Virus record (IMG/VR): IMGVR_UViG_3300018080_000184
Coordinates: 1 to 62,850 of that record
Length of the DNA: 62,850 bases
Strand: one strand, 5' to 3'
DNA from: a virus
Shown: positions 1 to 62,850 of the stretch, piece by piece
Position numbering within the stretch: position 1 is the first letter of the stretch
Layout of the letters: each line of letters opens with the position of its first letter
Translations under genes and position numbers: made by a program
The notes under the pieces: generated by a model
Told to the model about the DNA's origin: nothing
Seen by the model: only the letters and a program-made list of their open reading frames with translations
The model's database searches: none

Positions 1-1
1 C

Positions 2-463
2 ACGGCCGGTCGTCGGCCCGAGACCAGGGAGGGCGTGGTGCTCGAGCGCCTTCATGAAGCGGCTCCGCCCACAAAGGCTGTGCGGCGCCCGCTGCAGGAT
101 GTCTACGTTCGCAAAATCTTCGCCAAGGAGCGTACCAAAGCCAAGGGACAGGCAGCTGGGTTCGCCTACTCCCACACGCCCGACGGACCGGTGGTCGGTC
201 GAGTCGGGACTGGTTTCAGTGCGGCCATGCGGAAGGATATGGCCGTCAATCCAGACCGGTATGTCGGACGCGTAGCGCGTGTCGCCAGCAAGGGCTCCTT
301 TGGCGGCCAAGCTTTGCGGGCGCCGGCGTTCAAAGATTGGCATCCAGACAAGAACGATCCGGAGTTAATGAAAGAGGCCGACGTTCGTCCAGATTCGCAG
401 GAGCTCAAAACCGTCATGGAGCGCTTGAGTACGAGGCGCGCCTTGGCCGCAGGAAAGCTGTGA
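2..463 (+). CDS. ATP-dependent DNA ligase, C-terminal part (5' end outside window)
   Basis: The reading frame is open to the left edge, so only the C-terminal ~150 residues are visible. The first residues contain REGVVLERL, which fits nucleotidyltransferase motif IV (EGVV), followed by a lysine-rich stretch (FAKERTKAKG) where motif V lies. The remainder (GRVGTGFS, later ALRAPAFKDWHPDK) matches the OB-fold of ATP-dependent ligases, where VGTGFS and a terminal LR-P-F-RxDK segment are typical. The family seals nicks with ATP; in a phage it would finish lagging-strand synthesis and recombination. The catalytic KxDG lysine would lie upstream of the window. The stop overlaps a possible downstream ATG as TGATG. 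Confidence 0.7.
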   Translation, partial: TAGRRPETREGVVLERLHEAAPPTKAVRRPLQDVYVRKIFAKERTKAKGQAAGFAYSHTPDGPVVGRVGTGFSAAMRKDMAVNPDRYVGRVARVASKGSFGGQALRAPAFKDWHPDKNDPELMKEADVRPDSQELKTVMERLSTRRALAAGKL

Positions 464-684
464 TGTCGTCGATAGAGCGGCGCGCTCTGGCTGCTCAGCG
501 AGGACTACAGAGAGGCAAACGATTGTGTAGTAGTCGGCCACCAATCTTTAGGGCACACCCCGCTGAGTGGATTGACTTCTCGTCGGGTGTGCCCAGAGTC
601 TTTTGCGGGATTTTCAGCCACCGTGACGAGCACAGCAGCGAGTGCTCAGCTGCTATCCTGGTATTGGAGTGTTGCCATGATTGA
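463..684 (+). CDS. Doubtful small ORF after the ligase
   Basis: The ATG overlaps the ligase stop as TGATG, the arrangement used by many genes here, and the frame encodes 73 residues beginning MSSIERRALAAQRG. I do not recognise it. After about 20 plausible residues the sequence becomes Cys- and Ser-rich and crosses a strong hairpin (551-594), which argues that this is partly or wholly non-coding leader in front of the gene at 678. It overlaps that gene by 7 bases. Confidence 0.25.
   Translation: MSSIERRALAAQRGLQRGKRLCSSRPPIFRAHPAEWIDFSSGVPRVFCGIFSHRDEHSSECSAAILVLECCHD
551..594 (+). terminator. Hairpin after the ligase gene
   Basis: Perfect 10-bp inverted repeat, GGGCACACCC (551-560) and GGGTGTGCCC (585-594), separated by 24 nt. 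It lies between the ligase and the gene at 678 and is followed by a short T-rich stretch (CTTTTG). It could be a terminator or an RNA-processing hairpin. The long loop makes the assignment uncertain. Confidence 0.4.
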
Positions 685-895
685 GCGTGTGAAGCTGGCA
701 GCGTTTGTCTCTGAGCTCACGGACATTGCGGCCAAAGCCCAGCAGGAGTTCGATCCGGAGCGGCTTGCCCAGCGTATTGGGGAGCTTCGGCAGGTACGGG
801 CTTTTCAGCCCGCACTGGACCTACCGTCCGTACGCGAAAAAACTGAGTTGCTGCGGAAAGCGTATCGACAGGCCGTAGAGAAGAGGAACGGATGA
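678..895 (+). CDS. Small helical protein of unknown function upstream of sigma factor
   Basis: Encodes 72 residues (MIERVKLAAFVSEL...). The ATG is chosen because GGAG lies about 9 nt upstream and because the longer frame starting at 572 has an atypical N-terminus. The protein is charged and predicted helical (QQEFDPERLAQRIGEL), with no recognisable motif. Its stop overlaps the sigma-factor start as ATGA, so the two are probably translationally coupled. It could be a partner or regulator of the sigma factor, but that is inference from position only. Confidence 0.7.
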
Positions 896-1638
896 CGGAT
901 CCGCTCGAGGAGTTTCTCGGTCACGAAAAGCAGGCTGCGTTGACGCGTGCGCAGAAAGACTTTCGAGCGTGGCAGCAGTGGAAAGAGACGCAGCAGTCAG
1001 ACGATTTGGCGAGCTTGCTTCGTCAGGTGGACCCGCTCATCCGAAAGGCGTCGAACGTCTACGCCGGTAAGGTCAACATTCCGCGATCTGCCATTCGGGC
1101 CGAGTTCCAGATTCAAGCTATCAAGGCATTCAACACTTACGATCCAAAGCGAGGCACGCAGCTCAACACGTACCTGACTGACCAGCTCAAGCGTGGCCGC
1201 CGTTTTGTGACGACGTACCAGAACATCGGGACCATTCCCGAGAACCGCATCCATAAGATCACAACGTTCAACAACGCTCGGCAGCGGCTGGAGGACCAGC
1301 TCGGTAGAGAGCCCTCCGCACACGAGCTCGCGGACAGACTGAAGTGGCCCGTTCGGGAGGTGTCTGCACTGACGGTGGAGTTGAGCAGGAAACCGGTTGC
1401 GACCTCCGCGCTGGCGGCTGATATGAGCAGCTTCAAGCCGTCCGAAGAGGCGGAACGCCTACGGCTGCTCCAATTCGAGCTGGATCCTGAAGAGAAGCTG
1501 GTCTACGAGTATTTGCTGGGCGTGAATGGAAAGCCACAGCTGCGGCCTGGTCAGATCGCAACGAAGCTTCGGATGTCACCATCCAAAGTTTCTCGATTGA
1601 AAAATAATATTGCTGTGAAGGCAAAGCAATACGCATAG
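892..1638 (+). CDS. Sigma-70-family-like RNA polymerase sigma factor
   Basis: Encodes 248 residues with three regions arranged as in sigma-70 proteins. Residues ~40-125 resemble region 2 (AFNTYDPKRGTQLNTYL, then QLKRGRRFVTTYQNIG), which binds polymerase and melts the -10 element. Residues ~126-165 resemble region 3 (QRLEDQLGREPSAHELADRL). Residues ~195-245 resemble region 4, with a helix-turn-helix (LRPGQIATKLRMSPSKVSRLKNNI in two parts) for -35 contact. There is no region 1.1, as usual for small alternative sigmas. Because the same genome encodes an RNA polymerase (from 57639), the natural inference is that this protein directs that enzyme, or the host enzyme, to the phage promoters. The start overlaps the upstream stop (ATGA). 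Confidence 0.8.
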   Translation: MTDPLEEFLGHEKQAALTRAQKDFRAWQQWKETQQSDDLASLLRQVDPLIRKASNVYAGKVNIPRSAIRAEFQIQAIKAFNTYDPKRGTQLNTYLTDQLKRGRRFVTTYQNIGTIPENRIHKITTFNNARQRLEDQLGREPSAHELADRLKWPVREVSALTVELSRKPVATSALAADMSSFKPSEEAERLRLLQFELDPEEKLVYEYLLGVNGKPQLRPGQIATKLRMSPSKVSRLKNNIAVKAKQYA

Positions 1639-1648
1639 GGGGTAGACT

Positions 1649-1855
1649 ATGGCCACGAGGGAAGAACGCCTCGCCGCGCTGCAGCTGGCGGTTGAGGAGT
1701 GGGCAGATAGGGAGGAGCAGCGGCTTCGCGACGAGGCGTCTTTCCTTCGTTCTGTTTTTAGCGGACGTACGGAGGGTGGTCGACTTTCTGACTTCATTAC
1801 GGCCGAGGCGTCCGCTCTGGTGCTCGATGAGATTAACGCGTACTTGGTGGAGTAG
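1649..1855 (+). CDS. Hypothetical acidic helical protein (68 aa)
   Basis: Starts 10 nt after the sigma-factor stop, with a GGGGGTAG stretch as ribosome-binding site. The protein is Glu- and Arg-rich and helical (LQLAVEEWADREEQRLRDEA) with no recognised domain. Its TAG stop directly abuts the next ATG. Operon position with the sigma factor is the only functional clue. Confidence 0.65.
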   Translation: MATREERLAALQLAVEEWADREEQRLRDEASFLRSVFSGRTEGGRLSDFITAEASALVLDEINAYLVE

Positions 1856-2302
1856 ATGAAACAGCACTACCGTATGGGGGAGCTTGAGCGCATGCAGTAC
1901 GACCAGCTGCGCAATCGAGAAGACCGCATTGCGATCGAAAGAGAAAAGCTTCGGCTTGCACACGAACGTCTGGCGCGCATGAGCGCGATGATCGGCCGCG
2001 AACAGGATTTGTGGATGTTGACGTTCGCACGACTTCGCGGCCTTCCAGCCGCAAAGATTCCGCAATTCGATTTTAGCTCAGCATCATCTGGCATCATTGC
2101 CGTGGAGGTAGACGATGCATCCTTTGCTCCCGCTGCTTCTGAACAAGTTGGCAGCAGAAGAGCCAACGCTCCTCGAACGTGCGAAGAAATTGCCCCAACG
2201 AGTCACGCGGCGGTTGCGGAGGATTGGCGAGACCGATTTGACCAAACGGCAGCTGCAGCGTCTCCAGCAGGAGCTGCGAGAAGTCAAACCAAAGTCCACT
2301 GA
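1856..2302 (+). CDS. Hypothetical coiled-coil protein; 3' part overlaps next gene
   Basis: The first ~85 residues are charged and coiled-coil-like (LRNREDRIAIEREKLRLAHE). From about 2115 the frame runs under the next gene for 188 nt, and the encoded tail looks like out-of-frame sequence. One frame over, a TAG at 2109-2111 lies just before the ATG at 2115. A one-base indel in this gene, or in its sequence read, would therefore give a normal gene ending at 2111. Either a real long overlap, a recent frameshift, or an assembly error is possible. The N-terminal part is credible and the C-terminal part is not. Confidence 0.55.
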   Translation: MKQHYRMGELERMQYDQLRNREDRIAIEREKLRLAHERLARMSAMIGREQDLWMLTFARLRGLPAAKIPQFDFSSASSGIIAVEVDDASFAPAASEQVGSRRANAPRTCEEIAPTSHAAVAEDWRDRFDQTAAAASPAGAARSQTKVH

Positions 2303-2567
2303 AGAGCGGCGGGTAGAAAGTCTTGCCGGACGCAAGATGACGTCCGGGCAGCTTGTACGTCGATCGGCCATCGGTGCGGGCGTCGGTGCCCTCACGCACG
2401 TTGTCGGTACCGGCATTGAGGGGGCGCCCAAAGGCAAGTTTCTTCGTACCGCCCTCCGTCCTCGTAGCCTAGCACGTTCGGGAAGCATCGGAGCGCTCTA
2501 CGGTGCCGCCATTCCGGTTGCCGTTCGCCTTGCTGATATCGAAGCGGCCAAGTCAGGAAAGTTCTAG
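2115..2567 (+). CDS. Hypothetical protein with Gly/Ala-rich C-terminal half
   Basis: 150 residues with a good ribosome-binding site (GGAGG 6 nt before ATG). The N-terminal half is basic and helical (LLERAKKLPQRVTRRLRRI). The C-terminal half is glycine/alanine-rich and weakly hydrophobic (SAIGAGVGALTHVVGTG, SIGALYGAAIPVAVRL), resembling the Gly-rich virion-associated protein at 54474. It could be a minor virion or membrane-interacting protein; no family is recognised. It is the last gene of the first plus-strand unit and is followed by two strong hairpins. Confidence 0.7.
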   Translation: MHPLLPLLLNKLAAEEPTLLERAKKLPQRVTRRLRRIGETDLTKRQLQRLQQELREVKPKSTEERRVESLAGRKMTSGQLVRRSAIGAGVGALTHVVGTGIEGAPKGKFLRTALRPRSLARSGSIGALYGAAIPVAVRLADIEAAKSGKF

Positions 2568-2621
2568 CGGAATTCCTAGCGCAAAAGTTTTTATCTAAGA
2601 AACGGATCGAAGAGCAGGAAC

Positions 2622-2674
2622 GCCGGACACCCCCCACTGTGCGTGCACATCGCTACGAGTGGGGGGTGTCCGGC
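2622..2674 (+). terminator. Strong hairpin, end of first plus-strand unit
   Basis: Perfect 17-bp inverted repeat: arms 2622-2638 (starting GCCGGACACC) and 2658-2674 (ending TGTCCGGC), loop 19 nt. It lies in the gap between the plus gene ending at 2567 and the minus gene ending at 2697. It is probably a bidirectional or plus-strand terminator, although a T-run is lacking. Confidence 0.6.
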
Positions 2675-2680
2675 CGCTGG

Positions 2681-2720
2681 GTGGTCAAGATCGGACTCAG
2701 TCGAGTCCGATCTTGACCAC
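2681..2720. terminator. Very strong hairpin between convergent genes
   Basis: Perfect 18-bp inverted repeat with a 4-nt loop: arms 2681-2698 (GTGGTCAAGATCGGACTC) and 2703-2720. It begins 6 nt after the preceding hairpin and includes the stop codon of the minus-strand gene 2697-2930. Given the convergent arrangement it probably ends transcription from both sides. Confidence 0.65.
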
Positions 2721-2930
2721 TTTCACTTGTCCCTTTCGGAGGCGCTCAAGGAGCGCCTCCGAAATGACGGTCTCGTCTGCGGCTGTGGCTGTGGCTGTGG
2801 CTGCCCCCTCTTCGCAGAGGGCGGCCGCCACGTGCAACATTCGGCACGCGCGGCGGAGAATCTCCGCCGCGCTCGCCCTGTCCTGCCGACTCATGTTCGC
2901 GAACATGAGTCGGAGGGCCTGCTCTAGCAT
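2697..2930 (-). CDS. Small protein encoded within palindrome-rich DNA
   Basis: 77 residues starting MLEQALRLMF, preceded by an excellent ribosome-binding site (GGAAAGGAGG, 5 nt before ATG) and by a promoter-like element at 2952-2980. The protein is helical, with an odd Ala-Thr repeat (EGAATATATAADE) encoded by a GGCTGT tandem repeat near 2780-2803. The coding DNA contains three perfect palindromes (2738-2760, 2848-2872, 2886-2913), so the RNA may be as important as the peptide. No family is recognised. Confidence 0.55.
   Translation of the reverse strand: MLEQALRLMFANMSRQDRASAAEILRRACRMLHVAAALCEEGAATATATAADETVISEALLERLRKGQVKVVKIGLD
2738..2760. repeat. Palindrome inside gene 2697-2930
   Basis: GGAGGCGCTC / GAGCGCCTCC with a 3-nt loop (AAG): perfect 10-bp arms that would form a stable RNA hairpin. 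Confidence 0.8.
2848..2872. repeat. Palindrome inside gene 2697-2930
   Basis: GCGCGGCGGAGA (2848-2859) and TCTCCGCCGCGC (2861-2872) around a single A. The 12-bp arms are perfect. Confidence 0.85.
2886..2913. repeat. 28-bp perfect palindrome with no spacer
   Basis: The half-site CCGACTCATGTTCG is followed directly by its exact reverse complement, near the start of the minus-strand gene 2697-2930. A spacer-free palindrome of this length could bind a dimeric protein as an operator, or act as an RNA stem. It lies 39 bp downstream of the promoter-like element at 2952-2980. Confidence 0.8.
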
Positions 2931-2951
2931 AGCTGCCTCCTTTCCAAAATT

Positions 2952-2980
2952 CTTATGCCAGAAAAATCTTTGAATTTTCG
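2952..2980 (-). promoter_or_regulatory. Phage-type promoter-like element, copy 1 of a duplicated leader
   Basis: On the minus strand it reads CGAAAA, 17 nt, GG-CATAAG, matching the element seen at 4745, 35393, 51528 and 57567. The surrounding ~40 bp, including the downstream AGAAAGGAG-type ribosome-binding site, is nearly identical to 35220-35262. It would drive the gene at 2930. Confidence 0.5.
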
Positions 2981-3010
2981 GTTGGGGAGACAGGCGAATA
3001 GGTTCAGTGG

Positions 3011-3634
3011 TCAGTGGGAGAGCTCACCGGTAGCCAGCTTCATTTGCAAAAAGTTCTGTGCGGTTTCTACAAGGAATTTGTAGAACGCTAGTTTGTCGTC
3101 GTCTAGGTCGTATTCCAAGGCCAGGCTTTCTGCATTCTTTACCCACCAAGTGTAGGGGTTGATTCGGCACCCGATGGCGATGTCATTTGTCCCGGCGGTG
3201 TGCACTCTTTCTGCCGCGCCGTATATTACGAGCGGAGAGCATCGCCAGTGCCCAGAGCGAATTATGAATTTTCCAAAGAGGATAGCATAGCGGGAAACGC
3301 GGGTATGTCCTTCAAGCCGAGTATCAGTGACGATTGCCTGGTCGTACACACGCACCTTTTGAGTAAGCATCGCCGATCCACGAACGCTCGCGTATCCGTA
3401 GACGCGAACGTTGTCGCGAACTATGGCGTCATCCTGAACTTGCGCGTTACCAAAAACTTCCGCGTCATCCAGGACAGCGCACATTCCCGTGTGTGCCAGA
3501 TTGCTCGTCGATTCGAGCCAACCACCTAAGTCACCCTTTTGTATGTAGTGATAGGGAATGTCCTGCAGGTAGCGAATTCGATACAGCGTTCGGCCGTCAA
3601 CAGTCTTTTCCTCGTTGGTAAGCTCATACTTCAT
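3011..3634 (-). CDS. Hexapeptide-repeat (left-handed beta-helix) protein
   Basis: 207 residues. The N-terminus MKYELTNEEKTVDGRTLYRI followed by KGDLGGWLESTSNL is characteristic of a phage/prophage beta-helix family. Residues ~50-125 are short repeats of the type hydrophobic-x-GNAxV (AEVFGNAQV, VRVYGYASV) that stack into a left-handed helix. Function in this family is not established. The ATG at 3634 is preferred because GGAGGAAAATTC precedes it. It overlaps the upstream gene stop as ATGA, so the two form an operon. Confidence 0.75.
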   Translation of the reverse strand: MKYELTNEEKTVDGRTLYRIRYLQDIPYHYIQKGDLGGWLESTSNLAHTGMCAVLDDAEVFGNAQVQDDAIVRDNVRVYGYASVRGSAMLTQKVRVYDQAIVTDTRLEGHTRVSRYAILFGKFIIRSGHWRCSPLVIYGAAERVHTAGTNDIAIGCRINPYTWWVKNAESLALEYDLDDDKLAFYKFLVETAQNFLQMKLATGELSH

Positions 3635-3939
3635 GAATTTTCCTCCATTGTATGGGCGCCAGCTTCTGAACACAGATCACAGAGCAGCTTAAAAGTTGGA
3701 ATGTCATGGATGGATGAGGTATCTGGCAGCTTCCACCATACCTCGTTCAGAAAATGGACAATCCAACCCGTGTTTTTATGTCCGCGCACAGCATTCCGAA
3801 ACTTCTTCCACTCACTCTGCGTTCCATAACGAAAGAAATCGTTCTGGATCTGTTCTCCGAAGTCATTGAGCAACTTCCACCACTCTTCGGCAGTCTTTGG
3901 GTATACGCCATCGTAGTGTTTTTCTTCTGTCGATGTCAT
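3631..3939 (-). CDS. Hypothetical Trp-rich small protein
   Basis: 102 residues beginning MTSTEEKHYDG, preceded by GGGAGGAGAGGAC as a strong ribosome-binding site; this start is used rather than the longer frame to 4032. It contains EEWWKLLNDFGEQIQNDFFRYG and a C-terminal CDLC pair. It is not recognised. It is translated first in a two-gene operon with the beta-helix protein, and is divergent from the secreted-protein gene at 3965. Confidence 0.65.
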   Translation of the reverse strand: MTSTEEKHYDGVYPKTAEEWWKLLNDFGEQIQNDFFRYGTQSEWKKFRNAVRGHKNTGWIVHFLNEVWWKLPDTSSIHDIPTFKLLCDLCSEAGAHTMEENS

Positions 3940-3953
3940 GTCCTCTCCTCCCG

Positions 3954-3959
3954 TATACT
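3954..3959 (+). promoter_or_regulatory. -10 box TATACT close to the start codon at 3965
   Basis: TATACT ends only 5 nt before the ATG at 3965, and no ribosome-binding site lies between. If used as a -10 element, transcription would start at about the A of the ATG, giving a leaderless message. On the other strand the same palindromic core (GTATAC) could serve the 3939 operon. Confidence 0.4.
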
Positions 3960-3964
3960 GACGT

Positions 3965-4546
3965 ATGCGACTTTTGCGGCATATCTTGATGCTTCTGGTA
4001 GGCTTCGTGGCCTGTCCAGCCTTGTTTGACAAGCCGCCCTGCTACTTTCCCAGGCTGGCTAACGTCACGCGCTACGAAGTACGGCCGAACACTGTAACGC
4101 CGGCCGGTCTCCGTGTTGACATGTCGATGTATCGTTGGAGCGCCGAAACGCTTGCTCAGATAGATACATGGACCGAGGAGCTCGAGGCATGCCTCTCCAT
4201 GTCCATTGCACGCGAATGCTTGACGGTGAAGATTGCTCCCGATTGGTACCTTTCTCCCTGTACCGGCGAGCAGCTCTTCCCGTGTCAGATGCCAGTGCAT
4301 GTCTGCGAGCAAAAGCTGCACGCAGGCGCTATCTCATTGCTGGAGACATCTCCGTGCTCTCTGGACGAGCTTGCGGAGTGCGTGGAGTGTCCCTGTCATT
4401 GTCGGCTGACCGTACAGAGCCAGACGGTGCTGGTCACGGTGCCTGATATTGACGGCAAGCTGTTCAAGGCCGAACTGGCCCGCATTGTGTTGGGAGTCAA
4501 CAACCCGTGGCGAGATGCCCGGGTTCGTCCTTGCCTGCGTCGTTAG
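3965..4546 (+). CDS. Secreted or membrane-anchored Cys-rich protein
   Basis: 193 residues. The N-terminus (MRLLRHILMLLVGFVACPALF) has positive residues, a hydrophobic core and a Cys at position 17, fitting a Sec or lipoprotein signal. The mature part has many Cys residues, including CVECPCHC near residue 140, suggesting disulphides in the periplasm or metal binding. It stands alone on the plus strand between minus-strand genes, typical of an accessory (moron-like) gene acting on the host envelope. It may be a lipoprotein involved in superinfection exclusion; this is inference. Confidence 0.6.
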   Translation: MRLLRHILMLLVGFVACPALFDKPPCYFPRLANVTRYEVRPNTVTPAGLRVDMSMYRWSAETLAQIDTWTEELEACLSMSIARECLTVKIAPDWYLSPCTGEQLFPCQMPVHVCEQKLHAGAISLLETSPCSLDELAECVECPCHCRLTVQSQTVLVTVPDIDGKLFKAELARIVLGVNNPWRDARVRPCLRR

Positions 4547-4703
4547 CCTGAAGTGCCCGCACCGCCTCCTCCATTCGCAAGAGCAACTCATGCAGTCGGC
4601 TCTGCTTCCATGCGGATGAGCTTGCGCAATAATCCTCGGCCAGGTACAACACCACTTGGCTCATTGATTCAACGGCCGCCAACATCTTTTCGTTTTGATT
4701 CAT
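4497..4703 (-). CDS. Hypothetical helical protein (68 aa)
   Basis: Begins MNQNEKMLAAVESMSQVVLY with GGAGAGG 5 nt before ATG. It is helical and acidic, with no recognised family. Its 3' end overlaps the convergent gene 3965-4546 by 50 bp. It is transcribed from the element at 4745-4773, the clearest single-gene example of the phage-type promoter. Confidence 0.6.
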   Translation of the reverse strand: MNQNEKMLAAVESMSQVVLYLAEDYCASSSAWKQSRLHELLLRMEEAVRALQANDAGKDEPGHLATGC

Positions 4704-4744
4704 GTGCCTCTCCGGTTTTCTGGTAAAGATTTTTCGTCACCAAT

Positions 4745-4773
4745 CTTATACCAGCTCTTCCATAAACTTTTCC
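4745..4773 (-). promoter_or_regulatory. Phage-type promoter element for gene 4497-4703
   Basis: Minus strand: GGAAAA, 17 nt, TATAAG (preceded by GG). Same architecture as 35393-35421, with an identical hexamer pair and spacing. The -10 ends 41 nt before the ATG at 4703. Confidence 0.6.
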
Positions 4774-4863
4774 AGATGACGCTGGGACGGTCACCTTGCG
4801 TATCGGGAACGAATTCGTCAAAGTGGAGATAGCGGAAGTGCGTGGAACATTTAGGTAATTCAG

Positions 4864-5127
4864 ATGCCAAAATCAGAACATCCGACGGTCCCTTTTTGCG
4901 GCACCAACGGTCAGCTGGCGGAATTGCAGGCCGAGGTGGGGAGCCTTCGTACTGCCGTTATCGAGCTGCAGGATGCGGTAAAGGTGCTGGGCAACAAATT
5001 GGATCGAATGCAGACGGACATGCAGCTGCTGTTCAACGAGGTGCGTGTGCAGGGTAGGGTGCTGGCGAACCTGATGAACCAGTATCAGACGCGGCCGCTT
5101 GGTAAAATGAGCTTGAAGGAACCGTAG
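4864..5127 (+). CDS. Coiled-coil protein, first gene of the virion/baseplate unit
   Basis: 87 residues. From residue ~17 it is a continuous amphipathic helix (QLAELQAEVGSLRTAVIELQ), predicted coiled coil. The next gene begins immediately after its TAG with GTG. Both are coiled-coil proteins and may associate. The upstream 160 bp holds no long ORF apart from a short coding-like fragment (4765-4855). Confidence 0.65.
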   Translation: MPKSEHPTVPFCGTNGQLAELQAEVGSLRTAVIELQDAVKVLGNKLDRMQTDMQLLFNEVRVQGRVLANLMNQYQTRPLGKMSLKEP

Positions 5128-6006
5128 GTGGGCTCGGATAAGCCAAGAATTTCGACCATCAAGGAGCGTGTGACGGTCACCCCCGATCCTACGCCAATCA
5201 ACGTGCCCGTTTCCGCTGTTCACCCATCGGTCGAAGCTCCTCCTCTCCGGCCGGAGCTGCGGGAGGATGATTTCGCTGGGGCGATCTACACGTTGTCAAA
5301 TCAGGTGCACACGTACACGGCAAAGATCGTCAAGATGGTGCAAGCCATCAACAATATAGCAAAGTACGTTGATCTCATTCCGCAGATTAGAGAGGATTTG
5401 CGTCGCACCAACACGACGGTAGCGCAGATCGAAACTGCGCTGACGGCTACACGTGAGGGACTCCAGGTGGCGCAGAGTCGTTTGGATAGCTACATGGATC
5501 GGGACTACGTGTGTGTCAACGCCGATCGCATCACTCGGCTGGAGAACACGTCGGGAGAGTTCGCCATGGTGGATTCGCGTCTGGACGAGCGACTGAGTCA
5601 TGTGGCCGAGTCGGTGAAAAAAATCGACTCACTGGCTGCGAACTCGGAAAAGAGCAAACGGCACTTTCTTCTTGGGTTCATATCTCTCATTGTTACTTTA
5701 ATTCTCACAGGCATCAGCGCAGCGGTCACGATTTCGTGGCGAGCATCGAAATTGGACTCGCAGGTAGAAACTAACCAACTGCTGCAAGAACAGCAGATGC
5801 GCGCGATTCGAGAAGACGTCGATTCAATAAAAAGTGCGAACTATACGGCGGTCGAAGCCCTCTCCACTATTCGCGACAGCGTCGAGCGGCAGGCGGATTC
5901 TGGGATAAGTTTTCGCGATTGGTACAATGGCCTATCCGAGCGTGAGAAGACCCGGCTGCACCGGGCTGTCGATGCTCGCAAGATTCGGAAGGCGAACGGT
6001 CCATGA
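5128..6006 (+). CDS. Coiled-coil protein with one membrane segment
   Basis: 292 residues starting at GTG directly after the previous stop. There is a Pro-rich N-terminus (residues 15-50), long coiled-coil segments (~55-175 and 205-265), and one strongly hydrophobic segment at ~180-203 (LLGFISLIVTLILTG). This layout suits a membrane-anchored fibrous protein or a virion protein contacting the host membrane. The family is not recognised. Its stop overlaps the next start (ATGA). Confidence 0.7.
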   Translation: MGSDKPRISTIKERVTVTPDPTPINVPVSAVHPSVEAPPLRPELREDDFAGAIYTLSNQVHTYTAKIVKMVQAINNIAKYVDLIPQIREDLRRTNTTVAQIETALTATREGLQVAQSRLDSYMDRDYVCVNADRITRLENTSGEFAMVDSRLDERLSHVAESVKKIDSLAANSEKSKRHFLLGFISLIVTLILTGISAAVTISWRASKLDSQVETNQLLQEQQMRAIREDVDSIKSANYTAVEALSTIRDSVERQADSGISFRDWYNGLSEREKTRLHRAVDARKIRKANGP

Positions 6007-6236
6007 GCAGCGTGCCAACTATCACATCCATCACTGAGCTGCGTCCCAGCCAACGCAGCGCCAGCCACTTTCAGCCCGTTTCTCCGTCTGTGGTGCCCGT
6101 AGCTCCTGCGATCATCGAGCTTCGCCCAAGCATGGGGGCCGTGGTAGGTCCAGACACGGTATCGCCAGATGTGCGGCCGACGACGACGGCCATCGAGCAG
6201 ATGAGGCCACGAATTCAAAAGGTCGAGGGGTACTGA
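6003..6236 (+). CDS. Pro-rich linker peptide with repeated ELRPS motif
   Basis: 77 residues, low complexity and rich in Pro, Ser and Val. The short motif ITELRPS / IIELRPS / IEQMRPR occurs three times at about residues 10, 38 and 64. Repeated short linear motifs of this kind usually bind several copies of the same partner. It overlaps both neighbours (ATGA, TGATG), so it is translated with the virion genes around it. Function unknown. Confidence 0.6.
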   Translation: MSSVPTITSITELRPSQRSASHFQPVSPSVVPVAPAIIELRPSMGAVVGPDTVSPDVRPTTTAIEQMRPRIQKVEGY

Positions 6237-7174
6237 TGGGGATCTTCAAGTTGACAATCACCGTTCCGGATCCAGACACGGTCTACGACGTCTTCGACAG
6301 GATTGAGGTACATCGGTCGGAGAACGGTGAGCCGGGACCGTACTTTGCCATCACGGCCGACGTGGCGGCCGCGGCCACACTCCTCAGCGCAAACCCGGCC
6401 CCCTTCACCCTCAACGGGACGACGCTGAAGCTGATAGTCGATGAGGGTGTGGAGCAGACCATTACCTTCTCGACGACCGATCCCACATCCATTGATGATG
6501 CGGTCATTGTCGTCAATGCGCAGGCAGCTGGGTTCGTAGCGTCTGAGGAGTCCGGGCAGATGCGCCTCACGTCACTGACCGACGGAACCTCGTCGGTTGT
6601 CGAAATCACTGGCGGCACAGCGTTGGGCGAGCTCGGCTTCTCGGTGGCGGATCGAGATACTGGAGAGGACACCCACATTCCGCTCAGCCCGCTGCAGGAG
6701 GAGTACGAGTACCTGGACCGCACGGGCGAGACAACGTACGCGTACAAAACTCGCTACTACGCCAGCGCGACAGGGCAATACTCGAGCTTTTCTGAGCCAG
6801 CACTTGCCGAAGTCAGCGCGGTTCTGCCGGCGGCCAGTCTGATTTTGACGACCATCGATCTGGCGGGGTTGGATGGGGCTCCCGTGGCTGAACGTATGGT
6901 CGTCGTCTACAACAAGTATGTGCCCCAGGTCGAGGATGGTTACGTGCTGGCGGGCAAAGAGGTGCGCATGCTCACAGATGCTGTCGGTCACGCTGAGACC
7001 TACCTGGTGCGGGGTTCGCAAGTTTCGGTGGCCATCGCCGGCACGAACATCGTGCGCGATGTGGAGGTACCAACGGTGGGAACCTCCTTCGATTTGGGTG
7101 CGGCCTTGGCCACGGCCGATGACGTCTTCCAGATCCACACACCTGACATTCCCGCAGCGGTGAGGAGGTCCTGA
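6236..7174 (+). CDS. Virion structural protein, probably tail/baseplate associated
   Basis: 312 residues, beta-rich. Residues ~55-140 (APFTLNGTTLKLIVDEG followed by TITFSTTD, later GGTALGELGF) match a small domain that recurs in phage tail proteins and resembles flagellar hook IN modules; a related segment occurs in the baseplate J-like protein at 13356. The C-terminal half (~150-300) contains fibronectin-like strands (TGETTYAYKTRYYASATGQYS). It lies in an operon with other virion genes, with TGATG overlaps on both sides. Confidence 0.6.
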   Translation: MGIFKLTITVPDPDTVYDVFDRIEVHRSENGEPGPYFAITADVAAAATLLSANPAPFTLNGTTLKLIVDEGVEQTITFSTTDPTSIDDAVIVVNAQAAGFVASEESGQMRLTSLTDGTSSVVEITGGTALGELGFSVADRDTGEDTHIPLSPLQEEYEYLDRTGETTYAYKTRYYASATGQYSSFSEPALAEVSAVLPAASLILTTIDLAGLDGAPVAERMVVVYNKYVPQVEDGYVLAGKEVRMLTDAVGHAETYLVRGSQVSVAIAGTNIVRDVEVPTVGTSFDLGAALATADDVFQIHTPDIPAAVRRS

Positions 7175-7509
7175 TGCCCACGTCTGAGAAAGCAGTTGCC
7201 GCAGCAACCGGCGGTATCGCCGTCAGTCTTCTGTTCGAGTTGGCCCGCCGTGAGGTCCGCGCGGTCAAGCTTCAGGAGCTCCGCGCAGAGACGCAACGTC
7301 AGGCGACACAGCACAAGATGGTGGCCGAGAACACAGCTCGGCAGCAGAATCTGGCTCGCATGCGGGCGATGACGTCGGGCCAGCTCGGTGTCAGTCTTGC
7401 TCGAAGTGGAGTACCGGCAGCTGCGCTTTACCAACCGACGCACGCACTGATGCAGGAGGCCGCGGCCGGAATGCCGGTCATGGGCCCCACATTGGCTGGA
7501 GGCTTTTGA
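7174..7509 (+). CDS. Hypothetical protein with hydrophobic N-terminus
   Basis: 111 residues. A short hydrophobic stretch (AVAAATGGIAVSLLFELA) is followed by a charged helix (residues 25-65) and a Gly/Ala/Pro-rich tail ending PTLAGGF. The pattern resembles small virion-internal or assembly proteins but no family is recognised. TGATG overlaps at both ends couple it to the structural genes. Confidence 0.6.
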   Translation: MPTSEKAVAAATGGIAVSLLFELARREVRAVKLQELRAETQRQATQHKMVAENTARQQNLARMRAMTSGQLGVSLARSGVPAAALYQPTHALMQEAAAGMPVMGPTLAGGF

Positions 7510-8462
7510 TGGCCGTGGAGACTGTGCGGGTGTACGCCGTCGACGAGCTCAATGCCCCGCTTGAGGATGTGTTGGTCCGCTTCTTTGACGCTGTCGACGT
7601 TTTCGTCACGCAACAGTTCACCGCTTTGGTGGGTGGCGAGGCGTACGCCGAGGTGTCATTGGATGGCAACGATCCGCCGATTCAGTACACGATTCGGTTG
7701 AGTAAGACGGGCGTGGCGTTTGACGGTTCGCTCGGCGACCAATCGAAGACGCCTCAGAGCATTGATATCTACTCCCCGCCAGCGGGCGCCCCGACCGGGA
7801 CCAACTACTTCGAGGTGCAGGGGCAGACCTTCACGCTTCCGGCCGCTACCGATCCTCGGCTCTGTCGCTGTTCGGGCTACTTCGTGGACCACACGGGCCG
7901 CCCCCTGCAGGGATTCAATCTCCATTTCTCGCCGCTGTGCCTCAATCTGGAGCAATCTGATCTTTCCCCGCTCATCGTCGATGATCGGCTTGTTGCCGGA
8001 CGCAAAGTCTATGTTCGCACCGACGAAGATGGATTTTGTCAGATCGACTTGTTCCGCACAGGTGAATATTTGGTGCTGGTCGAGGAATTTGAGCATTCAA
8101 GGCGAACAATCAAGGTGCCTGACCAAGCGAGCATTAACCTTATCCACCTTCTCTTCCCGGTCGTGTCCGAAATCACATTTGGCACAGCGCCGGTCACGGT
8201 TGCGGCCGGTAGCTACGTCGACGTGGCGATGACGGTTAAGTCCACGGACGGCCAAACACTCGACATTTCGGACAGAGATGTTACCTTCGCTAGCTCAGAC
8301 TACGCAGTGGCTTCAGCACAAACAATGAGCGGCAATATTTTGCGTGTGGTTGGAGTCGCGCCTGGATCGACGACTATCACCGCCGAACGGGCTGATACGA
8401 CCATCGTGACAATTCCGGCGCAGCCGCTGACGTACACACCATTGAATGTGGTGGTCACATGA
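7509..8462 (+). CDS. Virion protein with C-terminal Ig-like (Big_2) domain
   Basis: 317 residues. Residues ~1-85 and ~110-220 look like carboxypeptidase-regulatory or transthyretin-like beta sandwiches (VYAVDELNAPLEDVLVRFFD; GRPLQGFNLHFSP; RTDEDGFCQIDLFRTG). Residues ~225-317 (PVTVAAGSYVDVAMTVKSTDG, VASAQTMSGNILRVVGVAPG) match bacterial Ig-like group 2 domains, common on phage surfaces. Start at the ATG overlapping the previous stop (TGATG). Confidence 0.65.
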   Translation: MAVETVRVYAVDELNAPLEDVLVRFFDAVDVFVTQQFTALVGGEAYAEVSLDGNDPPIQYTIRLSKTGVAFDGSLGDQSKTPQSIDIYSPPAGAPTGTNYFEVQGQTFTLPAATDPRLCRCSGYFVDHTGRPLQGFNLHFSPLCLNLEQSDLSPLIVDDRLVAGRKVYVRTDEDGFCQIDLFRTGEYLVLVEEFEHSRRTIKVPDQASINLIHLLFPVVSEITFGTAPVTVAAGSYVDVAMTVKSTDGQTLDISDRDVTFASSDYAVASAQTMSGNILRVVGVAPGSTTITAERADTTIVTIPAQPLTYTPLNVVVT

Positions 8463-8463
8463 G

Positions 8464-8796
8464 ATGGTACTTCGCTCCGAGGATGCTCACGCGCAAGAGC
8501 TGCAAGACCTGGAAGGCTCAAAGAATCTGTACCGAAGCCTGATTCTGCGCGGTATTCGAGATTTCGTTACCTACAAGCGGCATCCGAAACGGCGTTTTCG
8601 TGACCTACATGAAGAGGCCAAAGTTTGGATCTTTGGTAACTCCCATTCTGACGATGCGCTAGATCGGTTCATGAGCTTCGACTCCGCGTGCGAGGTGATT
8701 GGGTGGGATCCTAACCGTGTTCGGAAAAGAGTACAGGCCATGCGTCGGACGGATTTGAAAAAACTTGGCCCGCAGCCGGATTGGGATGTGGACTAG
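8464..8796 (+). CDS. Small protein with HTH-like C-terminal region
   Basis: 110 residues from the ATG two bases after the previous stop; an in-frame ATG at 8446 is possible but lies inside the upstream gene. Residues ~70-100 (FMSFDSACEVIGWDPNRVRKRVQAM) resemble a helix-turn-helix. A role in gene control is possible but unproven. It is convergent with the Nudix-like gene, overlapping by 4 bp. Confidence 0.6.
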   Translation: MVLRSEDAHAQELQDLEGSKNLYRSLILRGIRDFVTYKRHPKRRFRDLHEEAKVWIFGNSHSDDALDRFMSFDSACEVIGWDPNRVRKRVQAMRRTDLKKLGPQPDWDVD

Positions 8797-9320
8797 TCTT
8801 CTGTCTGCGGCTGCAAGGCGACAGAGAGCTCTTCTCGGGAAAGTTTGTTTACCAGAGCATGCCAACTTCCGATAAGGGCGGACGCGCTTGCGCTCATATC
8901 ACCGGCAAAGTCGCTCGGTGGTATGAACGCAAGTTTGTCTATGGGCACCCATTTGACCCATTCATGATTTTTGGAGCTGGGCTCTCCATGTTTGTGCAGA
9001 CATAAAAAACGGATGCCTGGGATGATCAGCCCCTTGTGCTGAATGGTATACGGAAGGCATAGTGATCCAACGACGTGAACTTCGATTCCCATTTCTTCCC
9101 GAAAATGATACGCGACGGCATCTTGGAAACTTAACGATGGGGGTACCTGCCCGCCGCAGCTTTCAATTTTTCCCGGAAAGAGCTCTCTGTCCTTTGCGCG
9201 TTTTGCTAGAAGCACTTCCGTCGTTTGGGGTTGCCTTCGGATACACACTCCGGCGGCGTGGACTTCGATGAGGAGCGGTCGCGTCTCGCGCCGCACGTGT
9301 TCTTCTTTCGTCATGCTCAT
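8793..9320 (-). CDS. Nudix-like hydrolase with degenerate Nudix box
   Basis: 175 residues. Residues 56-79 read GGQVPPSLSFQDAVAYHFREEMGI, the position of the Nudix box GX5EX7REUXEEXGU. The terminal REEMGI is kept, but the first Glu is Leu and the RE pair is Tyr-His, so metal binding and catalysis may be altered. The rest fits the fold (GVCIRRQPQTTEVLLAKRAKDRELFPGK). Nudix enzymes cleave nucleoside diphosphates linked to another moiety. The ATG at 9320 is chosen for its ribosome-binding site (CAGGAGAGG). It is isolated on the minus strand inside a plus-strand virion block, so it is probably an accessory gene. Confidence 0.65.
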   Translation of the reverse strand: MSMTKEEHVRRETRPLLIEVHAAGVCIRRQPQTTEVLLAKRAKDRELFPGKIESCGGQVPPSLSFQDAVAYHFREEMGIEVHVVGSLCLPYTIQHKGLIIPGIRFLCLHKHGEPSSKNHEWVKWVPIDKLAFIPPSDFAGDMSASASALIGSWHALVNKLSREELSVALQPQTED

Positions 9321-9426
9321 TGCAATTCCTCTCCTGATGGGATGATAGCAGACCATCATAACCCAGCGGATGTGCGCTCGGTTTGTGATATTCTCGCTGT
9401 GATATTCTCGTGTTGGATAAAAAACG

Positions 9427-12381
9427 ATGGCTTATTCGTCAGATGAAAGAGACGCGGCCGCCGCGGACCTTGTGCAGGGAACCCTTTCATTTCCTCGAGA
9501 CCGCTTGGGTACGCGTGATGTTGCGGAACCTTTCGAGGAGGTGAAGGAGCTGACGTACTCAGCCTTCCTGTACGATCCGGATGCGATTTTCTACGCTGTG
9601 TATCTTGCGAAAAATTATCTGCTGCAGCATCTCAACGCAGAGCTCTCAACATGTCGGGAATTGCTGGACGCAATTGACGACTTGCGAATGCCCGAAAAGC
9701 CAGTGGAGGATATTTCTTCGATTGCGGATGCTCGAGCAGCGTTATCAATTATGGAATCCTCGTTGGCTCGCGCTGGCGTGGTGGGGGCGCAGGAGTATGG
9801 TCGGTACCGGGCGGCCATCAGGCGAGCCAAACGCGCATTCGGCGATCCCATCAAGCTGACCTACACGTATCGTGGTGCGTCGTCGGCCGTGCGAGACATC
9901 GTCCGGCCGGCTGCTGAAGCCAAAGAGGCCGTCGCTGCACAATTTTCGACGCTACGAACGCAACATGCGACGTTGCTGGAGCGGGCTGAGCAGTTGTCCA
10001 GCGCATTTCCTGAATATTTGAGCAGTAACCTAACGACCGCCATTGGCGTGCGGCAGGTGCGGCGGGCGGCGGATATCTTGTCGGCGAGACAAGAAGGCCT
10101 CGAGGCATTGAGCCCGGCTCAGAGGACGGCAAGCGCTCGGGAGACGCTGCTGGAAGTTCTTGCCAATACCGGTGTTATCGCAGCCTTGGCTGACCCCGTG
10201 CTCTCCGGTCAGCCGAAGCTCTTGCAGCCCATCAGTGCAGCACCGACATACCGTCTCTCGGCAACCGGTACCGGCACGGCTCCGAGCATTGAGGGGATTT
10301 ACAGCGCGCCGTGGCCACTGGAGGAGGGGGGAACGTACTTGCTGGAGGGCACCATCAACGGCAATCCCGTGTCCGTTGATCTGTTTCCGGCGGGGCCATC
10401 CACCGTACCGGGAATCCAGCCCGCCTCGCTGCGGTCGGCGAACAGGGGACCGTTCGCGCTGCATTCAGATCTCGCAACGCCGTGGCCGCTGCAATCGGAG
10501 TCTCGGCCCGGCGGCTTTGTCATCAATGCGACCAACGGAACCAGATTCTACGTTCTGGTGGATGGCATCATTCATAGCTGCGCGTTGACTACTGGGACAC
10601 GAACGGCGGCGCAGGTCGCCTCAGACATCAGCACGGCAGCCGCCCTATGGACGCCCGCCAATCCCATCAGTGCCTCTGCTGTTGGGGACCGGGTGCAGAT
10701 TGCGTACACCAACGGGTCGAATACTCCGGCCTACAACGACCGGCACATGGAGGTGCTGCAAGGCAACGACTACGCCTCGCAGCTGTGGCCGTGGCAGGTG
10801 GATGTGCCGGGTGGGCCTGTAGCCGGCGTGCGGTCGGATGGCTGGTCGGGCAACAACGAGCTCCGTTTACAACCAAATGCTCAGGACACTGCGAGCATTG
10901 TGTCCCTTCCGGAAGGCACCTGGCCCGATTACCTGGTGAACGCAGACGTGGTCGCACTTGCCATTGCGACGTCCGAGTTCGTTGCGAGTGCCAGTGGACC
11001 TACGGATTTTGTCACGCTCGAGTCGACAGTGCTCGGCGAAGGTTCCATTCTCACAATTCGGTCAGCGGGGGCGGACACGCCCAGTCAGCGCGGCGCCGAG
11101 ACACTCGGCTTTGCCGTCGGGTTTGAAGTGCGGGAGCATGATGTCGACGGCCGCGCGATCGCCAACGTGCTCAATAACGATGCAGCCTTTGCCGCTGAGG
11201 CTACGGCGCATCTGACGTATGAGTCCGTGTTTGAGTCTCGTGGCGCGACGGCCATCAACGATTTCACCCTTTCCGTTCCAGTCGATGAAGATCCTCTTGC
11301 GGGCTGGCCATCTTTGGGCGAGATAAAGCTGTCGGTGACGAGCGGGGAGAATCGGGGCGTCTACGTTCTGCAGGATGCGTCCTACGCGCCTGGGGTACTG
11401 ACGATCGAAGTGGATTTGCTCGAGCGAACTTTTCGTGAGCATGGGACAGCAAAGACGTACCACATCGTTGTCTACACGAGCTTGTTGCAGATCGTCTCAA
11501 ATGATGACTCGACGCTCGGCAGTATTCAGCTCAGCGACCCAGTCGGATCCGCGCGCCCCATTTTTGGTCTTCCACTTACGTTAGAGCGCAGCACGACCGG
11601 GACCGTGCTTGTCGAATGGAGTGATCCGGTTCTCGGCTGGCGAGCTTTTGATCTGCGGCGCCGGAAGCTCAAGCTCGGCGATCGCGTTTTGGATGGTCAG
11701 CGCGCGGATGTGACGACGATCACTGGAGTTGGGACATTGGAGTCTGGGCTTATCGGTGTCGACCCAGAAGTGCCCGCAGACCTGTTCATCGCCAATGCAG
11801 GATTCTCGGTTGAATCGGCGGCCTATCTTGCCTACTCCATCTTTCAAGAAGCCCTCGAGCTTTGGTTGGCGGGTGCGGGAACCTACCCTGCATCATTGGA
11901 CCAGCTTGACCGGCTGCTCAACCCCCTCATTCGAGTCAAACCGGGTCCTGACCGCGTCAACGTTGCGTACGACTACGTGAGCGCGCTGGTGACCTGGTTG
12001 GAGTACCTGCAGACGGCGATGACCACGTTCGTAGTCACTCCCGTTGGGGTCGTCGATCGTGTTCTACAGACGTTGCTCGAACGCGGCTACGACCGCATGC
12101 GAGAGCTGCTCTTGCTGGGCCGCGTGTCCGAGTTCTTCAGTACCACTTTGCGGAGCGCATCGTACTCCCAGTCTTTTGCTGGCGCGGCGACGGAAGTTGC
12201 CGTGGAAGACGTCAACGAGGGGAGCCTTGCGCGTGGCCGCCACACGGCGGACTACATGCGGTACGCCGGGGACTGGCGAGAAGACCGAGACCCGCTGGAC
12301 GAGTATCCTGATTTGGAAGACGAGCTGCCGGATGACCCCCTTGAGGAGTATTTTCCCGGCATCGATGAGGATGTGGGATGA
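9427..12381 (+). CDS. Large tail/baseplate structural protein
   Basis: 984 residues, no close family recognised. Residues ~1-260 are helical (DDLRMPEKPVEDISSIADAR; SAVRDIVRPAAEAKEAVAAQ). Residues ~270-700 are beta-rich with a repeat like the tail modules in the 6236 and 13356 proteins (GTRFYVLVDGIIHSCALTTG). Residues ~800-900 are helical, and the C-terminus is strongly acidic (DEYPDLEDELPDDPLEEYF). Position just before the gp25/W-like and baseplate J-like genes points to baseplate or tail assembly. Upstream, TGTGATATTCTCG occurs twice in tandem and may be regulatory. Confidence 0.65.
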   Translation: MAYSSDERDAAAADLVQGTLSFPRDRLGTRDVAEPFEEVKELTYSAFLYDPDAIFYAVYLAKNYLLQHLNAELSTCRELLDAIDDLRMPEKPVEDISSIADARAALSIMESSLARAGVVGAQEYGRYRAAIRRAKRAFGDPIKLTYTYRGASSAVRDIVRPAAEAKEAVAAQFSTLRTQHATLLERAEQLSSAFPEYLSSNLTTAIGVRQVRRAADILSARQEGLEALSPAQRTASARETLLEVLANTGVIAALADPVLSGQPKLLQPISAAPTYRLSATGTGTAPSIEGIYSAPWPLEEGGTYLLEGTINGNPVSVDLFPAGPSTVPGIQPASLRSANRGPFALHSDLATPWPLQSESRPGGFVINATNGTRFYVLVDGIIHSCALTTGTRTAAQVASDISTAAALWTPANPISASAVGDRVQIAYTNGSNTPAYNDRHMEVLQGNDYASQLWPWQVDVPGGPVAGVRSDGWSGNNELRLQPNAQDTASIVSLPEGTWPDYLVNADVVALAIATSEFVASASGPTDFVTLESTVLGEGSILTIRSAGADTPSQRGAETLGFAVGFEVREHDVDGRAIANVLNNDAAFAAEATAHLTYESVFESRGATAINDFTLSVPVDEDPLAGWPSLGEIKLSVTSGENRGVYVLQDASYAPGVLTIEVDLLERTFREHGTAKTYHIVVYTSLLQIVSNDDSTLGSIQLSDPVGSARPIFGLPLTLERSTTGTVLVEWSDPVLGWRAFDLRRRKLKLGDRVLDGQRADVTTITGVGTLESGLIGVDPEVPADLFIANAGFSVESAAYLAYSIFQEALELWLAGAGTYPASLDQLDRLLNPLIRVKPGPDRVNVAYDYVSALVTWLEYLQTAMTTFVVTPVGVVDRVLQTLLERGYDRMRELLLLGRVSEFFSTTLRSASYSQSFAGAATEVAVEDVNEGSLARGRHTADYMRYAGDWREDRDPLDEYPDLEDELPDDPLEEYFPGIDEDVG

Positions 12382-12710
12382 CGGACAGACCGCTGTATGA
12401 CCAGCAGGCGGTGGACCAGATTCGGAAGGAGCTGGCCGCGGGTATGGCCTCCGTGCGAGGAACGGAGGTCACCAACAGCATCGCCGCCATCTCGTTTGAG
12501 GAGCTGCTGGCGAGAGCCATCAGCGATATTGAGGACGACGAGAGCGATATCCGGCCGGGGAAGTTGAGCGCTGTGCTGCGAACTCGCCAGCAGGTCGTCG
12601 ATGCGGTTGAGCGAGCCAAGCAGCTGCCCGCCTCAATGTTCGCACTGGCTACGAGGACCGTGAGCAACACACGTCCGGACGGGTCTGGCCCAGGAGGAGG
12701 CGATGGTTGA
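12378..12710 (+). CDS. Hypothetical small protein in baseplate operon
   Basis: 110 residues, helical and acidic in the middle (FEELLARAISDIEDDESDIR), ending in a Gly-rich tail (GSGPGGGDG). The start overlaps the preceding stop (ATGA) and the next gene begins inside its last codons. No recognised domain; probably a small assembly or wedge component, by position only. Confidence 0.6.
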   Translation: MTDRPLYDQQAVDQIRKELAAGMASVRGTEVTNSIAAISFEELLARAISDIEDDESDIRPGKLSAVLRTRQQVVDAVERAKQLPASMFALATRTVSNTRPDGSGPGGGDG

Positions 12711-13353
12711 TTTGCAGTTCGTGGAAATGCGCGACGTGCTCAAAGTCCTCAATGTTTCGCCAGTGCAGAATTCTGATCCCTACACACTTCATGTCAAAGG
12801 GCAAGATTTCAACAACACCGAGTACGTACTCATCAACGATGTCATGTCTCCCAGCGTCGTTGTCGTGTCATCGACGGAGATGCTCGTACAAGTTCCAACG
12901 GACCCAGCTGATCCAATCCGATCGGTTGTAGCCATCAGCAGTCGATTGACGCGGACAGATCGAAGTCGGATGAGCTTTCGGATCAGCGACACGCCAAAAT
13001 CCATCGACGGCTTTGAGCGGTTGATTCAGGCATTCATGAAGACCATGCTGCAGTCGCCTGGCTCCGACGTCTTCGCCCCGCTCGTTGGTGGTGGACTGCT
13101 TGCCTCGGTCGGGAAGCAGATGCGGGACAAGCACGGGGCCACAGTTGTTTCTGATTTCCACGCGGCCGTCACTCGAACGAAAAGTCAGTTGCTTGCTATT
13201 CAAACCAACGATCCCTCACTGAAAATGACAGAGCGGTTGCTGTACGCGCAGGTTGCAGATGCGCGATTCATTCCGCACGAGCTGACGCTTATCGGAAAAG
13301 TGTTGTTGGGCAATCAAGCTGGGCACAGCTCAGTTGTAGGGTTGGGGTTGTAG
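12703..13353 (+). CDS. Probable baseplate wedge protein, gp25/W-like
   Basis: 216 residues. The N-terminal ~100 residues look like an IPT/TIG-type beta domain (SVVVVSSTEMLVQVPTDPAD). The C-terminal ~110 residues (FERLIQAFMKTMLQSPGSDV then FAPLVGGGLLASVGKQ, ending in strands after RFIPHEL) resemble gp25/GPW lysozyme-like wedge proteins, where an L-L-T-x-PG and a following G-L signature are typical. Position directly before the baseplate J-like gene matches the usual W-J order of myoviruses. The fusion to an Ig-like N-terminus is unusual. Confidence 0.6.
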   Translation: MVDLQFVEMRDVLKVLNVSPVQNSDPYTLHVKGQDFNNTEYVLINDVMSPSVVVVSSTEMLVQVPTDPADPIRSVVAISSRLTRTDRSRMSFRISDTPKSIDGFERLIQAFMKTMLQSPGSDVFAPLVGGGLLASVGKQMRDKHGATVVSDFHAAVTRTKSQLLAIQTNDPSLKMTERLLYAQVADARFIPHELTLIGKVLLGNQAGHSSVVGLGL

Positions 13354-13355
13354 CC

Positions 13356-16300
13356 ATGTCGATTGAAAATTGGACGCTCTACATTCAGGAACGCCTGCGG
13401 GCATATGACCCAGAAATTGATTTAAACGCTGGGGCGCCGGCCACTGTGCAGATTGTCGACCCCATCGTCAACCGGCTCTCGCCCGATCCCATAGAGACTG
13501 ATCCGCTCAAGTTTATTCTTGCGCGGTTGCAGCAAGAATACCCCGAAGTCTACGCTCGAGAGGGTAGTGCCATTGCGGACTTGTTCGTCAAGACGCACCT
13601 TGTGCTGCTCGAGCCTTATCGGCGAGAAATTCGGAGCATTCGGGATCAACTTTCGTTGCAGTATCCCGATCGTCTGACGGCGGATGAGGCGGACGCGCTC
13701 GTTGCCAATTACTTCCTCTCGAGGCGGGCCGGTGATTACGCACGTGTGCGTGTCCGAATCTACTATCAGAACCCCGTATCGGTGAACATCAGCACCGTCA
13801 ATGTGGCGTACACGGCACGGGGCCTTCGTTTTCTGCCAGTCGAGACGCAGAGCATCACGGCCGAAGCGATGCTCTTCAATGTTGATGGCAATCTCTACTA
13901 CTTTGATGTGAACTACATCGCCGAGCGTCCCGGAACGGCGTACAACGTCGCTTCCGGCGAGATCGCAGGCGTTGTTGGTTTGACGGCGGCGACGCGCGCG
14001 ACAAATCTGGCGAAAGCTTCGCCCGGCACGGCAGAAGAGACCACGCCCGCTTTTATCGCACGTGCCGAGGAATCCATTGGTGAGCGCTCGCTGACGAACG
14101 TGTCTGGTATCGTCAGCCAACTCTTTGAAACCTACTCCGAGCTGCAAACGTTGCAGATCATCGGCTTCAACGATGTGGAGATGCAACGCGATGTGCTCAC
14201 CGGCGGCAACCTTGGAGAGATTCTTTATTTCGGCGCTGACGGGGCGACAGCCGATGATGGTGATGTCGATGGCTACACCACGTACTTTGACGTCGTGAGC
14301 TCCATCGACTTCACGGCAACATTCGGCCCGGTCGGTACGGACATTTCTGGCTATACGCTGACGGCCATTTTTCCAACTGGCCCCGTCGACTATCGGCTCT
14401 CTCGCGTTTTGGGAGCGACGAGGGTGAGCACAAGTGAGACGGGCGCCAACCGTTTTCCGGAGCCACATGCGGCGCTGGATTGGATGATTCGGAAGAGTCA
14501 GATTTTGACGCTGTCCGGAGTACCTGGCGGCATTCTGTTTCCAGATGTTGGCGGCACAACACTCGACGTGCCGGACAATGAGGTCCACGTCGGCAACTGC
14601 ACGGATCTCTACGTTCGCGGCGGAACGCCGGAGGACAAGGCTCTGGCTGTCGAGCTCGTAGCGGACCAATTGGCACTTGCGCGGCGGGAGGATGCGCGGA
14701 CGACCAACGGCAGTCCGTGGATTACGCTGCAGGATCTGACAGATGAGGAGAAGGCGACCGTCGTAGCTGGCGAAACATCATTGGTGCTCGAGGAGGGCAG
14801 TGACGCTGGTAGCTACCGGATTTTGGAAATTTCCGGCGCGGCACCCTACCAGGTGCGCGTTTCCACGAACATGACTGGGCCCGGCGTTGTGACAGACATC
14901 TCTTACGTGCTTGTTGATGACCTCGACGTGGATTTGTTGGAGCCCAAGGAGATCAGGTATGTCGGCGATGATCTGAAAACCATTGCCGGTCAACCGATCC
15001 TCTCAACGGTCAGCGGTCTTCCTGACTTCACCTCCGTTGGTGTCGTGGACACGGATTACGTGGAGATTTTGAATGGCGAGGATGCGGGAACCTACGCGAT
15101 TGCCGTGGGTGGGGTGGCGGCCGCGCAAATCACGCTTCAGACCAACATGACCATTACAGCCTCGCCACTCCAATACCGTATCTACCGACGGCAGACCGGC
15201 ATTGACTTGCCGTTGCTGCGGGTGACGTCCATTGAGCGTCTGGATAGCACGCTGGAACCTACCGGCGAGATGATTCCCTACAGACACCCGATCGAGGCTC
15301 TTTCGCGCAGCTTTCAAAATCCTGGTCGCGGAGCGAAGGCCGGGACCGCTATCGAAGCGACTTCTGATGACTTGACGCGCGATGCGCTCAATTTCGATGT
15401 GGTGGCCAGCTCGGGGCTCATCAACTACTACCAGCTTGGTGTACGGGAAGGAGACATTGTCAACATCCTCACGTCCGACAATCAGGGATACTACACTGTC
15501 GCGGAGGTGGGTGGTCACCCTTCAGCAGTCATCGCAGACAACGAGCTCCGTGTGGATCGGGAACTGGCGTGGCCGGCAAGCGGGATGGAGTATGCGGTTG
15601 GTGATCCATCGTACGGATCGTTCCGTTTGCGTTTTGTCGATCCATGCACATTTTCGGTAACTGCAGATGAGGCGACTTTTTCGGTGACGGACGCAAGCGG
15701 CGCGACACTGTCCTTTCGACCCGATCCTAATCTTCTGGACGAGTTTTTGCCGACGGCTTCGACCGTTCCCACCATCACTTTGGCAAATGGGTCGGGCACT
15801 GTAGTTCCATATTCGACTGATGGTGGAACCAACATTGACGCTCTTCGTTACGGTGTCCAGGTCGGAGATCGCGTCGAGATTACCCGTTATCCGTCGATCG
15901 GGTCAGTTGATCTTGCACCTGGATCAATCAACCTGGATGCCAAAACTTTACGGATCAACGTTGGTTACGGTGTCGAGACTGTCACCTTTTCGGGGACGGC
16001 CCTCAGTGCAGACGAAGTCATTTCACAACTGAACGCGCAGCTGAGCCGATCTGTAGCTGTGAAGTACGAAGATCCGGTGACCTACCCCGGGGAATATTAC
16101 GCTATGTTGCGTGGGGATCATGAGATTGCCATTGAGGACAACAGTGCGGCGGGCGCTGGTGACGCCACGGCCCAGGTTTTTGGAACGGATCGTTCCAAAT
16201 TCCAACCTTGGTTGGCGGGCACATTCGTTGGCGTGCAGACATCCAATGATGCGCCGACAGGACACGGCGGGTACTTCCTTGTTGATTTCCTTGCGAGCTA

Positions 16301-17126
16301 TCCGACCGGCGCGCTCACGCTGACAGAGACTGACGGCAGTGTGTGGGCGTCAAGCTACGATGTGCCAAACACACGTGGTCCCTACATCCACGTCAACCGC
16401 AGCGGCCGCCAGCGGATTAGCTCAACGGCCATGGCCGACCAAATGGATGATCTTGGGTATTACTATTTTGACGTGGAATGCATCAGTGAGGGTCATGGGG
16501 ATTTTTGGAACATTGAGGCTGAGCTCCAGGCCACAATAGCGGGGTATGATTCCGAAGGTTGGGAGATCAATACCGAAGATGAAAACACATCTTACTCTAT
16601 GGCAGAAGCTCCGTGGATTGCTATTTCACCTCGCATCCTTATCGTTGGCAACGAAGACGATCCTGGTAATTACCGGGAGCTGTCTGGAGACAATATCCAA
16701 ATTGCGTATGAAAGGGACCCGCTTGTAGAGCAAATCCACGATTACGTTCGCGACCCGCAGACGAGAGATGTTTGCCAGAATCCGCTGGTGCGCTCGCTCT
16801 TTCCGGTTTTTGTGCGTACCGCCATCACCTATACTGGCGGCAGCACCGAGGCCGACATTCGCGAAGATCTGACTGAACTCATCGAAGCTGTGCGCCCAGA
16901 GGATTCGTTGGCCGTGTCGAGTATGGTCAAGACCATTGAGGATACGGGAGCCAGCAAGGTGAACCTGCCCATCAGCCTGACAGGCATTGCGCACCAGAGC
17001 GATCGCACAATCTCGTTGGAGCGTTCGGAGGATGCGCTGTACGTGAGCCGGCTCGCTGCCCTGATACCAGACGATGCTGGCACCGATGCAGGCGCAAGCT
17101 ATCTCATTCTCACGCGCGTAATTTAG
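13356..17126 (+). CDS. Baseplate J-like (gp6-like) wedge protein, extended
   Basis: 1256 residues. The N-terminal ~270 residues resemble Baseplate_J/gp47: REGSAIADLFVKTHLVLLEP, then DEADALVANYFLSRRAG, then beta strands with FLPVETQSITAE and PGTAYNVASGEI. This protein joins wedges into the hexagonal baseplate of contractile tails. It is much longer than simple P2-type J proteins because of beta-rich inserts, including a hook-IN-like module at ~residue 850 (TLRINVGYGVETVTFSGTAL). The last ~120 residues (RPEDSLAVSSMVKTIEDTG) resemble the usual J C-terminus. It overlaps the convergent gene at 17123 by 4 bp. Confidence 0.7.
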   Translation: MSIENWTLYIQERLRAYDPEIDLNAGAPATVQIVDPIVNRLSPDPIETDPLKFILARLQQEYPEVYAREGSAIADLFVKTHLVLLEPYRREIRSIRDQLSLQYPDRLTADEADALVANYFLSRRAGDYARVRVRIYYQNPVSVNISTVNVAYTARGLRFLPVETQSITAEAMLFNVDGNLYYFDVNYIAERPGTAYNVASGEIAGVVGLTAATRATNLAKASPGTAEETTPAFIARAEESIGERSLTNVSGIVSQLFETYSELQTLQIIGFNDVEMQRDVLTGGNLGEILYFGADGATADDGDVDGYTTYFDVVSSIDFTATFGPVGTDISGYTLTAIFPTGPVDYRLSRVLGATRVSTSETGANRFPEPHAALDWMIRKSQILTLSGVPGGILFPDVGGTTLDVPDNEVHVGNCTDLYVRGGTPEDKALAVELVADQLALARREDARTTNGSPWITLQDLTDEEKATVVAGETSLVLEEGSDAGSYRILEISGAAPYQVRVSTNMTGPGVVTDISYVLVDDLDVDLLEPKEIRYVGDDLKTIAGQPILSTVSGLPDFTSVGVVDTDYVEILNGEDAGTYAIAVGGVAAAQITLQTNMTITASPLQYRIYRRQTGIDLPLLRVTSIERLDSTLEPTGEMIPYRHPIEALSRSFQNPGRGAKAGTAIEATSDDLTRDALNFDVVASSGLINYYQLGVREGDIVNILTSDNQGYYTVAEVGGHPSAVIADNELRVDRELAWPASGMEYAVGDPSYGSFRLRFVDPCTFSVTADEATFSVTDASGATLSFRPDPNLLDEFLPTASTVPTITLANGSGTVVPYSTDGGTNIDALRYGVQVGDRVEITRYPSIGSVDLAPGSINLDAKTLRINVGYGVETVTFSGTALSADEVISQLNAQLSRSVAVKYEDPVTYPGEYYAMLRGDHEIAIEDNSAAGAGDATAQVFGTDRSKFQPWLAGTFVGVQTSNDAPTGHGGYFLVDFLASYPTGALTLTETDGSVWASSYDVPNTRGPYIHVNRSGRQRISSTAMADQMDDLGYYYFDVECISEGHGDFWNIEAELQATIAGYDSEGWEINTEDENTSYSMAEAPWIAISPRILIVGNEDDPGNYRELSGDNIQIAYERDPLVEQIHDYVRDPQTRDVCQNPLVRSLFPVFVRTAITYTGGSTEADIREDLTELIEAVRPEDSLAVSSMVKTIEDTGASKVNLPISLTGIAHQSDRTISLERSEDALYVSRLAALIPDDAGTDAGASYLILTRVI

Positions 17127-17434
17127 TCGCCTTCCGGATCGAATATTGGCAACTGCGGCTCCAGGCGAGCAAGGTTTCCCATCTCCAGGACAAGCCGAGT
17201 GAAGGGCTCGAAGAGGCAGCCACAGTCGAGGCAGCGGCAATTTTTTCTTGGTATGGGTCGGTCCGAACGCAAAGCGTGTGCGACATCCAGTTCCGGACTG
17301 CAACTTCCACCGCAACGCGGACAGTACGCGTCATCGTAAATCGCCTGGTCTGCCTCGACGAGCTTGGTGAGTACGTCCTCCGCCCCCGCGAGAATATCGG
17401 CCAACGTGTCCCGTGCCATTTCCTTGAAAGTCAT
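17123..17434 (-). CDS. Zinc-ribbon protein, possibly from a leaderless message
   Basis: 103 residues from the ATG at 17434. Seven cysteines: CPRCGGSC (C38, C41, C45) and CRCLDCGC (C66, C68, C71, C73), consistent with one or two zinc sites. The N-terminal half is helical. No Shine-Dalgarno precedes the ATG; a TATACT box ends 8 nt upstream, so the transcript would have almost no leader. It sits alone on the minus strand between baseplate and tail-fibre genes, suggesting an independently controlled accessory or regulatory gene. Confidence 0.6.
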   Translation of the reverse strand: MTFKEMARDTLADILAGAEDVLTKLVEADQAIYDDAYCPRCGGSCSPELDVAHALRSDRPIPRKNCRCLDCGCLFEPFTRLVLEMGNLARLEPQLPIFDPEGD

Positions 17435-17439
17435 GGACT

Positions 17440-17450
17440 TATAGTATACT
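17440..17450. promoter_or_regulatory. Overlapping divergent -10 boxes (TATAGTATACT)
   Basis: The core AGTATACT (17443-17450) is palindromic. On the plus strand TATAGT or TATACT lies upstream of the gene at 17470, which also has a GAGGAGACAG ribosome-binding site. On the minus strand TATACT lies 8 nt before the ATG at 17434. Both directions may compete for one polymerase. Confidence 0.45.
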
Positions 17451-17469
17451 TGGGTGTCGAGGAGACAGA

Positions 17470-20199
17470 ATGCCTTTTCCAACTACTGATTGGCCGACGT
17501 CCTATGACCCCATCGAAGACCGTACGGATGCCGTTGATATTGTGGCGGCTGATGACTTCGATTATCAGGACAATCAAGTACGTCAACTGCAGTCGTGGTT
17601 GGGAACCACCGGCAAGCTCATTGGCGAGGATGTGGCAGGAGCCGGCCCATCGGGACTTGCCAGCCCGGAAGCCGACGGCGGCATTGCTCACACGCTGGCC
17701 GCTCGCAACGCGTTCACAACGGGCAAGCTCCTCAGCGCTGGTGATGCATTCGACGCCGTCTATGTCGAGAAATTATTTCTCTCTGCCGCTGGAAGACTTT
17801 GGGCGAAAGACGGCGTTGACATAAATGATTCTGAATTTCTTCGTATTCCGGTTGGCGGCACGCTTCCGGTGACCTTCGACTCCGGGCGGCTCTTTTACAA
17901 AACCGGGGCAAGCGAGGGACTGAAGGTTGCGGACGGGGCTGCCTGGGGCGATGTCGGTGGGGGTGGAGCGCAGGCGGAGCAGTACATTGTTGGCAACGCT
18001 CCTAATGGAGATACGGCTGCCATCTGCAACTATCTCGACACCGGGAATGGGGCGCAGCTCAAACAAGCGATCGACGATGCCAAGGACACTGGCGGCGAGG
18101 TCTATATTCGCCCGGGCGTCTACGATTTTTCGCAACCAGGCGGTCCCACAACCGTTGTTGAAGTTCGACGCTGCAAGGTTCGCGGCTCCTCGAATGTGTA
18201 CAGTCCCTCGCCTGGCGTGGAAATCCGAACGAGAACAGACACGACTCTGAGCTTGTTCTACGTCAACAACGCGCTGCTCTCCGATCTCAACATAACGGTG
18301 CAGACACCGACAGCTCCGTGCGTTGGAACGTACATTGTTCGGAACACTGGGATTTGCGAACGAGTGGTCGTCGATTTTTCGTCACCCTCATGGTCGCCTG
18401 GACAAATCTCTGATGGCGGCATCGATTCGGTGTTCTATCAGACAACGCCCATCGCTCAGCTCATTGACTGCAGCGTTGGTCGATCCGCATTCGCGCCCGC
18501 TTTCGACCCAACCGCGCCCGGCAACTACCTGGCATGCGTTCGAGCGGCACATACAGATTCCACTGACCCATCGTACGTGTACGGCGGACGCCTGCACGGG
18601 GGTGACTACGGCATTTATGTAGACGGCGCACGCGTCAACGTTCTCGACGTGAAGACGTACCGAGCCTCGCTAAACGCGGTGGCTGTGGTCGGGGCCGCCT
18701 GGGGACGGATTGCCGGCTCCCACTTGGCCACGCGCTTGACCCCACCGAGCAGCCACGGTGTGGTCATCGATGCTGCGTCATCACGATGGGATATTTCTGG
18801 CAACGTCTTTGGCGACATACGTACCGGTACCGACGCGCTCAATGTGGGCGGCAGCTACTGCACCATTCGAGGAAATCGATCGCTTTTCCGCGGCATCAAT
18901 CTCTTGGTGAGCAGTTCCAACAATATTCTGGTGGCCAACCGCATGCCCATTCCATTGGTCGATGCGGGCACGGGCAACCTTGATCTGGACGCAGGCATCG
19001 CTGGAGCAGACCCCAACGCCATTCATGTCAACGCCTCTGGAGAGATTGCTGGAGTTGCGGCGAAGACCACACCAATTGCCGGTGATCTGCTGGTCATTGA
19101 AGACTCGGGAGCCGCGAACGTCAAAAAGAGTCTGCAGATTGGGGATATTTCTCATACGCTGCTCGACGACATTGGATCGAATAGTCATAGCCAAATTGAT
19201 TCGCACCTTTCGAGCATTCTCAATCCGCATTCGGTGACGAAATCCCAAGTCAGTCTCGGGAATGTGACGGATGACGCGCAGCTCAAGCGTGCCGGAAATG
19301 ACTGGTCTGGCTTTGGAGAGATCACCTCTCCAGCGAGCGACGACATCCTGCTCATGGAGGATACGGACGACTCAGGGAACAAAAAGCGTGTGCAGATCAC
19401 CAATCTGCCGAGCACCGACTCGGACGCTATTCACGATAACGTCTCGGGAGAAATCTCGATCGTGACGGAGAAGACGGTTCCCGTCACGACTGATGTCCTG
19501 CTCATGGAAGACTCCGCCGCCACCTATGCCAAGAAGCGGGTGCAGATTGGAAACCTTCCGGGGTACGGAAGCGTGTCATATGGAGGACACGAAGAAGATA
19601 TTCCTCCTGGAGCACCTTCAGCGAAGGACGACGAGTTCGCGGGCGCCAGCCTCGATCCGAAATGGGTGTGGCTGAATTCCGGAGCTCCCGCCGGCGGCGG
19701 TGAGAGTTACGGGGTTGCGAATGGCCGTTTCTACGCAGTTCTTGATCCGGATACGCCGGCTTTCGGTGACCAGCACACAATGGCCCAAACCGTCCCGGCA
19801 CAGAATTTCGAGTTCTATGCGAAGGTGTCGTGTCAACGCTTCGTCAATTTTCATTCAGTCGGCATCGGTCTGTTCGCCACCTCGAAATACGCAAATATGT
19901 GGTTGGGGCACAGGGCTGCTTACGGCGAATTCACCGGCTTGGTTCAAGAGTACGACACCGGCTTCATCGACCACTACACCTGGCCCGTACCGAATGACTA
20001 CGGGATATTCAAGATCTTCCACAACATCACGACCAAGCTGACCAACTTTTCCTTTACGGTAGACGGCTTTACATACACGCAGCTGTTTTCAAAAACGCTC
20101 ACGTGGACACCGACACACTTCGGGATAGATATGCTTGCCTACAATGCGTCAGTGGGTATGGTCTGTAATGCATATTGGTTTCGCGTGAATTTGTTGTAG
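17470..20199 (+). CDS. Tail fibre/spike with beta-helix and C-terminal lectin-like domain
   Basis: 909 residues. Residues ~180-505 form short repeated strands with asparagine ladders (ALLSDLNITVQTP; NVGGSYCTIRGNRSLF), typical of right-handed beta-helix (pectate-lyase-like) depolymerases and spikes. Residues ~518-700 contain three copies of a shaft module (SGEIAGV...LLVIEDSG...QIGDI; ILLMEDTDDSGNKKRVQITNL; LLMEDSAATYAKKRVQIGNL). Residues ~718-909 look like a DUF1349/laminin-G-like jelly roll (EFAGASLDPKWVWLNSG). It likely binds or cleaves surface polysaccharide. No separate chaperone is evident. Confidence 0.7.
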   Translation: MPFPTTDWPTSYDPIEDRTDAVDIVAADDFDYQDNQVRQLQSWLGTTGKLIGEDVAGAGPSGLASPEADGGIAHTLAARNAFTTGKLLSAGDAFDAVYVEKLFLSAAGRLWAKDGVDINDSEFLRIPVGGTLPVTFDSGRLFYKTGASEGLKVADGAAWGDVGGGGAQAEQYIVGNAPNGDTAAICNYLDTGNGAQLKQAIDDAKDTGGEVYIRPGVYDFSQPGGPTTVVEVRRCKVRGSSNVYSPSPGVEIRTRTDTTLSLFYVNNALLSDLNITVQTPTAPCVGTYIVRNTGICERVVVDFSSPSWSPGQISDGGIDSVFYQTTPIAQLIDCSVGRSAFAPAFDPTAPGNYLACVRAAHTDSTDPSYVYGGRLHGGDYGIYVDGARVNVLDVKTYRASLNAVAVVGAAWGRIAGSHLATRLTPPSSHGVVIDAASSRWDISGNVFGDIRTGTDALNVGGSYCTIRGNRSLFRGINLLVSSSNNILVANRMPIPLVDAGTGNLDLDAGIAGADPNAIHVNASGEIAGVAAKTTPIAGDLLVIEDSGAANVKKSLQIGDISHTLLDDIGSNSHSQIDSHLSSILNPHSVTKSQVSLGNVTDDAQLKRAGNDWSGFGEITSPASDDILLMEDTDDSGNKKRVQITNLPSTDSDAIHDNVSGEISIVTEKTVPVTTDVLLMEDSAATYAKKRVQIGNLPGYGSVSYGGHEEDIPPGAPSAKDDEFAGASLDPKWVWLNSGAPAGGGESYGVANGRFYAVLDPDTPAFGDQHTMAQTVPAQNFEFYAKVSCQRFVNFHSVGIGLFATSKYANMWLGHRAAYGEFTGLVQEYDTGFIDHYTWPVPNDYGIFKIFHNITTKLTNFSFTVDGFTYTQLFSKTLTWTPTHFGIDMLAYNASVGMVCNAYWFRVNLL

Positions 20200-20214
20200 G
20201 AAGGTTGTGCGTCG

Positions 20215-23200
20215 ATGGCCACTTACGGATCGCTGCCTTACGGAATAATGACGTATGGAGTCGGAACGCTCCCGGTCTCGCCGTCGTTTGACCTTCTCGA
20301 TCTGTGCCACCCAACTGACGCAATGATGTTGACGCTGTTGTCCTACGCGGAGGTTACGCCGCAGCGCGCTGGGATTCCGTGGTCCTGGTTCAACGGCAGC
20401 AATGATTATTGCATGTTCAGTAATGACGAGGCCGATTCTGGCTTTCGTATCGACCGTGCAATTCCCAACGACACATTCACGATCCAGTTCAGCATTCTGC
20501 CGACGGACCTTCCCTACGATTTTTCTGACACCACGAAATCAAGATTTTTCGTGGCTGCCTTCAATCGTTTGGGAAAGATGATCGGTCTTCTCCTGTCGGA
20601 AATGGGCGGCATCGCGTTGGCTCAGCAGGGAGATGGAAGCTACTCGCCGCTTGTCGATTCCGCCGACGTTTTTGATGAGGGCCTCGACTACTACGTTTTT
20701 CGGATCACGGCCAGTCACACTACGGGTCGGGCGAATCTGTACGTCACGCGCAGGGAGGTCATCGCAGCTGGAGGTGAGCACGAGCTGCGGTACACGTTCA
20801 ACCTTCTCGATTGCCCTACGCATGAAACAGACAACCTGCGTGTGGAGGTTGTTGGCAGCGCCACCGACCCGGTAACAGTCTGTCTCGATTGCCTGCGGCT
20901 GAGCAGCAGCGAGCTCGTGCCGAACCGCCGGCCGGTTGCCGTCATCTCCTCCGACCAGGTGCAGTTGTCGGGTAGCTACGCCAGCTTCGATGGGCGGCCG
21001 AGCTACGATCCCGAAGCACAGCCTTTGGTGTACATGTGGTCAGTTACCGACGCGCCGCTCACGTCGACGAGCTGGCAGACGATTGAGGCCACGTCGCCAG
21101 CTGATGCAACTGGCTACACCAATGTGGTCGTGGGGAACCCAAACGACTTTGCCTACGTGGAGGTGGGTGACCTTGCGGTCACGGACGTGGGCCACTCGTT
21201 TGTGCTCTACGTGGCGGGTGACGGCAGCTACATCGTCACCATCAAGGACCTCTTTGCGGCGGGAATCACTGCCGAATACCGGTTCCTTTCGCAGAATGGC
21301 TGGGGCGGCGTCCGCAATCCATCGACCATCATTGAGGTGCTCGGCCGTCGCGCTACGCCACCGGCTCTTCCAAATGACGGGGACACGTATCTGGTCATTC
21401 CGGTAGCGGGCGGTTTGTGGACCGGCCAAGAGGGGGATCTGGCGACGTGGGACAGTGGTGGCGGTGTTTGGGTCTTCACTTCTCCGGCCGTCAACACCAT
21501 CATTTACGTGCTGGATGAGTACGAGACCTATCGGACGCAGGGTCTTGGCCTATGGTACCCAGATGAGCCTTCACCATGGGAGCTCGAGCACTACGAGGGG
21601 CGAATCAGCAGTGTGGGCGCCTTTCTTGGTGATGAGCTTGGGCTCTACACCATTGAGCTGCTCGTCAATGACGGGGAGATTACCAGCCTGCCAACCGAAG
21701 CTCTGCTCAACGTTCAGGAGACGAGCACGGCCTACGGCTACACGCCGGATCTGAGCTTCATTTGGAACTACCTGTCGGACTTTTGGGCAATCGTGGCCGG
21801 TACGGAAATGGTAGAGACCTTCTGGTCGTCCATTGCTCAGTTGTCCGCCAACGAGCTGCTGAAGTTGTGGCAGCACGATTATAGCAAGGCCGTCCCGGAC
21901 ATTCAGCGGACGTTCCAACGTCGTTGGTTGGACTACGATGTGTTCTATGGGGAGCCGAACTACGATGAGCTGCCCGCCACAGTCGAGAACACGTTGGATG
22001 CGGCGGGATACTCGGCTGCTCCCAACGTCACGGCACAGCGTGCGGATGGCAGCACTTTCGAGACGGAATACGCGTACGACCTTGGCGTCATCGTCTCTGG
22101 AGTAACGGACCAGCACTATCTGGTCATCGACGGAATCTGCCATAAAATTGTGCGAGTAGAGACAAATGCGGCCACGACGGTCTACACCAACACGGCCATC
22201 GCCGCTGGTGTCGGCCGGTCGAAGTATTGGATGATTCGACCGACCGTCACCTCGAGGGCGAGCAACTTTTCTGACCTTGCCGTTACAGCTGGCGACAGCG
22301 CCATCTTTGAGGTGCAGACGGCGGAGGGTGATACTTCAGAGCTGACTGCCTATGTGTGGGGCGCGCGGGGCGCAGTCCTGGCCTTCGACGACAGCCTCAT
22401 CAGTGGGTACCTCACCAGCTCTACGTATGTAGTTCTCTTTAAAGGCGTTGTCCGCCGCAGCGCCATGCTGGTCGATGATCTGGTCATGCGCATTCCTCGA
22501 TTGCAGGAGGTCATTGCACCGAGTCGTGTGGAGGGGGCGCCCGACCCGCTTCATGGAAACCTCGATTTTCTTGTAGAGACCGCGACGACTGTTCAGGGGC
22601 AGGAGCGGAACACGATTCAGTTCCTGAATTCCTGGTTCCCACGCGAGCTACGGGGATTGTCGGGGTACACGAATGCGGTAGACCGAGGGTACTTCTTTGA
22701 CAGCACCGCTGACTTTGTGACCACGTTTGGCGCCGATGCTGATCTTCGAGGATATGTTCTTGATGTTGGTGGCAACCGATACCGGCTGTTTCAGGTGATC
22801 GCTGCGGATCAGGTCGAGCTGTTCGATGAAGCTCTTGAGCTCAACCTGACGGGGCAGAGTTGGGAAATTCGGTCGCTGTCAGATGTTCCCGACACCCTTT
22901 GGGCCGAAGTGACGTTTCTTGATAATCGTCCCACTATCGAGGCCAATTTTGGTCGTCTGGTCGGGTTTACCCTCGACGCACTTGAGGAACGGACCGACAA
23001 TCTGGATTACCTCTCAGCGGTCCGGGGTCTCTGGTACTTCGCTTGGCATGGCCGGACACCGTACAACATTCGTGTCGCGTGTCAGATCGTGTTGGGGCTG
23101 CCATTTGCTGAAGTAGCGGGAACAATTACTGATATTCGTGATCCGTTTGATGCCACGCGATCCAGAATACTCGTGCAAGACGCGAACATCACGACGACAA

Positions 23201-24444
23201 CTCGCTCCTACTTTTTTCCAACCTCACTTGGAGTTGCCATCAATCCCGCAACTGACGCTCCGTACACCATTGGAGATGGCGTGGAACAGTTTGCTCCGCT
23301 GTCTCGAGGAGTTGACGTCGTTGACTACATCAGCGATCCGGACTGGTGGGCGGTCTACGCCGGCTCAGGAGATTTTTGGGAGCCGCAGAAAGTCAGCACA
23401 TTTGGCGTGCTCATTGACGCCGATGCTTTTGATCTGGTGAACCTCATTTTTTTGGTGGACTACATTAAAAAGTACAAGCCACCCTACCTCTTTCCGTTCT
23501 TCTCTGTGGTGAAGACCCTTGATGACACAGTCGACATCGACGATGCGCTGGTGTTGGGCCCGGCTGTGCCTGCCGTCGGCTACGCGTACCCATCAGCCTG
23601 GCCGGCCTACGACATTCCGCCCGGTTGGGCTGACTCGCCTCACGAGGTTGCTCGCAGTGGGACACCGACGATACCGCCTGACCACGACACGCGGTGGGGT
23701 GGGCTGCATCTCTACGATGTGCCCGGCAAGCTTCCAGACGGTTGGTCCGGCGCATGGCCGTCTGGAGCTCCGGGCACCCATGCGCCAACCAGGTCAGAGG
23801 GCAGTTTCCGGGTTGACGACACCGATGAGAGCGGCCACTGCATACACAAAGTCGACGCGCAGTTGGACGCCGTGAACGTGCTGCTCGATGCCGACTGTGA
23901 GGATGGCATCAACCCGGGTGGTCCCGGTAGTCCGTGGGGACTCGTCACTCCTGGTGGTCTGCCGCTGACTGCTGTCAAGAGCGCGCTGCAATTTGTCAGC
24001 CCAACAAACAGCATCCACATCATCTCGGCGGGCGCCGGATATGGTGTCTACCAGGACTACCCGGCGCTTGTGGCCGAAGGCTGGCAGGTAGCGGTTCGTG
24101 GAAAGGTCTACGTGCTCAACGGCGCGGCGCACTTTCGCATCATTGACCAAGACGGCGCGACAGTGTTGGCCGAGCTCAAGAAGTCGTATCCAGCAGGGGC
24201 TTGGCTGGATTTCACCATTCACGCCTGGGAGGTCAGTGGCACGGCAGCGCCATTGCAATTCCAAATCCTTACCGGCCCAGGTGGCGGTAATTTTTTTGTC
24301 GATGATTTGGAAGCCTATTCTGTGTTGATGCCGTGGGATCAATGGGGCGTCGACCGTGTGTATTATGGGCGCACCGGAGGCTATACTGTCGGGGGACTCC
24401 CGGACGAATATTGGAATTTCTGGCTACACGCATCGTTGCCGTAG
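20215..24444 (+). CDS. Very large tail/baseplate protein with PKD-like and carbohydrate-binding-like domains
   Basis: 1409 residues. Residues ~1-230 form a lectin-like beta sandwich (GFRIDRAIPNDTFTIQFSIL). Residues ~237-300 match a PKD/Ig-like repeat (NRRPVAVISSDQVQLSGSYA then SYDPEAQPLVYMWSV). A helical middle (~515-600, FIWNYLSDFWAIVAGTEMVE) may anchor it to the baseplate. Residues ~1225-1365 resemble a carbohydrate-binding module (LLDADCEDGINPGGPGSPWG). The size and mosaic architecture suggest a peripheral baseplate or tail-tip protein that carries receptor-binding domains. Confidence 0.6.
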   Translation: MATYGSLPYGIMTYGVGTLPVSPSFDLLDLCHPTDAMMLTLLSYAEVTPQRAGIPWSWFNGSNDYCMFSNDEADSGFRIDRAIPNDTFTIQFSILPTDLPYDFSDTTKSRFFVAAFNRLGKMIGLLLSEMGGIALAQQGDGSYSPLVDSADVFDEGLDYYVFRITASHTTGRANLYVTRREVIAAGGEHELRYTFNLLDCPTHETDNLRVEVVGSATDPVTVCLDCLRLSSSELVPNRRPVAVISSDQVQLSGSYASFDGRPSYDPEAQPLVYMWSVTDAPLTSTSWQTIEATSPADATGYTNVVVGNPNDFAYVEVGDLAVTDVGHSFVLYVAGDGSYIVTIKDLFAAGITAEYRFLSQNGWGGVRNPSTIIEVLGRRATPPALPNDGDTYLVIPVAGGLWTGQEGDLATWDSGGGVWVFTSPAVNTIIYVLDEYETYRTQGLGLWYPDEPSPWELEHYEGRISSVGAFLGDELGLYTIELLVNDGEITSLPTEALLNVQETSTAYGYTPDLSFIWNYLSDFWAIVAGTEMVETFWSSIAQLSANELLKLWQHDYSKAVPDIQRTFQRRWLDYDVFYGEPNYDELPATVENTLDAAGYSAAPNVTAQRADGSTFETEYAYDLGVIVSGVTDQHYLVIDGICHKIVRVETNAATTVYTNTAIAAGVGRSKYWMIRPTVTSRASNFSDLAVTAGDSAIFEVQTAEGDTSELTAYVWGARGAVLAFDDSLISGYLTSSTYVVLFKGVVRRSAMLVDDLVMRIPRLQEVIAPSRVEGAPDPLHGNLDFLVETATTVQGQERNTIQFLNSWFPRELRGLSGYTNAVDRGYFFDSTADFVTTFGADADLRGYVLDVGGNRYRLFQVIAADQVELFDEALELNLTGQSWEIRSLSDVPDTLWAEVTFLDNRPTIEANFGRLVGFTLDALEERTDNLDYLSAVRGLWYFAWHGRTPYNIRVACQIVLGLPFAEVAGTITDIRDPFDATRSRILVQDANITTTTRSYFFPTSLGVAINPATDAPYTIGDGVEQFAPLSRGVDVVDYISDPDWWAVYAGSGDFWEPQKVSTFGVLIDADAFDLVNLIFLVDYIKKYKPPYLFPFFSVVKTLDDTVDIDDALVLGPAVPAVGYAYPSAWPAYDIPPGWADSPHEVARSGTPTIPPDHDTRWGGLHLYDVPGKLPDGWSGAWPSGAPGTHAPTRSEGSFRVDDTDESGHCIHKVDAQLDAVNVLLDADCEDGINPGGPGSPWGLVTPGGLPLTAVKSALQFVSPTNSIHIISAGAGYGVYQDYPALVAEGWQVAVRGKVYVLNGAAHFRIIDQDGATVLAELKKSYPAGAWLDFTIHAWEVSGTAAPLQFQILTGPGGGNFFVDDLEAYSVLMPWDQWGVDRVYYGRTGGYTVGGLPDEYWNFWLHASLP

Positions 24445-24452
24445 GAGCGTTG

Positions 24453-24767
24453 ATGCCGTTCATACCAAAAGTCGATGACCACGCGTATCTTTTTCCAGTC
24501 GACGCATCGAGTGTCGAGGATGACACCATCATCCTTTCGGGACCCGCGACTGGAACTCCACCGGCGTCGTGGTCCAACCCCACGACAAACGATGCGTGGC
24601 ATCCAGCCATCGCTGACTTAGGGACGCCAGTGAACGAGTGGAAGAACGGCACGGGCCACACTGGTTATGGAACGGGCGCCGCACCAAATGGCAGTTGGAA
24701 AGTCGACATTCCGCTCCCGGATGGGTGGTACACGCGTGTTACGCGAAGGGATAAGCTCAAGCCATGA
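24453..24767 (+). CDS. Hypothetical tail-region protein (104 aa)
   Basis: Start MPFIPKVDDHAYLFP is chosen for the AGGAG 7 nt upstream; the frame open to 24333 overlaps the previous gene. Beta-rich with Gly/Trp/Pro (SWSNPTTNDAWHPAIADLG). No family recognised. Its stop overlaps the next start (ATGA), and it is surrounded by fibre genes. Confidence 0.6.
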   Translation: MPFIPKVDDHAYLFPVDASSVEDDTIILSGPATGTPPASWSNPTTNDAWHPAIADLGTPVNEWKNGTGHTGYGTGAAPNGSWKVDIPLPDGWYTRVTRRDKLKP

Positions 24768-25537
24768 AAAAACCTCCTGGACCCAAGACAGTCGGTTTTC
24801 GCGATGACATTCGTGTCAGTGAGAGTCTCGGCCTCACGCTTCGAGATCCTGGCGGGAATATTGTCGGTGCTCGAGGGAAGGGAGGAGGGGGAGGGGGTGC
24901 ACCTCCGGTAAAAATCTTCTCCAACGTCCGTTTGCGGCTGAAGGATGAGAAGGGGCGCGTTGTCGAAGAACGGGAGAGCCACAACATCTTCTTGGATTAT
25001 GGCCGCGACTGGCTGGCGCAACTATGCTCCTTGGACGCCGGCTACCTTCCCTTTCGTAGTGATCGCGTCCGTTACATGGCTTTTGGAATTGGTGGCACAA
25101 GTCAGCTGGTACCCTCCAACACCATTCGGGTCACATACCCAGGCTACCCGGATCAGTGGGTTGCGGGCTCGGGAGGTGCGGGTGATCCCGTCCAAACCGA
25201 TACGGACCCAACCATCACGGCGCTTGAGTGGCCAGTTGAGGTGACGTCGGGAATCTACTACGACGACGTTTCGGCCCCAGCCACATTTCCGGGAACGGGC
25301 ATTGTCCGTTTTACTGGGGTGCTTGGCATCAATGAAGTCAGCTTCGGCACGTACACGAGCGTGCCGCTGTCTGAGATCGGGCTTTTCACCGAAGGTGTTC
25401 CAGATCTGGCGCAGCCACCTATCGTGGCGGGAACATTGCCCGCCGAAAAGTTCATGGTGGCGTACAACACATTCGATACCCTCTCCAAAACGACCGCGTT
25501 TGTGCTGCAAGCTGATTGGGAGCTGCGCTACGCGTAA
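24764..25537 (+). CDS. Tail-region structural protein with poly-glycine hinge
   Basis: 257 residues. The N-terminal ~38 residues are joined by GKGGGGGGAPP, encoded by a long G-rich run (near 24880-24900), to a beta-rich body (VKIFSNVRLRLKDEKGRVVE; RVRYMAFGIGGTSQL; SEIGLFTEG). The body resembles small phage tail-associated proteins that connect fibres. The hinge suggests two separately folded parts. The G-run could be prone to slippage, but it encodes an in-frame Gly tract here. Confidence 0.6.
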   Translation: MKKPPGPKTVGFRDDIRVSESLGLTLRDPGGNIVGARGKGGGGGGAPPVKIFSNVRLRLKDEKGRVVEERESHNIFLDYGRDWLAQLCSLDAGYLPFRSDRVRYMAFGIGGTSQLVPSNTIRVTYPGYPDQWVAGSGGAGDPVQTDTDPTITALEWPVEVTSGIYYDDVSAPATFPGTGIVRFTGVLGINEVSFGTYTSVPLSEIGLFTEGVPDLAQPPIVAGTLPAEKFMVAYNTFDTLSKTTAFVLQADWELRYA

Positions 25538-25548
25538 GGAGTGATCTG

Positions 25549-28185
25549 ATGGCTCTTCCACATCCTTTGTACATCACGGGACTAGGCTTCGACTCTGGGG
25601 AGCTTTTCTACGGCTGCACCACCCCGCTGGACGTGGACGGGCCTCCTGGATCCGGCTCACGCGGGGTTGCTCCCGGTGAAGACTCGTTGTCGACGACATT
25701 CAACCGTATTTCCTATGCTTTGGCAAAGAATGTCGAGTACCTTTACGACATCTTTGAGGCCGAGCTTGCCTACACCGAAGTTGGCGCGCTCACCACGTTT
25801 ACCGGAAATTCGATCGATGTCGATATGACGGGTGGGTGGGGTGGCGACGTCAACTACACCGGCTTTCTGTATCTGGGCGAGGCAGGATGGACCACGCAAG
25901 AGTTCATCGACACGCTCTTCCAGATCCTTGACGAGAACTACAACGAGGTCATGGTCGGGGATGTCGAAGCACGAGTCACGAGTATCACTGGCGCGGCTCT
26001 CGGGACCGGGTTTTTCAACTCAAACCTCGTGACGCTCAATCTCAACGTCACGTTGCCGAGCGGAAACTACCGTCTGGTGTACCCGCGTGGCGCATCCTTT
26101 GAGGACCTGCCGGCGTACAGCCTCATTCGCGCTGATATCCGCGGCCTTCAGGAAGATGCAGCCGAGACGGTTCGGCGAAGCGTTCATGTCATCGGCCCCG
26201 CCAATGATCCGGAAGGCGTGGACTACGCCGGCCCGACAGCTATTCAGGATGCGCTGGCGGCGTTGGGAGATGGGTGCGTTCTTTTCGTGAAGGCGGGGAC
26301 GTACACGCTCTACCAGGCCGGGACCCCCAACCCGCTCACCATTTCACAGCGCGATGTGACCATCATTGGGGAAGGGGAGGGGCAAGTCACGCTTCAGGTC
26401 GCGGACGGGCACCTGCTGACGGTGACGGGCCAACGGCTGACGCTCATGGGAGTTACAGTGGCTGGTGGCACGAACACTGCCATGTTCACGACCACAGGCA
26501 GTATTCGGATCGAGGATTGCACCTTCGATGCGCTATGCTTTGCCTGCGTACCGGGGAATCTTTCCTCCATTCGTAATGTGCAGGTGACAAATACACTCCC
26601 GTTCATTTCCAGCTTGACGTTCTCGAATAGCCAAAATGTCTCCGTGGAAAATGTGACGATAGCAGCGCCGACAGGATCGGGCAGCCCATTTATCCACGCC
26701 GTATCGCTTGTGCAATGCAGCTCATGTTCTTTGACCAACGTACGTTTTGCAAACGCCGCGTTTGGGTATCACGGCTTACAGATCAACAGTGCGTCAGAGT
26801 GCACGTTTGATAGTTGCGTATTTGATACGATCGATTTATCTGCGCTTGAATACAGCGCCATTGCTCAGAACAGACGCAATACCCTTCGATCATGTGTTTT
26901 TAGGAGCAATGTGCAGGTTGTTGAGGCGGGTGGCGGCGGCGTGCTTCAGAAAGTGCAGTATTCGTTCCATGACTGCCTGTTTGAGAATACGGCCATTGCC
27001 GAGTACCAGGTACCGTTTGTCGCGTTCAGCGCCGGAGAAACGGGCGGTGAGGAATATGGAATTGTTTTGGACAATTGCATTTTCCGCGACGCGTGGTGTC
27101 GGGGGCGGGACGGGGGCGGAACGAATCATCCGGTGATAGAGCTCGTTGGTGTGCACGCGCGTAACATGACGGTGGACCGTACGGGTGCCTCGAAGATGTA
27201 CCAGTACGGCGCGCACGTCGAGATGACCCGCTCTCGCGTCGATGGCTTGTACGTGAAGCTGGACTGTACGGTGATCGACCCGGGTCTCCCGGGCGCTCCA
27301 AATGCTGGGCCAGCCATGCTCGATGTGCTTGATAACAGTGTGCTGCGCAATGTGCACATCTCTGGTGTCGAAGGCTATTGGATCTTCTCAGCCTTTCATC
27401 TTCAAGGGTCGCGAGTTGACTTCGGATTGGATGTACCGCATTACGCGATGGTCGAGGGAGTAACAATCCTTCCGGCAAATCCGGGGACAAGCACTTGGGG
27501 GTGCTACCGACCCCAACCGGGAGGGGTCCTAGCGCATCTAGAAGAGGTATCCATCTTTCGGCGTGCTTTTATCGGAGATACGTGCCGATTTCAGGAAGAC
27601 TCCGCAAATGGAGCGTCTTCTCTAATCGAGATCGGTGGTGATGACGTTGAAGTGTCTGATTGCAATTTTGTTATTCCGGATGGTTGGTTCGACTACTTGA
27701 TTTATGGCGGATCGGTTCAGCGTGCACGGATCGAGAGAAACTCAATCACGTTGGTGAAAGGGCACTTTGCCGTAGATTTATTGAATACGTGCCACCAACC
27801 AATCTGGCTAAACGGTGGCGGGAACCATCACATCCACGCCAATTATATTCGCTGGTTTGGCGAATTTCCTGAAGAAAACTCGGCAGCTCCTCCTGTCGTC
27901 ACATGGGCACTTATTGGCTTAGCGGCGACGGTTCGAGACACAGTCATTTCTGGAAATGTATTGGAATCGACGACAACGGATAATGGAGGACCGCCAAACA
28001 ACCGTGCCTGGCTCATGAAAATCTATGGTGTCGACAGCGCGGGTGGGGCGCCGAGCCAAAACAACAACACTTACGGAAACACGTTGACGGTACAGCTCAG
28101 CCCGAACTCCATTCCTGGCTCGGCCTACTATGCCGGAACGACGCCGCCCGGAGATGTTATCAACAACGGGTCGTATTGGGCGTGA
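25549..28185 (+). CDS. Tail spike with right-handed beta-helix (pectin-lyase fold)
   Basis: 878 residues from the ATG preceded by AAGGAG. Residues 1-~210 are the probable virion-attachment part. From ~213 the pattern TAIQDALAALGDGCVLFVKAG, LTISQRDVTIIGEGEG and VTGQRLTLMGVTVAGG is the usual opening of phage beta-helix spikes, followed by many short strands with Asn/Ser/Cys ladders to ~840. Such spikes bind and often hydrolyse capsular or O-antigen sugars; catalytic residues cannot be assigned here. Confidence 0.7.
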   Translation: MALPHPLYITGLGFDSGELFYGCTTPLDVDGPPGSGSRGVAPGEDSLSTTFNRISYALAKNVEYLYDIFEAELAYTEVGALTTFTGNSIDVDMTGGWGGDVNYTGFLYLGEAGWTTQEFIDTLFQILDENYNEVMVGDVEARVTSITGAALGTGFFNSNLVTLNLNVTLPSGNYRLVYPRGASFEDLPAYSLIRADIRGLQEDAAETVRRSVHVIGPANDPEGVDYAGPTAIQDALAALGDGCVLFVKAGTYTLYQAGTPNPLTISQRDVTIIGEGEGQVTLQVADGHLLTVTGQRLTLMGVTVAGGTNTAMFTTTGSIRIEDCTFDALCFACVPGNLSSIRNVQVTNTLPFISSLTFSNSQNVSVENVTIAAPTGSGSPFIHAVSLVQCSSCSLTNVRFANAAFGYHGLQINSASECTFDSCVFDTIDLSALEYSAIAQNRRNTLRSCVFRSNVQVVEAGGGGVLQKVQYSFHDCLFENTAIAEYQVPFVAFSAGETGGEEYGIVLDNCIFRDAWCRGRDGGGTNHPVIELVGVHARNMTVDRTGASKMYQYGAHVEMTRSRVDGLYVKLDCTVIDPGLPGAPNAGPAMLDVLDNSVLRNVHISGVEGYWIFSAFHLQGSRVDFGLDVPHYAMVEGVTILPANPGTSTWGCYRPQPGGVLAHLEEVSIFRRAFIGDTCRFQEDSANGASSLIEIGGDDVEVSDCNFVIPDGWFDYLIYGGSVQRARIERNSITLVKGHFAVDLLNTCHQPIWLNGGGNHHIHANYIRWFGEFPEENSAAPPVVTWALIGLAATVRDTVISGNVLESTTTDNGGPPNNRAWLMKIYGVDSAGGAPSQNNNTYGNTLTVQLSPNSIPGSAYYAGTTPPGDVINNGSYWA

Positions 28186-28203
28186 GTCTTCTATAATGGA
28201 GAT

Positions 28204-28596
28204 ATGAATGACATAACCACGATCTTTATTTCCTTCCCAACCATTCTTGCCGCCTGCATCACATTTTCTGTATTTTATTATCTCAACATGCGAGTCGGCC
28301 CCGTGTTGTGGGAAACGAAAAATCGTTTCATACGCCGTGTTTTGAAAGTGTTGGAGGCAACAAAGCTGGTGTACCCACCACTTTTCGCTGCTTCGCTCGC
28401 TTGCATACCTGTCATGCCGCGCCCAGCGCTGGTGGAGGGCAGCTTGTTCGTCAGCGCGTTTGTCTTTTTCGTTGCGGGAATTTTCTGCACATGGATTGTG
28501 AAGGGTGTGCGGAAGGCGCTCGAAGCGCGCGGAATCAATATTGACATTGATGATCCACCCAAGACGCAGATTCGCAGGAACCGTGCCGGCTTCTAG
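28204..28596 (+). CDS. Small membrane protein with about three TM segments (holin candidate)
   Basis: 130 residues. Hydrophobic segments at ~5-27 (IFISFPTILAACITFSVFYY), ~55-73 and ~78-100 (LFVSAFVFFVAGIFCTWIV), with a basic C-terminal tail (RRNRAGF). Size and topology fit a holin-like protein, but fibre-block membrane proteins of other function exist. TATAAT followed by GGAG lies just upstream of the ATG; GGAG is a good ribosome-binding site. Confidence 0.5.
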   Translation: MNDITTIFISFPTILAACITFSVFYYLNMRVGPVLWETKNRFIRRVLKVLEATKLVYPPLFAASLACIPVMPRPALVEGSLFVSAFVFFVAGIFCTWIVKGVRKALEARGINIDIDDPPKTQIRRNRAGF

Positions 28597-28621
28597 CTCA
28601 CGCCTTGTCGGGATACAATCT

Positions 28622-28644
28622 CCCAATAGATAGCAATTATTGGG
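28622..28644 (+). promoter_or_regulatory. Small hairpin overlapping the ribosome-binding site of gene 28652
   Basis: CCCAATA (28622-28628) pairs with TATTGGG (28638-28644), covering part of the TTGGGGA ribosome-binding region before the ATG at 28652. It could damp translation of this virion protein. A TACAAT box (-10 like) lies just upstream at about 28612-28617. Confidence 0.3.
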
Positions 28645-28651
28645 GAATGTC

Positions 28652-30409
28652 ATGACAAGTCGGTCTTTCGGGTCACAACGTCCTAAGCGCCCACACCTCA
28701 TTCGGCCCAGCGGCGGCCTCGCCGAAGAGATTTTTGACCTGCGTGAGGACATTGATGATGCCTTCGAGTCGCTGGAAGATGATGTCTCGTCCGGCGGGCA
28801 GGGGTTCATCTACATCACCGAAGTTACGACGCCCACTCCGGGCGGGCAGGTCACCGGAAGGGTGTACGCGGATCCTCCAAACAACACCTCATTGATTTCC
28901 TGCACGACGTCATCGGTCGATGTCGACGTGGCCGTGCGGGGCTCGTATCCTACCGGGAAGGTGACGACGTCGTTGGGGGAGTACACGGCGACGTTGACCC
29001 AAACAGCGGCAGGCATTTACGAGGGCACCGTCTCGGCGAGTATTCCCCCAACGACCACCACCGAGGAGATTACGGCAGCGACTGTCACGCCGAACGGCGC
29101 TGAGGCAGCGGCGCAGACATTGGAGCTGACGCTCGATCTTCCGCCCGAGCTGACAGCGTTGGCCTTCTCCGGCGGCTACCCAACGCTCGACCCCACGTGG
29201 CCGCCCGGAGCCATTCCCCAAACAGCGCTGAAGCAGGGCGACCAGTTCGATGTGACGTTCACAACCGACAAGGAGTGTGTGGCTGTCCGCATCTTGGACC
29301 AGGATGCGGGCGAGCTCGCGGTCATCGTCTTTCCAGCCACGACCAGTGGCACGGTCCAGGTGACGATTGCCGACCGTGGGGATACACCGCAAGCGCTGCC
29401 GGCGTGGGTACAGGCGCGCAATGCAGCCGATGCCTACGGTCCGGTGCGAGCCACGAATCACGGAGGGGGCTCTACGGATGGCGTGCACGTGGTGACGTTG
29501 AACGACAAGCAGGCGACCGGCTCCGTGAGCTCCATCGACTATCCGCCGACACAAGGCGGGCTCAAGGATACGGAGTCGGCCACCGTGAATCTGGTGGCGG
29601 CCGACTACGACTCTCTTGTCCACGACAGCCCCGTCGGCGACCTGGACATTGCCAATCCCACGACCTTCGAGGCTGCCAAGACGGTCACGCGCCTGGGCGG
29701 TACCGCGGGCGTTCGCTACACGGGCACCAACTTCCGAATGCGGCTTCGCCGCCATGACAATGGTGCGGAGACGGTCGTCACGGACCTGGTCTACATTGCC
29801 CACGACTCCATCACCCCGCCGTCCATCTCGATGGACGCCAAGCTTGATTCAGGCGGTAATGACGGAACGGCCGCGCAGGATCACGAAGTCCGTATCATCC
29901 TTGACCAACCAGCGCTCAGCGCACCGAGCCTGACCGAAGCTGCCAACGGCGGGACCTGGACGGGCTCATGGTCGGGAGAGTCGTTGGATACGGAGTGGGT
30001 GCGGGATCTGCGAGTGCATGACAACGATCTCCACCAAGTTCACAATTGGGGTGCCTTTTCCGTCACCAATCTTGCCGGTCGTGTGACGGCGGCATTGGAT
30101 GGGGGCTCGACCCAATACGAGATCGCTGGCTTTGTCGACCGTGCCGTGACGTGGCCTGCTTTTGCGCAGACGGTGAATATCAACGTGCCCGTCACGTACT
30201 ACGCCAACCTCGAGGTCGGCATCCTATCACTCAACAACCACCAAGCCTTGGTCAATCCGGTGCAAGGTGATCACAGCGACATCGTCGATACCGTCACGGT
30301 CGATACCATTGGTACCAATCCAACGGCGGTCTGGCTCAACGACGTGACTTTGGCAAGCCAGAACACACTTGGAACGCTGACGCTTTCGTACATTCGCGAA
30401 GTCCCATAG
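28652..30409 (+). CDS. Virion surface protein with Ig-like repeats and shared N-terminal tether
   Basis: 585 residues. Residues 1-45 (SFGSQRPKRPHLIRPSGGLA, then EIFDLREDIDDAF) closely resemble the N-terminus of the 52852 protein, so both probably attach to the same virion partner. The rest is beta-rich with repeated Ig/Bap-like modules (TSSVDVDVAVRGSYPTGKVT; KQGDQFDVTFTTDKECVAVR; NDKQATGSVSSIDYPPTQGG). Such proteins decorate phage tails or heads and may weakly bind surfaces. Start at the ATG after GGGGA, not the TTG at 28640. Confidence 0.6.
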   Translation: MTSRSFGSQRPKRPHLIRPSGGLAEEIFDLREDIDDAFESLEDDVSSGGQGFIYITEVTTPTPGGQVTGRVYADPPNNTSLISCTTSSVDVDVAVRGSYPTGKVTTSLGEYTATLTQTAAGIYEGTVSASIPPTTTTEEITAATVTPNGAEAAAQTLELTLDLPPELTALAFSGGYPTLDPTWPPGAIPQTALKQGDQFDVTFTTDKECVAVRILDQDAGELAVIVFPATTSGTVQVTIADRGDTPQALPAWVQARNAADAYGPVRATNHGGGSTDGVHVVTLNDKQATGSVSSIDYPPTQGGLKDTESATVNLVAADYDSLVHDSPVGDLDIANPTTFEAAKTVTRLGGTAGVRYTGTNFRMRLRRHDNGAETVVTDLVYIAHDSITPPSISMDAKLDSGGNDGTAAQDHEVRIILDQPALSAPSLTEAANGGTWTGSWSGESLDTEWVRDLRVHDNDLHQVHNWGAFSVTNLAGRVTAALDGGSTQYEIAGFVDRAVTWPAFAQTVNINVPVTYYANLEVGILSLNNHQALVNPVQGDHSDIVDTVTVDTIGTNPTAVWLNDVTLASQNTLGTLTLSYIREVP

Positions 30410-30418
30410 GAGACGCTG

Positions 30419-30450
30419 ATGGGCGTGCAAGACTCGTTGGACCAGGTTCT
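30419..30450 (+). repeat. 32-bp direct repeat, copy 1 (start of tail spike A)
   Basis: Identical at the nucleotide level to 32401-32432, beginning ATGGGCGTGCAAGACTCG. It encodes the shared N-terminal attachment peptide MGVQDSLDQV. Homology here could mediate exchange of spike modules. Confidence 0.9.
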
Positions 30451-32392
30451 CGCAGAGCTGGGCAATCGATTGACGATGCTCAAAGATACGGGCCACCCCA
30501 ACACGCATCCGGAGTACAACGGAGCGCCGGTCGGAACGTCGTATCGGCAAACGGATGTTGCCCCCACGACAATTTACGACAAGGAGGTGGCGGGCTGGGT
30601 TGAGAGGGCTCTGCCGATCATTGGGGCCTCCGGCCGCTCTCGGTACGTTGATCCGAATTTTGTCGGCACGTCCTACGGATCAATAGTCAGCCCTTGGAAA
30701 ACAATTTCGGATGCCATCACCGATGTTCAGGACAACCTGACGCCGACGCAAGATAATCCAGCGGCAGTCGTTTGTGCGCACGCGACGTATCTCAATCCCG
30801 ATGTGGTGATGCGGCAGTCGGGCGTATATTTGTACGGAATCGGTTTTCCAACGCTGGCTACGACGACCTCCGTCTCACCACCACTGACGCTGACCAACGC
30901 CACCAACGCCGCCAGCTTCTACACATCAGGAGATTACGGAACGCTTGTCAATCAGGGAGATCGCGGAGCTTCGTCGAATATCGTGCACGGCTTCAATCTC
31001 TATGCAGGAGCCAGCTGCAATTATCGGATCTTGGGGTTGCTGGGCGTCAAGGGTGACAATGGGCCAGACAGCACATATTTTGGCTGGAAGGGTGAGTCGC
31101 TCGGCGTTCCCAGCATTGTGCTCTCGAGCATGTACTGGACGCGTTCGGGTCCTGCAACACAAGTCCATGCCTATCTGCGCAACTGCAACTACGTTGAATG
31201 GGTCCTCGGGCAGTTGGGTGGGATCGAGGGGTACAACTGCGGGCACTTCTACCTGTATGGTGCCTTCGCCTCCAAGCTCATTTGGGACTTGGACTTCACC
31301 AGCCCATATGGTTGGAAGACTCTTGGCAGCTACTTCAAAGCCCTCGCTTGTGATCTTGGTCAGTACAATGACCTCGTGAGCGTGCAGGGCGAAGCCACGA
31401 CGATCTTCGACAATTGCACGCTCTATGACGCTGAGGGATTGGAGACGGCACTTTTCGATATTCGCAACTCGGTCGTCATTCACGATACGACCATTGCGCC
31501 GACAGCAGAGATCAACACGTACCGAACCCTCCATCAGCGAAATCTGGATGTGCAGGGAGGTAGCGGCGGGCCGCTCTGTTCTGGCTACGACATCACTGTT
31601 GGCGGTACCTTTTCGGATCCTGATGAGCGCGTAGCCGGTGTTGCTCACATGCGGCGGCAATTTTGGGTGAAGGAGACAGAGCCGCATACGGGCAATGGGT
31701 CAGAAGGTCGACCGTACGACCGTCTTTCGCAGGCACTGAATCAGATTGACGAGGATGGCTTCATTCTCCATCTGCAGTCCGACGTCGCGCTCACCTCGGC
31801 TTTGACCATCCCCACGTACGCTTTCACGCTCGATGCTGAGGATTGGCGGCGCCACGTCATCGACCGCGGAACGAGCGCCATCTTTTCGATCACCGGTGCC
31901 GGCGACTGCACATTCAAAAACGTGCATTTCAAAGGAGAGCTGCGCCTCAACACAGCAAGCGTCGTCAAGCTACGGTTGGTGAACTGCTGGGTGGAAGGGC
32001 GTGTTCGGATTTCCGGCTGTGCTGCCGGTTCGCAGGTTTTGCTCGAGAACTCGGTGCTTACTGGTGTTGTCGGGCTCCGGGTTCCTCTCGTCATTGGCGA
32101 CTTCAACGCTGATGTCATTGCCAAGGACTGTTGGTTCGTTGGCTCGGCGACCAATGCGGCAGTGCAATGGACGTCCGCAGCTGCCACATTCGATTGTGGG
32201 CATTTCTACAACTGCACGTTCGTGACCGAAACCGGAACCTACACATTTGTCCGCGGTGGGAGTGTGACGTCGGGCTCAACGTACAGCCAAATGAATACCT
32301 CCAACAAGCCGTGGCAAAGTAACATCACCAACAAGCTGGCAACCAGCGGTGATGTGACCGACGCCAACGTTGCTGCCAAACTCTTCGTCTGA
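30419..32392 (+). CDS. Tail spike A with shared N-terminal module
   Basis: 657 residues. The first 12 residues (MGVQDSLDQVLAE) are identical to those of the next protein, and the DNA is identical for 32 bp. After a linker, RYVDPNFVGTSYGSIVSPWK starts a right-handed beta-helix with typical short strands (CTFKNVHFKGELRLNTASVV) to the end. Function is inferred as receptor binding or polysaccharide depolymerase. AGGAG precedes the ATG. Confidence 0.65.
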   Translation: MGVQDSLDQVLAELGNRLTMLKDTGHPNTHPEYNGAPVGTSYRQTDVAPTTIYDKEVAGWVERALPIIGASGRSRYVDPNFVGTSYGSIVSPWKTISDAITDVQDNLTPTQDNPAAVVCAHATYLNPDVVMRQSGVYLYGIGFPTLATTTSVSPPLTLTNATNAASFYTSGDYGTLVNQGDRGASSNIVHGFNLYAGASCNYRILGLLGVKGDNGPDSTYFGWKGESLGVPSIVLSSMYWTRSGPATQVHAYLRNCNYVEWVLGQLGGIEGYNCGHFYLYGAFASKLIWDLDFTSPYGWKTLGSYFKALACDLGQYNDLVSVQGEATTIFDNCTLYDAEGLETALFDIRNSVVIHDTTIAPTAEINTYRTLHQRNLDVQGGSGGPLCSGYDITVGGTFSDPDERVAGVAHMRRQFWVKETEPHTGNGSEGRPYDRLSQALNQIDEDGFILHLQSDVALTSALTIPTYAFTLDAEDWRRHVIDRGTSAIFSITGAGDCTFKNVHFKGELRLNTASVVKLRLVNCWVEGRVRISGCAAGSQVLLENSVLTGVVGLRVPLVIGDFNADVIAKDCWFVGSATNAAVQWTSAAATFDCGHFYNCTFVTETGTYTFVRGGSVTSGSTYSQMNTSNKPWQSNITNKLATSGDVTDANVAAKLFV

Positions 32393-32400
32393 GGTGTCGC

Positions 32401-32432
32401 ATGGGCGTGCAAGACTCGTTGGACCAGGTTCT
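32401..32432 (+). repeat. 32-bp direct repeat, copy 2 (start of tail spike B)
   Basis: Exact match to 30419-30450. Sequence identity stops shortly after the repeat, although the protein similarity continues for a few residues (AE). Confidence 0.9.
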
Positions 32433-33795
32433 TGCGGAGATGTCGAATCGCCGTGTCATGCTGCGTGGTGCGGGAGACCCGAACGGGGACTCCGGTCTCG
32501 ATGGTGCTCCCGCCGGCTCGCTATACTGGCAGGATTCGGGCGTCGAATGGATTCATCTTGCTGTGGGGCCGAGCAATTGGACACCAGTCGGCAGCGCTAC
32601 CACGCCACCGGAGACCGTTCGCTACGTTGGGCCGAATTCGACGGGATATGAGAACGGTTCGCAGTTGTTTCCGTACACGACTGCTCAGGACGGCATCAAT
32701 GACATCATCGCAATTGAAACGGCCGATCCTACTGCACGCTGCGAGCTGATCGTCGCGCCCGGATCCTACATTGGGCAGACCATCAGTCTGGAAAACGAAA
32801 ATCTCACCAACATTTCCATCGTGTGCGCTCCCCATTCTCAGACAGCACGGGACGGTTTGGACTACGGCGCCACGTTTTCAACCCTGAGCGCTGCCGTCGA
32901 CACCGAAAATCTTGTGTATCTTCACCTTGTCGGTCTGCGCTTCATCAACGGCTCGATTCAATGTGATGTCACCGACGGGGATTTGTGCTCGGTGAAGGGC
33001 TCGGTGATGAAATCGTGTCAGTTCACGAACCTGACGCTTGGTCAGATGACGCTCTTCAACATTGAAGAATGCAAGGTCCTCATCGGCTTTACGGTCACCA
33101 ACTGCACCGAGGTTTGGGCATATCGATCGCAGCTCGCAAGCATTGGTCCGGCCAACGCGATTATCGAGTGGGATGAGGACGCTCCGAAACCGCTTTTTGG
33201 CGTATCCACTTTTCTCTATGTTGAGGGCGACGTGCTGTGCAAAAAGATGACGACACGTCGCGTGGGGTCGCCGGGCGGAGATGTTTTTGTGAGCTTCAAG
33301 GATGGCTCACGAGTCAGCTCAGATCTGACCGTGGGGGCGGATTGCGCCGTAACCTGCGATCGCGACGGAATTCTCCCTGCCGACACCACAGTCGATGCTG
33401 GTGGGGCGGTCACAATCGAAAAGGGCGGTGAGTGGAATGTGTCGACGGCAACGACCATCAACTCCGCAGCCGTAGTTTCGTGGCCGAAAGATGCCGAGAA
33501 CGCGGACGTTGATACGGGTACGGAGACGGTCGACGAGTTTCCGGACACGGCAGGCGCCAGCGTCATGTGGTTCGTGCATGTGCAAAAGGGCGCCAACGTT
33601 GCGCGCCTCATTCTCGCCGCTTGTTGGGACGCTGCTACGAATGCGTTCTTCGTGGGAATGCCAATGACCTTGGCATTTATTGGAACAATCGACGTCACAG
33701 TATCGGCCGATCTCGTTGGCGATAACGTGCGACTGCGTGCGACCGCCACTTCCGATGACTGGACTGTGCGTGTGATCGAACGCGTCATATCTTAG
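32401..33795 (+). CDS. Tail spike B with shared N-terminal module
   Basis: 464 residues. It begins with the same MGVQDSLDQVLAE peptide as spike A, then diverges. RYVGPNSTGYENGSQLFPYT is equivalent to the helix-start segment of spike A. Residues ~80-330 are beta-helix strands (LTNISIVCAPHSQTARDGLD), and the last ~100 residues form a separate beta domain (AAVVSWPKDAENADVDTGTE). Two spikes with one anchor suggest they compete for, or stack on, the same baseplate site and widen host range. Confidence 0.65.
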   Translation: MGVQDSLDQVLAEMSNRRVMLRGAGDPNGDSGLDGAPAGSLYWQDSGVEWIHLAVGPSNWTPVGSATTPPETVRYVGPNSTGYENGSQLFPYTTAQDGINDIIAIETADPTARCELIVAPGSYIGQTISLENENLTNISIVCAPHSQTARDGLDYGATFSTLSAAVDTENLVYLHLVGLRFINGSIQCDVTDGDLCSVKGSVMKSCQFTNLTLGQMTLFNIEECKVLIGFTVTNCTEVWAYRSQLASIGPANAIIEWDEDAPKPLFGVSTFLYVEGDVLCKKMTTRRVGSPGGDVFVSFKDGSRVSSDLTVGADCAVTCDRDGILPADTTVDAGGAVTIEKGGEWNVSTATTINSAAVVSWPKDAENADVDTGTETVDEFPDTAGASVMWFVHVQKGANVARLILAACWDAATNAFFVGMPMTLAFIGTIDVTVSADLVGDNVRLRATATSDDWTVRVIERVIS

Positions 33796-33811
33796 CTGTG
33801 GGAGGTCGATC

Positions 33812-34177
33812 GTGTATTACCGAGCAAACAATTCTCGTATGGTCAATGGGACCGCTGCCGACACGTTTTGTCTCAACAAGGTGACACTTGTCTTTCAGGC
33901 CGATCGAAATACGGAAATTCTGCAGGTTCTGTACAAGGAAGGCAGCATCGTTGGCGGTATCTTTGTGCCCCTGTGTCGCCACAATCGAGAGCTCGTGGGG
34001 GTCGAGTTGACGCGGCCAAAAAGGGAAAGCAAGGAGAATGCCCCCCGCGATGCGAATAAGGAGAGCAGCCTTTTTGACCAATCGCTTGGAAGCAGCGCGC
34101 GAGAAGTGAATCATCGTCTCGTTTGGACCGCTTTGAAAGAAGCGGGATTTCTGCCAGAAGGTGAGATAATGACTTGA
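33812..34177 (+). CDS. Hypothetical protein after the tail spikes
   Basis: 121 residues from a GTG start preceded by GGGAGG. The N-terminal half is beta-rich (NKVTLVFQADRNTEILQVLY) and the C-terminal half is charged (TRPKRESKENAPRDANKESS). No endolysin motif or known domain was found. Its TGA overlaps the next ATG (TGATG), placing it in a unit with the putative lysis genes. Confidence 0.6.
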   Translation: MYYRANNSRMVNGTAADTFCLNKVTLVFQADRNTEILQVLYKEGSIVGGIFVPLCRHNRELVGVELTRPKRESKENAPRDANKESSLFDQSLGSSAREVNHRLVWTALKEAGFLPEGEIMT

Positions 34178-34506
34178 TGATTGGGAAAGTCTGGGCTTGG
34201 TGGAAAGCGCACTGGCAGTGGGTGCTCTTTCCGGTTGGTCTTGGAAGTTTGCTCATCGCTTATCTTGTCGGCCGATCGTCCCATGGCCGGATTTCACAAG
34301 GACTTCTTGATCTGTCACCCAACGGTTTGCCCGAAGTTGACCGAGTTCTCCATGCGCTTAAGCGACGAGATCAAAAACTGGCGGAGCTTTCAGAAGAGCA
34401 CAAGGAAAAGCTGGCCGACTTGAGTGAAGAACAGCAGGACGAGCTTCGGCAGCTTCGGGAACAGCCGCTTACGGAGGTTGTGGCATGGTTCGACAAGTTG
34501 CGCTGA
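34177..34506 (+). CDS. TM plus coiled-coil protein (inner-membrane spanin/holin-region candidate)
   Basis: 109 residues. One membrane segment near residues 13-32 (WVLFPVGLGSLLIAYLVG) is followed by a Glu/Lys/Gln-rich coiled coil (~55-95, ELSEEHKEKLADLSEEQQDE). This single-TM plus coil layout is that of Rz-type i-spanins, which link inner and outer membranes during lysis. It overlaps the next gene by 22 nt, as spanin pairs often do. Function is inference from layout. Confidence 0.5.
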   Translation: MIGKVWAWWKAHWQWVLFPVGLGSLLIAYLVGRSSHGRISQGLLDLSPNGLPEVDRVLHALKRRDQKLAELSEEHKEKLADLSEEQQDELRQLREQPLTEVVAWFDKLR

Positions 34507-35024
34507 TTCTTCTGATTCTTCTGATCCCATCCACAGCACACCCACAAGGTGTGGATAACTGCTCAACGCAAAATTACAACAGCGAGGCGCCGCCCAACTT
34601 TGGCTGCCCCGGTCCTGACGAGGACTTGTTTGTGCCGGTGCTCTCCCCTCCTGCGTCAGTACCCGTTGCACGAGGCACGAACGTGGTGGCCGAGTGGGAT
34701 GGTGCCCTCGTCCACCGCGACAGTCTTCTTCTCGTAGGCTCCCGTCTCAAAGCGGCCCGCCGGCTAAGATGGCTCGATCGCCTCACTTTCTCTGAGCGTT
34801 ACGCTATCGAGGTCGAGCTCGTTCGCCGGGCCGCCGAAATTCAGCATGACCATCTCGAGCAGCGCAACACTCTCATGCGCGAGCGGGTGGAGTTGCTCGA
34901 GCAGGACCGGGCGCGTCAGGGGGCGTGGTACAGGTCCTGGTGGTTCGGTGTGGTAGTAGGAGTCGTTGGGTCCGTGGTGTTCTTTGGAGCGTCGCTTCTT
35001 GCGTACCTCCAGCTTGCCTCATAA
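34485..35024 (+). CDS. Secreted protein with C-terminal TM (spanin-like candidate)
   Basis: 179 residues. The N-terminal signal (MVRQVALILLILLIPSTAHP) is followed by a soluble part with a helical segment (~100-145, ERYAIEVELVRRAAEIQHDH) and a C-terminal membrane segment (~150-172, GVVVGVVGSVVFFGASLLAY). A signal at one end and a TM at the other resembles single-protein (u-)spanins, but no clear lipobox is visible. Together with the preceding gene it may form an envelope-disrupting pair. No endolysin was recognised in the window. Confidence 0.5.
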   Translation: MVRQVALILLILLIPSTAHPQGVDNCSTQNYNSEAPPNFGCPGPDEDLFVPVLSPPASVPVARGTNVVAEWDGALVHRDSLLLVGSRLKAARRLRWLDRLTFSERYAIEVELVRRAAEIQHDHLEQRNTLMRERVELLEQDRARQGAWYRSWWFGVVVGVVGSVVFFGASLLAYLQLAS

Positions 35025-35039
35025 GCAGGTAAAAGAACT

Positions 35040-35092
35040 GCCCCGAGAGGACCGCGCCGACAATGGGCGCATTTTCGATGTCCTCTCGGGGC
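35040..35092. terminator. Hairpin 1 of the 35-kb convergence zone
   Basis: 12-bp arms GCCCCGAGAGGA (35040-35051) and TCCTCTCGGGGC (35081-35092), just after the last plus-strand gene of the late block. It is part of the 35025-35409 stretch, which has no convincing protein gene and mainly holds hairpins and promoter-like elements. Confidence 0.6.
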
Positions 35093-35098
35093 GGGAAC

Positions 35099-35125
35099 CA
35101 ACAGAAAGGACTATCCTTTCTGTTG
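35099..35125. terminator. Hairpin 2 of the convergence zone
   Basis: CAACAGAAAGGA (35099-35110) and TCCTTTCTGTTG (35114-35125) with a 3-nt loop. Perfect 12-bp stem. Confidence 0.6.
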
Positions 35126-35127
35126 TT

Positions 35128-35155
35128 GCAGAGCCGCCATAATGGGCGGCTCTGC
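35128..35155. terminator. Hairpin 3 of the convergence zone
   Basis: GCAGAGCCGCC (35128-35138) and GGCGGCTCTGC (35145-35155) with a 6-nt loop. It follows hairpin 2 after 2 nt. Stacked hairpins here may stop polymerases arriving from both sides or form a structured RNA. Confidence 0.6.
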
Positions 35156-35179
35156 CGGAGTCGTCGCCGGAGCCGTGCC

Positions 35180-35193
35180 GCGCGGTACCGCGC
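35180..35193. repeat. 14-bp palindrome GCGCGGTACCGCGC
   Basis: Perfect spacer-free palindrome between hairpin 3 and the duplicated leader at 35220-35262. Could be a dimer-binding site or another RNA stem. Confidence 0.7.
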
Positions 35194-35231
35194 AGTTCAC
35201 CGCTCGCGCTAACGCTCTCCTTTCTAAAATT

Positions 35232-35260
35232 CTTCTGCCAGAAAAATCTTTGAATTTTCA
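35232..35260 (-). promoter_or_regulatory. Promoter-like element, copy 2 of the duplicated leader
   Basis: Minus strand: TGAAAA, 17 nt, GG-CAGAAG, then GAATTTT and AGAAAGGAG. The stretch 35220-35262 is nearly identical to 2940-2982. The -10-like hexamer is weaker than in copy 1. Transcription would run into hairpins 3, 2 and 1. A GTG-start reading frame of ~28 codons follows, but I do not regard it as a supported gene. Confidence 0.35.
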
Positions 35261-35293
35261 CTACTTAGCTAAAAAAGGAGAGTTTTGAAGAAA

Positions 35294-35329
35294 CGCCCAG
35301 GGCGGCCGTGTCAGCGGCCGCCCTGGGCG
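35294..35329 (-). terminator. Strong terminator hairpin of the leftward replication operon
   Basis: 15-bp perfect stem (arms 35294-35308, starting CGCCCAGGGC, and 35315-35329) with a 6-nt loop. On the minus strand it is followed by TTTCTTC and, further on, a run of seven T (CTCCTTTTTTTAG), fitting an intrinsic terminator for the operon that starts near 51.5 kb, and for any RNA started at 35393. Confidence 0.7.
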
Positions 35330-35387
35330 AGTTTCTGGAAAGGAGGAAGCGGGCACCGGCTGGGGGTAATAACCGATACCCGCTCCA
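35294..35387 (-). ncRNA. Candidate small RNA between promoter 35393 and terminator 35294
   Basis: Predicted ~90-nt transcript, assuming a start ~7 nt after the TATAAG box and an end at the terminator stem. It contains a potential 5' stem (AGCGGG with CCCGCT) before the terminator hairpin and also TCCTCCTTTCC, which is complementary to ribosome-binding sites of the GGAAAGGAGG type used by genes at 2930 and 57519. It could therefore act on translation. Entirely inferred from sequence layout. Confidence 0.3.
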
Positions 35388-35392
35388 CTACT

Positions 35393-35421
35393 CTTATACC
35401 GTTTCCCGTTTAGAATTTTCC
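35393..35421 (-). promoter_or_regulatory. Phage-type promoter element at the end of the replication operon
   Basis: Minus strand: GGAAAA, 17 nt, TATAAG in the context ACGGTATAAGAG. It overlaps the stop of the SAP-like gene and is followed after ~65 nt by the terminator at 35294-35329, so it would make a short RNA without an ORF. Confidence 0.55.
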
Positions 35422-35583
35422 GGCTTCTTGCGAGGCACGCTTGATAGCCAGGATCATCTGTTCCCGTGTTGCAGGTGCGGCAATGCCGATCTTGTCACAA
35501 AGTTTCCTGAGCGCGTTCAGGGGAAAGTCATCAATGCGGTCATCGAGCTGGAGGACTGTGTCCTGTGGCCCGAGTCTTCGCAC
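35410..35583 (-). CDS. SAP-like small DNA-binding protein (57 aa)
   Basis: GTG start at 35583 overlaps the upstream stop by one base (TAGTG), so translation is coupled. The central segment FPLNALRKLCDKIGIAAPAT followed by REQMILAIKRA fits the SAP fold: a helix ending in a Leu-rich L-x-x-L-C-x-x-x-G-I turn, then a second helix. SAP domains bind DNA or recruit nucleic-acid enzymes. It is last in the replication operon, after an AT-hook protein, which supports a DNA-associated role. It is easily missed because it is short and starts at GTG. Confidence 0.6.
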   Translation of the reverse strand: MRRLGPQDTVLQLDDRIDDFPLNALRKLCDKIGIAAPATREQMILAIKRASQEAGKF

Positions 35584-36269
35584 TATTCGCTGATGTGCTT
35601 CTCAGCACGTTCCTTGGCCATCTTGATGATGGCCCCGAAGTTCTTGATCGGGTTGGCAAGTCCGACTTGAAAGGCGCGGGCGAAGGAGAGCTTGACCGTC
35701 TCACTCAGATCGACCACCTCCGAGCGCGTGGTGATGACCGTCGTGTGGATGGCTTCCACGAGCTGAGATATGGAGTCGGCGAGGCTGATGAGTGTGTCCA
35801 GCTTCTGCTCGATGTCCCCGTTTGCTCGCGAGACCGGCGCCTTGCCGATGCTCTCCTCTGCTGGCGCCTCATCGTCAAACGGGTTGGTGCTGGCACCGTT
35901 CCCGCCTTCCTCGTCACCAAAAAGGTTGCTGTAGGGGTCGCTGTCGATCTGGGGCTCTTCTTTCTTCTTGGGAGGACGACCGCGCCTCTTCGGGGTTTGC
36001 TGCGTTTGTGTCATTGCTTCTTCCTTCTCCTTCTCCTTCTCAACGGATGGGCTTGTGTACCCCTGCAACATCTCCATTTGGAGACGACCTGCATCGTAGG
36101 CATCGAGGATAAGCTCGATGAGCGCAGAGGGTCCTTCTTCGTCTGCTGTTTGAATGGCTTCTTCACCCTCACCGGCCAGCACAAGAAGCCGCCGCATTCG
36201 GTAGCGGGACATGTGCGTCAGCTTTGTTTCTACGGCGCGGCGAGCCGTATCAGCTTTCGCTTTCGTCAT
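35583..36269 (-). CDS. AT-hook protein with acidic middle and helical C-terminus
   Basis: 228 residues from MTKAKADTARRAVETK, with GAGGAGACAAGCT before the ATG. The N-terminal ~80 residues are helical. Around residue ~100 there is a clear AT-hook (PKRRGRPPKKK), known to bind the minor groove of AT-rich DNA. Next comes an acidic stretch (FGDEEGGNGASTNPFDDEAP) and a C-terminal helical domain (~150-228). This is probably a DNA-binding accessory or nucleoid-like protein of the replication module. It overlaps the previous gene by 20 nt. Confidence 0.65.
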   Translation of the reverse strand: MTKAKADTARRAVETKLTHMSRYRMRRLLVLAGEGEEAIQTADEEGPSALIELILDAYDAGRLQMEMLQGYTSPSVEKEKEKEEAMTQTQQTPKRRGRPPKKKEEPQIDSDPYSNLFGDEEGGNGASTNPFDDEAPAEESIGKAPVSRANGDIEQKLDTLISLADSISQLVEAIHTTVITTRSEVVDLSETVKLSFARAFQVGLANPIKNFGAIIKMAKERAEKHISE

Positions 36270-36654
36270 AGCTTGTCTCCTCGGCTGAAATAGTGTCTGC
36301 ACTTGCTAGATAACAAACAAGCACCTCCATGTCACTGTGCTGGTAACAGTTGCCGTTGCACTGCAGAAGCATCTGATCTTTGATCCTATCGTAGTGGATT
36401 CGGATGAAACGAGCTATGCGATCGCGTAACGCATCAATCGGATTCTCAATCTTTTTGCTCTCTCCCTGCTGCAGCAGCTCAATGAGCTCCTCATGAGGAA
36501 TTCCTCGATGCGCGCGAATTCCCAATAGCCGCAAGATTTCGACCATTTCGGTCTTGTTCATAAACGGTAGATCGTTTGAATTGATGCGGATACCGTTCGT
36601 CTGGATTTCCACGTCCCAATCAATCTTTGGGAACACCCATCTGCGCTTTGCCAT
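36250..36654 (-). CDS. SAP-like/zinc-binding protein
   Basis: 134 residues. Residues ~33-64 (KTEMVEILRLLGIRAHRGIP then HEELIELLQQ) resemble a SAP-type helix-turn-helix, like the small gene at 35410. A Cys/His cluster (C99, C103, H106, C114; QCNGNCYQH) could bind zinc. A DNA-associated role in the replication operon is likely but unproven. The ribosome-binding site is weak (GAGACC). Confidence 0.6.
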   Translation of the reverse strand: MAKRRWVFPKIDWDVEIQTNGIRINSNDLPFMNKTEMVEILRLLGIRAHRGIPHEELIELLQQGESKKIENPIDALRDRIARFIRIHYDRIKDQMLLQCNGNCYQHSDMEVLVCYLASADTISAEETSYDESES

Positions 36655-36663
36655 TTTTGGTCT

Positions 36664-37137
36664 CTATTGCCCAAACGCACGGGCCCAATCCTCATCCAGC
36701 TCGACAAGAGTGATTTCTACGCGGGGGTCATTTGGATCAACGAATTTGAGCTTGCGGATGTGAAAAAGGTGGCTGTCGTCCACTCCGATCGCGGTCATGA
36801 GGCCGTCGACAAGCAACTTCTGTCGGTTCTGCGTATCAACCTTCCGGTAGCGGGAGCGCGTTATACCCTTTGACCAGTTGACATTTTCGATGACCGGAAA
36901 GTAAGCACTGATGCTGATTGCGTAGGGGACATCGGTGCGCAATTGGATTGAGGAGTGGGCAGCGAGGTCGGCCACCCTGCTGGCTACCAAGGTTTTGTAC
37001 GACTTGGCTTCGGCCGTTAGGATGCGGCCTCGTCGACCGCGCAGCGTCGTGTAGATGTGATTATCGGTTGGTGGGAGCGGTAAAGTCAGGTGCAGCCGCG
37101 GCTTGCTGTGGTGGAGATCTAGGCCATCCTCAATCAT
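36664..37137 (-). CDS. rusA: RusA-family Holliday junction resolvase
   Basis: 157 residues. The N-terminus LTLPLPPTDNHIYTTLRGRR matches the RusA opening (PP-x-x-N). The catalytic block is KVDTQNRQKLLVDGLMTAIG followed by VDDS: D101, N104, K107, D111 and the DD pair 120-121 fit the metal-binding acidic residues and lysine of RusA. The family cuts four-way junctions symmetrically; in phages it resolves recombination or replication intermediates before packaging. A ribosome-binding site CGAGGGG lies within the end of the upstream gene, which it overlaps by 8 nt. Confidence 0.85.
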   Translation of the reverse strand: MIEDGLDLHHSKPRLHLTLPLPPTDNHIYTTLRGRRGRILTAEAKSYKTLVASRVADLAAHSSIQLRTDVPYAISISAYFPVIENVNWSKGITRSRYRKVDTQNRQKLLVDGLMTAIGVDDSHLFHIRKLKFVDPNDPRVEITLVELDEDWARAFGQ

Positions 37138-37717
37138 GTTTGCCCCTCGGTACGTGCGTCCCTCGGCCCAACGCGACGTTGTGGGCGCGTTGATGCTGGT
37201 CCATCTCTCGCTTTCGGTATTCGACGTCGCGAGAAAGGACGCCTCGAGCGCGCTCTAGGCCCTCGCAGATGGCACGTAGGTCTTTGGCGATGCCCACCCA
37301 TTTGATCCACGCCTCCTCGAGATCCAAGCAGCGGTTATCCGTTGCGGCCTTGGCCTTTCGCTCTTCGCCGGTGCCCGTCGCCGACAAGTAGACTCGGTGA
37401 CGCATGCGACGGTACTTGCGCTCCGCTTTGATTTCTTTGATCTCGGCTCGAGAAAGCATTCGTGTGGCGTAAGCGTAGACTGACACATAGGCGCCTTGCA
37501 GATCCGAGTTTTCTCGATTTGTGAGTTCCGAGATACGTTCGGGCAGCTCCTGGATGCGTCCGTTGAACATTTTGATTGCTGGTGCCGGGTCGAACCCGAG
37601 TTGTTTTATCGCGGCATCGATCTCTGCTTCGATGCCGTCGAACAGTTTGGTGAACCGCTCATAGTCATCGACCATGCTGGCCACAGCCAGCCGCTCTGTT
37701 CTCCGTCCTTGCGGCAT
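37130..37717 (-). CDS. Helical DNA-metabolism protein, possibly a recombination mediator
   Basis: 195 residues, almost entirely helical and highly charged. The C-terminal third (LEEAWIKWVGIAKDLRAICE then GLERARGVLSRDVEYRKRE) recalls the C-terminal helices of T4 UvsY-type mediators, and it lies near recA; this is a suggestion, not a confident match. Start at 37717 lies four bases after the upstream stop; an in-frame ATG at 37675 (MVDDYERF) is an alternative. Confidence 0.5.
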   Translation of the reverse strand: MPQGRRTERLAVASMVDDYERFTKLFDGIEAEIDAAIKQLGFDPAPAIKMFNGRIQELPERISELTNRENSDLQGAYVSVYAYATRMLSRAEIKEIKAERKYRRMRHRVYLSATGTGEERKAKAATDNRCLDLEEAWIKWVGIAKDLRAICEGLERARGVLSRDVEYRKREMDQHQRAHNVALGRGTHVPRGKHD

Positions 37718-37720
37718 TTC

Positions 37721-38557
37721 TCACACCCGACTTGGCTTGGCTCCTCGTACACGGGATATGTTGGGCCGACACTCGGTGAAGAATTTGCACCGAAAGCATC
37801 CACGATTTGTGGCACGTTCGGGCTCGTCGCTATTGTGTAGCTCGTACTCGAGTATCCTGCGCAGTCGGTGCTCAATCTCTGTCCAAAGTTTCTTGTCGAA
37901 GTAGATGAAGTAGGCGCGCATGCTCGAGTCGTTTTTGCAGTAGTAGAGAAGAACAGTCAGCGGCCGCCCACTGGTCTTCATGTACCCGTGCACCTGCTTG
38001 ACGTACCGCTTGTCTGGGGTGCTGCCGAGGCGCTCGAAGCCGGACTGATTGATCGTTTTATACTCCCAGATGAACGGGATAGAGTAGCGTGCGCCGTTGT
38101 GCACGAACTCTCTGGTCTGTGCTCCGTCAGCGCTCCCGCACAAACGAAGTGAGCGGGTGTCTCGATTCGTTTCCCAGAAAGCGACTTCCTCGTGGTACTC
38201 GTAGTCGTGAACGAGTGCCCGGGTGTGTTGGTAATATTGCATCTGCAAATGGATGGCAGTTCCGGTATCAAATATCAATTGAGTGCTGCTGTCGGTGCGA
38301 GATCTTTCCTTGGCGCCAACCAACTCCAAGAACAGGTACATGTCGCAAGGATTGCCGAGGCTTGACGGGTGGAACATGGCCTTCGTGCGTGGTTGGTTCC
38401 AGTCATGCAGGGATCGCCAAGGAATCTGTCTGACTCGCACCTCTTTGGCCCAGTCTTTCAGCTCCTGGGCAGGATCCCATGAAGCGATTGCCTCGCGCGC
38501 TCCTGGATGGGCAGCGAAGTCGTCAATCGTCTGTATCGTGATTGGTGTTGCGGTCAT
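37721..38557 (-). CDS. Cas4/RecB-like PD-(D/E)XK exonuclease with Fe-S cysteines
   Basis: 278 residues. A lone N-terminal Cys (C71, GNPCDMYLFLEL) and a C-terminal trio (C254, C257, C263 in CFRCKFFTEC) match the 4Fe-4S cluster layout of Cas4/AddB-type nucleases. The active-site signature is D144 (GSADG) and E165-x-K167 (WEYKT). The family degrades DNA ends; in phages it processes recombination substrates. No Cas1/Cas2 or CRISPR repeats are nearby, so a recombination role is more likely than spacer acquisition. Overlaps the upstream gene by 35 nt. Confidence 0.75.
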   Translation of the reverse strand: MTATPITIQTIDDFAAHPGAREAIASWDPAQELKDWAKEVRVRQIPWRSLHDWNQPRTKAMFHPSSLGNPCDMYLFLELVGAKERSRTDSSTQLIFDTGTAIHLQMQYYQHTRALVHDYEYHEEVAFWETNRDTRSLRLCGSADGAQTREFVHNGARYSIPFIWEYKTINQSGFERLGSTPDKRYVKQVHGYMKTSGRPLTVLLYYCKNDSSMRAYFIYFDKKLWTEIEHRLRRILEYELHNSDEPERATNRGCFRCKFFTECRPNISRVRGAKPSRV

Positions 38558-39095
38558 CCTGAATCAGCTCCACGAAGTCTTCCCATAGCAGCACGGCGGC
38601 ATTAAGCCCATCGATTCCAATTCGCAGGGCGCCTCCGCGGCCGCTGCTTGCCGCATCACGCACGATCTTGTAGATCAGCGCCTTCGTAATGCGGAAGCTG
38701 CTGGCCTTTGTGAACTTGTCTTCGATGGCCCATCCGGCGTTGCGGAAGTCTCCTTTGGCTACGAGAGCGCCGGAGGCTGGAGTAGTCCGGCCCCCAATAG
38801 CCTCGGCACCCTCGAGCTCGCGCCGCATTGATTGCTTCTTGATTGCACGGCGCTGGCTTTTATCGCGAGTGGTGAACGTATCCTCCGCTGTAATCGTTTC
38901 GGAAATAGTGATCTCCCGACCGCCGCTGGCGAACGTCTTGAGGCAGCTCGGACAGATGGACTCCTCGGATAGACGAGTGGCTCCATCATGGGTACGGACG
39001 AGCACCTCGAGTTGCAGAAGTCCCTCGGGGTCCCAGCAATCCATGCACATGCCCGCATCGGCACGTCTGAGTCGGACTACAACTTGTGCAGGCAT
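38523..39095 (-). CDS. Zinc-finger PD-(D/E)XK nuclease, Holliday-resolvase-like
   Basis: 190 residues. N-terminal C17-x2-C20 and C48-x2-C51 form a probable zinc site. The C-terminal domain has TTPASGALVAKGDFRNAGWA followed by IEDKFTKASSF: D116, E125 and K127 form a PD-(D/E)XK catalytic set, in an arrangement seen in phage and archaeal Hjc-like resolvases and short nucleases. This gives the phage a second junction or structure-specific nuclease beside RusA. The ATG at 39095 is preferred for GGAAG upstream. Confidence 0.65.
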   Translation of the reverse strand: MPAQVVVRLRRADAGMCMDCWDPEGLLQLEVLVRTHDGATRLSEESICPSCLKTFASGGREITISETITAEDTFTTRDKSQRRAIKKQSMRRELEGAEAIGGRTTPASGALVAKGDFRNAGWAIEDKFTKASSFRITKALIYKIVRDAASSGRGGALRIGIDGLNAAVLLWEDFVELIQDDRNTNHDTDD

Positions 39096-40348
39096 GACAC
39101 TTCCGCCGCTTCCAGGCACGCAAGGTACGTCTTCTGGAACAGGTCAGGGTCTTTGCGGAAGGTCCTCGCCAGCTCCACGCCGCCCGTGCCGTACGTGAGG
39201 CCCTCCGCGAGAACCTCTTTGTCTGCAGTGATGAGATCATAGGTGCGCCCGCTCTTCACGACCATACCGTTACGACGAGCCGTCGAGACGAGGTCGGAAT
39301 ACCGATCGAAGCCGTGCGCAAAGTAGTACGCCAGCTCGCCCCTTCCGCCTTCATGGCAGCCGGCCTTGCCTTTCGTCACTTCCCATCCCACGTGCTTCCC
39401 GATTCGTCGGCCATCTACGTCGATGCGGTCCCCATTGGTGAGCATCAGGTCAAGCAGCTTGCCGTGGCGGAATGCGTGAGCTCCACTGATTTCCCAGTCC
39501 CGCTCTTTTATGCTGTTGGTCCGTTTCTTTTTGGCGCGTGCTTGGTTGAGCACGATCAGCGTTGTCCAGTTGAGCTCATCGGTGTCTGGGTTGGCGTAGT
39601 AGTGCCAACACAGCTGCTGGAATTGAGACACGAGCCAGGCCGTGGCCATTTGTCGTGGATCGTGATCCATATCGGTGTCGATACGATATTTGGTTGTAAT
39701 GGCCGCCATGCTGTCAACGACGATGAGCTGACAAACGTTGGCGGCCAAGATGCGCACGATGGAGTCGAGCCGAGCTTCAGCCGTGTCCGAATCGGCAACG
39801 ATGAACTCGCCAATCTGTTTCTTGCGTTCGGCTATTTCTGTCTTCGTGAGAGGTGGAAGATCTCGACAGGCGCGCTCCAGCTGCTCGTGTTCGATGTCCG
39901 TTTCTGAAGAGGAGACGAGGACACCGTTGATTCGTCCGTGCGGTTTGTCGTAGGGCAGCTCGAAGCACACCCACAAAATTCGTGAGTTCTTTCCGTAGAT
40001 TCGTTGATTCATGGCCGCAGCGCAGTTGGCGAGCGCGCTTTTGCCGACGCTGTCCTTGGCTCCGATCTGAACAGCGCCTCCGGCGGGCATGCCCCCACCG
40101 ATGGCGATGTCCAAGGATGGGAGGCCAAAGGGACGCCGCAGCATGAAGGGGTTGGCCGCTTCACTTGCACGCTTGAGCAGCGGCCTTTCTCTGCCCCGGT
40201 TGACGATCGCCATCACTTCGTCCAAGGAAGCGCCTTCAGGAATTTCTGGAGGTGCGGCGTCGGCTTTCTTTTTCGGCCTTTTCGGCTTGGCTTTGGTTGC
40301 AGCGGTCTTTTCAGTTTTTTCAGTCTTTTCAGCTTTGCTCTTTGGCAT
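39077..40348 (-). CDS. recA: RecA/UvsX-like recombinase
   Basis: 423 residues. An N-terminal Lys/Glu/Thr-rich tail (KTEKTEKT repeats, residues 5-30) precedes the RecA core. Walker A is GAKDSVGKS (96-104), Walker B is LIVVDS (D211), and the Glu in VCFELP (129) fits the catalytic position. It would form filaments on single-stranded DNA and drive strand exchange and recombination-dependent replication. The basic tail is unusual and may contact DNA or partners. The ATG at 40348 overlaps the stop of the small zinc-ribbon gene (TGATG). Confidence 0.85.
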   Translation of the reverse strand: MPKSKAEKTEKTEKTAATKAKPKRPKKKADAAPPEIPEGASLDEVMAIVNRGRERPLLKRASEAANPFMLRRPFGLPSLDIAIGGGMPAGGAVQIGAKDSVGKSALANCAAAMNQRIYGKNSRILWVCFELPYDKPHGRINGVLVSSSETDIEHEQLERACRDLPPLTKTEIAERKKQIGEFIVADSDTAEARLDSIVRILAANVCQLIVVDSMAAITTKYRIDTDMDHDPRQMATAWLVSQFQQLCWHYYANPDTDELNWTTLIVLNQARAKKKRTNSIKERDWEISGAHAFRHGKLLDLMLTNGDRIDVDGRRIGKHVGWEVTKGKAGCHEGGRGELAYYFAHGFDRYSDLVSTARRNGMVVKSGRTYDLITADKEVLAEGLTYGTGGVELARTFRKDPDLFQKTYLACLEAAEVSCLHKL

Positions 40349-40494
40349 CACTTTTTCTCGAATGGTGTAGAACCGTGTGTTGGACAGACGGGAGGGTTTC
40401 CTTGAGTGGGAGTTCCGCAGATAGGACAGACGCCTTCCTGCGCAGCCTGCTTTACGTGTTCTTTTTTGTCTGGCTCATACCCGTATTTTTCCAT
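40348..40494 (-). CDS. 48-aa zinc-ribbon protein upstream of recA
   Basis: An excellent ribosome-binding site (GGAAAGGAG, 4 nt before ATG) starts a frame encoding MEKYGYEPDK... with CPIC (C23, C26) and CPTH (C37, H40), a compact C2-C/H zinc knuckle. The stop overlaps the recA start (TGATG) and the start overlaps the end of the upstream gene, so it fills the gap between them exactly. Such small zinc ribbons in phage replication operons often bind nucleic acid or a polymerase. Too short for standard gene finders. Confidence 0.7.
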   Translation of the reverse strand: MEKYGYEPDKKEHVKQAAQEGVCPICGTPTQGNPPVCPTHGSTPFEKK

Positions 40495-40747
40495 CGATCT
40501 CCTTTCCGCTGGCCCGTAGCACTTTTTTCAAAGCAGGGGCTGCTGTAAAGCGAATGCGTCCGTGTTCGACTTCCAATGAAAGCGCGCCCAGGCCGAAGAG
40601 ACTCGTGTGGGCATGGAGCGCCAATTCCACGCCAAGGAAGCACAGGTAGTGGCGGATGATGAGGGAAATATCAGCAGGCCCGAGAAAATACTGCAGGTCA
40701 GATGGGAGCCGCCGATGAATGAGCTGTGCGCGATCGTTGTGAGTCAT
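40475..40747 (-). CDS. Small HU/IHF-like protein (tentative)
   Basis: 90 residues from the ATG overlapping the polymerase stop (ATGA). The first part is helical, and the C-terminal part HTSLFGLGALSLEVEHGRIR followed by FTAAPALKKVL has the strand-loop-strand and closing helix seen in HU/IHF-like proteins (FG-F-x-V, then F-P-x-x-LK). It could be a DNA-bending factor for replication; similarity is weak and judged by eye. Confidence 0.5.
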   Translation of the reverse strand: MTHNDRAQLIHRRLPSDLQYFLGPADISLIIRHYLCFLGVELALHAHTSLFGLGALSLEVEHGRIRFTAAPALKKVLRASGKEIDGKIRV

Positions 40748-42777
40748 TTTGCTTCTAGCCACGTGTTGCCGATGCCTGGATCTGCACGCAGTGGCACGCG
40801 TAGATCCAACCCCGGGTGCTCCATGATAAACTGCTTACGCTTAGCCGCCTCCTCAACGTACTCATACGGAGCCTCGCCGACGAGCTCGTCGTGTATCTGA
40901 AGCAGCATGCGGTACTGCAACTGCCGCATGTACGGGTCAGTATGGCAAAGAATCATGGCCGTTTGAATGATATCTGCTGCCGATCCCTGAATGATGGAGT
41001 TTACTGTTTTTCGTTCGGCGTCGCGGGAGAGGCGGCAGGCGTTGCACCAACACAGGTCCCGCCCCCGCATCAGCTCCATATGCCGGTGCGACTCCTGCTC
41101 GCTCCAATCCATGATGTCTGGCAGCAGCCGTCTTCGTCCGAGATAGGTTTCCACATACTTCGTGTCCGCCGCACGGCGGATAGTGCCCTTGATGAACTGT
41201 GCGGCGCCGGGGACGCGGGCGAAGTACAGGTTGATGAGCTCTTGCGCTTCCACCTTGGCGGCGAAATCGATTTGCTTGTCAGACCAATCAGGATGCTCGT
41301 CACGGAGTTTTTCTGGGAACTCTAGCTCGATTGACAGCTTGCGAGCGGCCTTCCCGTAATTCAAGCCAAACCCGATGGTTTTTATTCGGCGCCGCAGCTT
41401 TCTTAGATATTCAGCACGTGACGAGGTGTCGTGCTTGTTTTTCTTGGCTGCTGCCACATCGTCATACGGCTCATTCCACACCAGCTCGACATTGCTTGTA
41501 TGGATGTCACGTCCCATCCAGATGTTGCGGAGCATACCCTCATCATTGCTGAAGTGCGCGAGGAGAAACATTTCAACTTGGTCGTAGTCGTTGACGATCA
41601 GTTTGTGCCCCGGCGAGGCAATGAATGCGTTGCGGATCTCAAAGCCGAAGCTGCTTGTGACCGGAACATTTTGCAAGTTTGGGTCAGAAGAGGAGAGTCG
41701 GCCGGTGTCGGCTATATGCTGATTGAGCGTGGTGTGGACACGTCCATCCGCGTCCATCCGCGTGAGCAGGCCCCGAACGTAAGTCCCCAGCAGTTTTCCG
41801 AGCTTTCGGTGCTCAAGCACAAGCTCGGCTACTTCGACGCCTTGGGCTGCGTAGTGGGTGAGTACGGACTCATCGACTGAGGGGGCGCCGCCGGCGGTTT
41901 TCTTGAGGGGTTTCAGCCCCAGCTTCTCGAACAAGTAGGCACCGACCTGGGGCGGCGACGCTGGGTTGAAGAAGTCGCCGATCTTATGGTTGAGTTTCTT
42001 TTCGATGTCTGCTTGTCGCTGGCTGATAGTCTCCTCGGCCTCAGTCAGGTACTCAACGTTGACGCGAATGCCTATTTGCTCCATGTCGTAGAGCACGCGT
42101 GTGAATGGCACCTCAAGGAACAAGAAGAGATCGTAGAGGGAGTAGCCTCGCCAAGTTTGGATAGCCTTAAGCTGTGAACGTTGCCGGTCGAATAACCGGA
42201 AGACGCCCCAAGCATCCAAGGATGCGTAGTCGATGACCCTATCGGGATTCTGCTGAAACATCTTGGTGAGGATGTGGTACAGCTCGATGGGCGGCTGACC
42301 TTTTCGTGCTCGTGGCTTTTGCGGGCGGCCGCTTTTGTTACGCGGGTAGAACGTTTCGCCGAACGTCATCATACGCTCGTTGAACTCTCGCTCGTACGCG
42401 TCCTTCAACCCGTGCGGGCGGCCGGGATCGAGAAGACGATCGGCGCTAAGTGTGCAGAATAGATCTCCAGCCAGGTGGTGGCCGGAGTTGGCGAGCATGT
42501 GGGCGTCGTATTTTATCTGCGATCCGAGCCAACTGATGCGCTTGTCTTGGAATACTTGGTCGAACTCCTCGAGCATTGGGCGCTCGAGGAAGTATCGATC
42601 GTCGCCAGTCGAGAGCGACCAGTAGACGACGACGCATCGGGAAATGTCCAGTCCGGTCGTCTCCGTGTCAATTGCTACCAGATCCGTGTGAGATATCTTC
42701 TCCTTGAGTCGCCGCACGTCTTCGGGAGTTTGCACGTGAATCGGCCTGGGGCGTGCGAGCGTCCATCCGGAGCGCAT
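40744..42777 (-). CDS. polA: Family A DNA polymerase with 3'-5' exonuclease
   Basis: 677 residues. The DEDDy proofreading domain has DTET (D37, E39), D91 and YASLD (Y184, D188). The polymerase core has motif A DYDQVE (397-402; Asp replaces the usual Ser), motif B R462-x3-K466-x3-F470-x3-Y474-G, and motif C HDE (629-631). F470 at the dNTP-selecting position predicts a preference for dNTP over ddNTP. No 5'-3' exonuclease domain is present, as in T7-type replicative enzymes. A Cys/His insert (H564, H566, C576, C578, C581) precedes the QGSAAD motif. Start at 42777 with AGGAGG. Confidence 0.9.
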   Translation of the reverse strand: MRSGWTLARPRPIHVQTPEDVRRLKEKISHTDLVAIDTETTGLDISRCVVVYWSLSTGDDRYFLERPMLEEFDQVFQDKRISWLGSQIKYDAHMLANSGHHLAGDLFCTLSADRLLDPGRPHGLKDAYEREFNERMMTFGETFYPRNKSGRPQKPRARKGQPPIELYHILTKMFQQNPDRVIDYASLDAWGVFRLFDRQRSQLKAIQTWRGYSLYDLFLFLEVPFTRVLYDMEQIGIRVNVEYLTEAEETISQRQADIEKKLNHKIGDFFNPASPPQVGAYLFEKLGLKPLKKTAGGAPSVDESVLTHYAAQGVEVAELVLEHRKLGKLLGTYVRGLLTRMDADGRVHTTLNQHIADTGRLSSSDPNLQNVPVTSSFGFEIRNAFIASPGHKLIVNDYDQVEMFLLAHFSNDEGMLRNIWMGRDIHTSNVELVWNEPYDDVAAAKKNKHDTSSRAEYLRKLRRRIKTIGFGLNYGKAARKLSIELEFPEKLRDEHPDWSDKQIDFAAKVEAQELINLYFARVPGAAQFIKGTIRRAADTKYVETYLGRRRLLPDIMDWSEQESHRHMELMRGRDLCWCNACRLSRDAERKTVNSIIQGSAADIIQTAMILCHTDPYMRQLQYRMLLQIHDELVGEAPYEYVEEAAKRKQFIMEHPGLDLRVPLRADPGIGNTWLEAK

Positions 42778-42797
42778 GAGGACCTCCTGTGAGGAAC

Positions 42798-42823
42798 GCC
42801 CGCGACCCCGAAGGGTCGCGGGC
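42798..42823 (-). terminator. Intra-operon hairpin upstream of DNA polymerase
   Basis: 11-bp perfect stem, GCCCGCGACCC (42798-42808) and GGGTCGCGGGC (42813-42822/23), with a CGAA tetraloop. It lies in the 56-nt gap between the probable SSB gene and the polymerase gene, with no T-run. It may process the mRNA or reduce polymerase expression relative to SSB. Confidence 0.5.
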
Positions 42824-42833
42824 CAGTGAACTG

Positions 42834-43880
42834 CTAGTCGCCCCAAACGTCAGAGCCAGCCACAGCCGGAATGTCTTTTTCGGCTGTCTTGCTGCCTCCC
42901 GAGTCCTCTGGTGAATTTCGGAGGCTGTAGGTGTTGCCTGCTGTGAGCTGGGCGAAGTCCAGCGGGCTCATTTTTTCCTTGATGCGAGCGTGGATGTCCC
43001 GGCGCAAGAGCTTGTAGCGGCCAACCGACAGCACTTTCCTGGTTGACTGGTCGCTGGTTGTCTCGTCCGTGGTGTACAGCTCCATGATTGTGGTCCAAAG
43101 ACCGAGCGGAGTCGGGTTCGTGCATTCGGGATTCTCACACCGCGCTTGCTCTTCGAGGTAGTCCGTCTCTTGGCAGTGTGGGCAGCGGTGGGGCTCACCG
43201 TTCAGCTCCGCGAGCTCCCGAACGCTTGCGGGATTCTCCTCCAGATCACGGATGATGCTCTGGCAGTTGTGGCAGGTGAAGGCCACAGGCTGGAGATGGT
43301 CGCCGCACGTACATGTTCGCGCGAGCGTGTTCAGCGCAAATGCCGACAGCTGGTCAGCCATCGGACCTCCAAGTGGGAGGTAAACCGCTCGACCAAATTC
43401 CTTGGGGTTGTTTTGCGCGCAGTGTGGGCACCGCTTTCCGGTGCAAGCAACATCCTTTTGGTAGGTGTGTCCTCTCTTGCTCGTTTCCTCCACCTTGTGG
43501 AAATCTTGGAGGAGCACGGCGTTGAACAGCTCGCACAGATACGCAAAGGATACGCCGGTGTGCCTGCCCTGTGCGGCTTGATCGCATAGCTCACAGGGCT
43601 CACTCCCGGTTACCAGCAGCCCATCTTTCGTTTCGGCGATACCGGCTTCGCATGTGTAGTATCGCCGATCGCTGTTGTGCCAGTGACGAAAGTACACAAA
43701 GAACGGGTACTCCACCCGTCCTGGACTACCATCATGGCCGGCGACGGGCAGGACGTACTTGCCCGGGTACAGCAACGCTGGCACTTTCGGTTCGTCGCTT
43801 TTTGGCAGTATCCAAAGTGGTCCCAGACCACCTCCGCTGCGGGGTGGTCTACGGTTAACACGTTTCAGAAGCCGACCCAT
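42834..43880 (-). CDS. Probable single-strand DNA-binding protein with multiple zinc pairs
   Basis: 348 residues. The beta-rich N-terminal half (GKYVLPVAGHDGSPGRVEYP; FVYFRHWHNSDRRYYTCEAG) is compatible with an OB-type binding domain. Cys pairs CELC, CPHC, CTCG, CHNC, CPHC and CENPEC suggest several zinc sites. The C-terminus is short and acidic (DIPAVAGSDVWGD), as in SSBs that recruit partners. Position between primase and polymerase in the operon supports an SSB role (T4 gp32-like by function). Start at the ATG overlapping the primase stop (TGATG). Confidence 0.6.
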   Translation of the reverse strand: MGRLLKRVNRRPPRSGGGLGPLWILPKSDEPKVPALLYPGKYVLPVAGHDGSPGRVEYPFFVYFRHWHNSDRRYYTCEAGIAETKDGLLVTGSEPCELCDQAAQGRHTGVSFAYLCELFNAVLLQDFHKVEETSKRGHTYQKDVACTGKRCPHCAQNNPKEFGRAVYLPLGGPMADQLSAFALNTLARTCTCGDHLQPVAFTCHNCQSIIRDLEENPASVRELAELNGEPHRCPHCQETDYLEEQARCENPECTNPTPLGLWTTIMELYTTDETTSDQSTRKVLSVGRYKLLRRDIHARIKEKMSPLDFAQLTAGNTYSLRNSPEDSGGSKTAEKDIPAVAGSDVWGD

Positions 43881-44911
43881 CACCCGGGCCTCGTTGACAC
43901 CCATTTCCAAAAACCCTTTCTGTTGTCGAGTGCGTGCTGCAACCCTGCTTTGTTGAAGTCGTCCGGCTGCTTTGCCCAGGGTTGATACTCCGCGATCGTG
44001 ACTTTTGCGGAGCGTTTGAGCGATTTGCCGATACGCTCAGTTGCAGCTATACCTGCCGCATCGTTGTCCAAAAACAGAACCAGTTCGTTCCCTCCCATGC
44101 GATCCAGGATGCTTCGCTGAATTTGAGTAAGGAATGATCCCATCAGCGCTACAGTTTGTGTCCAGCCCGCCTGAATGATCCAGAGGCAGGCTTTGTATCC
44201 TTCAGTGATAATGACGGGTTCGTCGGAGCCGTTGAGCACTTTTGGATAAACATTGTGGGCGTTCCATAAAAACTGTTTCTTGTTGAGTGTGTACTCTGGG
44301 TACACTTGATCGAACGCTTCACCATAATCGCCCGGTACCCAGCTACCATCTTCCTTTCTTCGTCCACCGGTGTACACCTTATAGCGTATTTGCTCTCCCT
44401 CTTTCACGGCCCGGCCGGAGTAGCCGGCAAGATTCCCGTACAGGTCGCGTATGGGAAACATGATGCGATCGGCGCTGCGATCATAGCCGATGCCGTAGCT
44501 CTTCAGTAGTCCGGAATCGAAATCACGCTCGAGCGCGCGCGGTTGGAAGTAGAAGATGCCAGTCAGCGCCTCATCAAGTACGGGATCGGCCAGAAAGGGA
44601 TCTCGGTTCTGAAAGCGTCTGGCCTCCTGTCGCTTTCTTGTTTGTCGGTACTGCTGCAGCTCTGCGCGGAGGGGACCGAGCTCCTGCTCGATTCTGCTCT
44701 TCGAATAATGCTGGAGCTCGAGAAAGCGCTCGATGCCTCCACGCAGGCCGCAGCCGAAGCAGATCCAATAACCAGTTTCGGAATGTATGGAGAAGCTGGG
44801 CCGCCGGTCATCGTGGAATGGGCAGCATGCGATGATGTTTCCTCCACTACTGAGCCGTGCCCGCTGGAGCATCGGCATGACCAGCGTGCCGATGGGTCCT
44901 AGCTCATGCAT
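43880..44911 (-). CDS. dnaG: DnaG-type DNA primase
   Basis: 343 residues. N-terminal CHC2 zinc finger: C30-x2-H33-x17-C51-x2-C54 (CCPFHDD ... CFGCG). Toprim catalytic motifs follow: ITEGYKACLW with the metal-binding Glu (~residue 245) and FLDNDAAG (~295). It makes RNA primers for the lagging strand. No C-terminal helicase-binding domain is obvious. The ATG at 44911 overlaps the helicase stop (TGATG); the longer frame would overlap the helicase by 67 nt. Confidence 0.85.
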   Translation of the reverse strand: MHELGPIGTLVMPMLQRARLSSGGNIIACCPFHDDRRPSFSIHSETGYWICFGCGLRGGIERFLELQHYSKSRIEQELGPLRAELQQYRQTRKRQEARRFQNRDPFLADPVLDEALTGIFYFQPRALERDFDSGLLKSYGIGYDRSADRIMFPIRDLYGNLAGYSGRAVKEGEQIRYKVYTGGRRKEDGSWVPGDYGEAFDQVYPEYTLNKKQFLWNAHNVYPKVLNGSDEPVIITEGYKACLWIIQAGWTQTVALMGSFLTQIQRSILDRMGGNELVLFLDNDAAGIAATERIGKSLKRSAKVTIAEYQPWAKQPDDFNKAGLQHALDNRKGFWKWVSTRPG

Positions 44912-46329
44912 CAGTAGTCCAACTTCAGCTTTTTGGTGAAATCGTTGGCGGTTTTCGCTTGGCGAGTTATGCCGCACATCGTTTCAACTGACGGACCGCG
45001 TGGTTGCGCTCCGTTTTGTGGCACATGTGATTTGTCGTGTGTCAACCAGCCGTCCCAGCGCCAGTGGGTGCACGGAATGACGCTTAGGGCAAAGCCTTGC
45101 GCCAGTATTTCGCGAGCGCCGGCAATTTGGACCGTCAGCGGAACGGTCCCATCTTGATTGAGCTTCCTTCCCTTCACGATACGGAAGACGAGATCCGCCT
45201 CCATGCCGACTGCGTCGGCGTAGGCGATGTCTTCTAGGTCTTCGAGAACATCTGTGTCGCCGTCTTTGTTGCCTCGCTTCTTTTGTGTAACGGCAATGAT
45301 GGGGACGCGCAGCTGCTGTGTTGCGTGCTTCAGGTCCTGAATGATTCCCGTTTGCGCGTCCCATTTTGGCGATCGTTTTCGGCTGCGGTCATCTTTCATG
45401 CGGTAGTACGAATCGACCCAGATGATGTCGGGCTCAAAGGTTTCTGCTTTGGCGATAAGGTGAGAAACGCCACCGCCTTGCGGATCGTCTTTGTCTGATG
45501 TGAAAAGGAACGAGCGGTGACGGCCGTTGCGCATGTCTTCTGACTCAAGCTCTGCAATGGCGGACAGCTCATGCTTGAGCAGCTCCTCTTCGTGCGGCTC
45601 GAGCTTCCCCTTTTTGAGTCGATTGTAATCCAGATCGCAGATGCAGCATGCAACGCGTCGGCGATACTGCTTGGGGGGCATCTCGCAGCTGTAGACCATG
45701 ACGCGAGCGTTGGCGTGCAAGTAGGTATGCGTCACGCCTTTTGTTGTGAGCCAGGATTTCATGCTCTTGGGTCGGCCGAAGATAACGACAAGATCCTCCT
45801 CCTGTATACCTTGCGTCTCCATGTTGAGCTGGTACCAGGGGAATGGTAGGCCCGTCATCAGACCGTTCTCTTTTACGAGCCTGTATTCCTCAAGCACTTC
45901 GATTGCTGAGTCGGCGAGAATCAAATCGCGGGAGGCTGGGGTCATTGTTTGGAGTGTTGCGTAGCCGGATCGGAGGCTGCTCATTGACTGGTAGGCGCTC
46001 TCGCCTTGTTCGAGATTGAGAACGATGCCTTCGCAGATTTGGACGATCTTGTTCTGCAGCGCAATTTCACGAATCTCTTCACAGAGCTCCTGTATACTTG
46101 ATTGTCCGGTAACGGGAGTGAATCCCTTGAAGCTCTTTCGCATAATGCGTTGCGAAGGGACGGATCCGTAGTGGCGCTGATCGTAGAAGTAATCCCGAAT
46201 AAATCGGAACATTTCGCGGGCCTCAGCGACCATGAACATGTCGTCGCTGATATTGGCCCGAACGACGGTGCGGAAGTCTTTCTGCCGTATCACCTCCGTG
46301 ATTAGCCGCAACTCAGCGTGGCCTGACAT
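44911..46329 (-). CDS. dnaB: DnaB-like replicative helicase
   Basis: 472 residues. The N-terminal helical domain (1-130) is like the DnaB collar. The RecA-like core has Walker A GRPKSMKS (185-192), where the usual GxGK[ST] glycine before Lys is Met190, and Walker B IIWVDSYY. Further motifs include ITVTQ-like IAVTQKKRG. It unwinds the fork and pairs with the primase encoded next. An AGGGGAC ribosome-binding site precedes the ATG; an upstream TTGACC/TAGGCT pair could be a secondary promoter. Confidence 0.8.
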   Translation of the reverse strand: MSGHAELRLITEVIRQKDFRTVVRANISDDMFMVAEAREMFRFIRDYFYDQRHYGSVPSQRIMRKSFKGFTPVTGQSSIQELCEEIREIALQNKIVQICEGIVLNLEQGESAYQSMSSLRSGYATLQTMTPASRDLILADSAIEVLEEYRLVKENGLMTGLPFPWYQLNMETQGIQEEDLVVIFGRPKSMKSWLTTKGVTHTYLHANARVMVYSCEMPPKQYRRRVACCICDLDYNRLKKGKLEPHEEELLKHELSAIAELESEDMRNGRHRSFLFTSDKDDPQGGGVSHLIAKAETFEPDIIWVDSYYRMKDDRSRKRSPKWDAQTGIIQDLKHATQQLRVPIIAVTQKKRGNKDGDTDVLEDLEDIAYADAVGMEADLVFRIVKGRKLNQDGTVPLTVQIAGAREILAQGFALSVIPCTHWRWDGWLTHDKSHVPQNGAQPRGPSVETMCGITRQAKTANDFTKKLKLDY

Positions 46330-46442
46330 TTGTCCCCTATTTTCCGGAAGTCTTTAAGCCTATCCGGAACAATCGAGTGGTCAATACACAAGATGTTGTG
46401 GTCGACTCAAGCCGCCACAACTATTCCTGACGAAATGCCTTA

Positions 46443-47585
46443 TCAAACGAGCGGTTTCAGGTACTTCTCGAGGAGCTTACCGCAGAGGCGCTCGAGCTCC
46501 AGCCGCTTGTCCAAGTCTTTCCGAAGGGCAACGCCCACCCGTGCAATCGCCTGAAGGATGCCGTAGAGGCCCCAGAGTTTCTCAAGCCCGTACGCTTTCT
46601 TTACGGCCTCGACGATGTACTTAGGCTGGCGTGCAAGCAGAGTTTCAATATATGCGCCGGGATCGTCGGGGATCTTGACGGCGAGGAGCGTGCCAATGAT
46701 TTTCGGCGAAAGTTTCAGCATTTTCTGGAGTTCTTCGCCGGCGTTTTTCAGCGACTTCATCAGCCGCTCTTTCGTGACATGAACATGACGTTGTACGAAG
46801 AGCGCTCCTGTCTTGTCTCCCAGTATCATGCCGTTTGAGCAGACACTGCGGACAAGCCAGCTGTACAGGGACAAGGCACGCGAGCCCACCTCGGAATTGC
46901 GAATGCGCACGCCGAAACGGTGTCTCCCGGCTCCAGAACCGCGGATCGTGTTGTGGAAAACGAGCATGTAGTGTGACGAGTTGAACTGGTGCGAAAACGC
47001 GTAGCCTTCGATGTCGTTTACGGCGGGTCCTAGTTGGGATCGGAGGGCGTCAAAGACAACCTCGTCCCCAATCGGGCGGTAGTGTGGGCCAACGAGTCCG
47101 GCGAGAACGCCGTCGACGTGCGGCTCGACCTTCTCGCCCGGTGCCGCACGACGCACAATGAGGCGGCGGACGTAGCTTGGGTCATTTTTCCGAGGCTTGA
47201 GGTTGTCTTGCATCGTGCGCTGCACGATTGGTTCGGTCGAAAGCTCGCAGAATTTCCTGAGATGCACACCCGTCAGTGCGCGGATCTGCTGGTGAGACCA
47301 CGACGTCAACTGCAGCGTGCCGAATTGGGGAACGTGGATGGTGTTGGCGCTCGGAAATGTGCATGCCGACAAATGGATCATGTCTGGCGTGATCGTGGAT
47401 ACATCGTCGGGAGACAGCCCCCGTATACGCACGCCTAGCGACCTCGGCTCCAGGCGAAGGTCCGCTCGCCGCTGAGCATGCTCCTGCACATCGTCAAAGC
47501 TGAGCTGGTCCCTCTCCGGAGTCGTCCAGTCCAATCGGAATGATCCCCGGGGGGATGTCGTCTCTTCTGCTGCTTGGGCCATCAT
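46443..47585 (-). CDS. DUF932-like protein of unknown function
   Basis: 380 residues with MM start after GAAGGAG. The middle (VRIRNSEVGSRALSLYSWLV then RSVCSNGMILGD, ~235-270) is the signature of a phage/plasmid family related to DUF932, whose biochemical role is not known. The C-terminal ~100 residues are helical. Present in many phage replication regions, so a DNA-metabolism or host-control role is plausible. It overlaps the upstream gene by 92 nt. Confidence 0.6.
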   Translation of the reverse strand: MMAQAAEETTSPRGSFRLDWTTPERDQLSFDDVQEHAQRRADLRLEPRSLGVRIRGLSPDDVSTITPDMIHLSACTFPSANTIHVPQFGTLQLTSWSHQQIRALTGVHLRKFCELSTEPIVQRTMQDNLKPRKNDPSYVRRLIVRRAAPGEKVEPHVDGVLAGLVGPHYRPIGDEVVFDALRSQLGPAVNDIEGYAFSHQFNSSHYMLVFHNTIRGSGAGRHRFGVRIRNSEVGSRALSLYSWLVRSVCSNGMILGDKTGALFVQRHVHVTKERLMKSLKNAGEELQKMLKLSPKIIGTLLAVKIPDDPGAYIETLLARQPKYIVEAVKKAYGLEKLWGLYGILQAIARVGVALRKDLDKRLELERLCGKLLEKYLKPLV

Positions 47586-47832
47586 TCGCTCCTTCCAGAA
47601 AATGCCTAGCGGTTGCGTGCTCCACCGCTTCGATGAGGATTTTGGCTGCCTGCCGCACCTCCTCTGGCCATTCGACGGGGGCCTCTTCCCACGTGGCCTT
47701 GGCCGAGGAGAATGTTGGCGAATCGAGCAGAACGCCTCGAGCCTTCATGCCGAAGGCGTCAGAGCCGCCGGTTTGTATTTGAATGTCGGTCACAAGAAGC
47801 GTTTGCATACGGCCAGCGGTGCCCTTAATCAT
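47494..47832 (-). CDS. Hypothetical replication-operon protein
   Basis: 112 residues from ATG at 47832, after GAGGTAGGTG. Beta-rich N-terminus (MQTLLVTDIQIQTGGSDAFG) and helical C-terminus (VRQAAKILIEAVEHATARHF). Not recognised. Both ends overlap neighbours (8 nt upstream, 92 nt downstream), an unusual density. An internal ATG at 47808 (MQTLLV) is an alternative start. Confidence 0.6.
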   Translation of the reverse strand: MIKGTAGRMQTLLVTDIQIQTGGSDAFGMKARGVLLDSPTFSSAKATWEEAPVEWPEEVRQAAKILIEAVEHATARHFLEGANDGPSSRRDDIPPGIIPIGLDDSGEGPAQL

Positions 47833-48151
47833 CACCTACCTCTGTGGCTACTGCCTCAACGATTTTGACCAGCTTTGGGTGGTAACGGTTGGCCTCCTCC
47901 TCAGCAAGCCCGCAAGCCGTAGCCAAAGCTCGCCGAATGGTGTCCGCATCCTGATTGCACGTCAGCTCGACATTGATATACGAGCCAACGACGTATCGGT
48001 TGAAGCGTATGCCCAAACGCTCAGTAAGGCCCCGAGAGATTTTGGCCTTACCGTCACCGAGCAAAACGTCGACGTCGACGGTCCTTCTTTTGGTCTCTGG
48101 CACGTCGTCGTTCCTCCAAATGGTTGTGGTGATAGTGGCTTCTGCGTTCAT
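47825..48151 (-). CDS. Hypothetical replication-operon protein
   Basis: 108 residues (MNAEATITTTIWRND). N-terminal beta strands with charged turns, then LTERLGIRFNRYVVGSYINV and a helical end (ATACGLAEEEANRYHPKLVK). It may be a small regulator or structural partner of the neighbouring proteins. ATGA overlap with the upstream gene. Confidence 0.6.
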   Translation of the reverse strand: MNAEATITTTIWRNDDVPETKRRTVDVDVLLGDGKAKISRGLTERLGIRFNRYVVGSYINVELTCNQDADTIRRALATACGLAEEEANRYHPKLVKIVEAVATEVGDD

Positions 48152-48579
48152 GACAAGTCGTATGGTCCGATTTTGTGTCTGATCTGCACCGATTCCTTGA
48201 TCTCAGTTGTGACAGTATCGCGCAACTCTGCACTGATTTCGCCGGTAGAGACTGCTGCATTGAACGCTTTTGTTTGAATTTTGAATTCGCGGGCGACAAC
48301 GCGGTCGCGCAGCTTGGGGTGCTTTTTGAGAGCTTCGTGTAGCATCGCGGCATCATAGGTTCGTCTCTGCATGACGACGACCTTCATGCCACCAGCCTCG
48401 ATTCGCGTTTCGCCGACAGTGATTTCGAGAAGACGTCTCGCATTTTCGCGTTGCCGAACGAGCTCGTGCAGCTCGTCCATGATTTCTGCATGCTCGCTCT
48501 CGAACGCGAGCAGCTCCCGCTGTGCGTCGGCGTACTCCTGGTACACGCGCGCAACACGGGCTCTAGGACTCTCGGTCAT
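48148..48579 (-). CDS. Coiled-coil protein of unknown function
   Basis: 143 residues; residues 10-50 are a coiled coil (QRELLAFESEHAEIMDELHE), followed by a beta segment with GETRIEAGGMKVVVMQRR and a helical end (LHEALKKHPKLRDRVVAREF). The layout faintly recalls phage nuclease-inhibitor or Gam-like proteins, but no firm match. GGAG precedes the ATG. Overlaps UDG gene by 17 nt. Confidence 0.55.
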   Translation of the reverse strand: MTESPRARVARVYQEYADAQRELLAFESEHAEIMDELHELVRQRENARRLLEITVGETRIEAGGMKVVVMQRRTYDAAMLHEALKKHPKLRDRVVAREFKIQTKAFNAAVSTGEISAELRDTVTTEIKESVQIRHKIGPYDLS

Positions 48580-49249
48580 TTCGCAACTCCTCCATTTTCT
48601 GCTGGGCTTCCTGATAGATTCGATCCAGCGTGTTTACCAGCTTCTTGGCCTCATGCAGGTCATGTTGAAAGAACCATCGTGGCGATCTCTTACGTTTTGA
48701 CGGCTCACGCAGCAGGTGTGCTGGATGAAACATGGGGAACACGGGGTAGCTGACGTTCTTGTAGAATCCGGGGATTGATACGGTGTACAGGTCCTTGCGT
48801 GCCTGCGTGATGGTCTCCGGGATGCCGGTCAACGCTTTGAAGGCAGTGGCGCCAAACGCGATGATGGCGATCGGGTCGATCGTGTAGATTACCTCCTCAA
48901 TGTACGAGCTGCAGGCGGTGAGCTCCGCTGCAGTTGGTTTTCGGATGACGCGTTTGCGCCCGTCGCTTCGGACGAAGGGAACGCATTTAACGACGTTGTC
49001 GATGAACAGATCCGTTCGATCAATTTCGGCGTCGAGCAAAAATTCATTGAGAATCTCTCCCGATTCGCCCACGAACGGAATGCCCTCGTCGTCTTCGGTG
49101 AACCCTGGGCCTTCGCCGAAGACAACGATATTCGCGTGATGATTCCCGACTCCCAAGACGACGTTCGTGCGAGTTTCGTGCAGCTTGCACCTTGTGCAGT
49201 TTCGCCACCTCTCCGTGAACGGGAGGGGGCGTGGAAGCTCGTTATTCAT
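48563..49249 (-). CDS. Family 4-type uracil-DNA glycosylase (Fe-S)
   Basis: 228 residues. Four cysteines fit the 4Fe-4S cluster: C18, C21 (NCTRCKL), C89 (VVKCVP) and C113 (TACSSYI). Catalytic motifs are GEGPG (45-49) with GIPFVGESG, and HPAHLL (175-180). It removes uracil from DNA, protecting or repairing the phage genome; in a phage it may also act in replication. The ATG at 49249 is preferred because GGTGGAGGGC precedes it. Overlaps the upstream gene by 8 nt. Confidence 0.85.
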   Translation of the reverse strand: MNNELPRPLPFTERWRNCTRCKLHETRTNVVLGVGNHHANIVVFGEGPGFTEDDEGIPFVGESGEILNEFLLDAEIDRTDLFIDNVVKCVPFVRSDGRKRVIRKPTAAELTACSSYIEEVIYTIDPIAIIAFGATAFKALTGIPETITQARKDLYTVSIPGFYKNVSYPVFPMFHPAHLLREPSKRKRSPRWFFQHDLHEAKKLVNTLDRIYQEAQQKMEELRNDRES

Positions 49250-49727
49250 GCCCTCCACCACGAATCTTGGAGGCGAACTCGGCAGGGTTCAGGTTGTGTT
49301 TCGTGGCCACGTTGTCGATGTCGTGCAGGACTCCGGGCCGCGCAATGGAGATTCCGGCCGCTTGTGCGAGCATCTCTTGGCGCTTTTGCCGCATCTCCTC
49401 GAGGGTGCTGCTGTAGACTTCGCAGTTGATCTCTTGGCTCTCTGGGCTCAACCACGATACGTAGTAGCCCCCACTTGGAGTGACGATGAGCTGCGGCAGA
49501 GGCTCCAGCATCGTCCAATGCAGGTTGGCGAGAGCCAGCGCCTCGACGGGCAGACCATTTGGTCCAGTTCGTAGGGTGGGGCGTACCTCCAAAACATCGC
49601 GGAGGATTATTTCCCGGCCGGCGGCGAATGGTGGTTGACCTACTTCGCTTGCCTTCCCCATGTATGTGTTCGGTCCGCAGAGGACCACAGCAAGTCCTTG
49701 TATGTCTTTCGGCATTTTCTTAGGCAT
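49242..49727 (-). CDS. Hypothetical protein between SF2 helicase and UDG
   Basis: 161 residues starting MPKKMPKDIQG with GGAGAGG upstream. Beta-rich first half (IILRDVLEVRPTLRTGPNGL; LIVTPSGGYYVSWLSPESQE) and helical second half (STLEEMRQKRQEMLAQAAGI). Unknown; conserved operon position suggests a DNA-metabolism accessory. Confidence 0.6.
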   Translation of the reverse strand: MPKKMPKDIQGLAVVLCGPNTYMGKASEVGQPPFAAGREIILRDVLEVRPTLRTGPNGLPVEALALANLHWTMLEPLPQLIVTPSGGYYVSWLSPESQEINCEVYSSTLEEMRQKRQEMLAQAAGISIARPGVLHDIDNVATKHNLNPAEFASKIRGGGHE

Positions 49728-51087
49728 CTTCCTCTCCTACGATTTTTAGCGGAATATTCCACGACTTGAGAATGCGCATGAGCTTACGCCCGGCTGCGGC
49801 CAGGGGTCCCACTTTGTGATGCCAAATGAAAATTACTTTCGGCATCTTTTTTCCTGGTAGACGGCGCTGGGTCCTGCCCATGCACTGTTGCAGTAGATTG
49901 TCACTCGAGAATTCTGTCAAGCTGATGAGCGCATCTAACGATTTTTTGCTTAGCGACTCGCGCAGCATTTGGGTTGTTCCGAAAACAAGTCGGTTATTCA
50001 GAAGAATTGATAGGCGCTCTTTTTGCGGTACGGTGCGATTGATGAATCCAGAGTTCGGATAAAGCTCGTGCATGACTCGCAATCTTTCTGTTGAAAGCGC
50101 GATCACCATCAGCGTACGATCTCTGGCTAAGCCTTCGTCAATAATCATTTTTGCGAGTCGAATTTCTTTTTCCCGTGTGCTGAGATAGGCACACGTTTTG
50201 GCGAAATGGAATTCACCGGTTACGTCACAACACCCTCGACGAGTTTCCCTGTCGCGCAAATCCAATTGTGTGGGTGATGCGACAAAAGTAACTGTGGGAA
50301 TCATGTCTTGTTCGAGGTTGCTGTGGAATACGGGACCAAGATGCCACAGATACAAAAGATGCCGCCCATCAGGTCGGTCAACGGTCGCCGTCAGACCGTA
50401 ACGCCGTCCCAAGAAGAGCGGGGCTGTGCGGGATAGAACTGCCCCGCCAAGATGATGAACCTCGTCGAAGACGACGACTCCTGGAAATGCGGCCATCTCT
50501 AGCGGAATGGAATTGGCGTGTCGAGCAAGAGAGTTGATGCTGGCGAGAGTGATTGGCGCACGCCAGGTCCATTTTTTGGGATTGCCCTGTACCCACCCGA
50601 GATCGCCATCGATTTCCAGGAACCGATTGATTTCCTGCTTCCATTGCTCGAGGTGCGTTGGGTATCCAATGATGAGGGCCGGTACCTTGAGGTGAGCGAT
50701 GAGGTGCAACGCAATGACTGTTTTGCCGAGCCCGCAGGCTAGATTCAAAATACCGCCGTTCGCACAACACATGTCGCGGAACGCATCAGATTGGTCGGAA
50801 CGCTCGGGGCGTTGTTTGTCGAGCACGATTCGGCTTTCGATGCGTGTTTGGGCGTAAGAGCGCGGGCGAAGGTCCACAACCTCGTATCCGAGCTTTTCTG
50901 GATCGATCTTCGCTCGAGGAATTCCAATATGCCGTGGCGCCTCACGGAAAGCTCGAATGGGCTCCTGCCCGTCGGCATCGAGTGTCAGGCTGGTCTTGAG
51001 GATGCTTGGATTGACTTTCGTCTTTGGTAGCCAAAGCCATCCATCGTAATATCCGTATTCAGAATCCCTGACCGGAACAGTGTACAT
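49720..51087 (-). CDS. SF2 DNA helicase (UvsW/XPB-like)
   Basis: 455 residues. Motif I ACGLGKT (117-123), motif II DEVH (208-211), motif III LTAT followed by VDRPDG, and motif VI QCMGRTQRR. The N-terminal ~95 residues are a separate domain. DEVH helicases of this type remodel branched DNA; in T4 UvsW resolves R-loops and forks. It would work with RecA, RusA and the nucleases of this operon. AT start 9 nt after the preceding zinc-finger gene. Confidence 0.85.
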   Translation of the reverse strand: MYTVPVRDSEYGYYDGWLWLPKTKVNPSILKTSLTLDADGQEPIRAFREAPRHIGIPRAKIDPEKLGYEVVDLRPRSYAQTRIESRIVLDKQRPERSDQSDAFRDMCCANGGILNLACGLGKTVIALHLIAHLKVPALIIGYPTHLEQWKQEINRFLEIDGDLGWVQGNPKKWTWRAPITLASINSLARHANSIPLEMAAFPGVVVFDEVHHLGGAVLSRTAPLFLGRRYGLTATVDRPDGRHLLYLWHLGPVFHSNLEQDMIPTVTFVASPTQLDLRDRETRRGCCDVTGEFHFAKTCAYLSTREKEIRLAKMIIDEGLARDRTLMVIALSTERLRVMHELYPNSGFINRTVPQKERLSILLNNRLVFGTTQMLRESLSKKSLDALISLTEFSSDNLLQQCMGRTQRRLPGKKMPKVIFIWHHKVGPLAAAGRKLMRILKSWNIPLKIVGEEDA

Positions 51088-51096
51088 GCGACTCCC

Positions 51097-51486
51097 TTAG
51101 AATTTATTCCAACGAAAGTATGCCGCCATTTCCTCACCGGCTGCAGAGAGACCGCCGGCGAGCATGTTTTTCATAAGTCGTTGAAAAAGTGTTTCACCCT
51201 CCTTTGGCAAGACTGCCACCCGCCGGAACTCTACGGGTGGCGCGACGGCGTAGCCAAGCTTCTCGTAGGCTCGCTGTTCTACTGATTGGTCGTGCTGGCG
51301 CTGACTGGGCATCGGCCGTGTCGTCGTAAATGGAGCGCGGCCAATGGTTGTTGCCGGTCGGTGTGGCGGGATCCCATGAATCTTCCGCGTCTGCAACCGA
51401 CACTGCACGCGTTCGTTGCAGACACTGCATTCGTAATCATCCTCGGAGTAATGCCCGAGGCACTCCTGTTCATCGAAAACGCCCAC
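51097..51486 (-). CDS. Zinc-finger protein, first gene of the replication operon
   Basis: 129 residues from a GTG start with AAAGGAGGG 3 nt upstream; the ATG two bases before it is in another frame that yields a shadow ORF. Cys/His set: C9, H12, C20, C23, C29 (YECSVCNERVQC), likely one zinc. The C-terminal part is helical. As the promoter-proximal gene it could be a regulator of the operon; function is unknown. Confidence 0.6.
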   Translation of the reverse strand: MGVFDEQECLGHYSEDDYECSVCNERVQCRLQTRKIHGIPPHRPATTIGRAPFTTTRPMPSQRQHDQSVEQRAYEKLGYAVAPPVEFRRVAVLPKEGETLFQRLMKNMLAGGLSAAGEEMAAYFRWNKF

Positions 51487-51527
51487 ATACCCTCCTTTGT
51501 CATGTAAACTGCCCGGTCAGGGAATCT

Positions 51528-51556
51528 CTTATACCGTAATTTTTCGTATCTTTGCT
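51528..51556 (-). promoter_or_regulatory. Phage-type promoter of the replication operon
   Basis: Minus strand: AGCAAA, 17 nt, TATAAG in the context ACGGTATAAGAG, identical over 12 bp with 35391-35402 read on the same strand. Predicted start ~51521, 35 nt before the GTG of the first gene. It would drive about 16 kb of genes down to the terminator at 35294. Confidence 0.65.
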
Positions 51557-51636
51557 CAAGGGTTCCGCGATGGTAGACTTGATTCCGAGAACAGAATAAC
51601 TGTAACATTTTGCGTTTTACGGAGCGGAGAGGCGCG

Positions 51637-52842
51637 ATGCAGATTCCGGCTGGTTCGGTAATCGATCCTTATGACGATGATTTCGAGTCGCTCAAAGCGA
51701 TGTTCGCAAATCAGAGCGCACCAGACTTCATCAAGACAGCGAGCATCATGGATGATGCCGTGCTGGCGGCCCTTCCGGACCACGCCTTTGCGGTCGTTCT
51801 GTTGGGGGACGGTGCACCGCTGCGGAAGTATGCGTGCGTGGACAAAGCGCACACAGCCGTAAATACGTTGTATTTTATCGAGAAGGGCGCTGCGCTGCTT
51901 CCGGAAGAGGCCAAGCACGTGGCTGCAGAAAACTTGCTCCGTGCTTGTGTGCATTTTCAAATCACACCGCCAGCCCCGCTCGCCAAAGAGGCAAAAGCAA
52001 AAAAGGTCCTTATCAAATCTGATGGGCCGATCCTGACGACACCAGCAAAAAAGAAAGAATCCGAGCTTGTTGGGACGTCAGTCATGCCGGTATCAGCGCC
52101 CGCACAGACGGGGAAGCTCGCGTCCGTTATGGGCGACCCTTACGTGACTTTCAAGTTGGCGGAAGAGGACTTCTTCACGAAATTGGCTTACGACCCGGGA
52201 GCGCATGTGCTGGACCCAGAGGCAAAGCTCAGCTCCTACGATCACGTGGCATCAGCTGCCCGGCATTTCACGGAGACAGGACGCGAATTGCATCCGCGCG
52301 CACGTCATGAAGCGTGCGTCAAGATCGCATCTCAGGCAGCCACGCTTGGGGTGACGGTCAGCGATACGATTCAGAAATACGGGTCGCGCACCTATGCCGA
52401 TGACGAGGAGCTGGCCACGTCGGTAGAAACTCGACGGCAAGTTTGGGCTGATCTGGAGAACGGAGAAGCTCCCGATATGCTGAAGCTGCTGATGGAAAAG
52501 AGAGCTTCAATGTCGCCCGACGTTTTCGCAGAAACATTGGCGGAGCTGGACATCGTTACGGGGATTGACCGGTATTGGGATAGTGGAATTCCCGATCCAT
52601 GGTTTACCACTTTCGGCAAAGTCGCGCAGGAAAGTTGGCGATGGGTGCAGGGAACGGAAGCGTTATCAGAGGGGGAGTTGCGAACCTTCGCGTCGGAAGG
52701 TCAGGATGTCCTCAAAGACAAGTTCGGCGAGGACCTTGCGAGGGCTTTGGCGCGGGACCCGATTCCAATATTCGAGTCCCTGCCGCTCAACTCGAAACGT
52801 GCCATCGCACGAATGGCTCAACAACACGCATCAGGTCTCTAG
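51637..52842 (+). CDS. Virion-region protein, probable head/core component
   Basis: 401 residues from MQIPAGSVIDPYDDDF with GGAGAGG upstream. N-terminal domain ~1-130, a Lys/Ala-rich linker (KEAKAKKVLIKSDGPILTTP), then a helical C-terminal domain (~180-400, SYDHVASAARHFTETGRELH; RRQVWADLENGEAPDMLKLL). Not recognised. Place at the head of the portal gene cluster suggests a head or internal virion protein. No major capsid or terminase was recognised in this window. Confidence 0.6.
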   Translation: MQIPAGSVIDPYDDDFESLKAMFANQSAPDFIKTASIMDDAVLAALPDHAFAVVLLGDGAPLRKYACVDKAHTAVNTLYFIEKGAALLPEEAKHVAAENLLRACVHFQITPPAPLAKEAKAKKVLIKSDGPILTTPAKKKESELVGTSVMPVSAPAQTGKLASVMGDPYVTFKLAEEDFFTKLAYDPGAHVLDPEAKLSSYDHVASAARHFTETGRELHPRARHEACVKIASQAATLGVTVSDTIQKYGSRTYADDEELATSVETRRQVWADLENGEAPDMLKLLMEKRASMSPDVFAETLAELDIVTGIDRYWDSGIPDPWFTTFGKVAQESWRWVQGTEALSEGELRTFASEGQDVLKDKFGEDLARALARDPIPIFESLPLNSKRAIARMAQQHASGL

Positions 52843-52851
52843 GAGGAGAAC

Positions 52852-53601
52852 ATGGTAAGCAAGGCTTTTGGCGGTGAGACTGCCCGCCGTCCGCACCTGG
52901 CACACGACGGGAAGGGCGGACTTCCTGGTGAGGTTGGTGACCTCCGTTCGGATGTGGAGGTGGCCTTCCGGAAGAACGAAGGGCGGACGGCAGCGGATGA
53001 GTATCCGGAGCTCGAGTGGGTTTCTGGCGGTGCACCGGCCGCGGCCGGTGGCGACGCGACGCTGCGTGGCCAGTACCTGCTGCAGGGGCAGGCGTTCGCC
53101 AGCCTCACGCTCGGCGCAAGCTTGGACATCATCGCCTGCGTGCCTGGCTTGGCGGGCAACGACTACAGTGTCGAGGTGGTGGACACCGGCGGTGGCGGTC
53201 TGACCATCGCGATGCCGGCCAGCAAGCTCACCATCGACCTGGGTGGGGCCACGCCCAATGAGGACACCATCGCCACGGCGCTGAACAACGCCGCTGCGGC
53301 CAACTACCAAACCTTGCGCGCCGACTCAGGTGGTGGCGCCGCCTTCGGAACGGTCACCGAAGCCAATCTGACCGGCGGCACCGGCGAGGGTTGGAGTTGT
53401 GTGGTCGCAGGCGTGGCTGCTCCTATCAAACACGACACGGGTGCCGCCACATCGAACGCCAATCTGTCCGAGACGTCTGCCATCGTCACCATTCCGAATT
53501 TGACCGCTGGCGGTGATCCACGAGCGGTCGGAGATCCCTCGGCCATCACCGTCGCGACCGACGGTGTCCGCACACAGACAGTCGCCGTCGTGCTCGCGTA
53601 G
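52852..53601 (+). CDS. Virion decoration-like protein with shared N-terminal tether
   Basis: 249 residues after a very strong ribosome-binding site (TAGGAGGAGAAC). Residues 1-45 (AFGGETARRPHLAHDGKGGL, then EVGDLRSDVEVAF) align with the start of the 28652 protein. The remaining beta-rich part (LTLGASLDIIACVPGLAGND; GGATPNEDTIATALNNAAAA) resembles tail/decoration modules. Probably an abundant outer virion protein; high-level expression is suggested by the ribosome-binding site. Confidence 0.65.
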   Translation: MVSKAFGGETARRPHLAHDGKGGLPGEVGDLRSDVEVAFRKNEGRTAADEYPELEWVSGGAPAAAGGDATLRGQYLLQGQAFASLTLGASLDIIACVPGLAGNDYSVEVVDTGGGGLTIAMPASKLTIDLGGATPNEDTIATALNNAAAANYQTLRADSGGGAAFGTVTEANLTGGTGEGWSCVVAGVAAPIKHDTGAATSNANLSETSAIVTIPNLTAGGDPRAVGDPSAITVATDGVRTQTVAVVLA

Positions 53602-53608
53602 GGGCCAA

Positions 53609-54487
53609 ATGCTCACCGCCCAGGAGGAGACGTTCTATCGGAACTTGAAGAGTGGTGCTCCTCCGGTGCCCGCGGAAGACGATGAAACCTCTCCCGTCGT
53701 CGAGGCGGAGCCTCCGGAGGAGCCCAGCCAATCTCAGGGCGCTCGGCCGGTGCCTTTCACTGCAAAGAACATCTTCGGCCATCCCGACACTCACCCGCTG
53801 CTTTTGGATATCGTTCTCCTTAACAAGTACGGAGCGGCATGGCTTGGGTGGGAGCCCGAGACTGTCTGGGCTGAGATCGAGGATGATTTCAAACAATCCA
53901 TCAGTGTACACGCGCGCAATAAAATCCAGGCGCTCCGCACCTGTCACGCCGTGACCACGCCGTGGGAAGCGTGGGGCGTATTCAATGTTGTCTGTCAGGC
54001 GTTCAACAACAATGTGCCGAATTTTCGCATTTTGCAAAAACCCTCAATCGCACAGCTTGTTGTGGCCGTCGACATCATGAAACGCATTCGCGATGCCGTC
54101 TTCAGCGACGAAGTCGAAATATTCATCGCCACCTGCTTTTTGGACGAGGGGGTCAGCTACTTGCCCCCGCCCGTCGATTTTGCGCAGGAACGGGCCGCCC
54201 GTCCCATGTATCGATGCACGGCATGTGGGAAAATCGACATTGATACGGAAAACGATATGTGTGATCTGTGTGGTGCCCCGGCCAGCAAGCTTGTGCGTTC
54301 GTACACTCATGATCCGGCGCCGATTGCCAAACGTTACGCGCAACGCTTAGCGAACTCGGATATTCTCCTGGAAGAAAATCCGGTGGATGTGCCAGTGGCG
54401 CGACTCATTTTGGCACACGAGTACCATTTGTATCGTCGACGTCAGCTCGAAGAGCAGCTGAAGGTTGTGAAGCATGCCCAACTATGA
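53609..54487 (+). CDS. Virion-region protein with zinc ribbon
   Basis: 292 residues. A Pro/Glu-rich N-terminus (~20-45) is followed by a helical domain (TWAEIEDDF-type, residues ~65-170) and a zinc ribbon at C203/C206 and C218/C221 (CTACG...CDLCG). The C-terminus is helical. It lies between decoration-like and portal genes, so a head-assembly or neck role is likely but unproven. Confidence 0.6.
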   Translation: MLTAQEETFYRNLKSGAPPVPAEDDETSPVVEAEPPEEPSQSQGARPVPFTAKNIFGHPDTHPLLLDIVLLNKYGAAWLGWEPETVWAEIEDDFKQSISVHARNKIQALRTCHAVTTPWEAWGVFNVVCQAFNNNVPNFRILQKPSIAQLVVAVDIMKRIRDAVFSDEVEIFIATCFLDEGVSYLPPPVDFAQERAARPMYRCTACGKIDIDTENDMCDLCGAPASKLVRSYTHDPAPIAKRYAQRLANSDILLEENPVDVPVARLILAHEYHLYRRRQLEEQLKVVKHAQL

Positions 54488-55391
54488 CTACACGCTCAAT
54501 CTTGCAAACGCCCAAGCCGACGAGTTTGAGAAGATCGCGGTCAGTCTAAGCTCGCCATGGGCCGGTCGTATCGCGGGCGCCCTGCTTGGTGGGGCCGGTG
54601 GGGGCGCGCTGGGAGCGGCGACCGCCCCTCCCGAGCAGAGGACCCTCGGTACCGTGCGCGGAGCTCTATTCGGAGCTGGCGCCGGATTGTTGGGTGGACA
54701 GTTCGCAACGCGTGCTGGTCGACAGCAGGCGCAGCGCTTTGGTCAGCGACAGCTGCACGGCGTGACCGGCTACCTTCCCGGCCGCGGTCTCGTTGGCCGA
54801 GGCACAGAGGGGACCAAATGGTGGCAGCTGGGCGCCCGGGCGCAGCAGCCTCTTACCAAAGCCGAACGGGTGGCCAAACTGAAGGCGATGAAGATGGATG
54901 TGCCCGAACGGCTGACGCAGCAAGAAGCGCGCAAGCGGGTTCGGGAGGGCACCGTCGGTCGTCTACTTGGGATTGGCGAGACGCAAACGGGCGCACGCGT
55001 ACAGGACTGGATGGCCAGACGGATGCTCGCGACGCGGGAAGCGCGGCGCCGTCTGGCTGAATCTGGCATGACCTCGCTTCCGGGTCTGGCGCGCGGCTAC
55101 GCGGGGCGGGCTGGGATGAGCCCACTCGAGGCGGCAAAGCTCAATATCACAGCGCCCGGAATGGCGATGGGGGCCGTGTTGCCGGCTGCCATGGCGGCAC
55201 AGTCTGGAGCCGAGCTCGCGCAGACGGGGGATGTTCGTCAGTTTGCGCAGGGTCTTGGTGAGACGGCCGGCTGGACGTTGGCGGGCGGTATGCCAATCGG
55301 TGCCTCCATGGCTCTTGGAACTCTGGCAGGTAAGGGTGGCGAGGCGCTTGGATACGGAGTCGAGCGCCTTCGGAACCGCCCACAGCGGTGA
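54474..55391 (+). CDS. Gly/Ala-rich virion-associated protein
   Basis: 305 residues starting inside the previous gene. Three Gly/Ala-rich amphipathic stretches (IAGALLGGAGGGALGAATA; GALFGAGAGLLGGQ; MAMGAVLPAAMAAQ) alternate with basic helices. Such glycine-zipper sequences can insert in membranes, as in ejected internal virion proteins of phages. It may help DNA delivery; inference only. Just upstream of the portal. Confidence 0.55.
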   Translation: MPNYDYTLNLANAQADEFEKIAVSLSSPWAGRIAGALLGGAGGGALGAATAPPEQRTLGTVRGALFGAGAGLLGGQFATRAGRQQAQRFGQRQLHGVTGYLPGRGLVGRGTEGTKWWQLGARAQQPLTKAERVAKLKAMKMDVPERLTQQEARKRVREGTVGRLLGIGETQTGARVQDWMARRMLATREARRRLAESGMTSLPGLARGYAGRAGMSPLEAAKLNITAPGMAMGAVLPAAMAAQSGAELAQTGDVRQFAQGLGETAGWTLAGGMPIGASMALGTLAGKGGEALGYGVERLRNRPQR

Positions 55392-55395
55392 AATA

Positions 55396-57246
55396 ATGCT
55401 CACTCAACCTGGACGTGGCTCAACTCCAGCGCTGACCCCTGGCCGAATTGGACAGACGGCGTCGCAGACGGTCAGCTATCCGTCGCCCTTTTTCGACATT
55501 GCTCAGACCTACCTGCCACCCACCGTCAAGAGTATGTTTCGTTGGGTCAGGTATTACTATCTGACCAGCCCTCTTCACTCCGCCATCATCAACAAGATGG
55601 CTCTCTATCCGCTGACGGACATGGTGTACGACACGGACAGCAAGGGACTGAAGGATCTGTGGCAAGCATGCCTTGAGGATGATCTGCAGATTCGTTCCAT
55701 TTTGACCGACATCGGCATTCATTATTTTTGCTACGGCAACGCGCCCATCTCTATGTACACGCCAACCGTGAAATGGTTGGGTTGTTCCGAGTGCCACCAT
55801 TGGGAACCGGCCAAGACGGCGAACTATCGATTTTACGATTACAGGTTTCGTCTGACATGTCGGAAGTGCGGCGCATTGAGCACGGCGGAGGTTCGGGAGC
55901 AGACACTGCGTACGACCAGCGGCATGAAGGTCATTCTGTGGAATCCAGAAGATCTTGATATTCACTACAATGCGCTCACGCACGTGTCGACACACTATTT
56001 CAACCTGCCGACGTCATCGAAAAACGAAATCACGTTGGGGCGGCGAGAAACAGTAGAGGATGCTCCGCAGATATTTCTGGATGCGGCCAAGCAGAACAAG
56101 TCCATCGTTATCAACAGGGAGAACATCTACCACCTCAAGCGCGCGGCCATCATGACAGGCCCCCGAGATCGTGGTTGGGGTATTCCGTTGGCGATGCCGG
56201 TATTGAAGGACACGTTCTACCTCCAGATCATGAAGAAGTCCCAAGAGTCTGTGCTTCTGGAGAGACTCCTTCCGCTCGTCACGATCTACCCGCAGCAGTC
56301 TTCCGAGGGAGCCAGCCCCTACAGTATGGTCAACTTGACTGACTGGCGGAAGGCGGTTCGGAACGAGCTGTTTCTTTGGAGACAAGACCGTCAATATATC
56401 CCAATTCTCCCACTGCCTATCGGTCACCAAGTGATTGGTGGAGACGGTAGAGCATTATTGCTGACACAAGAAATGCGCGCGCTGTCCGAGCAGATCATTT
56501 CGGGCATGGGCGTACCTCAGGAGTTTTTCTTCGGCGGCCTCAGCTATTCGGGATCGTCCGTCTCACTGCGCATGCTGGAAAATCAGTTTCTCCGTTATCT
56601 GAGTGGACTGCAGCAGCTTCTCAACACTTTCATCATTCGCCGCATTGCGGCCCACATGGACTGGCCAGCCGTGAAGGTGCGGTTCAAGCCGTTCAAGATG
56701 GCGGATGACTTGCAGCGTAAAGCGTACCTGTTTCAGCTCAACCAGGCGGGCAAGATCAGTGACACGACGTTGTTGCAAGACAGTGATCTCAGTCCCGAAG
56801 AGGAGGACGCGCTGCTCAAGAGTGAGACCAAGCGGCGCCTGGAGGCGGTCAAGCAACAGCAGCTGGCCGAGGCAGAGATTGCTGGCGAGGCGCAGGTGGT
56901 CAACGCGCGTTATCAAGCGAAGGCCCAAACGGTCATCGCTCAGGAGCAGCAGCAGGCCATGGCAGGTATGCACGGTGCCGCTCCTGGAGAGCCGGGCGAG
57001 GGGGTGGGTTCTCCGCCGGTCACGCCGCAGCAACCGGCCGAGGGGTTCGAGCAAGTTGTGCAGCGCATGCGTGCTCTGGATCCGCAAGCACAGCAGCGGA
57101 TTCTGCAGCGGATTGGTCAGAGCAATCCACAGCTCGCCGGCCAAATCGGAAAGGGATTGGGGCTCACCTTCAATAGCCCTGCAGCCGCTCGCGAGCTCCC
57201 CGTCCAACTTCCACCTAGACGTGGCGCCGCGAACGCACAGATCTAA
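55396..57246 (+). CDS. Portal protein with inserted zinc finger
   Basis: 616 residues. The layout fits large phage portals: N-terminal wing helices (LPPTVKSMFRWVRYYYLTSP; DIGIHYFCYGNAPISMYTPT), central core with WNPEDLDIHYN and LPIGHQVIGGDG, stem/clip region (ALSEQIISGMGVPQEFFFGG), and a Gln/Ala-rich C-terminal coiled coil. An inserted zinc ribbon is visible at C130/C133 and C155/C158. Portals form the dodecameric DNA channel. Start at the ATG after the upstream stop; the longer frame overlaps gene 54474. Confidence 0.75.
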   Translation: MLTQPGRGSTPALTPGRIGQTASQTVSYPSPFFDIAQTYLPPTVKSMFRWVRYYYLTSPLHSAIINKMALYPLTDMVYDTDSKGLKDLWQACLEDDLQIRSILTDIGIHYFCYGNAPISMYTPTVKWLGCSECHHWEPAKTANYRFYDYRFRLTCRKCGALSTAEVREQTLRTTSGMKVILWNPEDLDIHYNALTHVSTHYFNLPTSSKNEITLGRRETVEDAPQIFLDAAKQNKSIVINRENIYHLKRAAIMTGPRDRGWGIPLAMPVLKDTFYLQIMKKSQESVLLERLLPLVTIYPQQSSEGASPYSMVNLTDWRKAVRNELFLWRQDRQYIPILPLPIGHQVIGGDGRALLLTQEMRALSEQIISGMGVPQEFFFGGLSYSGSSVSLRMLENQFLRYLSGLQQLLNTFIIRRIAAHMDWPAVKVRFKPFKMADDLQRKAYLFQLNQAGKISDTTLLQDSDLSPEEEDALLKSETKRRLEAVKQQQLAEAEIAGEAQVVNARYQAKAQTVIAQEQQQAMAGMHGAAPGEPGEGVGSPPVTPQQPAEGFEQVVQRMRALDPQAQQRILQRIGQSNPQLAGQIGKGLGLTFNSPAAARELPVQLPPRRGAANAQI

Positions 57247-57263
57247 GAAAAGAGTTGGGGATA

Positions 57264-57288
57264 GGGCGCCCCCGAGTTGGGGGCGCCC
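57264..57288. terminator. Hairpin between portal and small convergent genes
   Basis: 10-bp stem GGGCGCCCCC (57264-57273) and GGGGGCGCCC (57279-57288), 5-nt loop. On the minus strand it is followed by CTCTTTTCTT. Probably terminates both the portal unit and the leftward micro-gene pair. Confidence 0.6.
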
Positions 57289-57304
57289 CTGGTTGGTGGA
57301 GAGG

Positions 57305-57370
57305 TTACCGCATCAATGAGGCTACCGTGATCGCCGCAGTTGCCGCTGCGACGAGGACGAACAGCCTCAC
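57305..57370 (-). CDS. 21-aa hydrophobic membrane peptide
   Basis: GTG start overlaps the stop of the acidic gene (GTGA), with GGGGAGG 7 nt upstream. The peptide MRLFVLVAAATAAITVASLM is a single membrane helix with an Arg at each end. Coupled translation and a good ribosome-binding site support it; the very short length is the main doubt. Tiny phage membrane peptides can affect lysis timing or host membrane proteins. Confidence 0.4.
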   Translation of the reverse strand: MRLFVLVAAATAAITVASLMR

Positions 57371-57519
57371 TCCTCGTCCTCCCCTTCCGTGTCCTCGCAG
57401 TCGTACTCGAGGTCCTCGAGGATCTCATCCTCGAGGTCCAACGAGTCAAAGGCGCCCGTGTCATCGGCACCTTTGCCCCTCAACTGCGAGGACCTTTCAA
57501 CTGCCTCCACACCAACCAT
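57367..57519 (-). CDS. 50-aa strongly acidic protein
   Basis: An excellent ribosome-binding site (GGAAAGGAG, 5 nt before ATG) starts MVGVEAVERSSQLRGKG; the last 25 residues are mostly Asp/Glu (LDLEDEILEDLEYDCEDTEG). Small acidic phage proteins often mimic DNA to block host nucleases or bind RNA polymerase; that is a possibility here. It is divergent from the RNA polymerase gene and probably transcribed from the phage-type element at 57567-57595. Confidence 0.6.
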   Translation of the reverse strand: MVGVEAVERSSQLRGKGADDTGAFDSLDLEDEILEDLEYDCEDTEGEDEE

Positions 57520-57566
57520 CCTCACTCCTTTCCAAAGGCGGGCTAACACGATACCGCCTCATCCTC

Positions 57567-57595
57567 CTTATAACCGCGTCCTTGCTGGGTTTTTT
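57567..57595 (-). promoter_or_regulatory. Phage-type promoter for the acidic-protein unit
   Basis: Minus strand: AAAAAA, 17 nt, TATAAG (context GCGGTTATAAGG). Same spacing as the other elements. It overlaps the plus-strand promoter of the RNA polymerase gene, so the two may interfere. Confidence 0.5.
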
Positions 57596-57610
57596 GCGCA
57601 CTGATAAAGT
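57582..57610 (+). promoter_or_regulatory. Host-like (sigma-70) promoter of the RNA polymerase gene
   Basis: TTGCTG (57582-57587), 17-nt spacer, TAAAGT (57605-57610), predicted start ~57617 and ATG at 57639 with GAGGA in the leader. The hexamers resemble bacterial sigma-70 boxes rather than the phage element, which fits early expression of the polymerase by the host. Confidence 0.45.
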
Positions 57611-57638
57611 CGAGCAAAAAGAAAGATGAGGACCTGTC

Positions 57639-60600
57639 ATGGCTCGATTCGACCCCGCAGAGAGTTTTCAAGCTCTCAAAGACCGGGTACAGACGGCGAT
57701 TCAGGAGAGCTTTCCCCAGGAGGGCACCAAGCACATTCTCGAAGTTGACAGCGTTGACGTGAAAGAGGACCTGCACGTCAACGATGTCCCCGCGCAGAAG
57801 AAGGCGAAGATGGGCGGAAGGACGTGGGGGATCCCCATCCACGCCAATCTTGTTCTGAAGGACAAGAAAACGGGAAAGGTTGTCGACCGCAGCCGCCAAA
57901 AAGTGGCGACGCTGCCAATGATAACTAATCGTTACTCCTACATCGTTGACGGGTCAGAGTACCAGGTCGACAACCAATGGCGGCTCAAGCCCGGCGTCTA
58001 CACGAAGGTGAAGCAGAACGGCGAGCTCGAAAGCTTCTTCAACATCAAAGGACGCCCCTTCCATGTGAACTTTGATCCGCAGGAGAAGAAATTCAAGGTC
58101 GCGCTCGGTGGCTCGAATCCTCCTCTCTACCCCATCATGCGAGCTCTTGGCTATGACGATGCGGCGCTCAAAAAGCAGTGGGGCGAAGACATCTTTCAGG
58201 CCAACCGTATGGACACACGCGGCCGCCCCATCAATGTGTCGAAAATCGTAACGAAGTTCGCCGAGCGTTTGGATCCAACGGCGACGGTGGAGAGCTACGA
58301 TCAGGCCGTTGAAGTGATCCGAGACAACTTCGCTGAGACCAAGCTCGACCCGACGGCAACAAAGCGGACGTTGGGTAAGGCCATCGACCGTATTACGCCC
58401 GAGGCCGTGCTGCGGTCGTCGCAGAGGTTGCTGGGCGTCTCGCGAGGCGAAGAGAAGCCGGACGTCCGCGACTCACTCATGTTCAAGACCTTTCACGGCA
58501 TCGAGGACATTCTTGGGGAGCGGATTACCGAGAATCGAAAGATCATTTCTCGTCGAATCAAAAACAATTTGGATCGGCGCGGAAAGATTCGTGACATTGT
58601 CGGCCCAGATGTCTTTAATCGGCCGCTCAAGGATTTCTTCGGCCAGTCGACATTGGCCAGCACAACGTCTCAGACAAATCCGCTCCACATCATGTCGGGG
58701 CAGATTCGGACCACCATCACTGGCGAAGGCGGAGTGAAGGATGCGAATCGCATCACCGAGGACGCGAAGCTTGTGGATCCATCGCACTTCGGTGTGCTCG
58801 ACAGCCTCCACACTCCAGAGTCCGGAAAGACTGGTGTCACACTGCATCTAAGCATTGGGGCGCGGAAGCAGGGGAATGACGTGACCATTCCTCTCTACAA
58901 CGCCAAGACCGGCAAGCTGGAGCACCTGCGGCCCGAACAGGTACACGACTCCATCGTGGCTCTTCCCGATTCGGTCAAACGCGTAGGCGGTAAATTCGTG
59001 CCGAAAAAGGGCAAGACGGTCACTGCCAGCACCGTTGGCAACGAGATGCGGGAAATGTCGATGGACAAGGTTCAGTACATCGTTCCTCGCTCGAGTCAGA
59101 TGTTTTCGATGGCGACGAACCTGGTGCCCTTCATCTCCTCCGACTCCCCCAACCGTGCCACGATGGCCGGCCGGCAAATGGAGCAAGCGATCGCACTCAA
59201 AGAACGAGAGGCGCCGCTTGTTCAATCCGCTCTTGGCAAAAACACGTTCGACGATCTTGTTGGCCGCTTTTCAAGTCAGCGTGCGCATGTAGACGGAAAG
59301 GTCGTCGATGTTTCAAAGGACTACATCACCATTTTAGGCAGTGATCGGAAAAAGCATCGCGTGCCGCTGTACGACAACTATCCGACCAACGACAAGAAGG
59401 GCTTTCTTCACAGCGAGCCGGCGGTCAAGGTCGGCGACGTGGTCAAAAAGGATCAGCTCGTCGCCGATACCAACTTCTCGCGCGGTGGAGTCTACGCTCC
59501 CGGGACCAACCTGACGACGGCCTACATGCCGTACCGAGGCTACAACTTCGAGGATGGAGTGGTGCTGTCCGAAGCAGCGGCAAAAAAGCTTTCCTCCGAG
59601 CACATGTACAAGAAGGGCATCACAACGACCGACGCCGAGGTTTCGGGCAAAAAGAAGTATCAAGCGTACTTTCCGACCAAGGTCGATAAGGAGCAGCTCG
59701 AAAAGCTGGACGACGGGGGCGTGGCCAAGCCCGGCCAGGTGCTCAAGCCCGGTGACACGATCATCGCTGCCATGGCCAAACGCGAGCTGACGACTGAGGA
59801 GCAGAGGTTTCGGCAGCTACACAAGTCCATTGTCAATCCCATGAAGGACAAGGCCATCACCTGGGAGGAGGATGTTCCTGGCGAGGTGGTCGAGGTCAAA
59901 AAGCGTGGCCGGCGAGTGGATGTCCACATCCGCACCACCGAGGCGGCAAAGCTCGGCGACAAGGTGTCCAACCGTCACGGCGGCAAGGGGATCTGTACCG
60001 CCATCCTGCCCGACGAAGAGATGCCGCGAACCGAAGATGGCAAGCCGGTCGACATCCTGTTCAACCCCATCGGCCTCGCCGGCCGCATGAATGCGGGGCA
60101 GGTGTTGGAGGTGGCTGCGGCGAAGATTGCGAAGAAAACCGGGAAGCCGTTCAAGGTCGCCAACTTTGAGCTCGAGGACAATATCGGTCACGTCCAAGCA
60201 GCGCTCAAGGAGAATGGGATTGCCGACAAGGAGACCGTTCTCGATCCGACAACCGGCAAGAAGATCCCCGGCGTGCTCGTTGGTCCTCAATATTTCCTCA
60301 AGCTTGAGCACCAGGTCGACAAGAAGATGGCGGCGCGTAGTCGGGATTCCTACGACCAGAACCTCGTACCCAAAGGCGGCGGCCCAAAGGGTGGCCAGGC
60401 GCTTGGTGCTCTTGGTGTCTACGCTCTGCTCGCACGAGGTGCCAAGGCCAACGTGCGTGAGATGAGCACATACAAGAGTGACCGTGCCAATGCTGGCGAC
60501 AACGACGAGCTATGGATGGCGCTCCAGTCCGGAGAGATGTTGCCGCCACCCAAGCCCACCTTCTCGTACAAGAAGTTCGAGTCCATGTTGCGGGCGGCGG

Positions 60601-62850
60601 GGGTCAATGTGGAGCAGGACGGCAACTCCCTCAACCTCATGCCCCTCACGGACAAGCAAGTCCTGGAGATGTCGAACGGCGAGCTCAAGGACGCGGGCAA
60701 GTTAATCAAGATGCGCACCCTCAAGCCCGAAAAGGGCGGTCTCTTCGATCCCGAAGCAACGGGTGGTCATTCAGGATCAAAGTGGTCGCACATTCCCCTC
60801 TCGACGCCGATGCCCAACCCTCTATTCGAGAAGGCCATCATGAGTGTGGCTGGGATTCGGGGGCCGCAGTATGAACGGCTCATCAAGGGTGAGGCTGGCG
60901 TGCTCACCGACGGAACCATCATCGAGGAGCAAGGGGCAAAAGGGGCGGTGTACGGTCCCAAGTCTGTCGGCCGCCTTTTGGGCAACGTCAACGTCGAGAC
61001 GACGCTCAAGCACGAGGAGGAGAGGATCCCCAAGCTCAAAGGCCAGCTCCAAAATGAAGCCCGCCGACGCATTAAGTATCTTCGAGCACTCAAAAAGACG
61101 GGAATGTTGCCCACTGAAGCGTACATGATGAACAACCTCCCGGTTTTGCCGCCGAATATGAGACCCGTCGCCGTGCTGGATGACGGCCGGCTGCAGACGG
61201 ATGACGTGAATGAGCTGTACAAGCAGTTCGCCATCGTCAACAAGAAGCTCAAGGAGTTCCCAGCCGGCACGCCAGCAACAATCAAGGCGCCTCTCGAGGC
61301 CGATATTTATGATCACCTCAAAGCGGTCACCGGACTAGGAGGCACGCTCAATCGCAAATTCCCGGGCCTCGTGCAACAGATTGCCGGCGTTGAAAGTCCG
61401 AAAAGCGGCTATTTTCAGAACGTCATCATCAAACGCAAGCAAGACCTGACCGCCCGCTCTACCATCGTCCCTGAGCCCAAGCTCAGCCTCGATGAAGCGG
61501 AAATCCCTCGCAAGGCGGCGAAGGAAATGTACAAGCCCTTCCTCATCCGTGAGCTGCGGCGAACAGTGGGTGCCACGCCCCTTCGGGCCAAACAGATGAT
61601 TGACCAAGGCGATCCGCTGGCTGAGAGAGCGCTGGAAAGAGTCGTTCAAGAGAGGCCAGTATTGTTGAAGCGCGACCCCGTTCTTCACAAGTACGGCATC
61701 CAAGCTTTCCAACCCAAGCTCACCGAAGGGAAGGCGATCAAGATACACCCGCTCGTGTGTTCAGGGTACAACGCCGACTTTGACGGCGATCAGCAATGCG
61801 CAAGCGTACTTATAGCCGTCGAAAGATCTGTGTACAACCGCGGTATAAGCTTCTATGAACCACGGAGAATTTACATGACCGCGAGATTCATGGAAGCTGT
61901 AGGCTATACGACCGACGAAGGTGAACTTGTTGTCTGCAACCTCGAGGATTTTCCTCATCTGCCCGAAAAAACTACTAAAGGCCACATCGACTACCATCCC
62001 GTGCCGGAGGGAATACGCGTTGTTTGTCTCGATGAGGCAACGGGAGAGCCCCGCCTTGCGCCCGTAACTGGATGGTCACTTCATCGACAGAGACAGATCG
62101 AGATCGTGACAACGGGCAGTGGTCGCCAGATCATTACAGACGATGATGAGAGGGCCGTGTATGGCGTGGACGCATCCTCTCTTGAATGGTGTCGTCGTCG
62201 GCCGTCAGAATCTGAAAATCAATTTGTTCCGATCATCGACGAAGCGCCTAGCCACGCTGGGTGGATAAAAACATTGCCGCTTCCCGAAGATTCCCGTTGT
62301 CGTCTACGCAACGAGGTGACCGTCGATTTCGACTTCGGATATTTTCTCGGCGCCTTGATTGGTGATGACTGGGTCATGTATGCGGATGGTCGGCCAGCGG
62401 GTGTGGTTTTGGCATCAAGTTATCCTGAGGTGGCGCAAAGGTGGGTTGAAGCCAGCCGGTCGGTATTTAAAGAAGCACCGCATACGTCGCGGGCGGTCAT
62501 TACGGAAGGCAAGTTCGAGAACAGCTGCGGCTGTACAAACCACACCATCTATTCCGCTGCATTGGCCAGGTTCATCGAACCGCTCATTGGCCGCGGTGCG
62601 GAAAATAAGCACCTGCCACCATTTTTCTACGGGGCTTCGGATAGCTTCCGTGAGGGATTGTTGAGTGGTCTATTTGATACCGACGGCTCCATGAGTTGGT
62701 CCAACGCGAAAGAGAAGCCGCAGTTTTTGTGCGCGTACCACTCCACAAGTCTCCGTCTGCTTCAAGAGCTTCAGCATCTGTTGCGAACATGTCGGGTGGC
62801 GTCAACGATAACGCCCTACCAGACACCGCAAGGCGCGCCCTGTTGGATTC
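57639..62850 (+). CDS. rpoBC: Fused beta/beta-prime RNA polymerase with intein, 3' end outside window
   Basis: 1737 codons without a stop. The beta half (~1-1020) contains MPYRGYNFEDG (630-640) and GDKVSNRHGGKG (773-784), the latter near the catalytic lysine/proline loop, then ILFNPIGLAGRMNAGQ. From GGLFDPEATGG (~1033) the chain continues as beta-prime: SHIPLSTPMPNPLFEKAI, NLPVLPPNMRPVAVL (~1166), RDPVLHKYGIQAFQP and the catalytic NADFDGDQ (1378-1385), whose three Asp hold the Mg2+. The usual N-terminal zinc-binding Cys of beta-prime are absent. After Q1386 an intein interrupts the chain. The enzyme would transcribe phage genes with the sigma factor at 892. Start follows a GAGGA leader and a host-like promoter. 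Confidence 0.85.
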   Translation, partial: MARFDPAESFQALKDRVQTAIQESFPQEGTKHILEVDSVDVKEDLHVNDVPAQKKAKMGGRTWGIPIHANLVLKDKKTGKVVDRSRQKVATLPMITNRYSYIVDGSEYQVDNQWRLKPGVYTKVKQNGELESFFNIKGRPFHVNFDPQEKKFKVALGGSNPPLYPIMRALGYDDAALKKQWGEDIFQANRMDTRGRPINVSKIVTKFAERLDPTATVESYDQAVEVIRDNFAETKLDPTATKRTLGKAIDRITPEAVLRSSQRLLGVSRGEEKPDVRDSLMFKTFHGIEDILGERITENRKIISRRIKNNLDRRGKIRDIVGPDVFNRPLKDFFGQSTLASTTSQTNPLHIMSGQIRTTITGEGGVKDANRITEDAKLVDPSHFGVLDSLHTPESGKTGVTLHLSIGARKQGNDVTIPLYNAKTGKLEHLRPEQVHDSIVALPDSVKRVGGKFVPKKGKTVTASTVGNEMREMSMDKVQYIVPRSSQMFSMATNLVPFISSDSPNRATMAGRQMEQAIALKEREAPLVQSALGKNTFDDLVGRFSSQRAHVDGKVVDVSKDYITILGSDRKKHRVPLYDNYPTNDKKGFLHSEPAVKVGDVVKKDQLVADTNFSRGGVYAPGTNLTTAYMPYRGYNFEDGVVLSEAAAKKLSSEHMYKKGITTTDAEVSGKKKYQAYFPTKVDKEQLEKLDDGGVAKPGQVLKPGDTIIAAMAKRELTTEEQRFRQLHKSIVNPMKDKAITWEEDVPGEVVEVKKRGRRVDVHIRTTEAAKLGDKVSNRHGGKGICTAILPDEEMPRTEDGKPVDILFNPIGLAGRMNAGQVLEVAAAKIAKKTGKPFKVANFELEDNIGHVQAALKENGIADKETVLDPTTGKKIPGVLVGPQYFLKLEHQVDKKMAARSRDSYDQNLVPKGGGPKGGQALGALGVYALLARGAKANVREMSTYKSDRANAGDNDELWMALQSGEMLPPPKPTFSYKKFESMLRAAGVNVEQDGNSLNLMPLTDKQVLEMSNGELKDAGKLIKMRTLKPEKGGLFDPEATGGHSGSKWSHIPLSTPMPNPLFEKAIMSVAGIRGPQYERLIKGEAGVLTDGTIIEEQGAKGAVYGPKSVGRLLGNVNVETTLKHEEERIPKLKGQLQNEARRRIKYLRALKKTGMLPTEAYMMNNLPVLPPNMRPVAVLDDGRLQTDDVNELYKQFAIVNKKLKEFPAGTPATIKAPLEADIYDHLKAVTGLGGTLNRKFPGLVQQIAGVESPKSGYFQNVIIKRKQDLTARSTIVPEPKLSLDEAEIPRKAAKEMYKPFLIRELRRTVGATPLRAKQMIDQGDPLAERALERVVQERPVLLKRDPVLHKYGIQAFQPKLTEGKAIKIHPLVCSGYNADFDGDQQCASVLIAVERSVYNRGISFYEPRRIYMTARFMEAVGYTTDEGELVVCNLEDFPHLPEKTTKGHIDYHPVPEGIRVVCLDEATGEPRLAPVTGWSLHRQRQIEIVTTGSGRQIITDDDERAVYGVDASSLEWCRRRPSESENQFVPIIDEAPSHAGWIKTLPLPEDSRCRLRNEVTVDFDFGYFLGALIGDDWVMYADGRPAGVVLASSYPEVAQRWVEASRSVFKEAPHTSRAVITEGKFENSCGCTNHTIYSAALARFIEPLIGRGAENKHLPPFFYGASDSFREGLLSGLFDTDGSMSWSNAKEKPQFLCAYHSTSLRLLQELQHLLRTCRVASTITPYQTPQGAPCWI
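61797..62850 (+). other. Intein with LAGLIDADG homing endonuclease in beta-prime (3' end outside window)
   Basis: Begins at Cys1387, directly after NADFDGDQ-Q. RVVCLDEATGEPRLAPVTGW and the following VTTGSGRQIITDDDE fit intein Hint-domain strands (block B region, with TDDD where TxxH is usual). The endonuclease has two acidic LAGLIDADG helices, FLGALIGDDW and LLSGLFDTDGS. The stretch from Cys1 to the Hint strands is ~85 residues, longer than usual. The C-terminal HN and the extein continuation lie beyond the window. It would splice out to restore the active site and could home into intein-free alleles. Confidence 0.75.
61821..61849 (+). promoter_or_regulatory. Phage-type promoter-like element inside the intein
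   Basis: GAAAGA, 17 nt, TATAAG in the context GCGGTATAAG, matching the minus-strand elements at 35393 and 51528. It is followed by CGGAGA (61863-61868) and an in-frame ATG at 61875. It could drive separate expression of the endonuclease part. Could be chance, since it lies in coding sequence. Confidence 0.35.

What the first reader, a model, noticed from the sequence alone, without database searches (positions are those of the whole stretch)
61770..62850. Intein placed immediately after the catalytic NADFDGDQ motif
The insertion interrupts the most conserved metal-binding loop of the polymerase, so the phage enzyme is inactive until splicing. It carries both LAGLIDADG motifs with their acidic residues. 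Intein insertion at an active site fits homing into an invariant target, and splicing could also act as a timing switch on late transcription.
Basis: partly seen in the sequence, partly recalled or inferred. Interest (0 to 1): 0.85.

Follow-up and report, generated by a model that had tools for sequence, protein, structure and literature searches.

The report
Nucleophile-less intein in phage RNA polymerase
A phage's fused RNA polymerase is interrupted at its metal-binding loop by a mobile protein insert (an intein) from a family whose members lack the chemical group that nearly all inteins use to start cutting themselves out, so they probably splice by a rarely seen route.

Summary
The intein is real. 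The window is an IMG/VR fragment that ends inside it. The ORF 57639-62850 is a single-chain beta-beta' RNA polymerase; it reads NADFDGD (61770-61790), then 353 aa of intein with both LAGLIDADG motifs. The missing part was read from relatives. Full-length alleles at the same site end ...YDLTVPGYETF..DGV.LSN|TM, and the extein resumes in frame as TMSA[FY]VP. Intein-free close relatives read NADFDGD|TMSA[FY]VP. So the intein starts at Gln-61791, directly after NADFDGD, not after NADFDGDQ.

The new result is the chemistry. In 21 allelic inteins, residue 1 is Q, D, L, K, E, Y, A, C or F: there is no conserved N-terminal nucleophile. The block B histidine is missing (TDDD replaces TxxH), there is no block F cysteine, and the C-terminus is Ser-Asn|Thr, not His-Asn. 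The nearest known mechanism is class 2 (KlbA: Ala1, Ser-Asn, Cys+1), but this family has Thr+1, a free residue 1 and no B:10 His. A sister family at the same site keeps Ser1/Cys1 and the His. Presence is sporadic on the extein tree, as expected for homing. Splicing itself is untested. The proposed timing switch has no supporting evidence.

The parts
57639..61790 (+). N-extein: single-chain beta-beta' RNA polymerase (beta, then beta' up to the metal-binding loop)
   Evidence: Open frame; Pfam, NCBIfam and PHROG RNA polymerase matches; 34% identity over 98-99% of the length to Salmonella phage Arash and Vibrio phages D69/D181/D148
61770..61790 (+). Catalytic NADFDGD motif; its last Asp is residue -1 of the intein
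   Evidence: Sequence; 53 of 59 relatives from the extein-based scan continue directly with T or A (counts corrected by hand for four rows the script misfiled)
61791..62850 (+). Intein, truncated by the contig end (353 of about 505 aa); residue 1 = Gln
   Evidence: Alignment with complete alleles L042, L063, L071, L072, L098 (51-56% identity)
61791..61814 (+). Block A region QQCASVLI: no Cys/Ser at position 1; conserved Gln at position 2
62115..62147 (+). Block B region GSGRQIITDDD: Asp instead of the canonical His (TxxH)
   Evidence: The three Asp are invariant in 15 complete alleles and the window
62334..62375 (+). LAGLIDADG motif 1 (FGYFLGALIGDDWV)
62646..62699 (+). LAGLIDADG motif 2 (FREGLLSGLFDTDGSMSW)
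   Evidence: Pfam LAGLIDADG_3, alignment

Best explanation
The element is a large homing intein inserted between the third Asp of NADFDGD and the following Thr of a phage single-chain beta-beta' RNA polymerase. It belongs to an allelic family that has lost the N-terminal nucleophile and the block B histidine. Most likely mechanism: the +1 Thr hydroxyl directly attacks the Asp(-1)-X1 peptide bond, helped by the B-block Thr/Asp cluster and Asp F:4, giving the block G branched ester; the terminal Asn cyclises; an O-to-N acyl shift joins NADFDGD to TM and restores the metal-binding loop. The LAGLIDADG endonuclease spreads the gene into empty RNA polymerase alleles. Shown: insertion site, reading-frame continuity in relatives, domain content, predicted fold, residue patterns, sporadic distribution. 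Inferred: splicing, the attack by Thr+1, endonuclease activity, and that unspliced enzyme is inactive.
For: Complete alleles end LSN|T and resume in frame at the residue that follows NADFDGD in intein-free relatives. Residue 1 across 21 members is Q7 D3 L2 K2 E2 Y2 A1 C1 F1, while residue 2 is Gln in 14 of 16 aligned members. Invariant in 15 complete alleles: D116-D118 of block B, F:4 Asp, Ser-Asn end, Thr+1; no invariant Cys. AlphaFold2 model of the L042 precursor (pLDDT 80.5, pTM 0.71) best matches the TliVMA intein with its endonuclease (E 1.3e-20, TM 0.72 on the target). Pfam LAGLIDADG_3 is listed (E up to 1) in 25/25 members and Intein_splicing in 24/25. Published class 2 inteins likewise combine a missing N-nucleophile with Ser at G:6 and direct attack by +1 (PMC4031507). 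Mobility: intein presence needs at least 13 changes on the extein tree; L009 (occupied) and L038 (empty), of the sister family, are 92.7% identical on both flanks. Selection: third codon positions differ most (0.69 against 0.40 and 0.29, window against L042).
Against: The window's own C-terminal splice blocks are not in the contig. Class 2 inteins require B:10 His and use Cys+1 (PMC4031507); this family has neither, and direct amide attack by a Thr hydroxyl without that His is chemically demanding. No splicing experiment exists.
Confidence: 0.6

Rival explanations
1. A spliced intein that uses an internal nucleophile other than Cys F:4 or Thr+1 (for example the B-block Thr/Ser, Ser of WSxH, penultimate Ser, or a side-chain carboxylate such as Asp-1 acting through an anhydride) to break the N-junction: in effect a new mechanistic class.
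For: The invariant DDD cluster replaces the His; WSxH Ser and His, block F Glu-Thr and the penultimate Ser are invariant in 15 complete alleles; class 3 inteins show that an internal residue can replace residue 1 (PMC7664689).
Against: No sequence evidence singles out a nucleophile; Asp-1 and the F:4 Asp are also invariant in the sister family that keeps Ser1.
Confidence: 0.22
2. An ordinary class 1 intein that starts with Cys at 61797 (QQ|C), as a reader of this window alone would assume.
For: The window has Cys at position 3 and L063 has Cys at position 2.
Against: The Cys sits at different positions in these two and is missing from most alleles; the empty site is NADFDGD|T, so starting at Cys would leave one or two extra residues in the universal loop; the block B His is absent too.
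Confidence: 0.05
3. A decayed intein that no longer splices, making the polymerase inactive or dispensable.
For: The canonical N-terminal residues are gone; one relative of the sister kind (L022) even has NADFDGN.
Against: Block G and Thr+1 are invariant in 15 alleles whose inteins are often under 40% identical; frames are open over 500 codons; third codon positions differ most; both endonuclease motifs are kept in most members.
Confidence: 0.08
4. The intein is retained as a conditional splicing switch timing phage transcription.
For: It blocks the catalytic loop; conditional splicing is known for some other inteins (abstracts).
Against: 53 of 59 relatives do without it (hand-corrected) and presence/absence is sporadic; no expression data.
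Confidence: 0.05

Closest known systems
Class 2 inteins (M. jannaschii KlbA family)
   Same: No N-terminal nucleophile; Ser-Asn at the C-terminus; Asp at F:4; HINT fold
   Different: KlbA-type: Ala1, Cys+1 and a required B:10 His (PMC4031507). Here: residue 1 free, Thr+1, Asp cluster instead of His, phage RNA polymerase host. Profile match to the KlbA structure (2jmz) is insignificant (E 0.43)
Class 3 inteins (WCT triad, phage-origin DnaB family)
   Same: No N-terminal nucleophile; phage association
   Different: Asp, not Cys, at F:4 in all 15 complete alleles; Arg at B:12 in all 15 (class 3: Trp, position from memory)
Sister family at the same site (L009, L044, L056, L092, L096, L112, L117, L120, L125)
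   Same: Same insertion site, similar length and domain order, 23-30% identity to the window
   Different: Ser1 or Cys1, canonical block B His (SEDH in the members read), terminal Asp with penultimate Trp/Tyr/Gln, +1 Thr or Cys: class 1-like
RPB2-type RNA polymerase inteins of eukaryotes and viruses (PMC1635734)
   Same: Inteins in conserved active-centre segments of multi-subunit RNA polymerases
   Different: Those lie in the second-largest subunit; none of the sites described there is the metal loop of the largest subunit

Membership tests
Intein (HINT protein-splicing element) | In-frame insertion in a conserved protein, absent from relatives, extein frame continuing | tested here: met
   (C-side only in relatives; the window is truncated)
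Intein (HINT protein-splicing element) | HINT fold with splicing blocks F and G | tested here: met
   AlphaFold2 model of L042 and PDB fold search; Pfam Intein_splicing in 24/25 members (L042 itself below the curated cut-off)
Intein (HINT protein-splicing element) | Self-splicing | not testable with these tools
   Needs expression
Class 1 intein | Cys1 or Ser1 | tested here: not met
   Residue 1 is Gln in the window; 9 residue types in 21 alleles, Cys in one
Class 1 intein | His at B:10 | tested here: not met
   Asp in the window and 15/15 complete alleles; shifting the block by one also gives no His
Class 2 intein | No N-terminal nucleophile (Ala1) | tested here: inconclusive
   Nucleophile absent, but Ala in only one allele
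Class 2 intein | Ser at G:6 with Asn at G:7 | tested here: met
   15/15 complete alleles; not visible in the window itself
Class 2 intein | Cys+1 as attacking nucleophile | tested here: not met
   Thr+1 in 15/15
Class 3 intein | Cys at F:4 (WCT motif) | tested here: not met
   Asp at F:4 in 15/15; Arg at B:12 in 15/15
LAGLIDADG homing endonuclease | Two LAGLIDADG motifs with acidic residues | tested here: met
mReC phages (RNA polymerase-encoding Caudovirales, PMC7481178) | beta/beta' branching apart from cellular homologues | not tested
   Tailed-phage genes present in the window (tail sheath E 1.6e-65); no tree with the published set

The most novel reading that the evidence does not exclude
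A fourth mechanistic class of intein: residue 1 plays no chemical part, the block B His is replaced by an Asp cluster, and a Thr(+1) hydroxyl or an internal group breaks an Asp-X bond at the catalytic Asp of RNA polymerase. Some members are naturally split after an N-intein of only about 21-54 residues, giving trans-splicing without an N-terminal nucleophile.
Probability: 0.3. Interest if true: 0.85.

Novelty: new variant of a known kind. Interest (0 to 1): 0.7.

Why it matters
A 2014 review states that all known class 2 inteins are orthologues of one archaeal family and that how they activate the N-junction is unresolved (PMC4031507). A second, separate family of nucleophile-less inteins, with a sister family at the same site that keeps the canonical residues, lets that question be tested by comparison. 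An intein that does not care about residue 1 and needs no cysteine would also be useful for protein engineering.

Tried and rejected
Recovering the window's own 3' part: a 40-base exact search of viral contigs found nothing. Intein against the phage collection by tblastn: no match. A catalytic Trp-Cys pair (W133-C134), invariant in the first three alleles, was rejected: Cys is kept in only 5 of 15. Class 3 was rejected (no Cys F:4). Papers: none held contains both 'intein' and 'NADFDGD'. The site of the M. jannaschii RNA polymerase A' intein could not be established from the papers or tools, so an allelic archaeal intein at this site is not excluded. The active-site geometry of the model was not examined because coordinates are not exposed. 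Scripted intein/free labels misfiled several rows (L063, L015, L020, L021; L003, L011, L049) and were corrected by hand. An early short pattern was mistyped and is not evidence.

Full report
What is in the window. The window is a whole 62,850-base IMG/VR virus record. Its last ORF, 57639-62849, is open to the end. The first 1384 aa are RNA polymerase: beta and then beta' in one chain (Pfam Rpb2 domain 6 E 1e-61, Rpb1 domain 2 E 1.1e-21). The closest named phages are Salmonella phage Arash and Vibrio phages D69, D181 and D148, about 34% identical over 98-99%. The frame reads NADFDGD at 61770-61790, then 353 aa that match LAGLIDADG_3 and carry both LAGLIDADG motifs.

The site and boundary. A viral-contig scan with the whole ORF gave 64 loci. 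Of the 59 where the motif can be read, 53 continue directly (T in 45, A in 8) and 6 carry an insert (the script misfiled L063, L015, L020 and L021, which I corrected from the printed sequences). The nearest relatives of the window's extein, L006 and L007/L008, are intein-free and read NADFDGDTMSA[FY]VP. L042 and L063 carry the same kind of insert and resume LSN|TMSA[FY]VP in frame. The intein therefore lies between the last Asp of NADFDGD and Thr, and its first residue in the window is the Gln at 61791.

The family. Scans with intein alignments gave 21 distinct members with a readable N-junction, one on a contig binned with a Candidatus Eisenbacteria genome (L098). In every member whose N-junction was read the insert follows an RNA polymerase D[FY]DGD motif. 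Pairwise identity to the window is 28-56%. Residue 1 is Q7, D3, L2, K2, E2, Y2, A1, C1, F1; its entropy ranks 66th of 478 columns, that is, among the most variable, while residue 2 is Gln in 14 of 16. In 15 complete members the three Asp of block B, F:4 Asp, Ser-Asn and Thr+1 never vary; there is no invariant Cys. The canonical B:10 His is absent under either register of the block.

Fold. AlphaFold2 on the L042 precursor with 25 aligned rows gave pLDDT 80.5 and pTM 0.71. The best PDB fold match is the TliVMA intein with its endonuclease (E 1.3e-20, TM 0.72 on the target). By sequence profile the best hits are PI-PkoII (E 1.9e-9), PI-PfuI (E 1.3e-5) and the C-terminal blocks of DnaB inteins (E 2e-5); the KlbA intein scores E 0.43. 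It is an intein, but not a KlbA orthologue by sequence.

A sister family with canonical residues. L009, L044, L056, L092, L096, L112, L117, L120 and L125 have an intein at the same site with Ser1 (8) or Cys1 (1), block B His (SEDH in those read), terminal Asp and +1 Thr or Cys. L009 and the empty L038 are 92.7% identical on both sides; the occupied allele has Cys at +1 where the empty one has Ala. This fits homing with co-conversion of the flank and a need for a +1 nucleophile only when the intein is present.

Mobility and constraint. On the extein tree intein presence needs at least 13 changes, and the window sits among intein-free rows. Intein and extein identities in this family correlate (r 0.66, Mantel p 0.0005), with some inteins more alike than their exteins, for example L071-L072, 57% against 43%. 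So co-descent is clear and some transfer is likely. Third codon positions differ most between inteins, as expected under purifying selection.

Mechanism. Residue 1 cannot be the general nucleophile of this family and F:4 is not Cys, so class 1 and class 3 chemistry are both excluded as the family rule. [quoted passage not shown] Class 2 inteins need B:10 His and have Cys+1; this family has neither, so I file it as working like class 2, not as a member. Splicing, the attacking group and endonuclease activity remain inferred.

Regulation. Nothing here supports or excludes a timing role. Most relatives lack the intein, which argues against a necessary switch.

Noticed in passing
L115:8022-10272 and L116 (identical); L119:7792-10061 and L121 (identical); L107:7788-9752: The same intein looks naturally split just after block A. 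L115/L116: N-half ends after 54 intein aa and the C-half ATG follows aaaaggagtttaggag. L119/L121: N-intein of 21 aa, then a gap with a TTGACA-16-TATAGT match and a new start. L107 has only one in-frame TAA and is ambiguous.
   Followed up: partly
L098:1577-12907: One RNA polymerase chain of 3777 aa carries four inteins: beta GDKL|C...GN|SGRHGNK, the NADFDGD-type site (GADFDGD), a zinc-region site ending HN|C, and bridge helix FH|C...HN|SGG. The others have canonical His-Asn or Gly-Asn ends.
   Followed up: partly
L042, L051-L057, L063, L071, L078, L080, L092, L108, L115 and others: Many further intein-sized insertions in this polymerase family, at recurrent sites in conserved segments of beta and beta'.
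   Followed up: no
L022:14237-15508: Residue -1 is Asn: NADFDGN|C...VWD|TMSVYVP, with a shortened endonuclease (DGNG). Simple splicing would give a polymerase lacking one catalytic Asp.
   Followed up: no
L004 (Vibrio phage D181, 7477-8425) against L003 (D69): The polymerase gene is interrupted by a stretch with an annotated homing endonuclease in D181 (and, by the search row, D148), but not in D69.
   Followed up: no
L003, L005, L070: In Arash the fused beta-beta' ORF stops about 90 aa after the DYDGD motif, and a separate downstream ORF is annotated as another RNA polymerase subunit; D69's ORF stops likewise.
   Followed up: no
window 9427-24444: Large ORFs of 984, 1256, 909 and 1409 aa: the first two have no PHROG match, the last two only weak matches including tail fibre families.
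   Followed up: no
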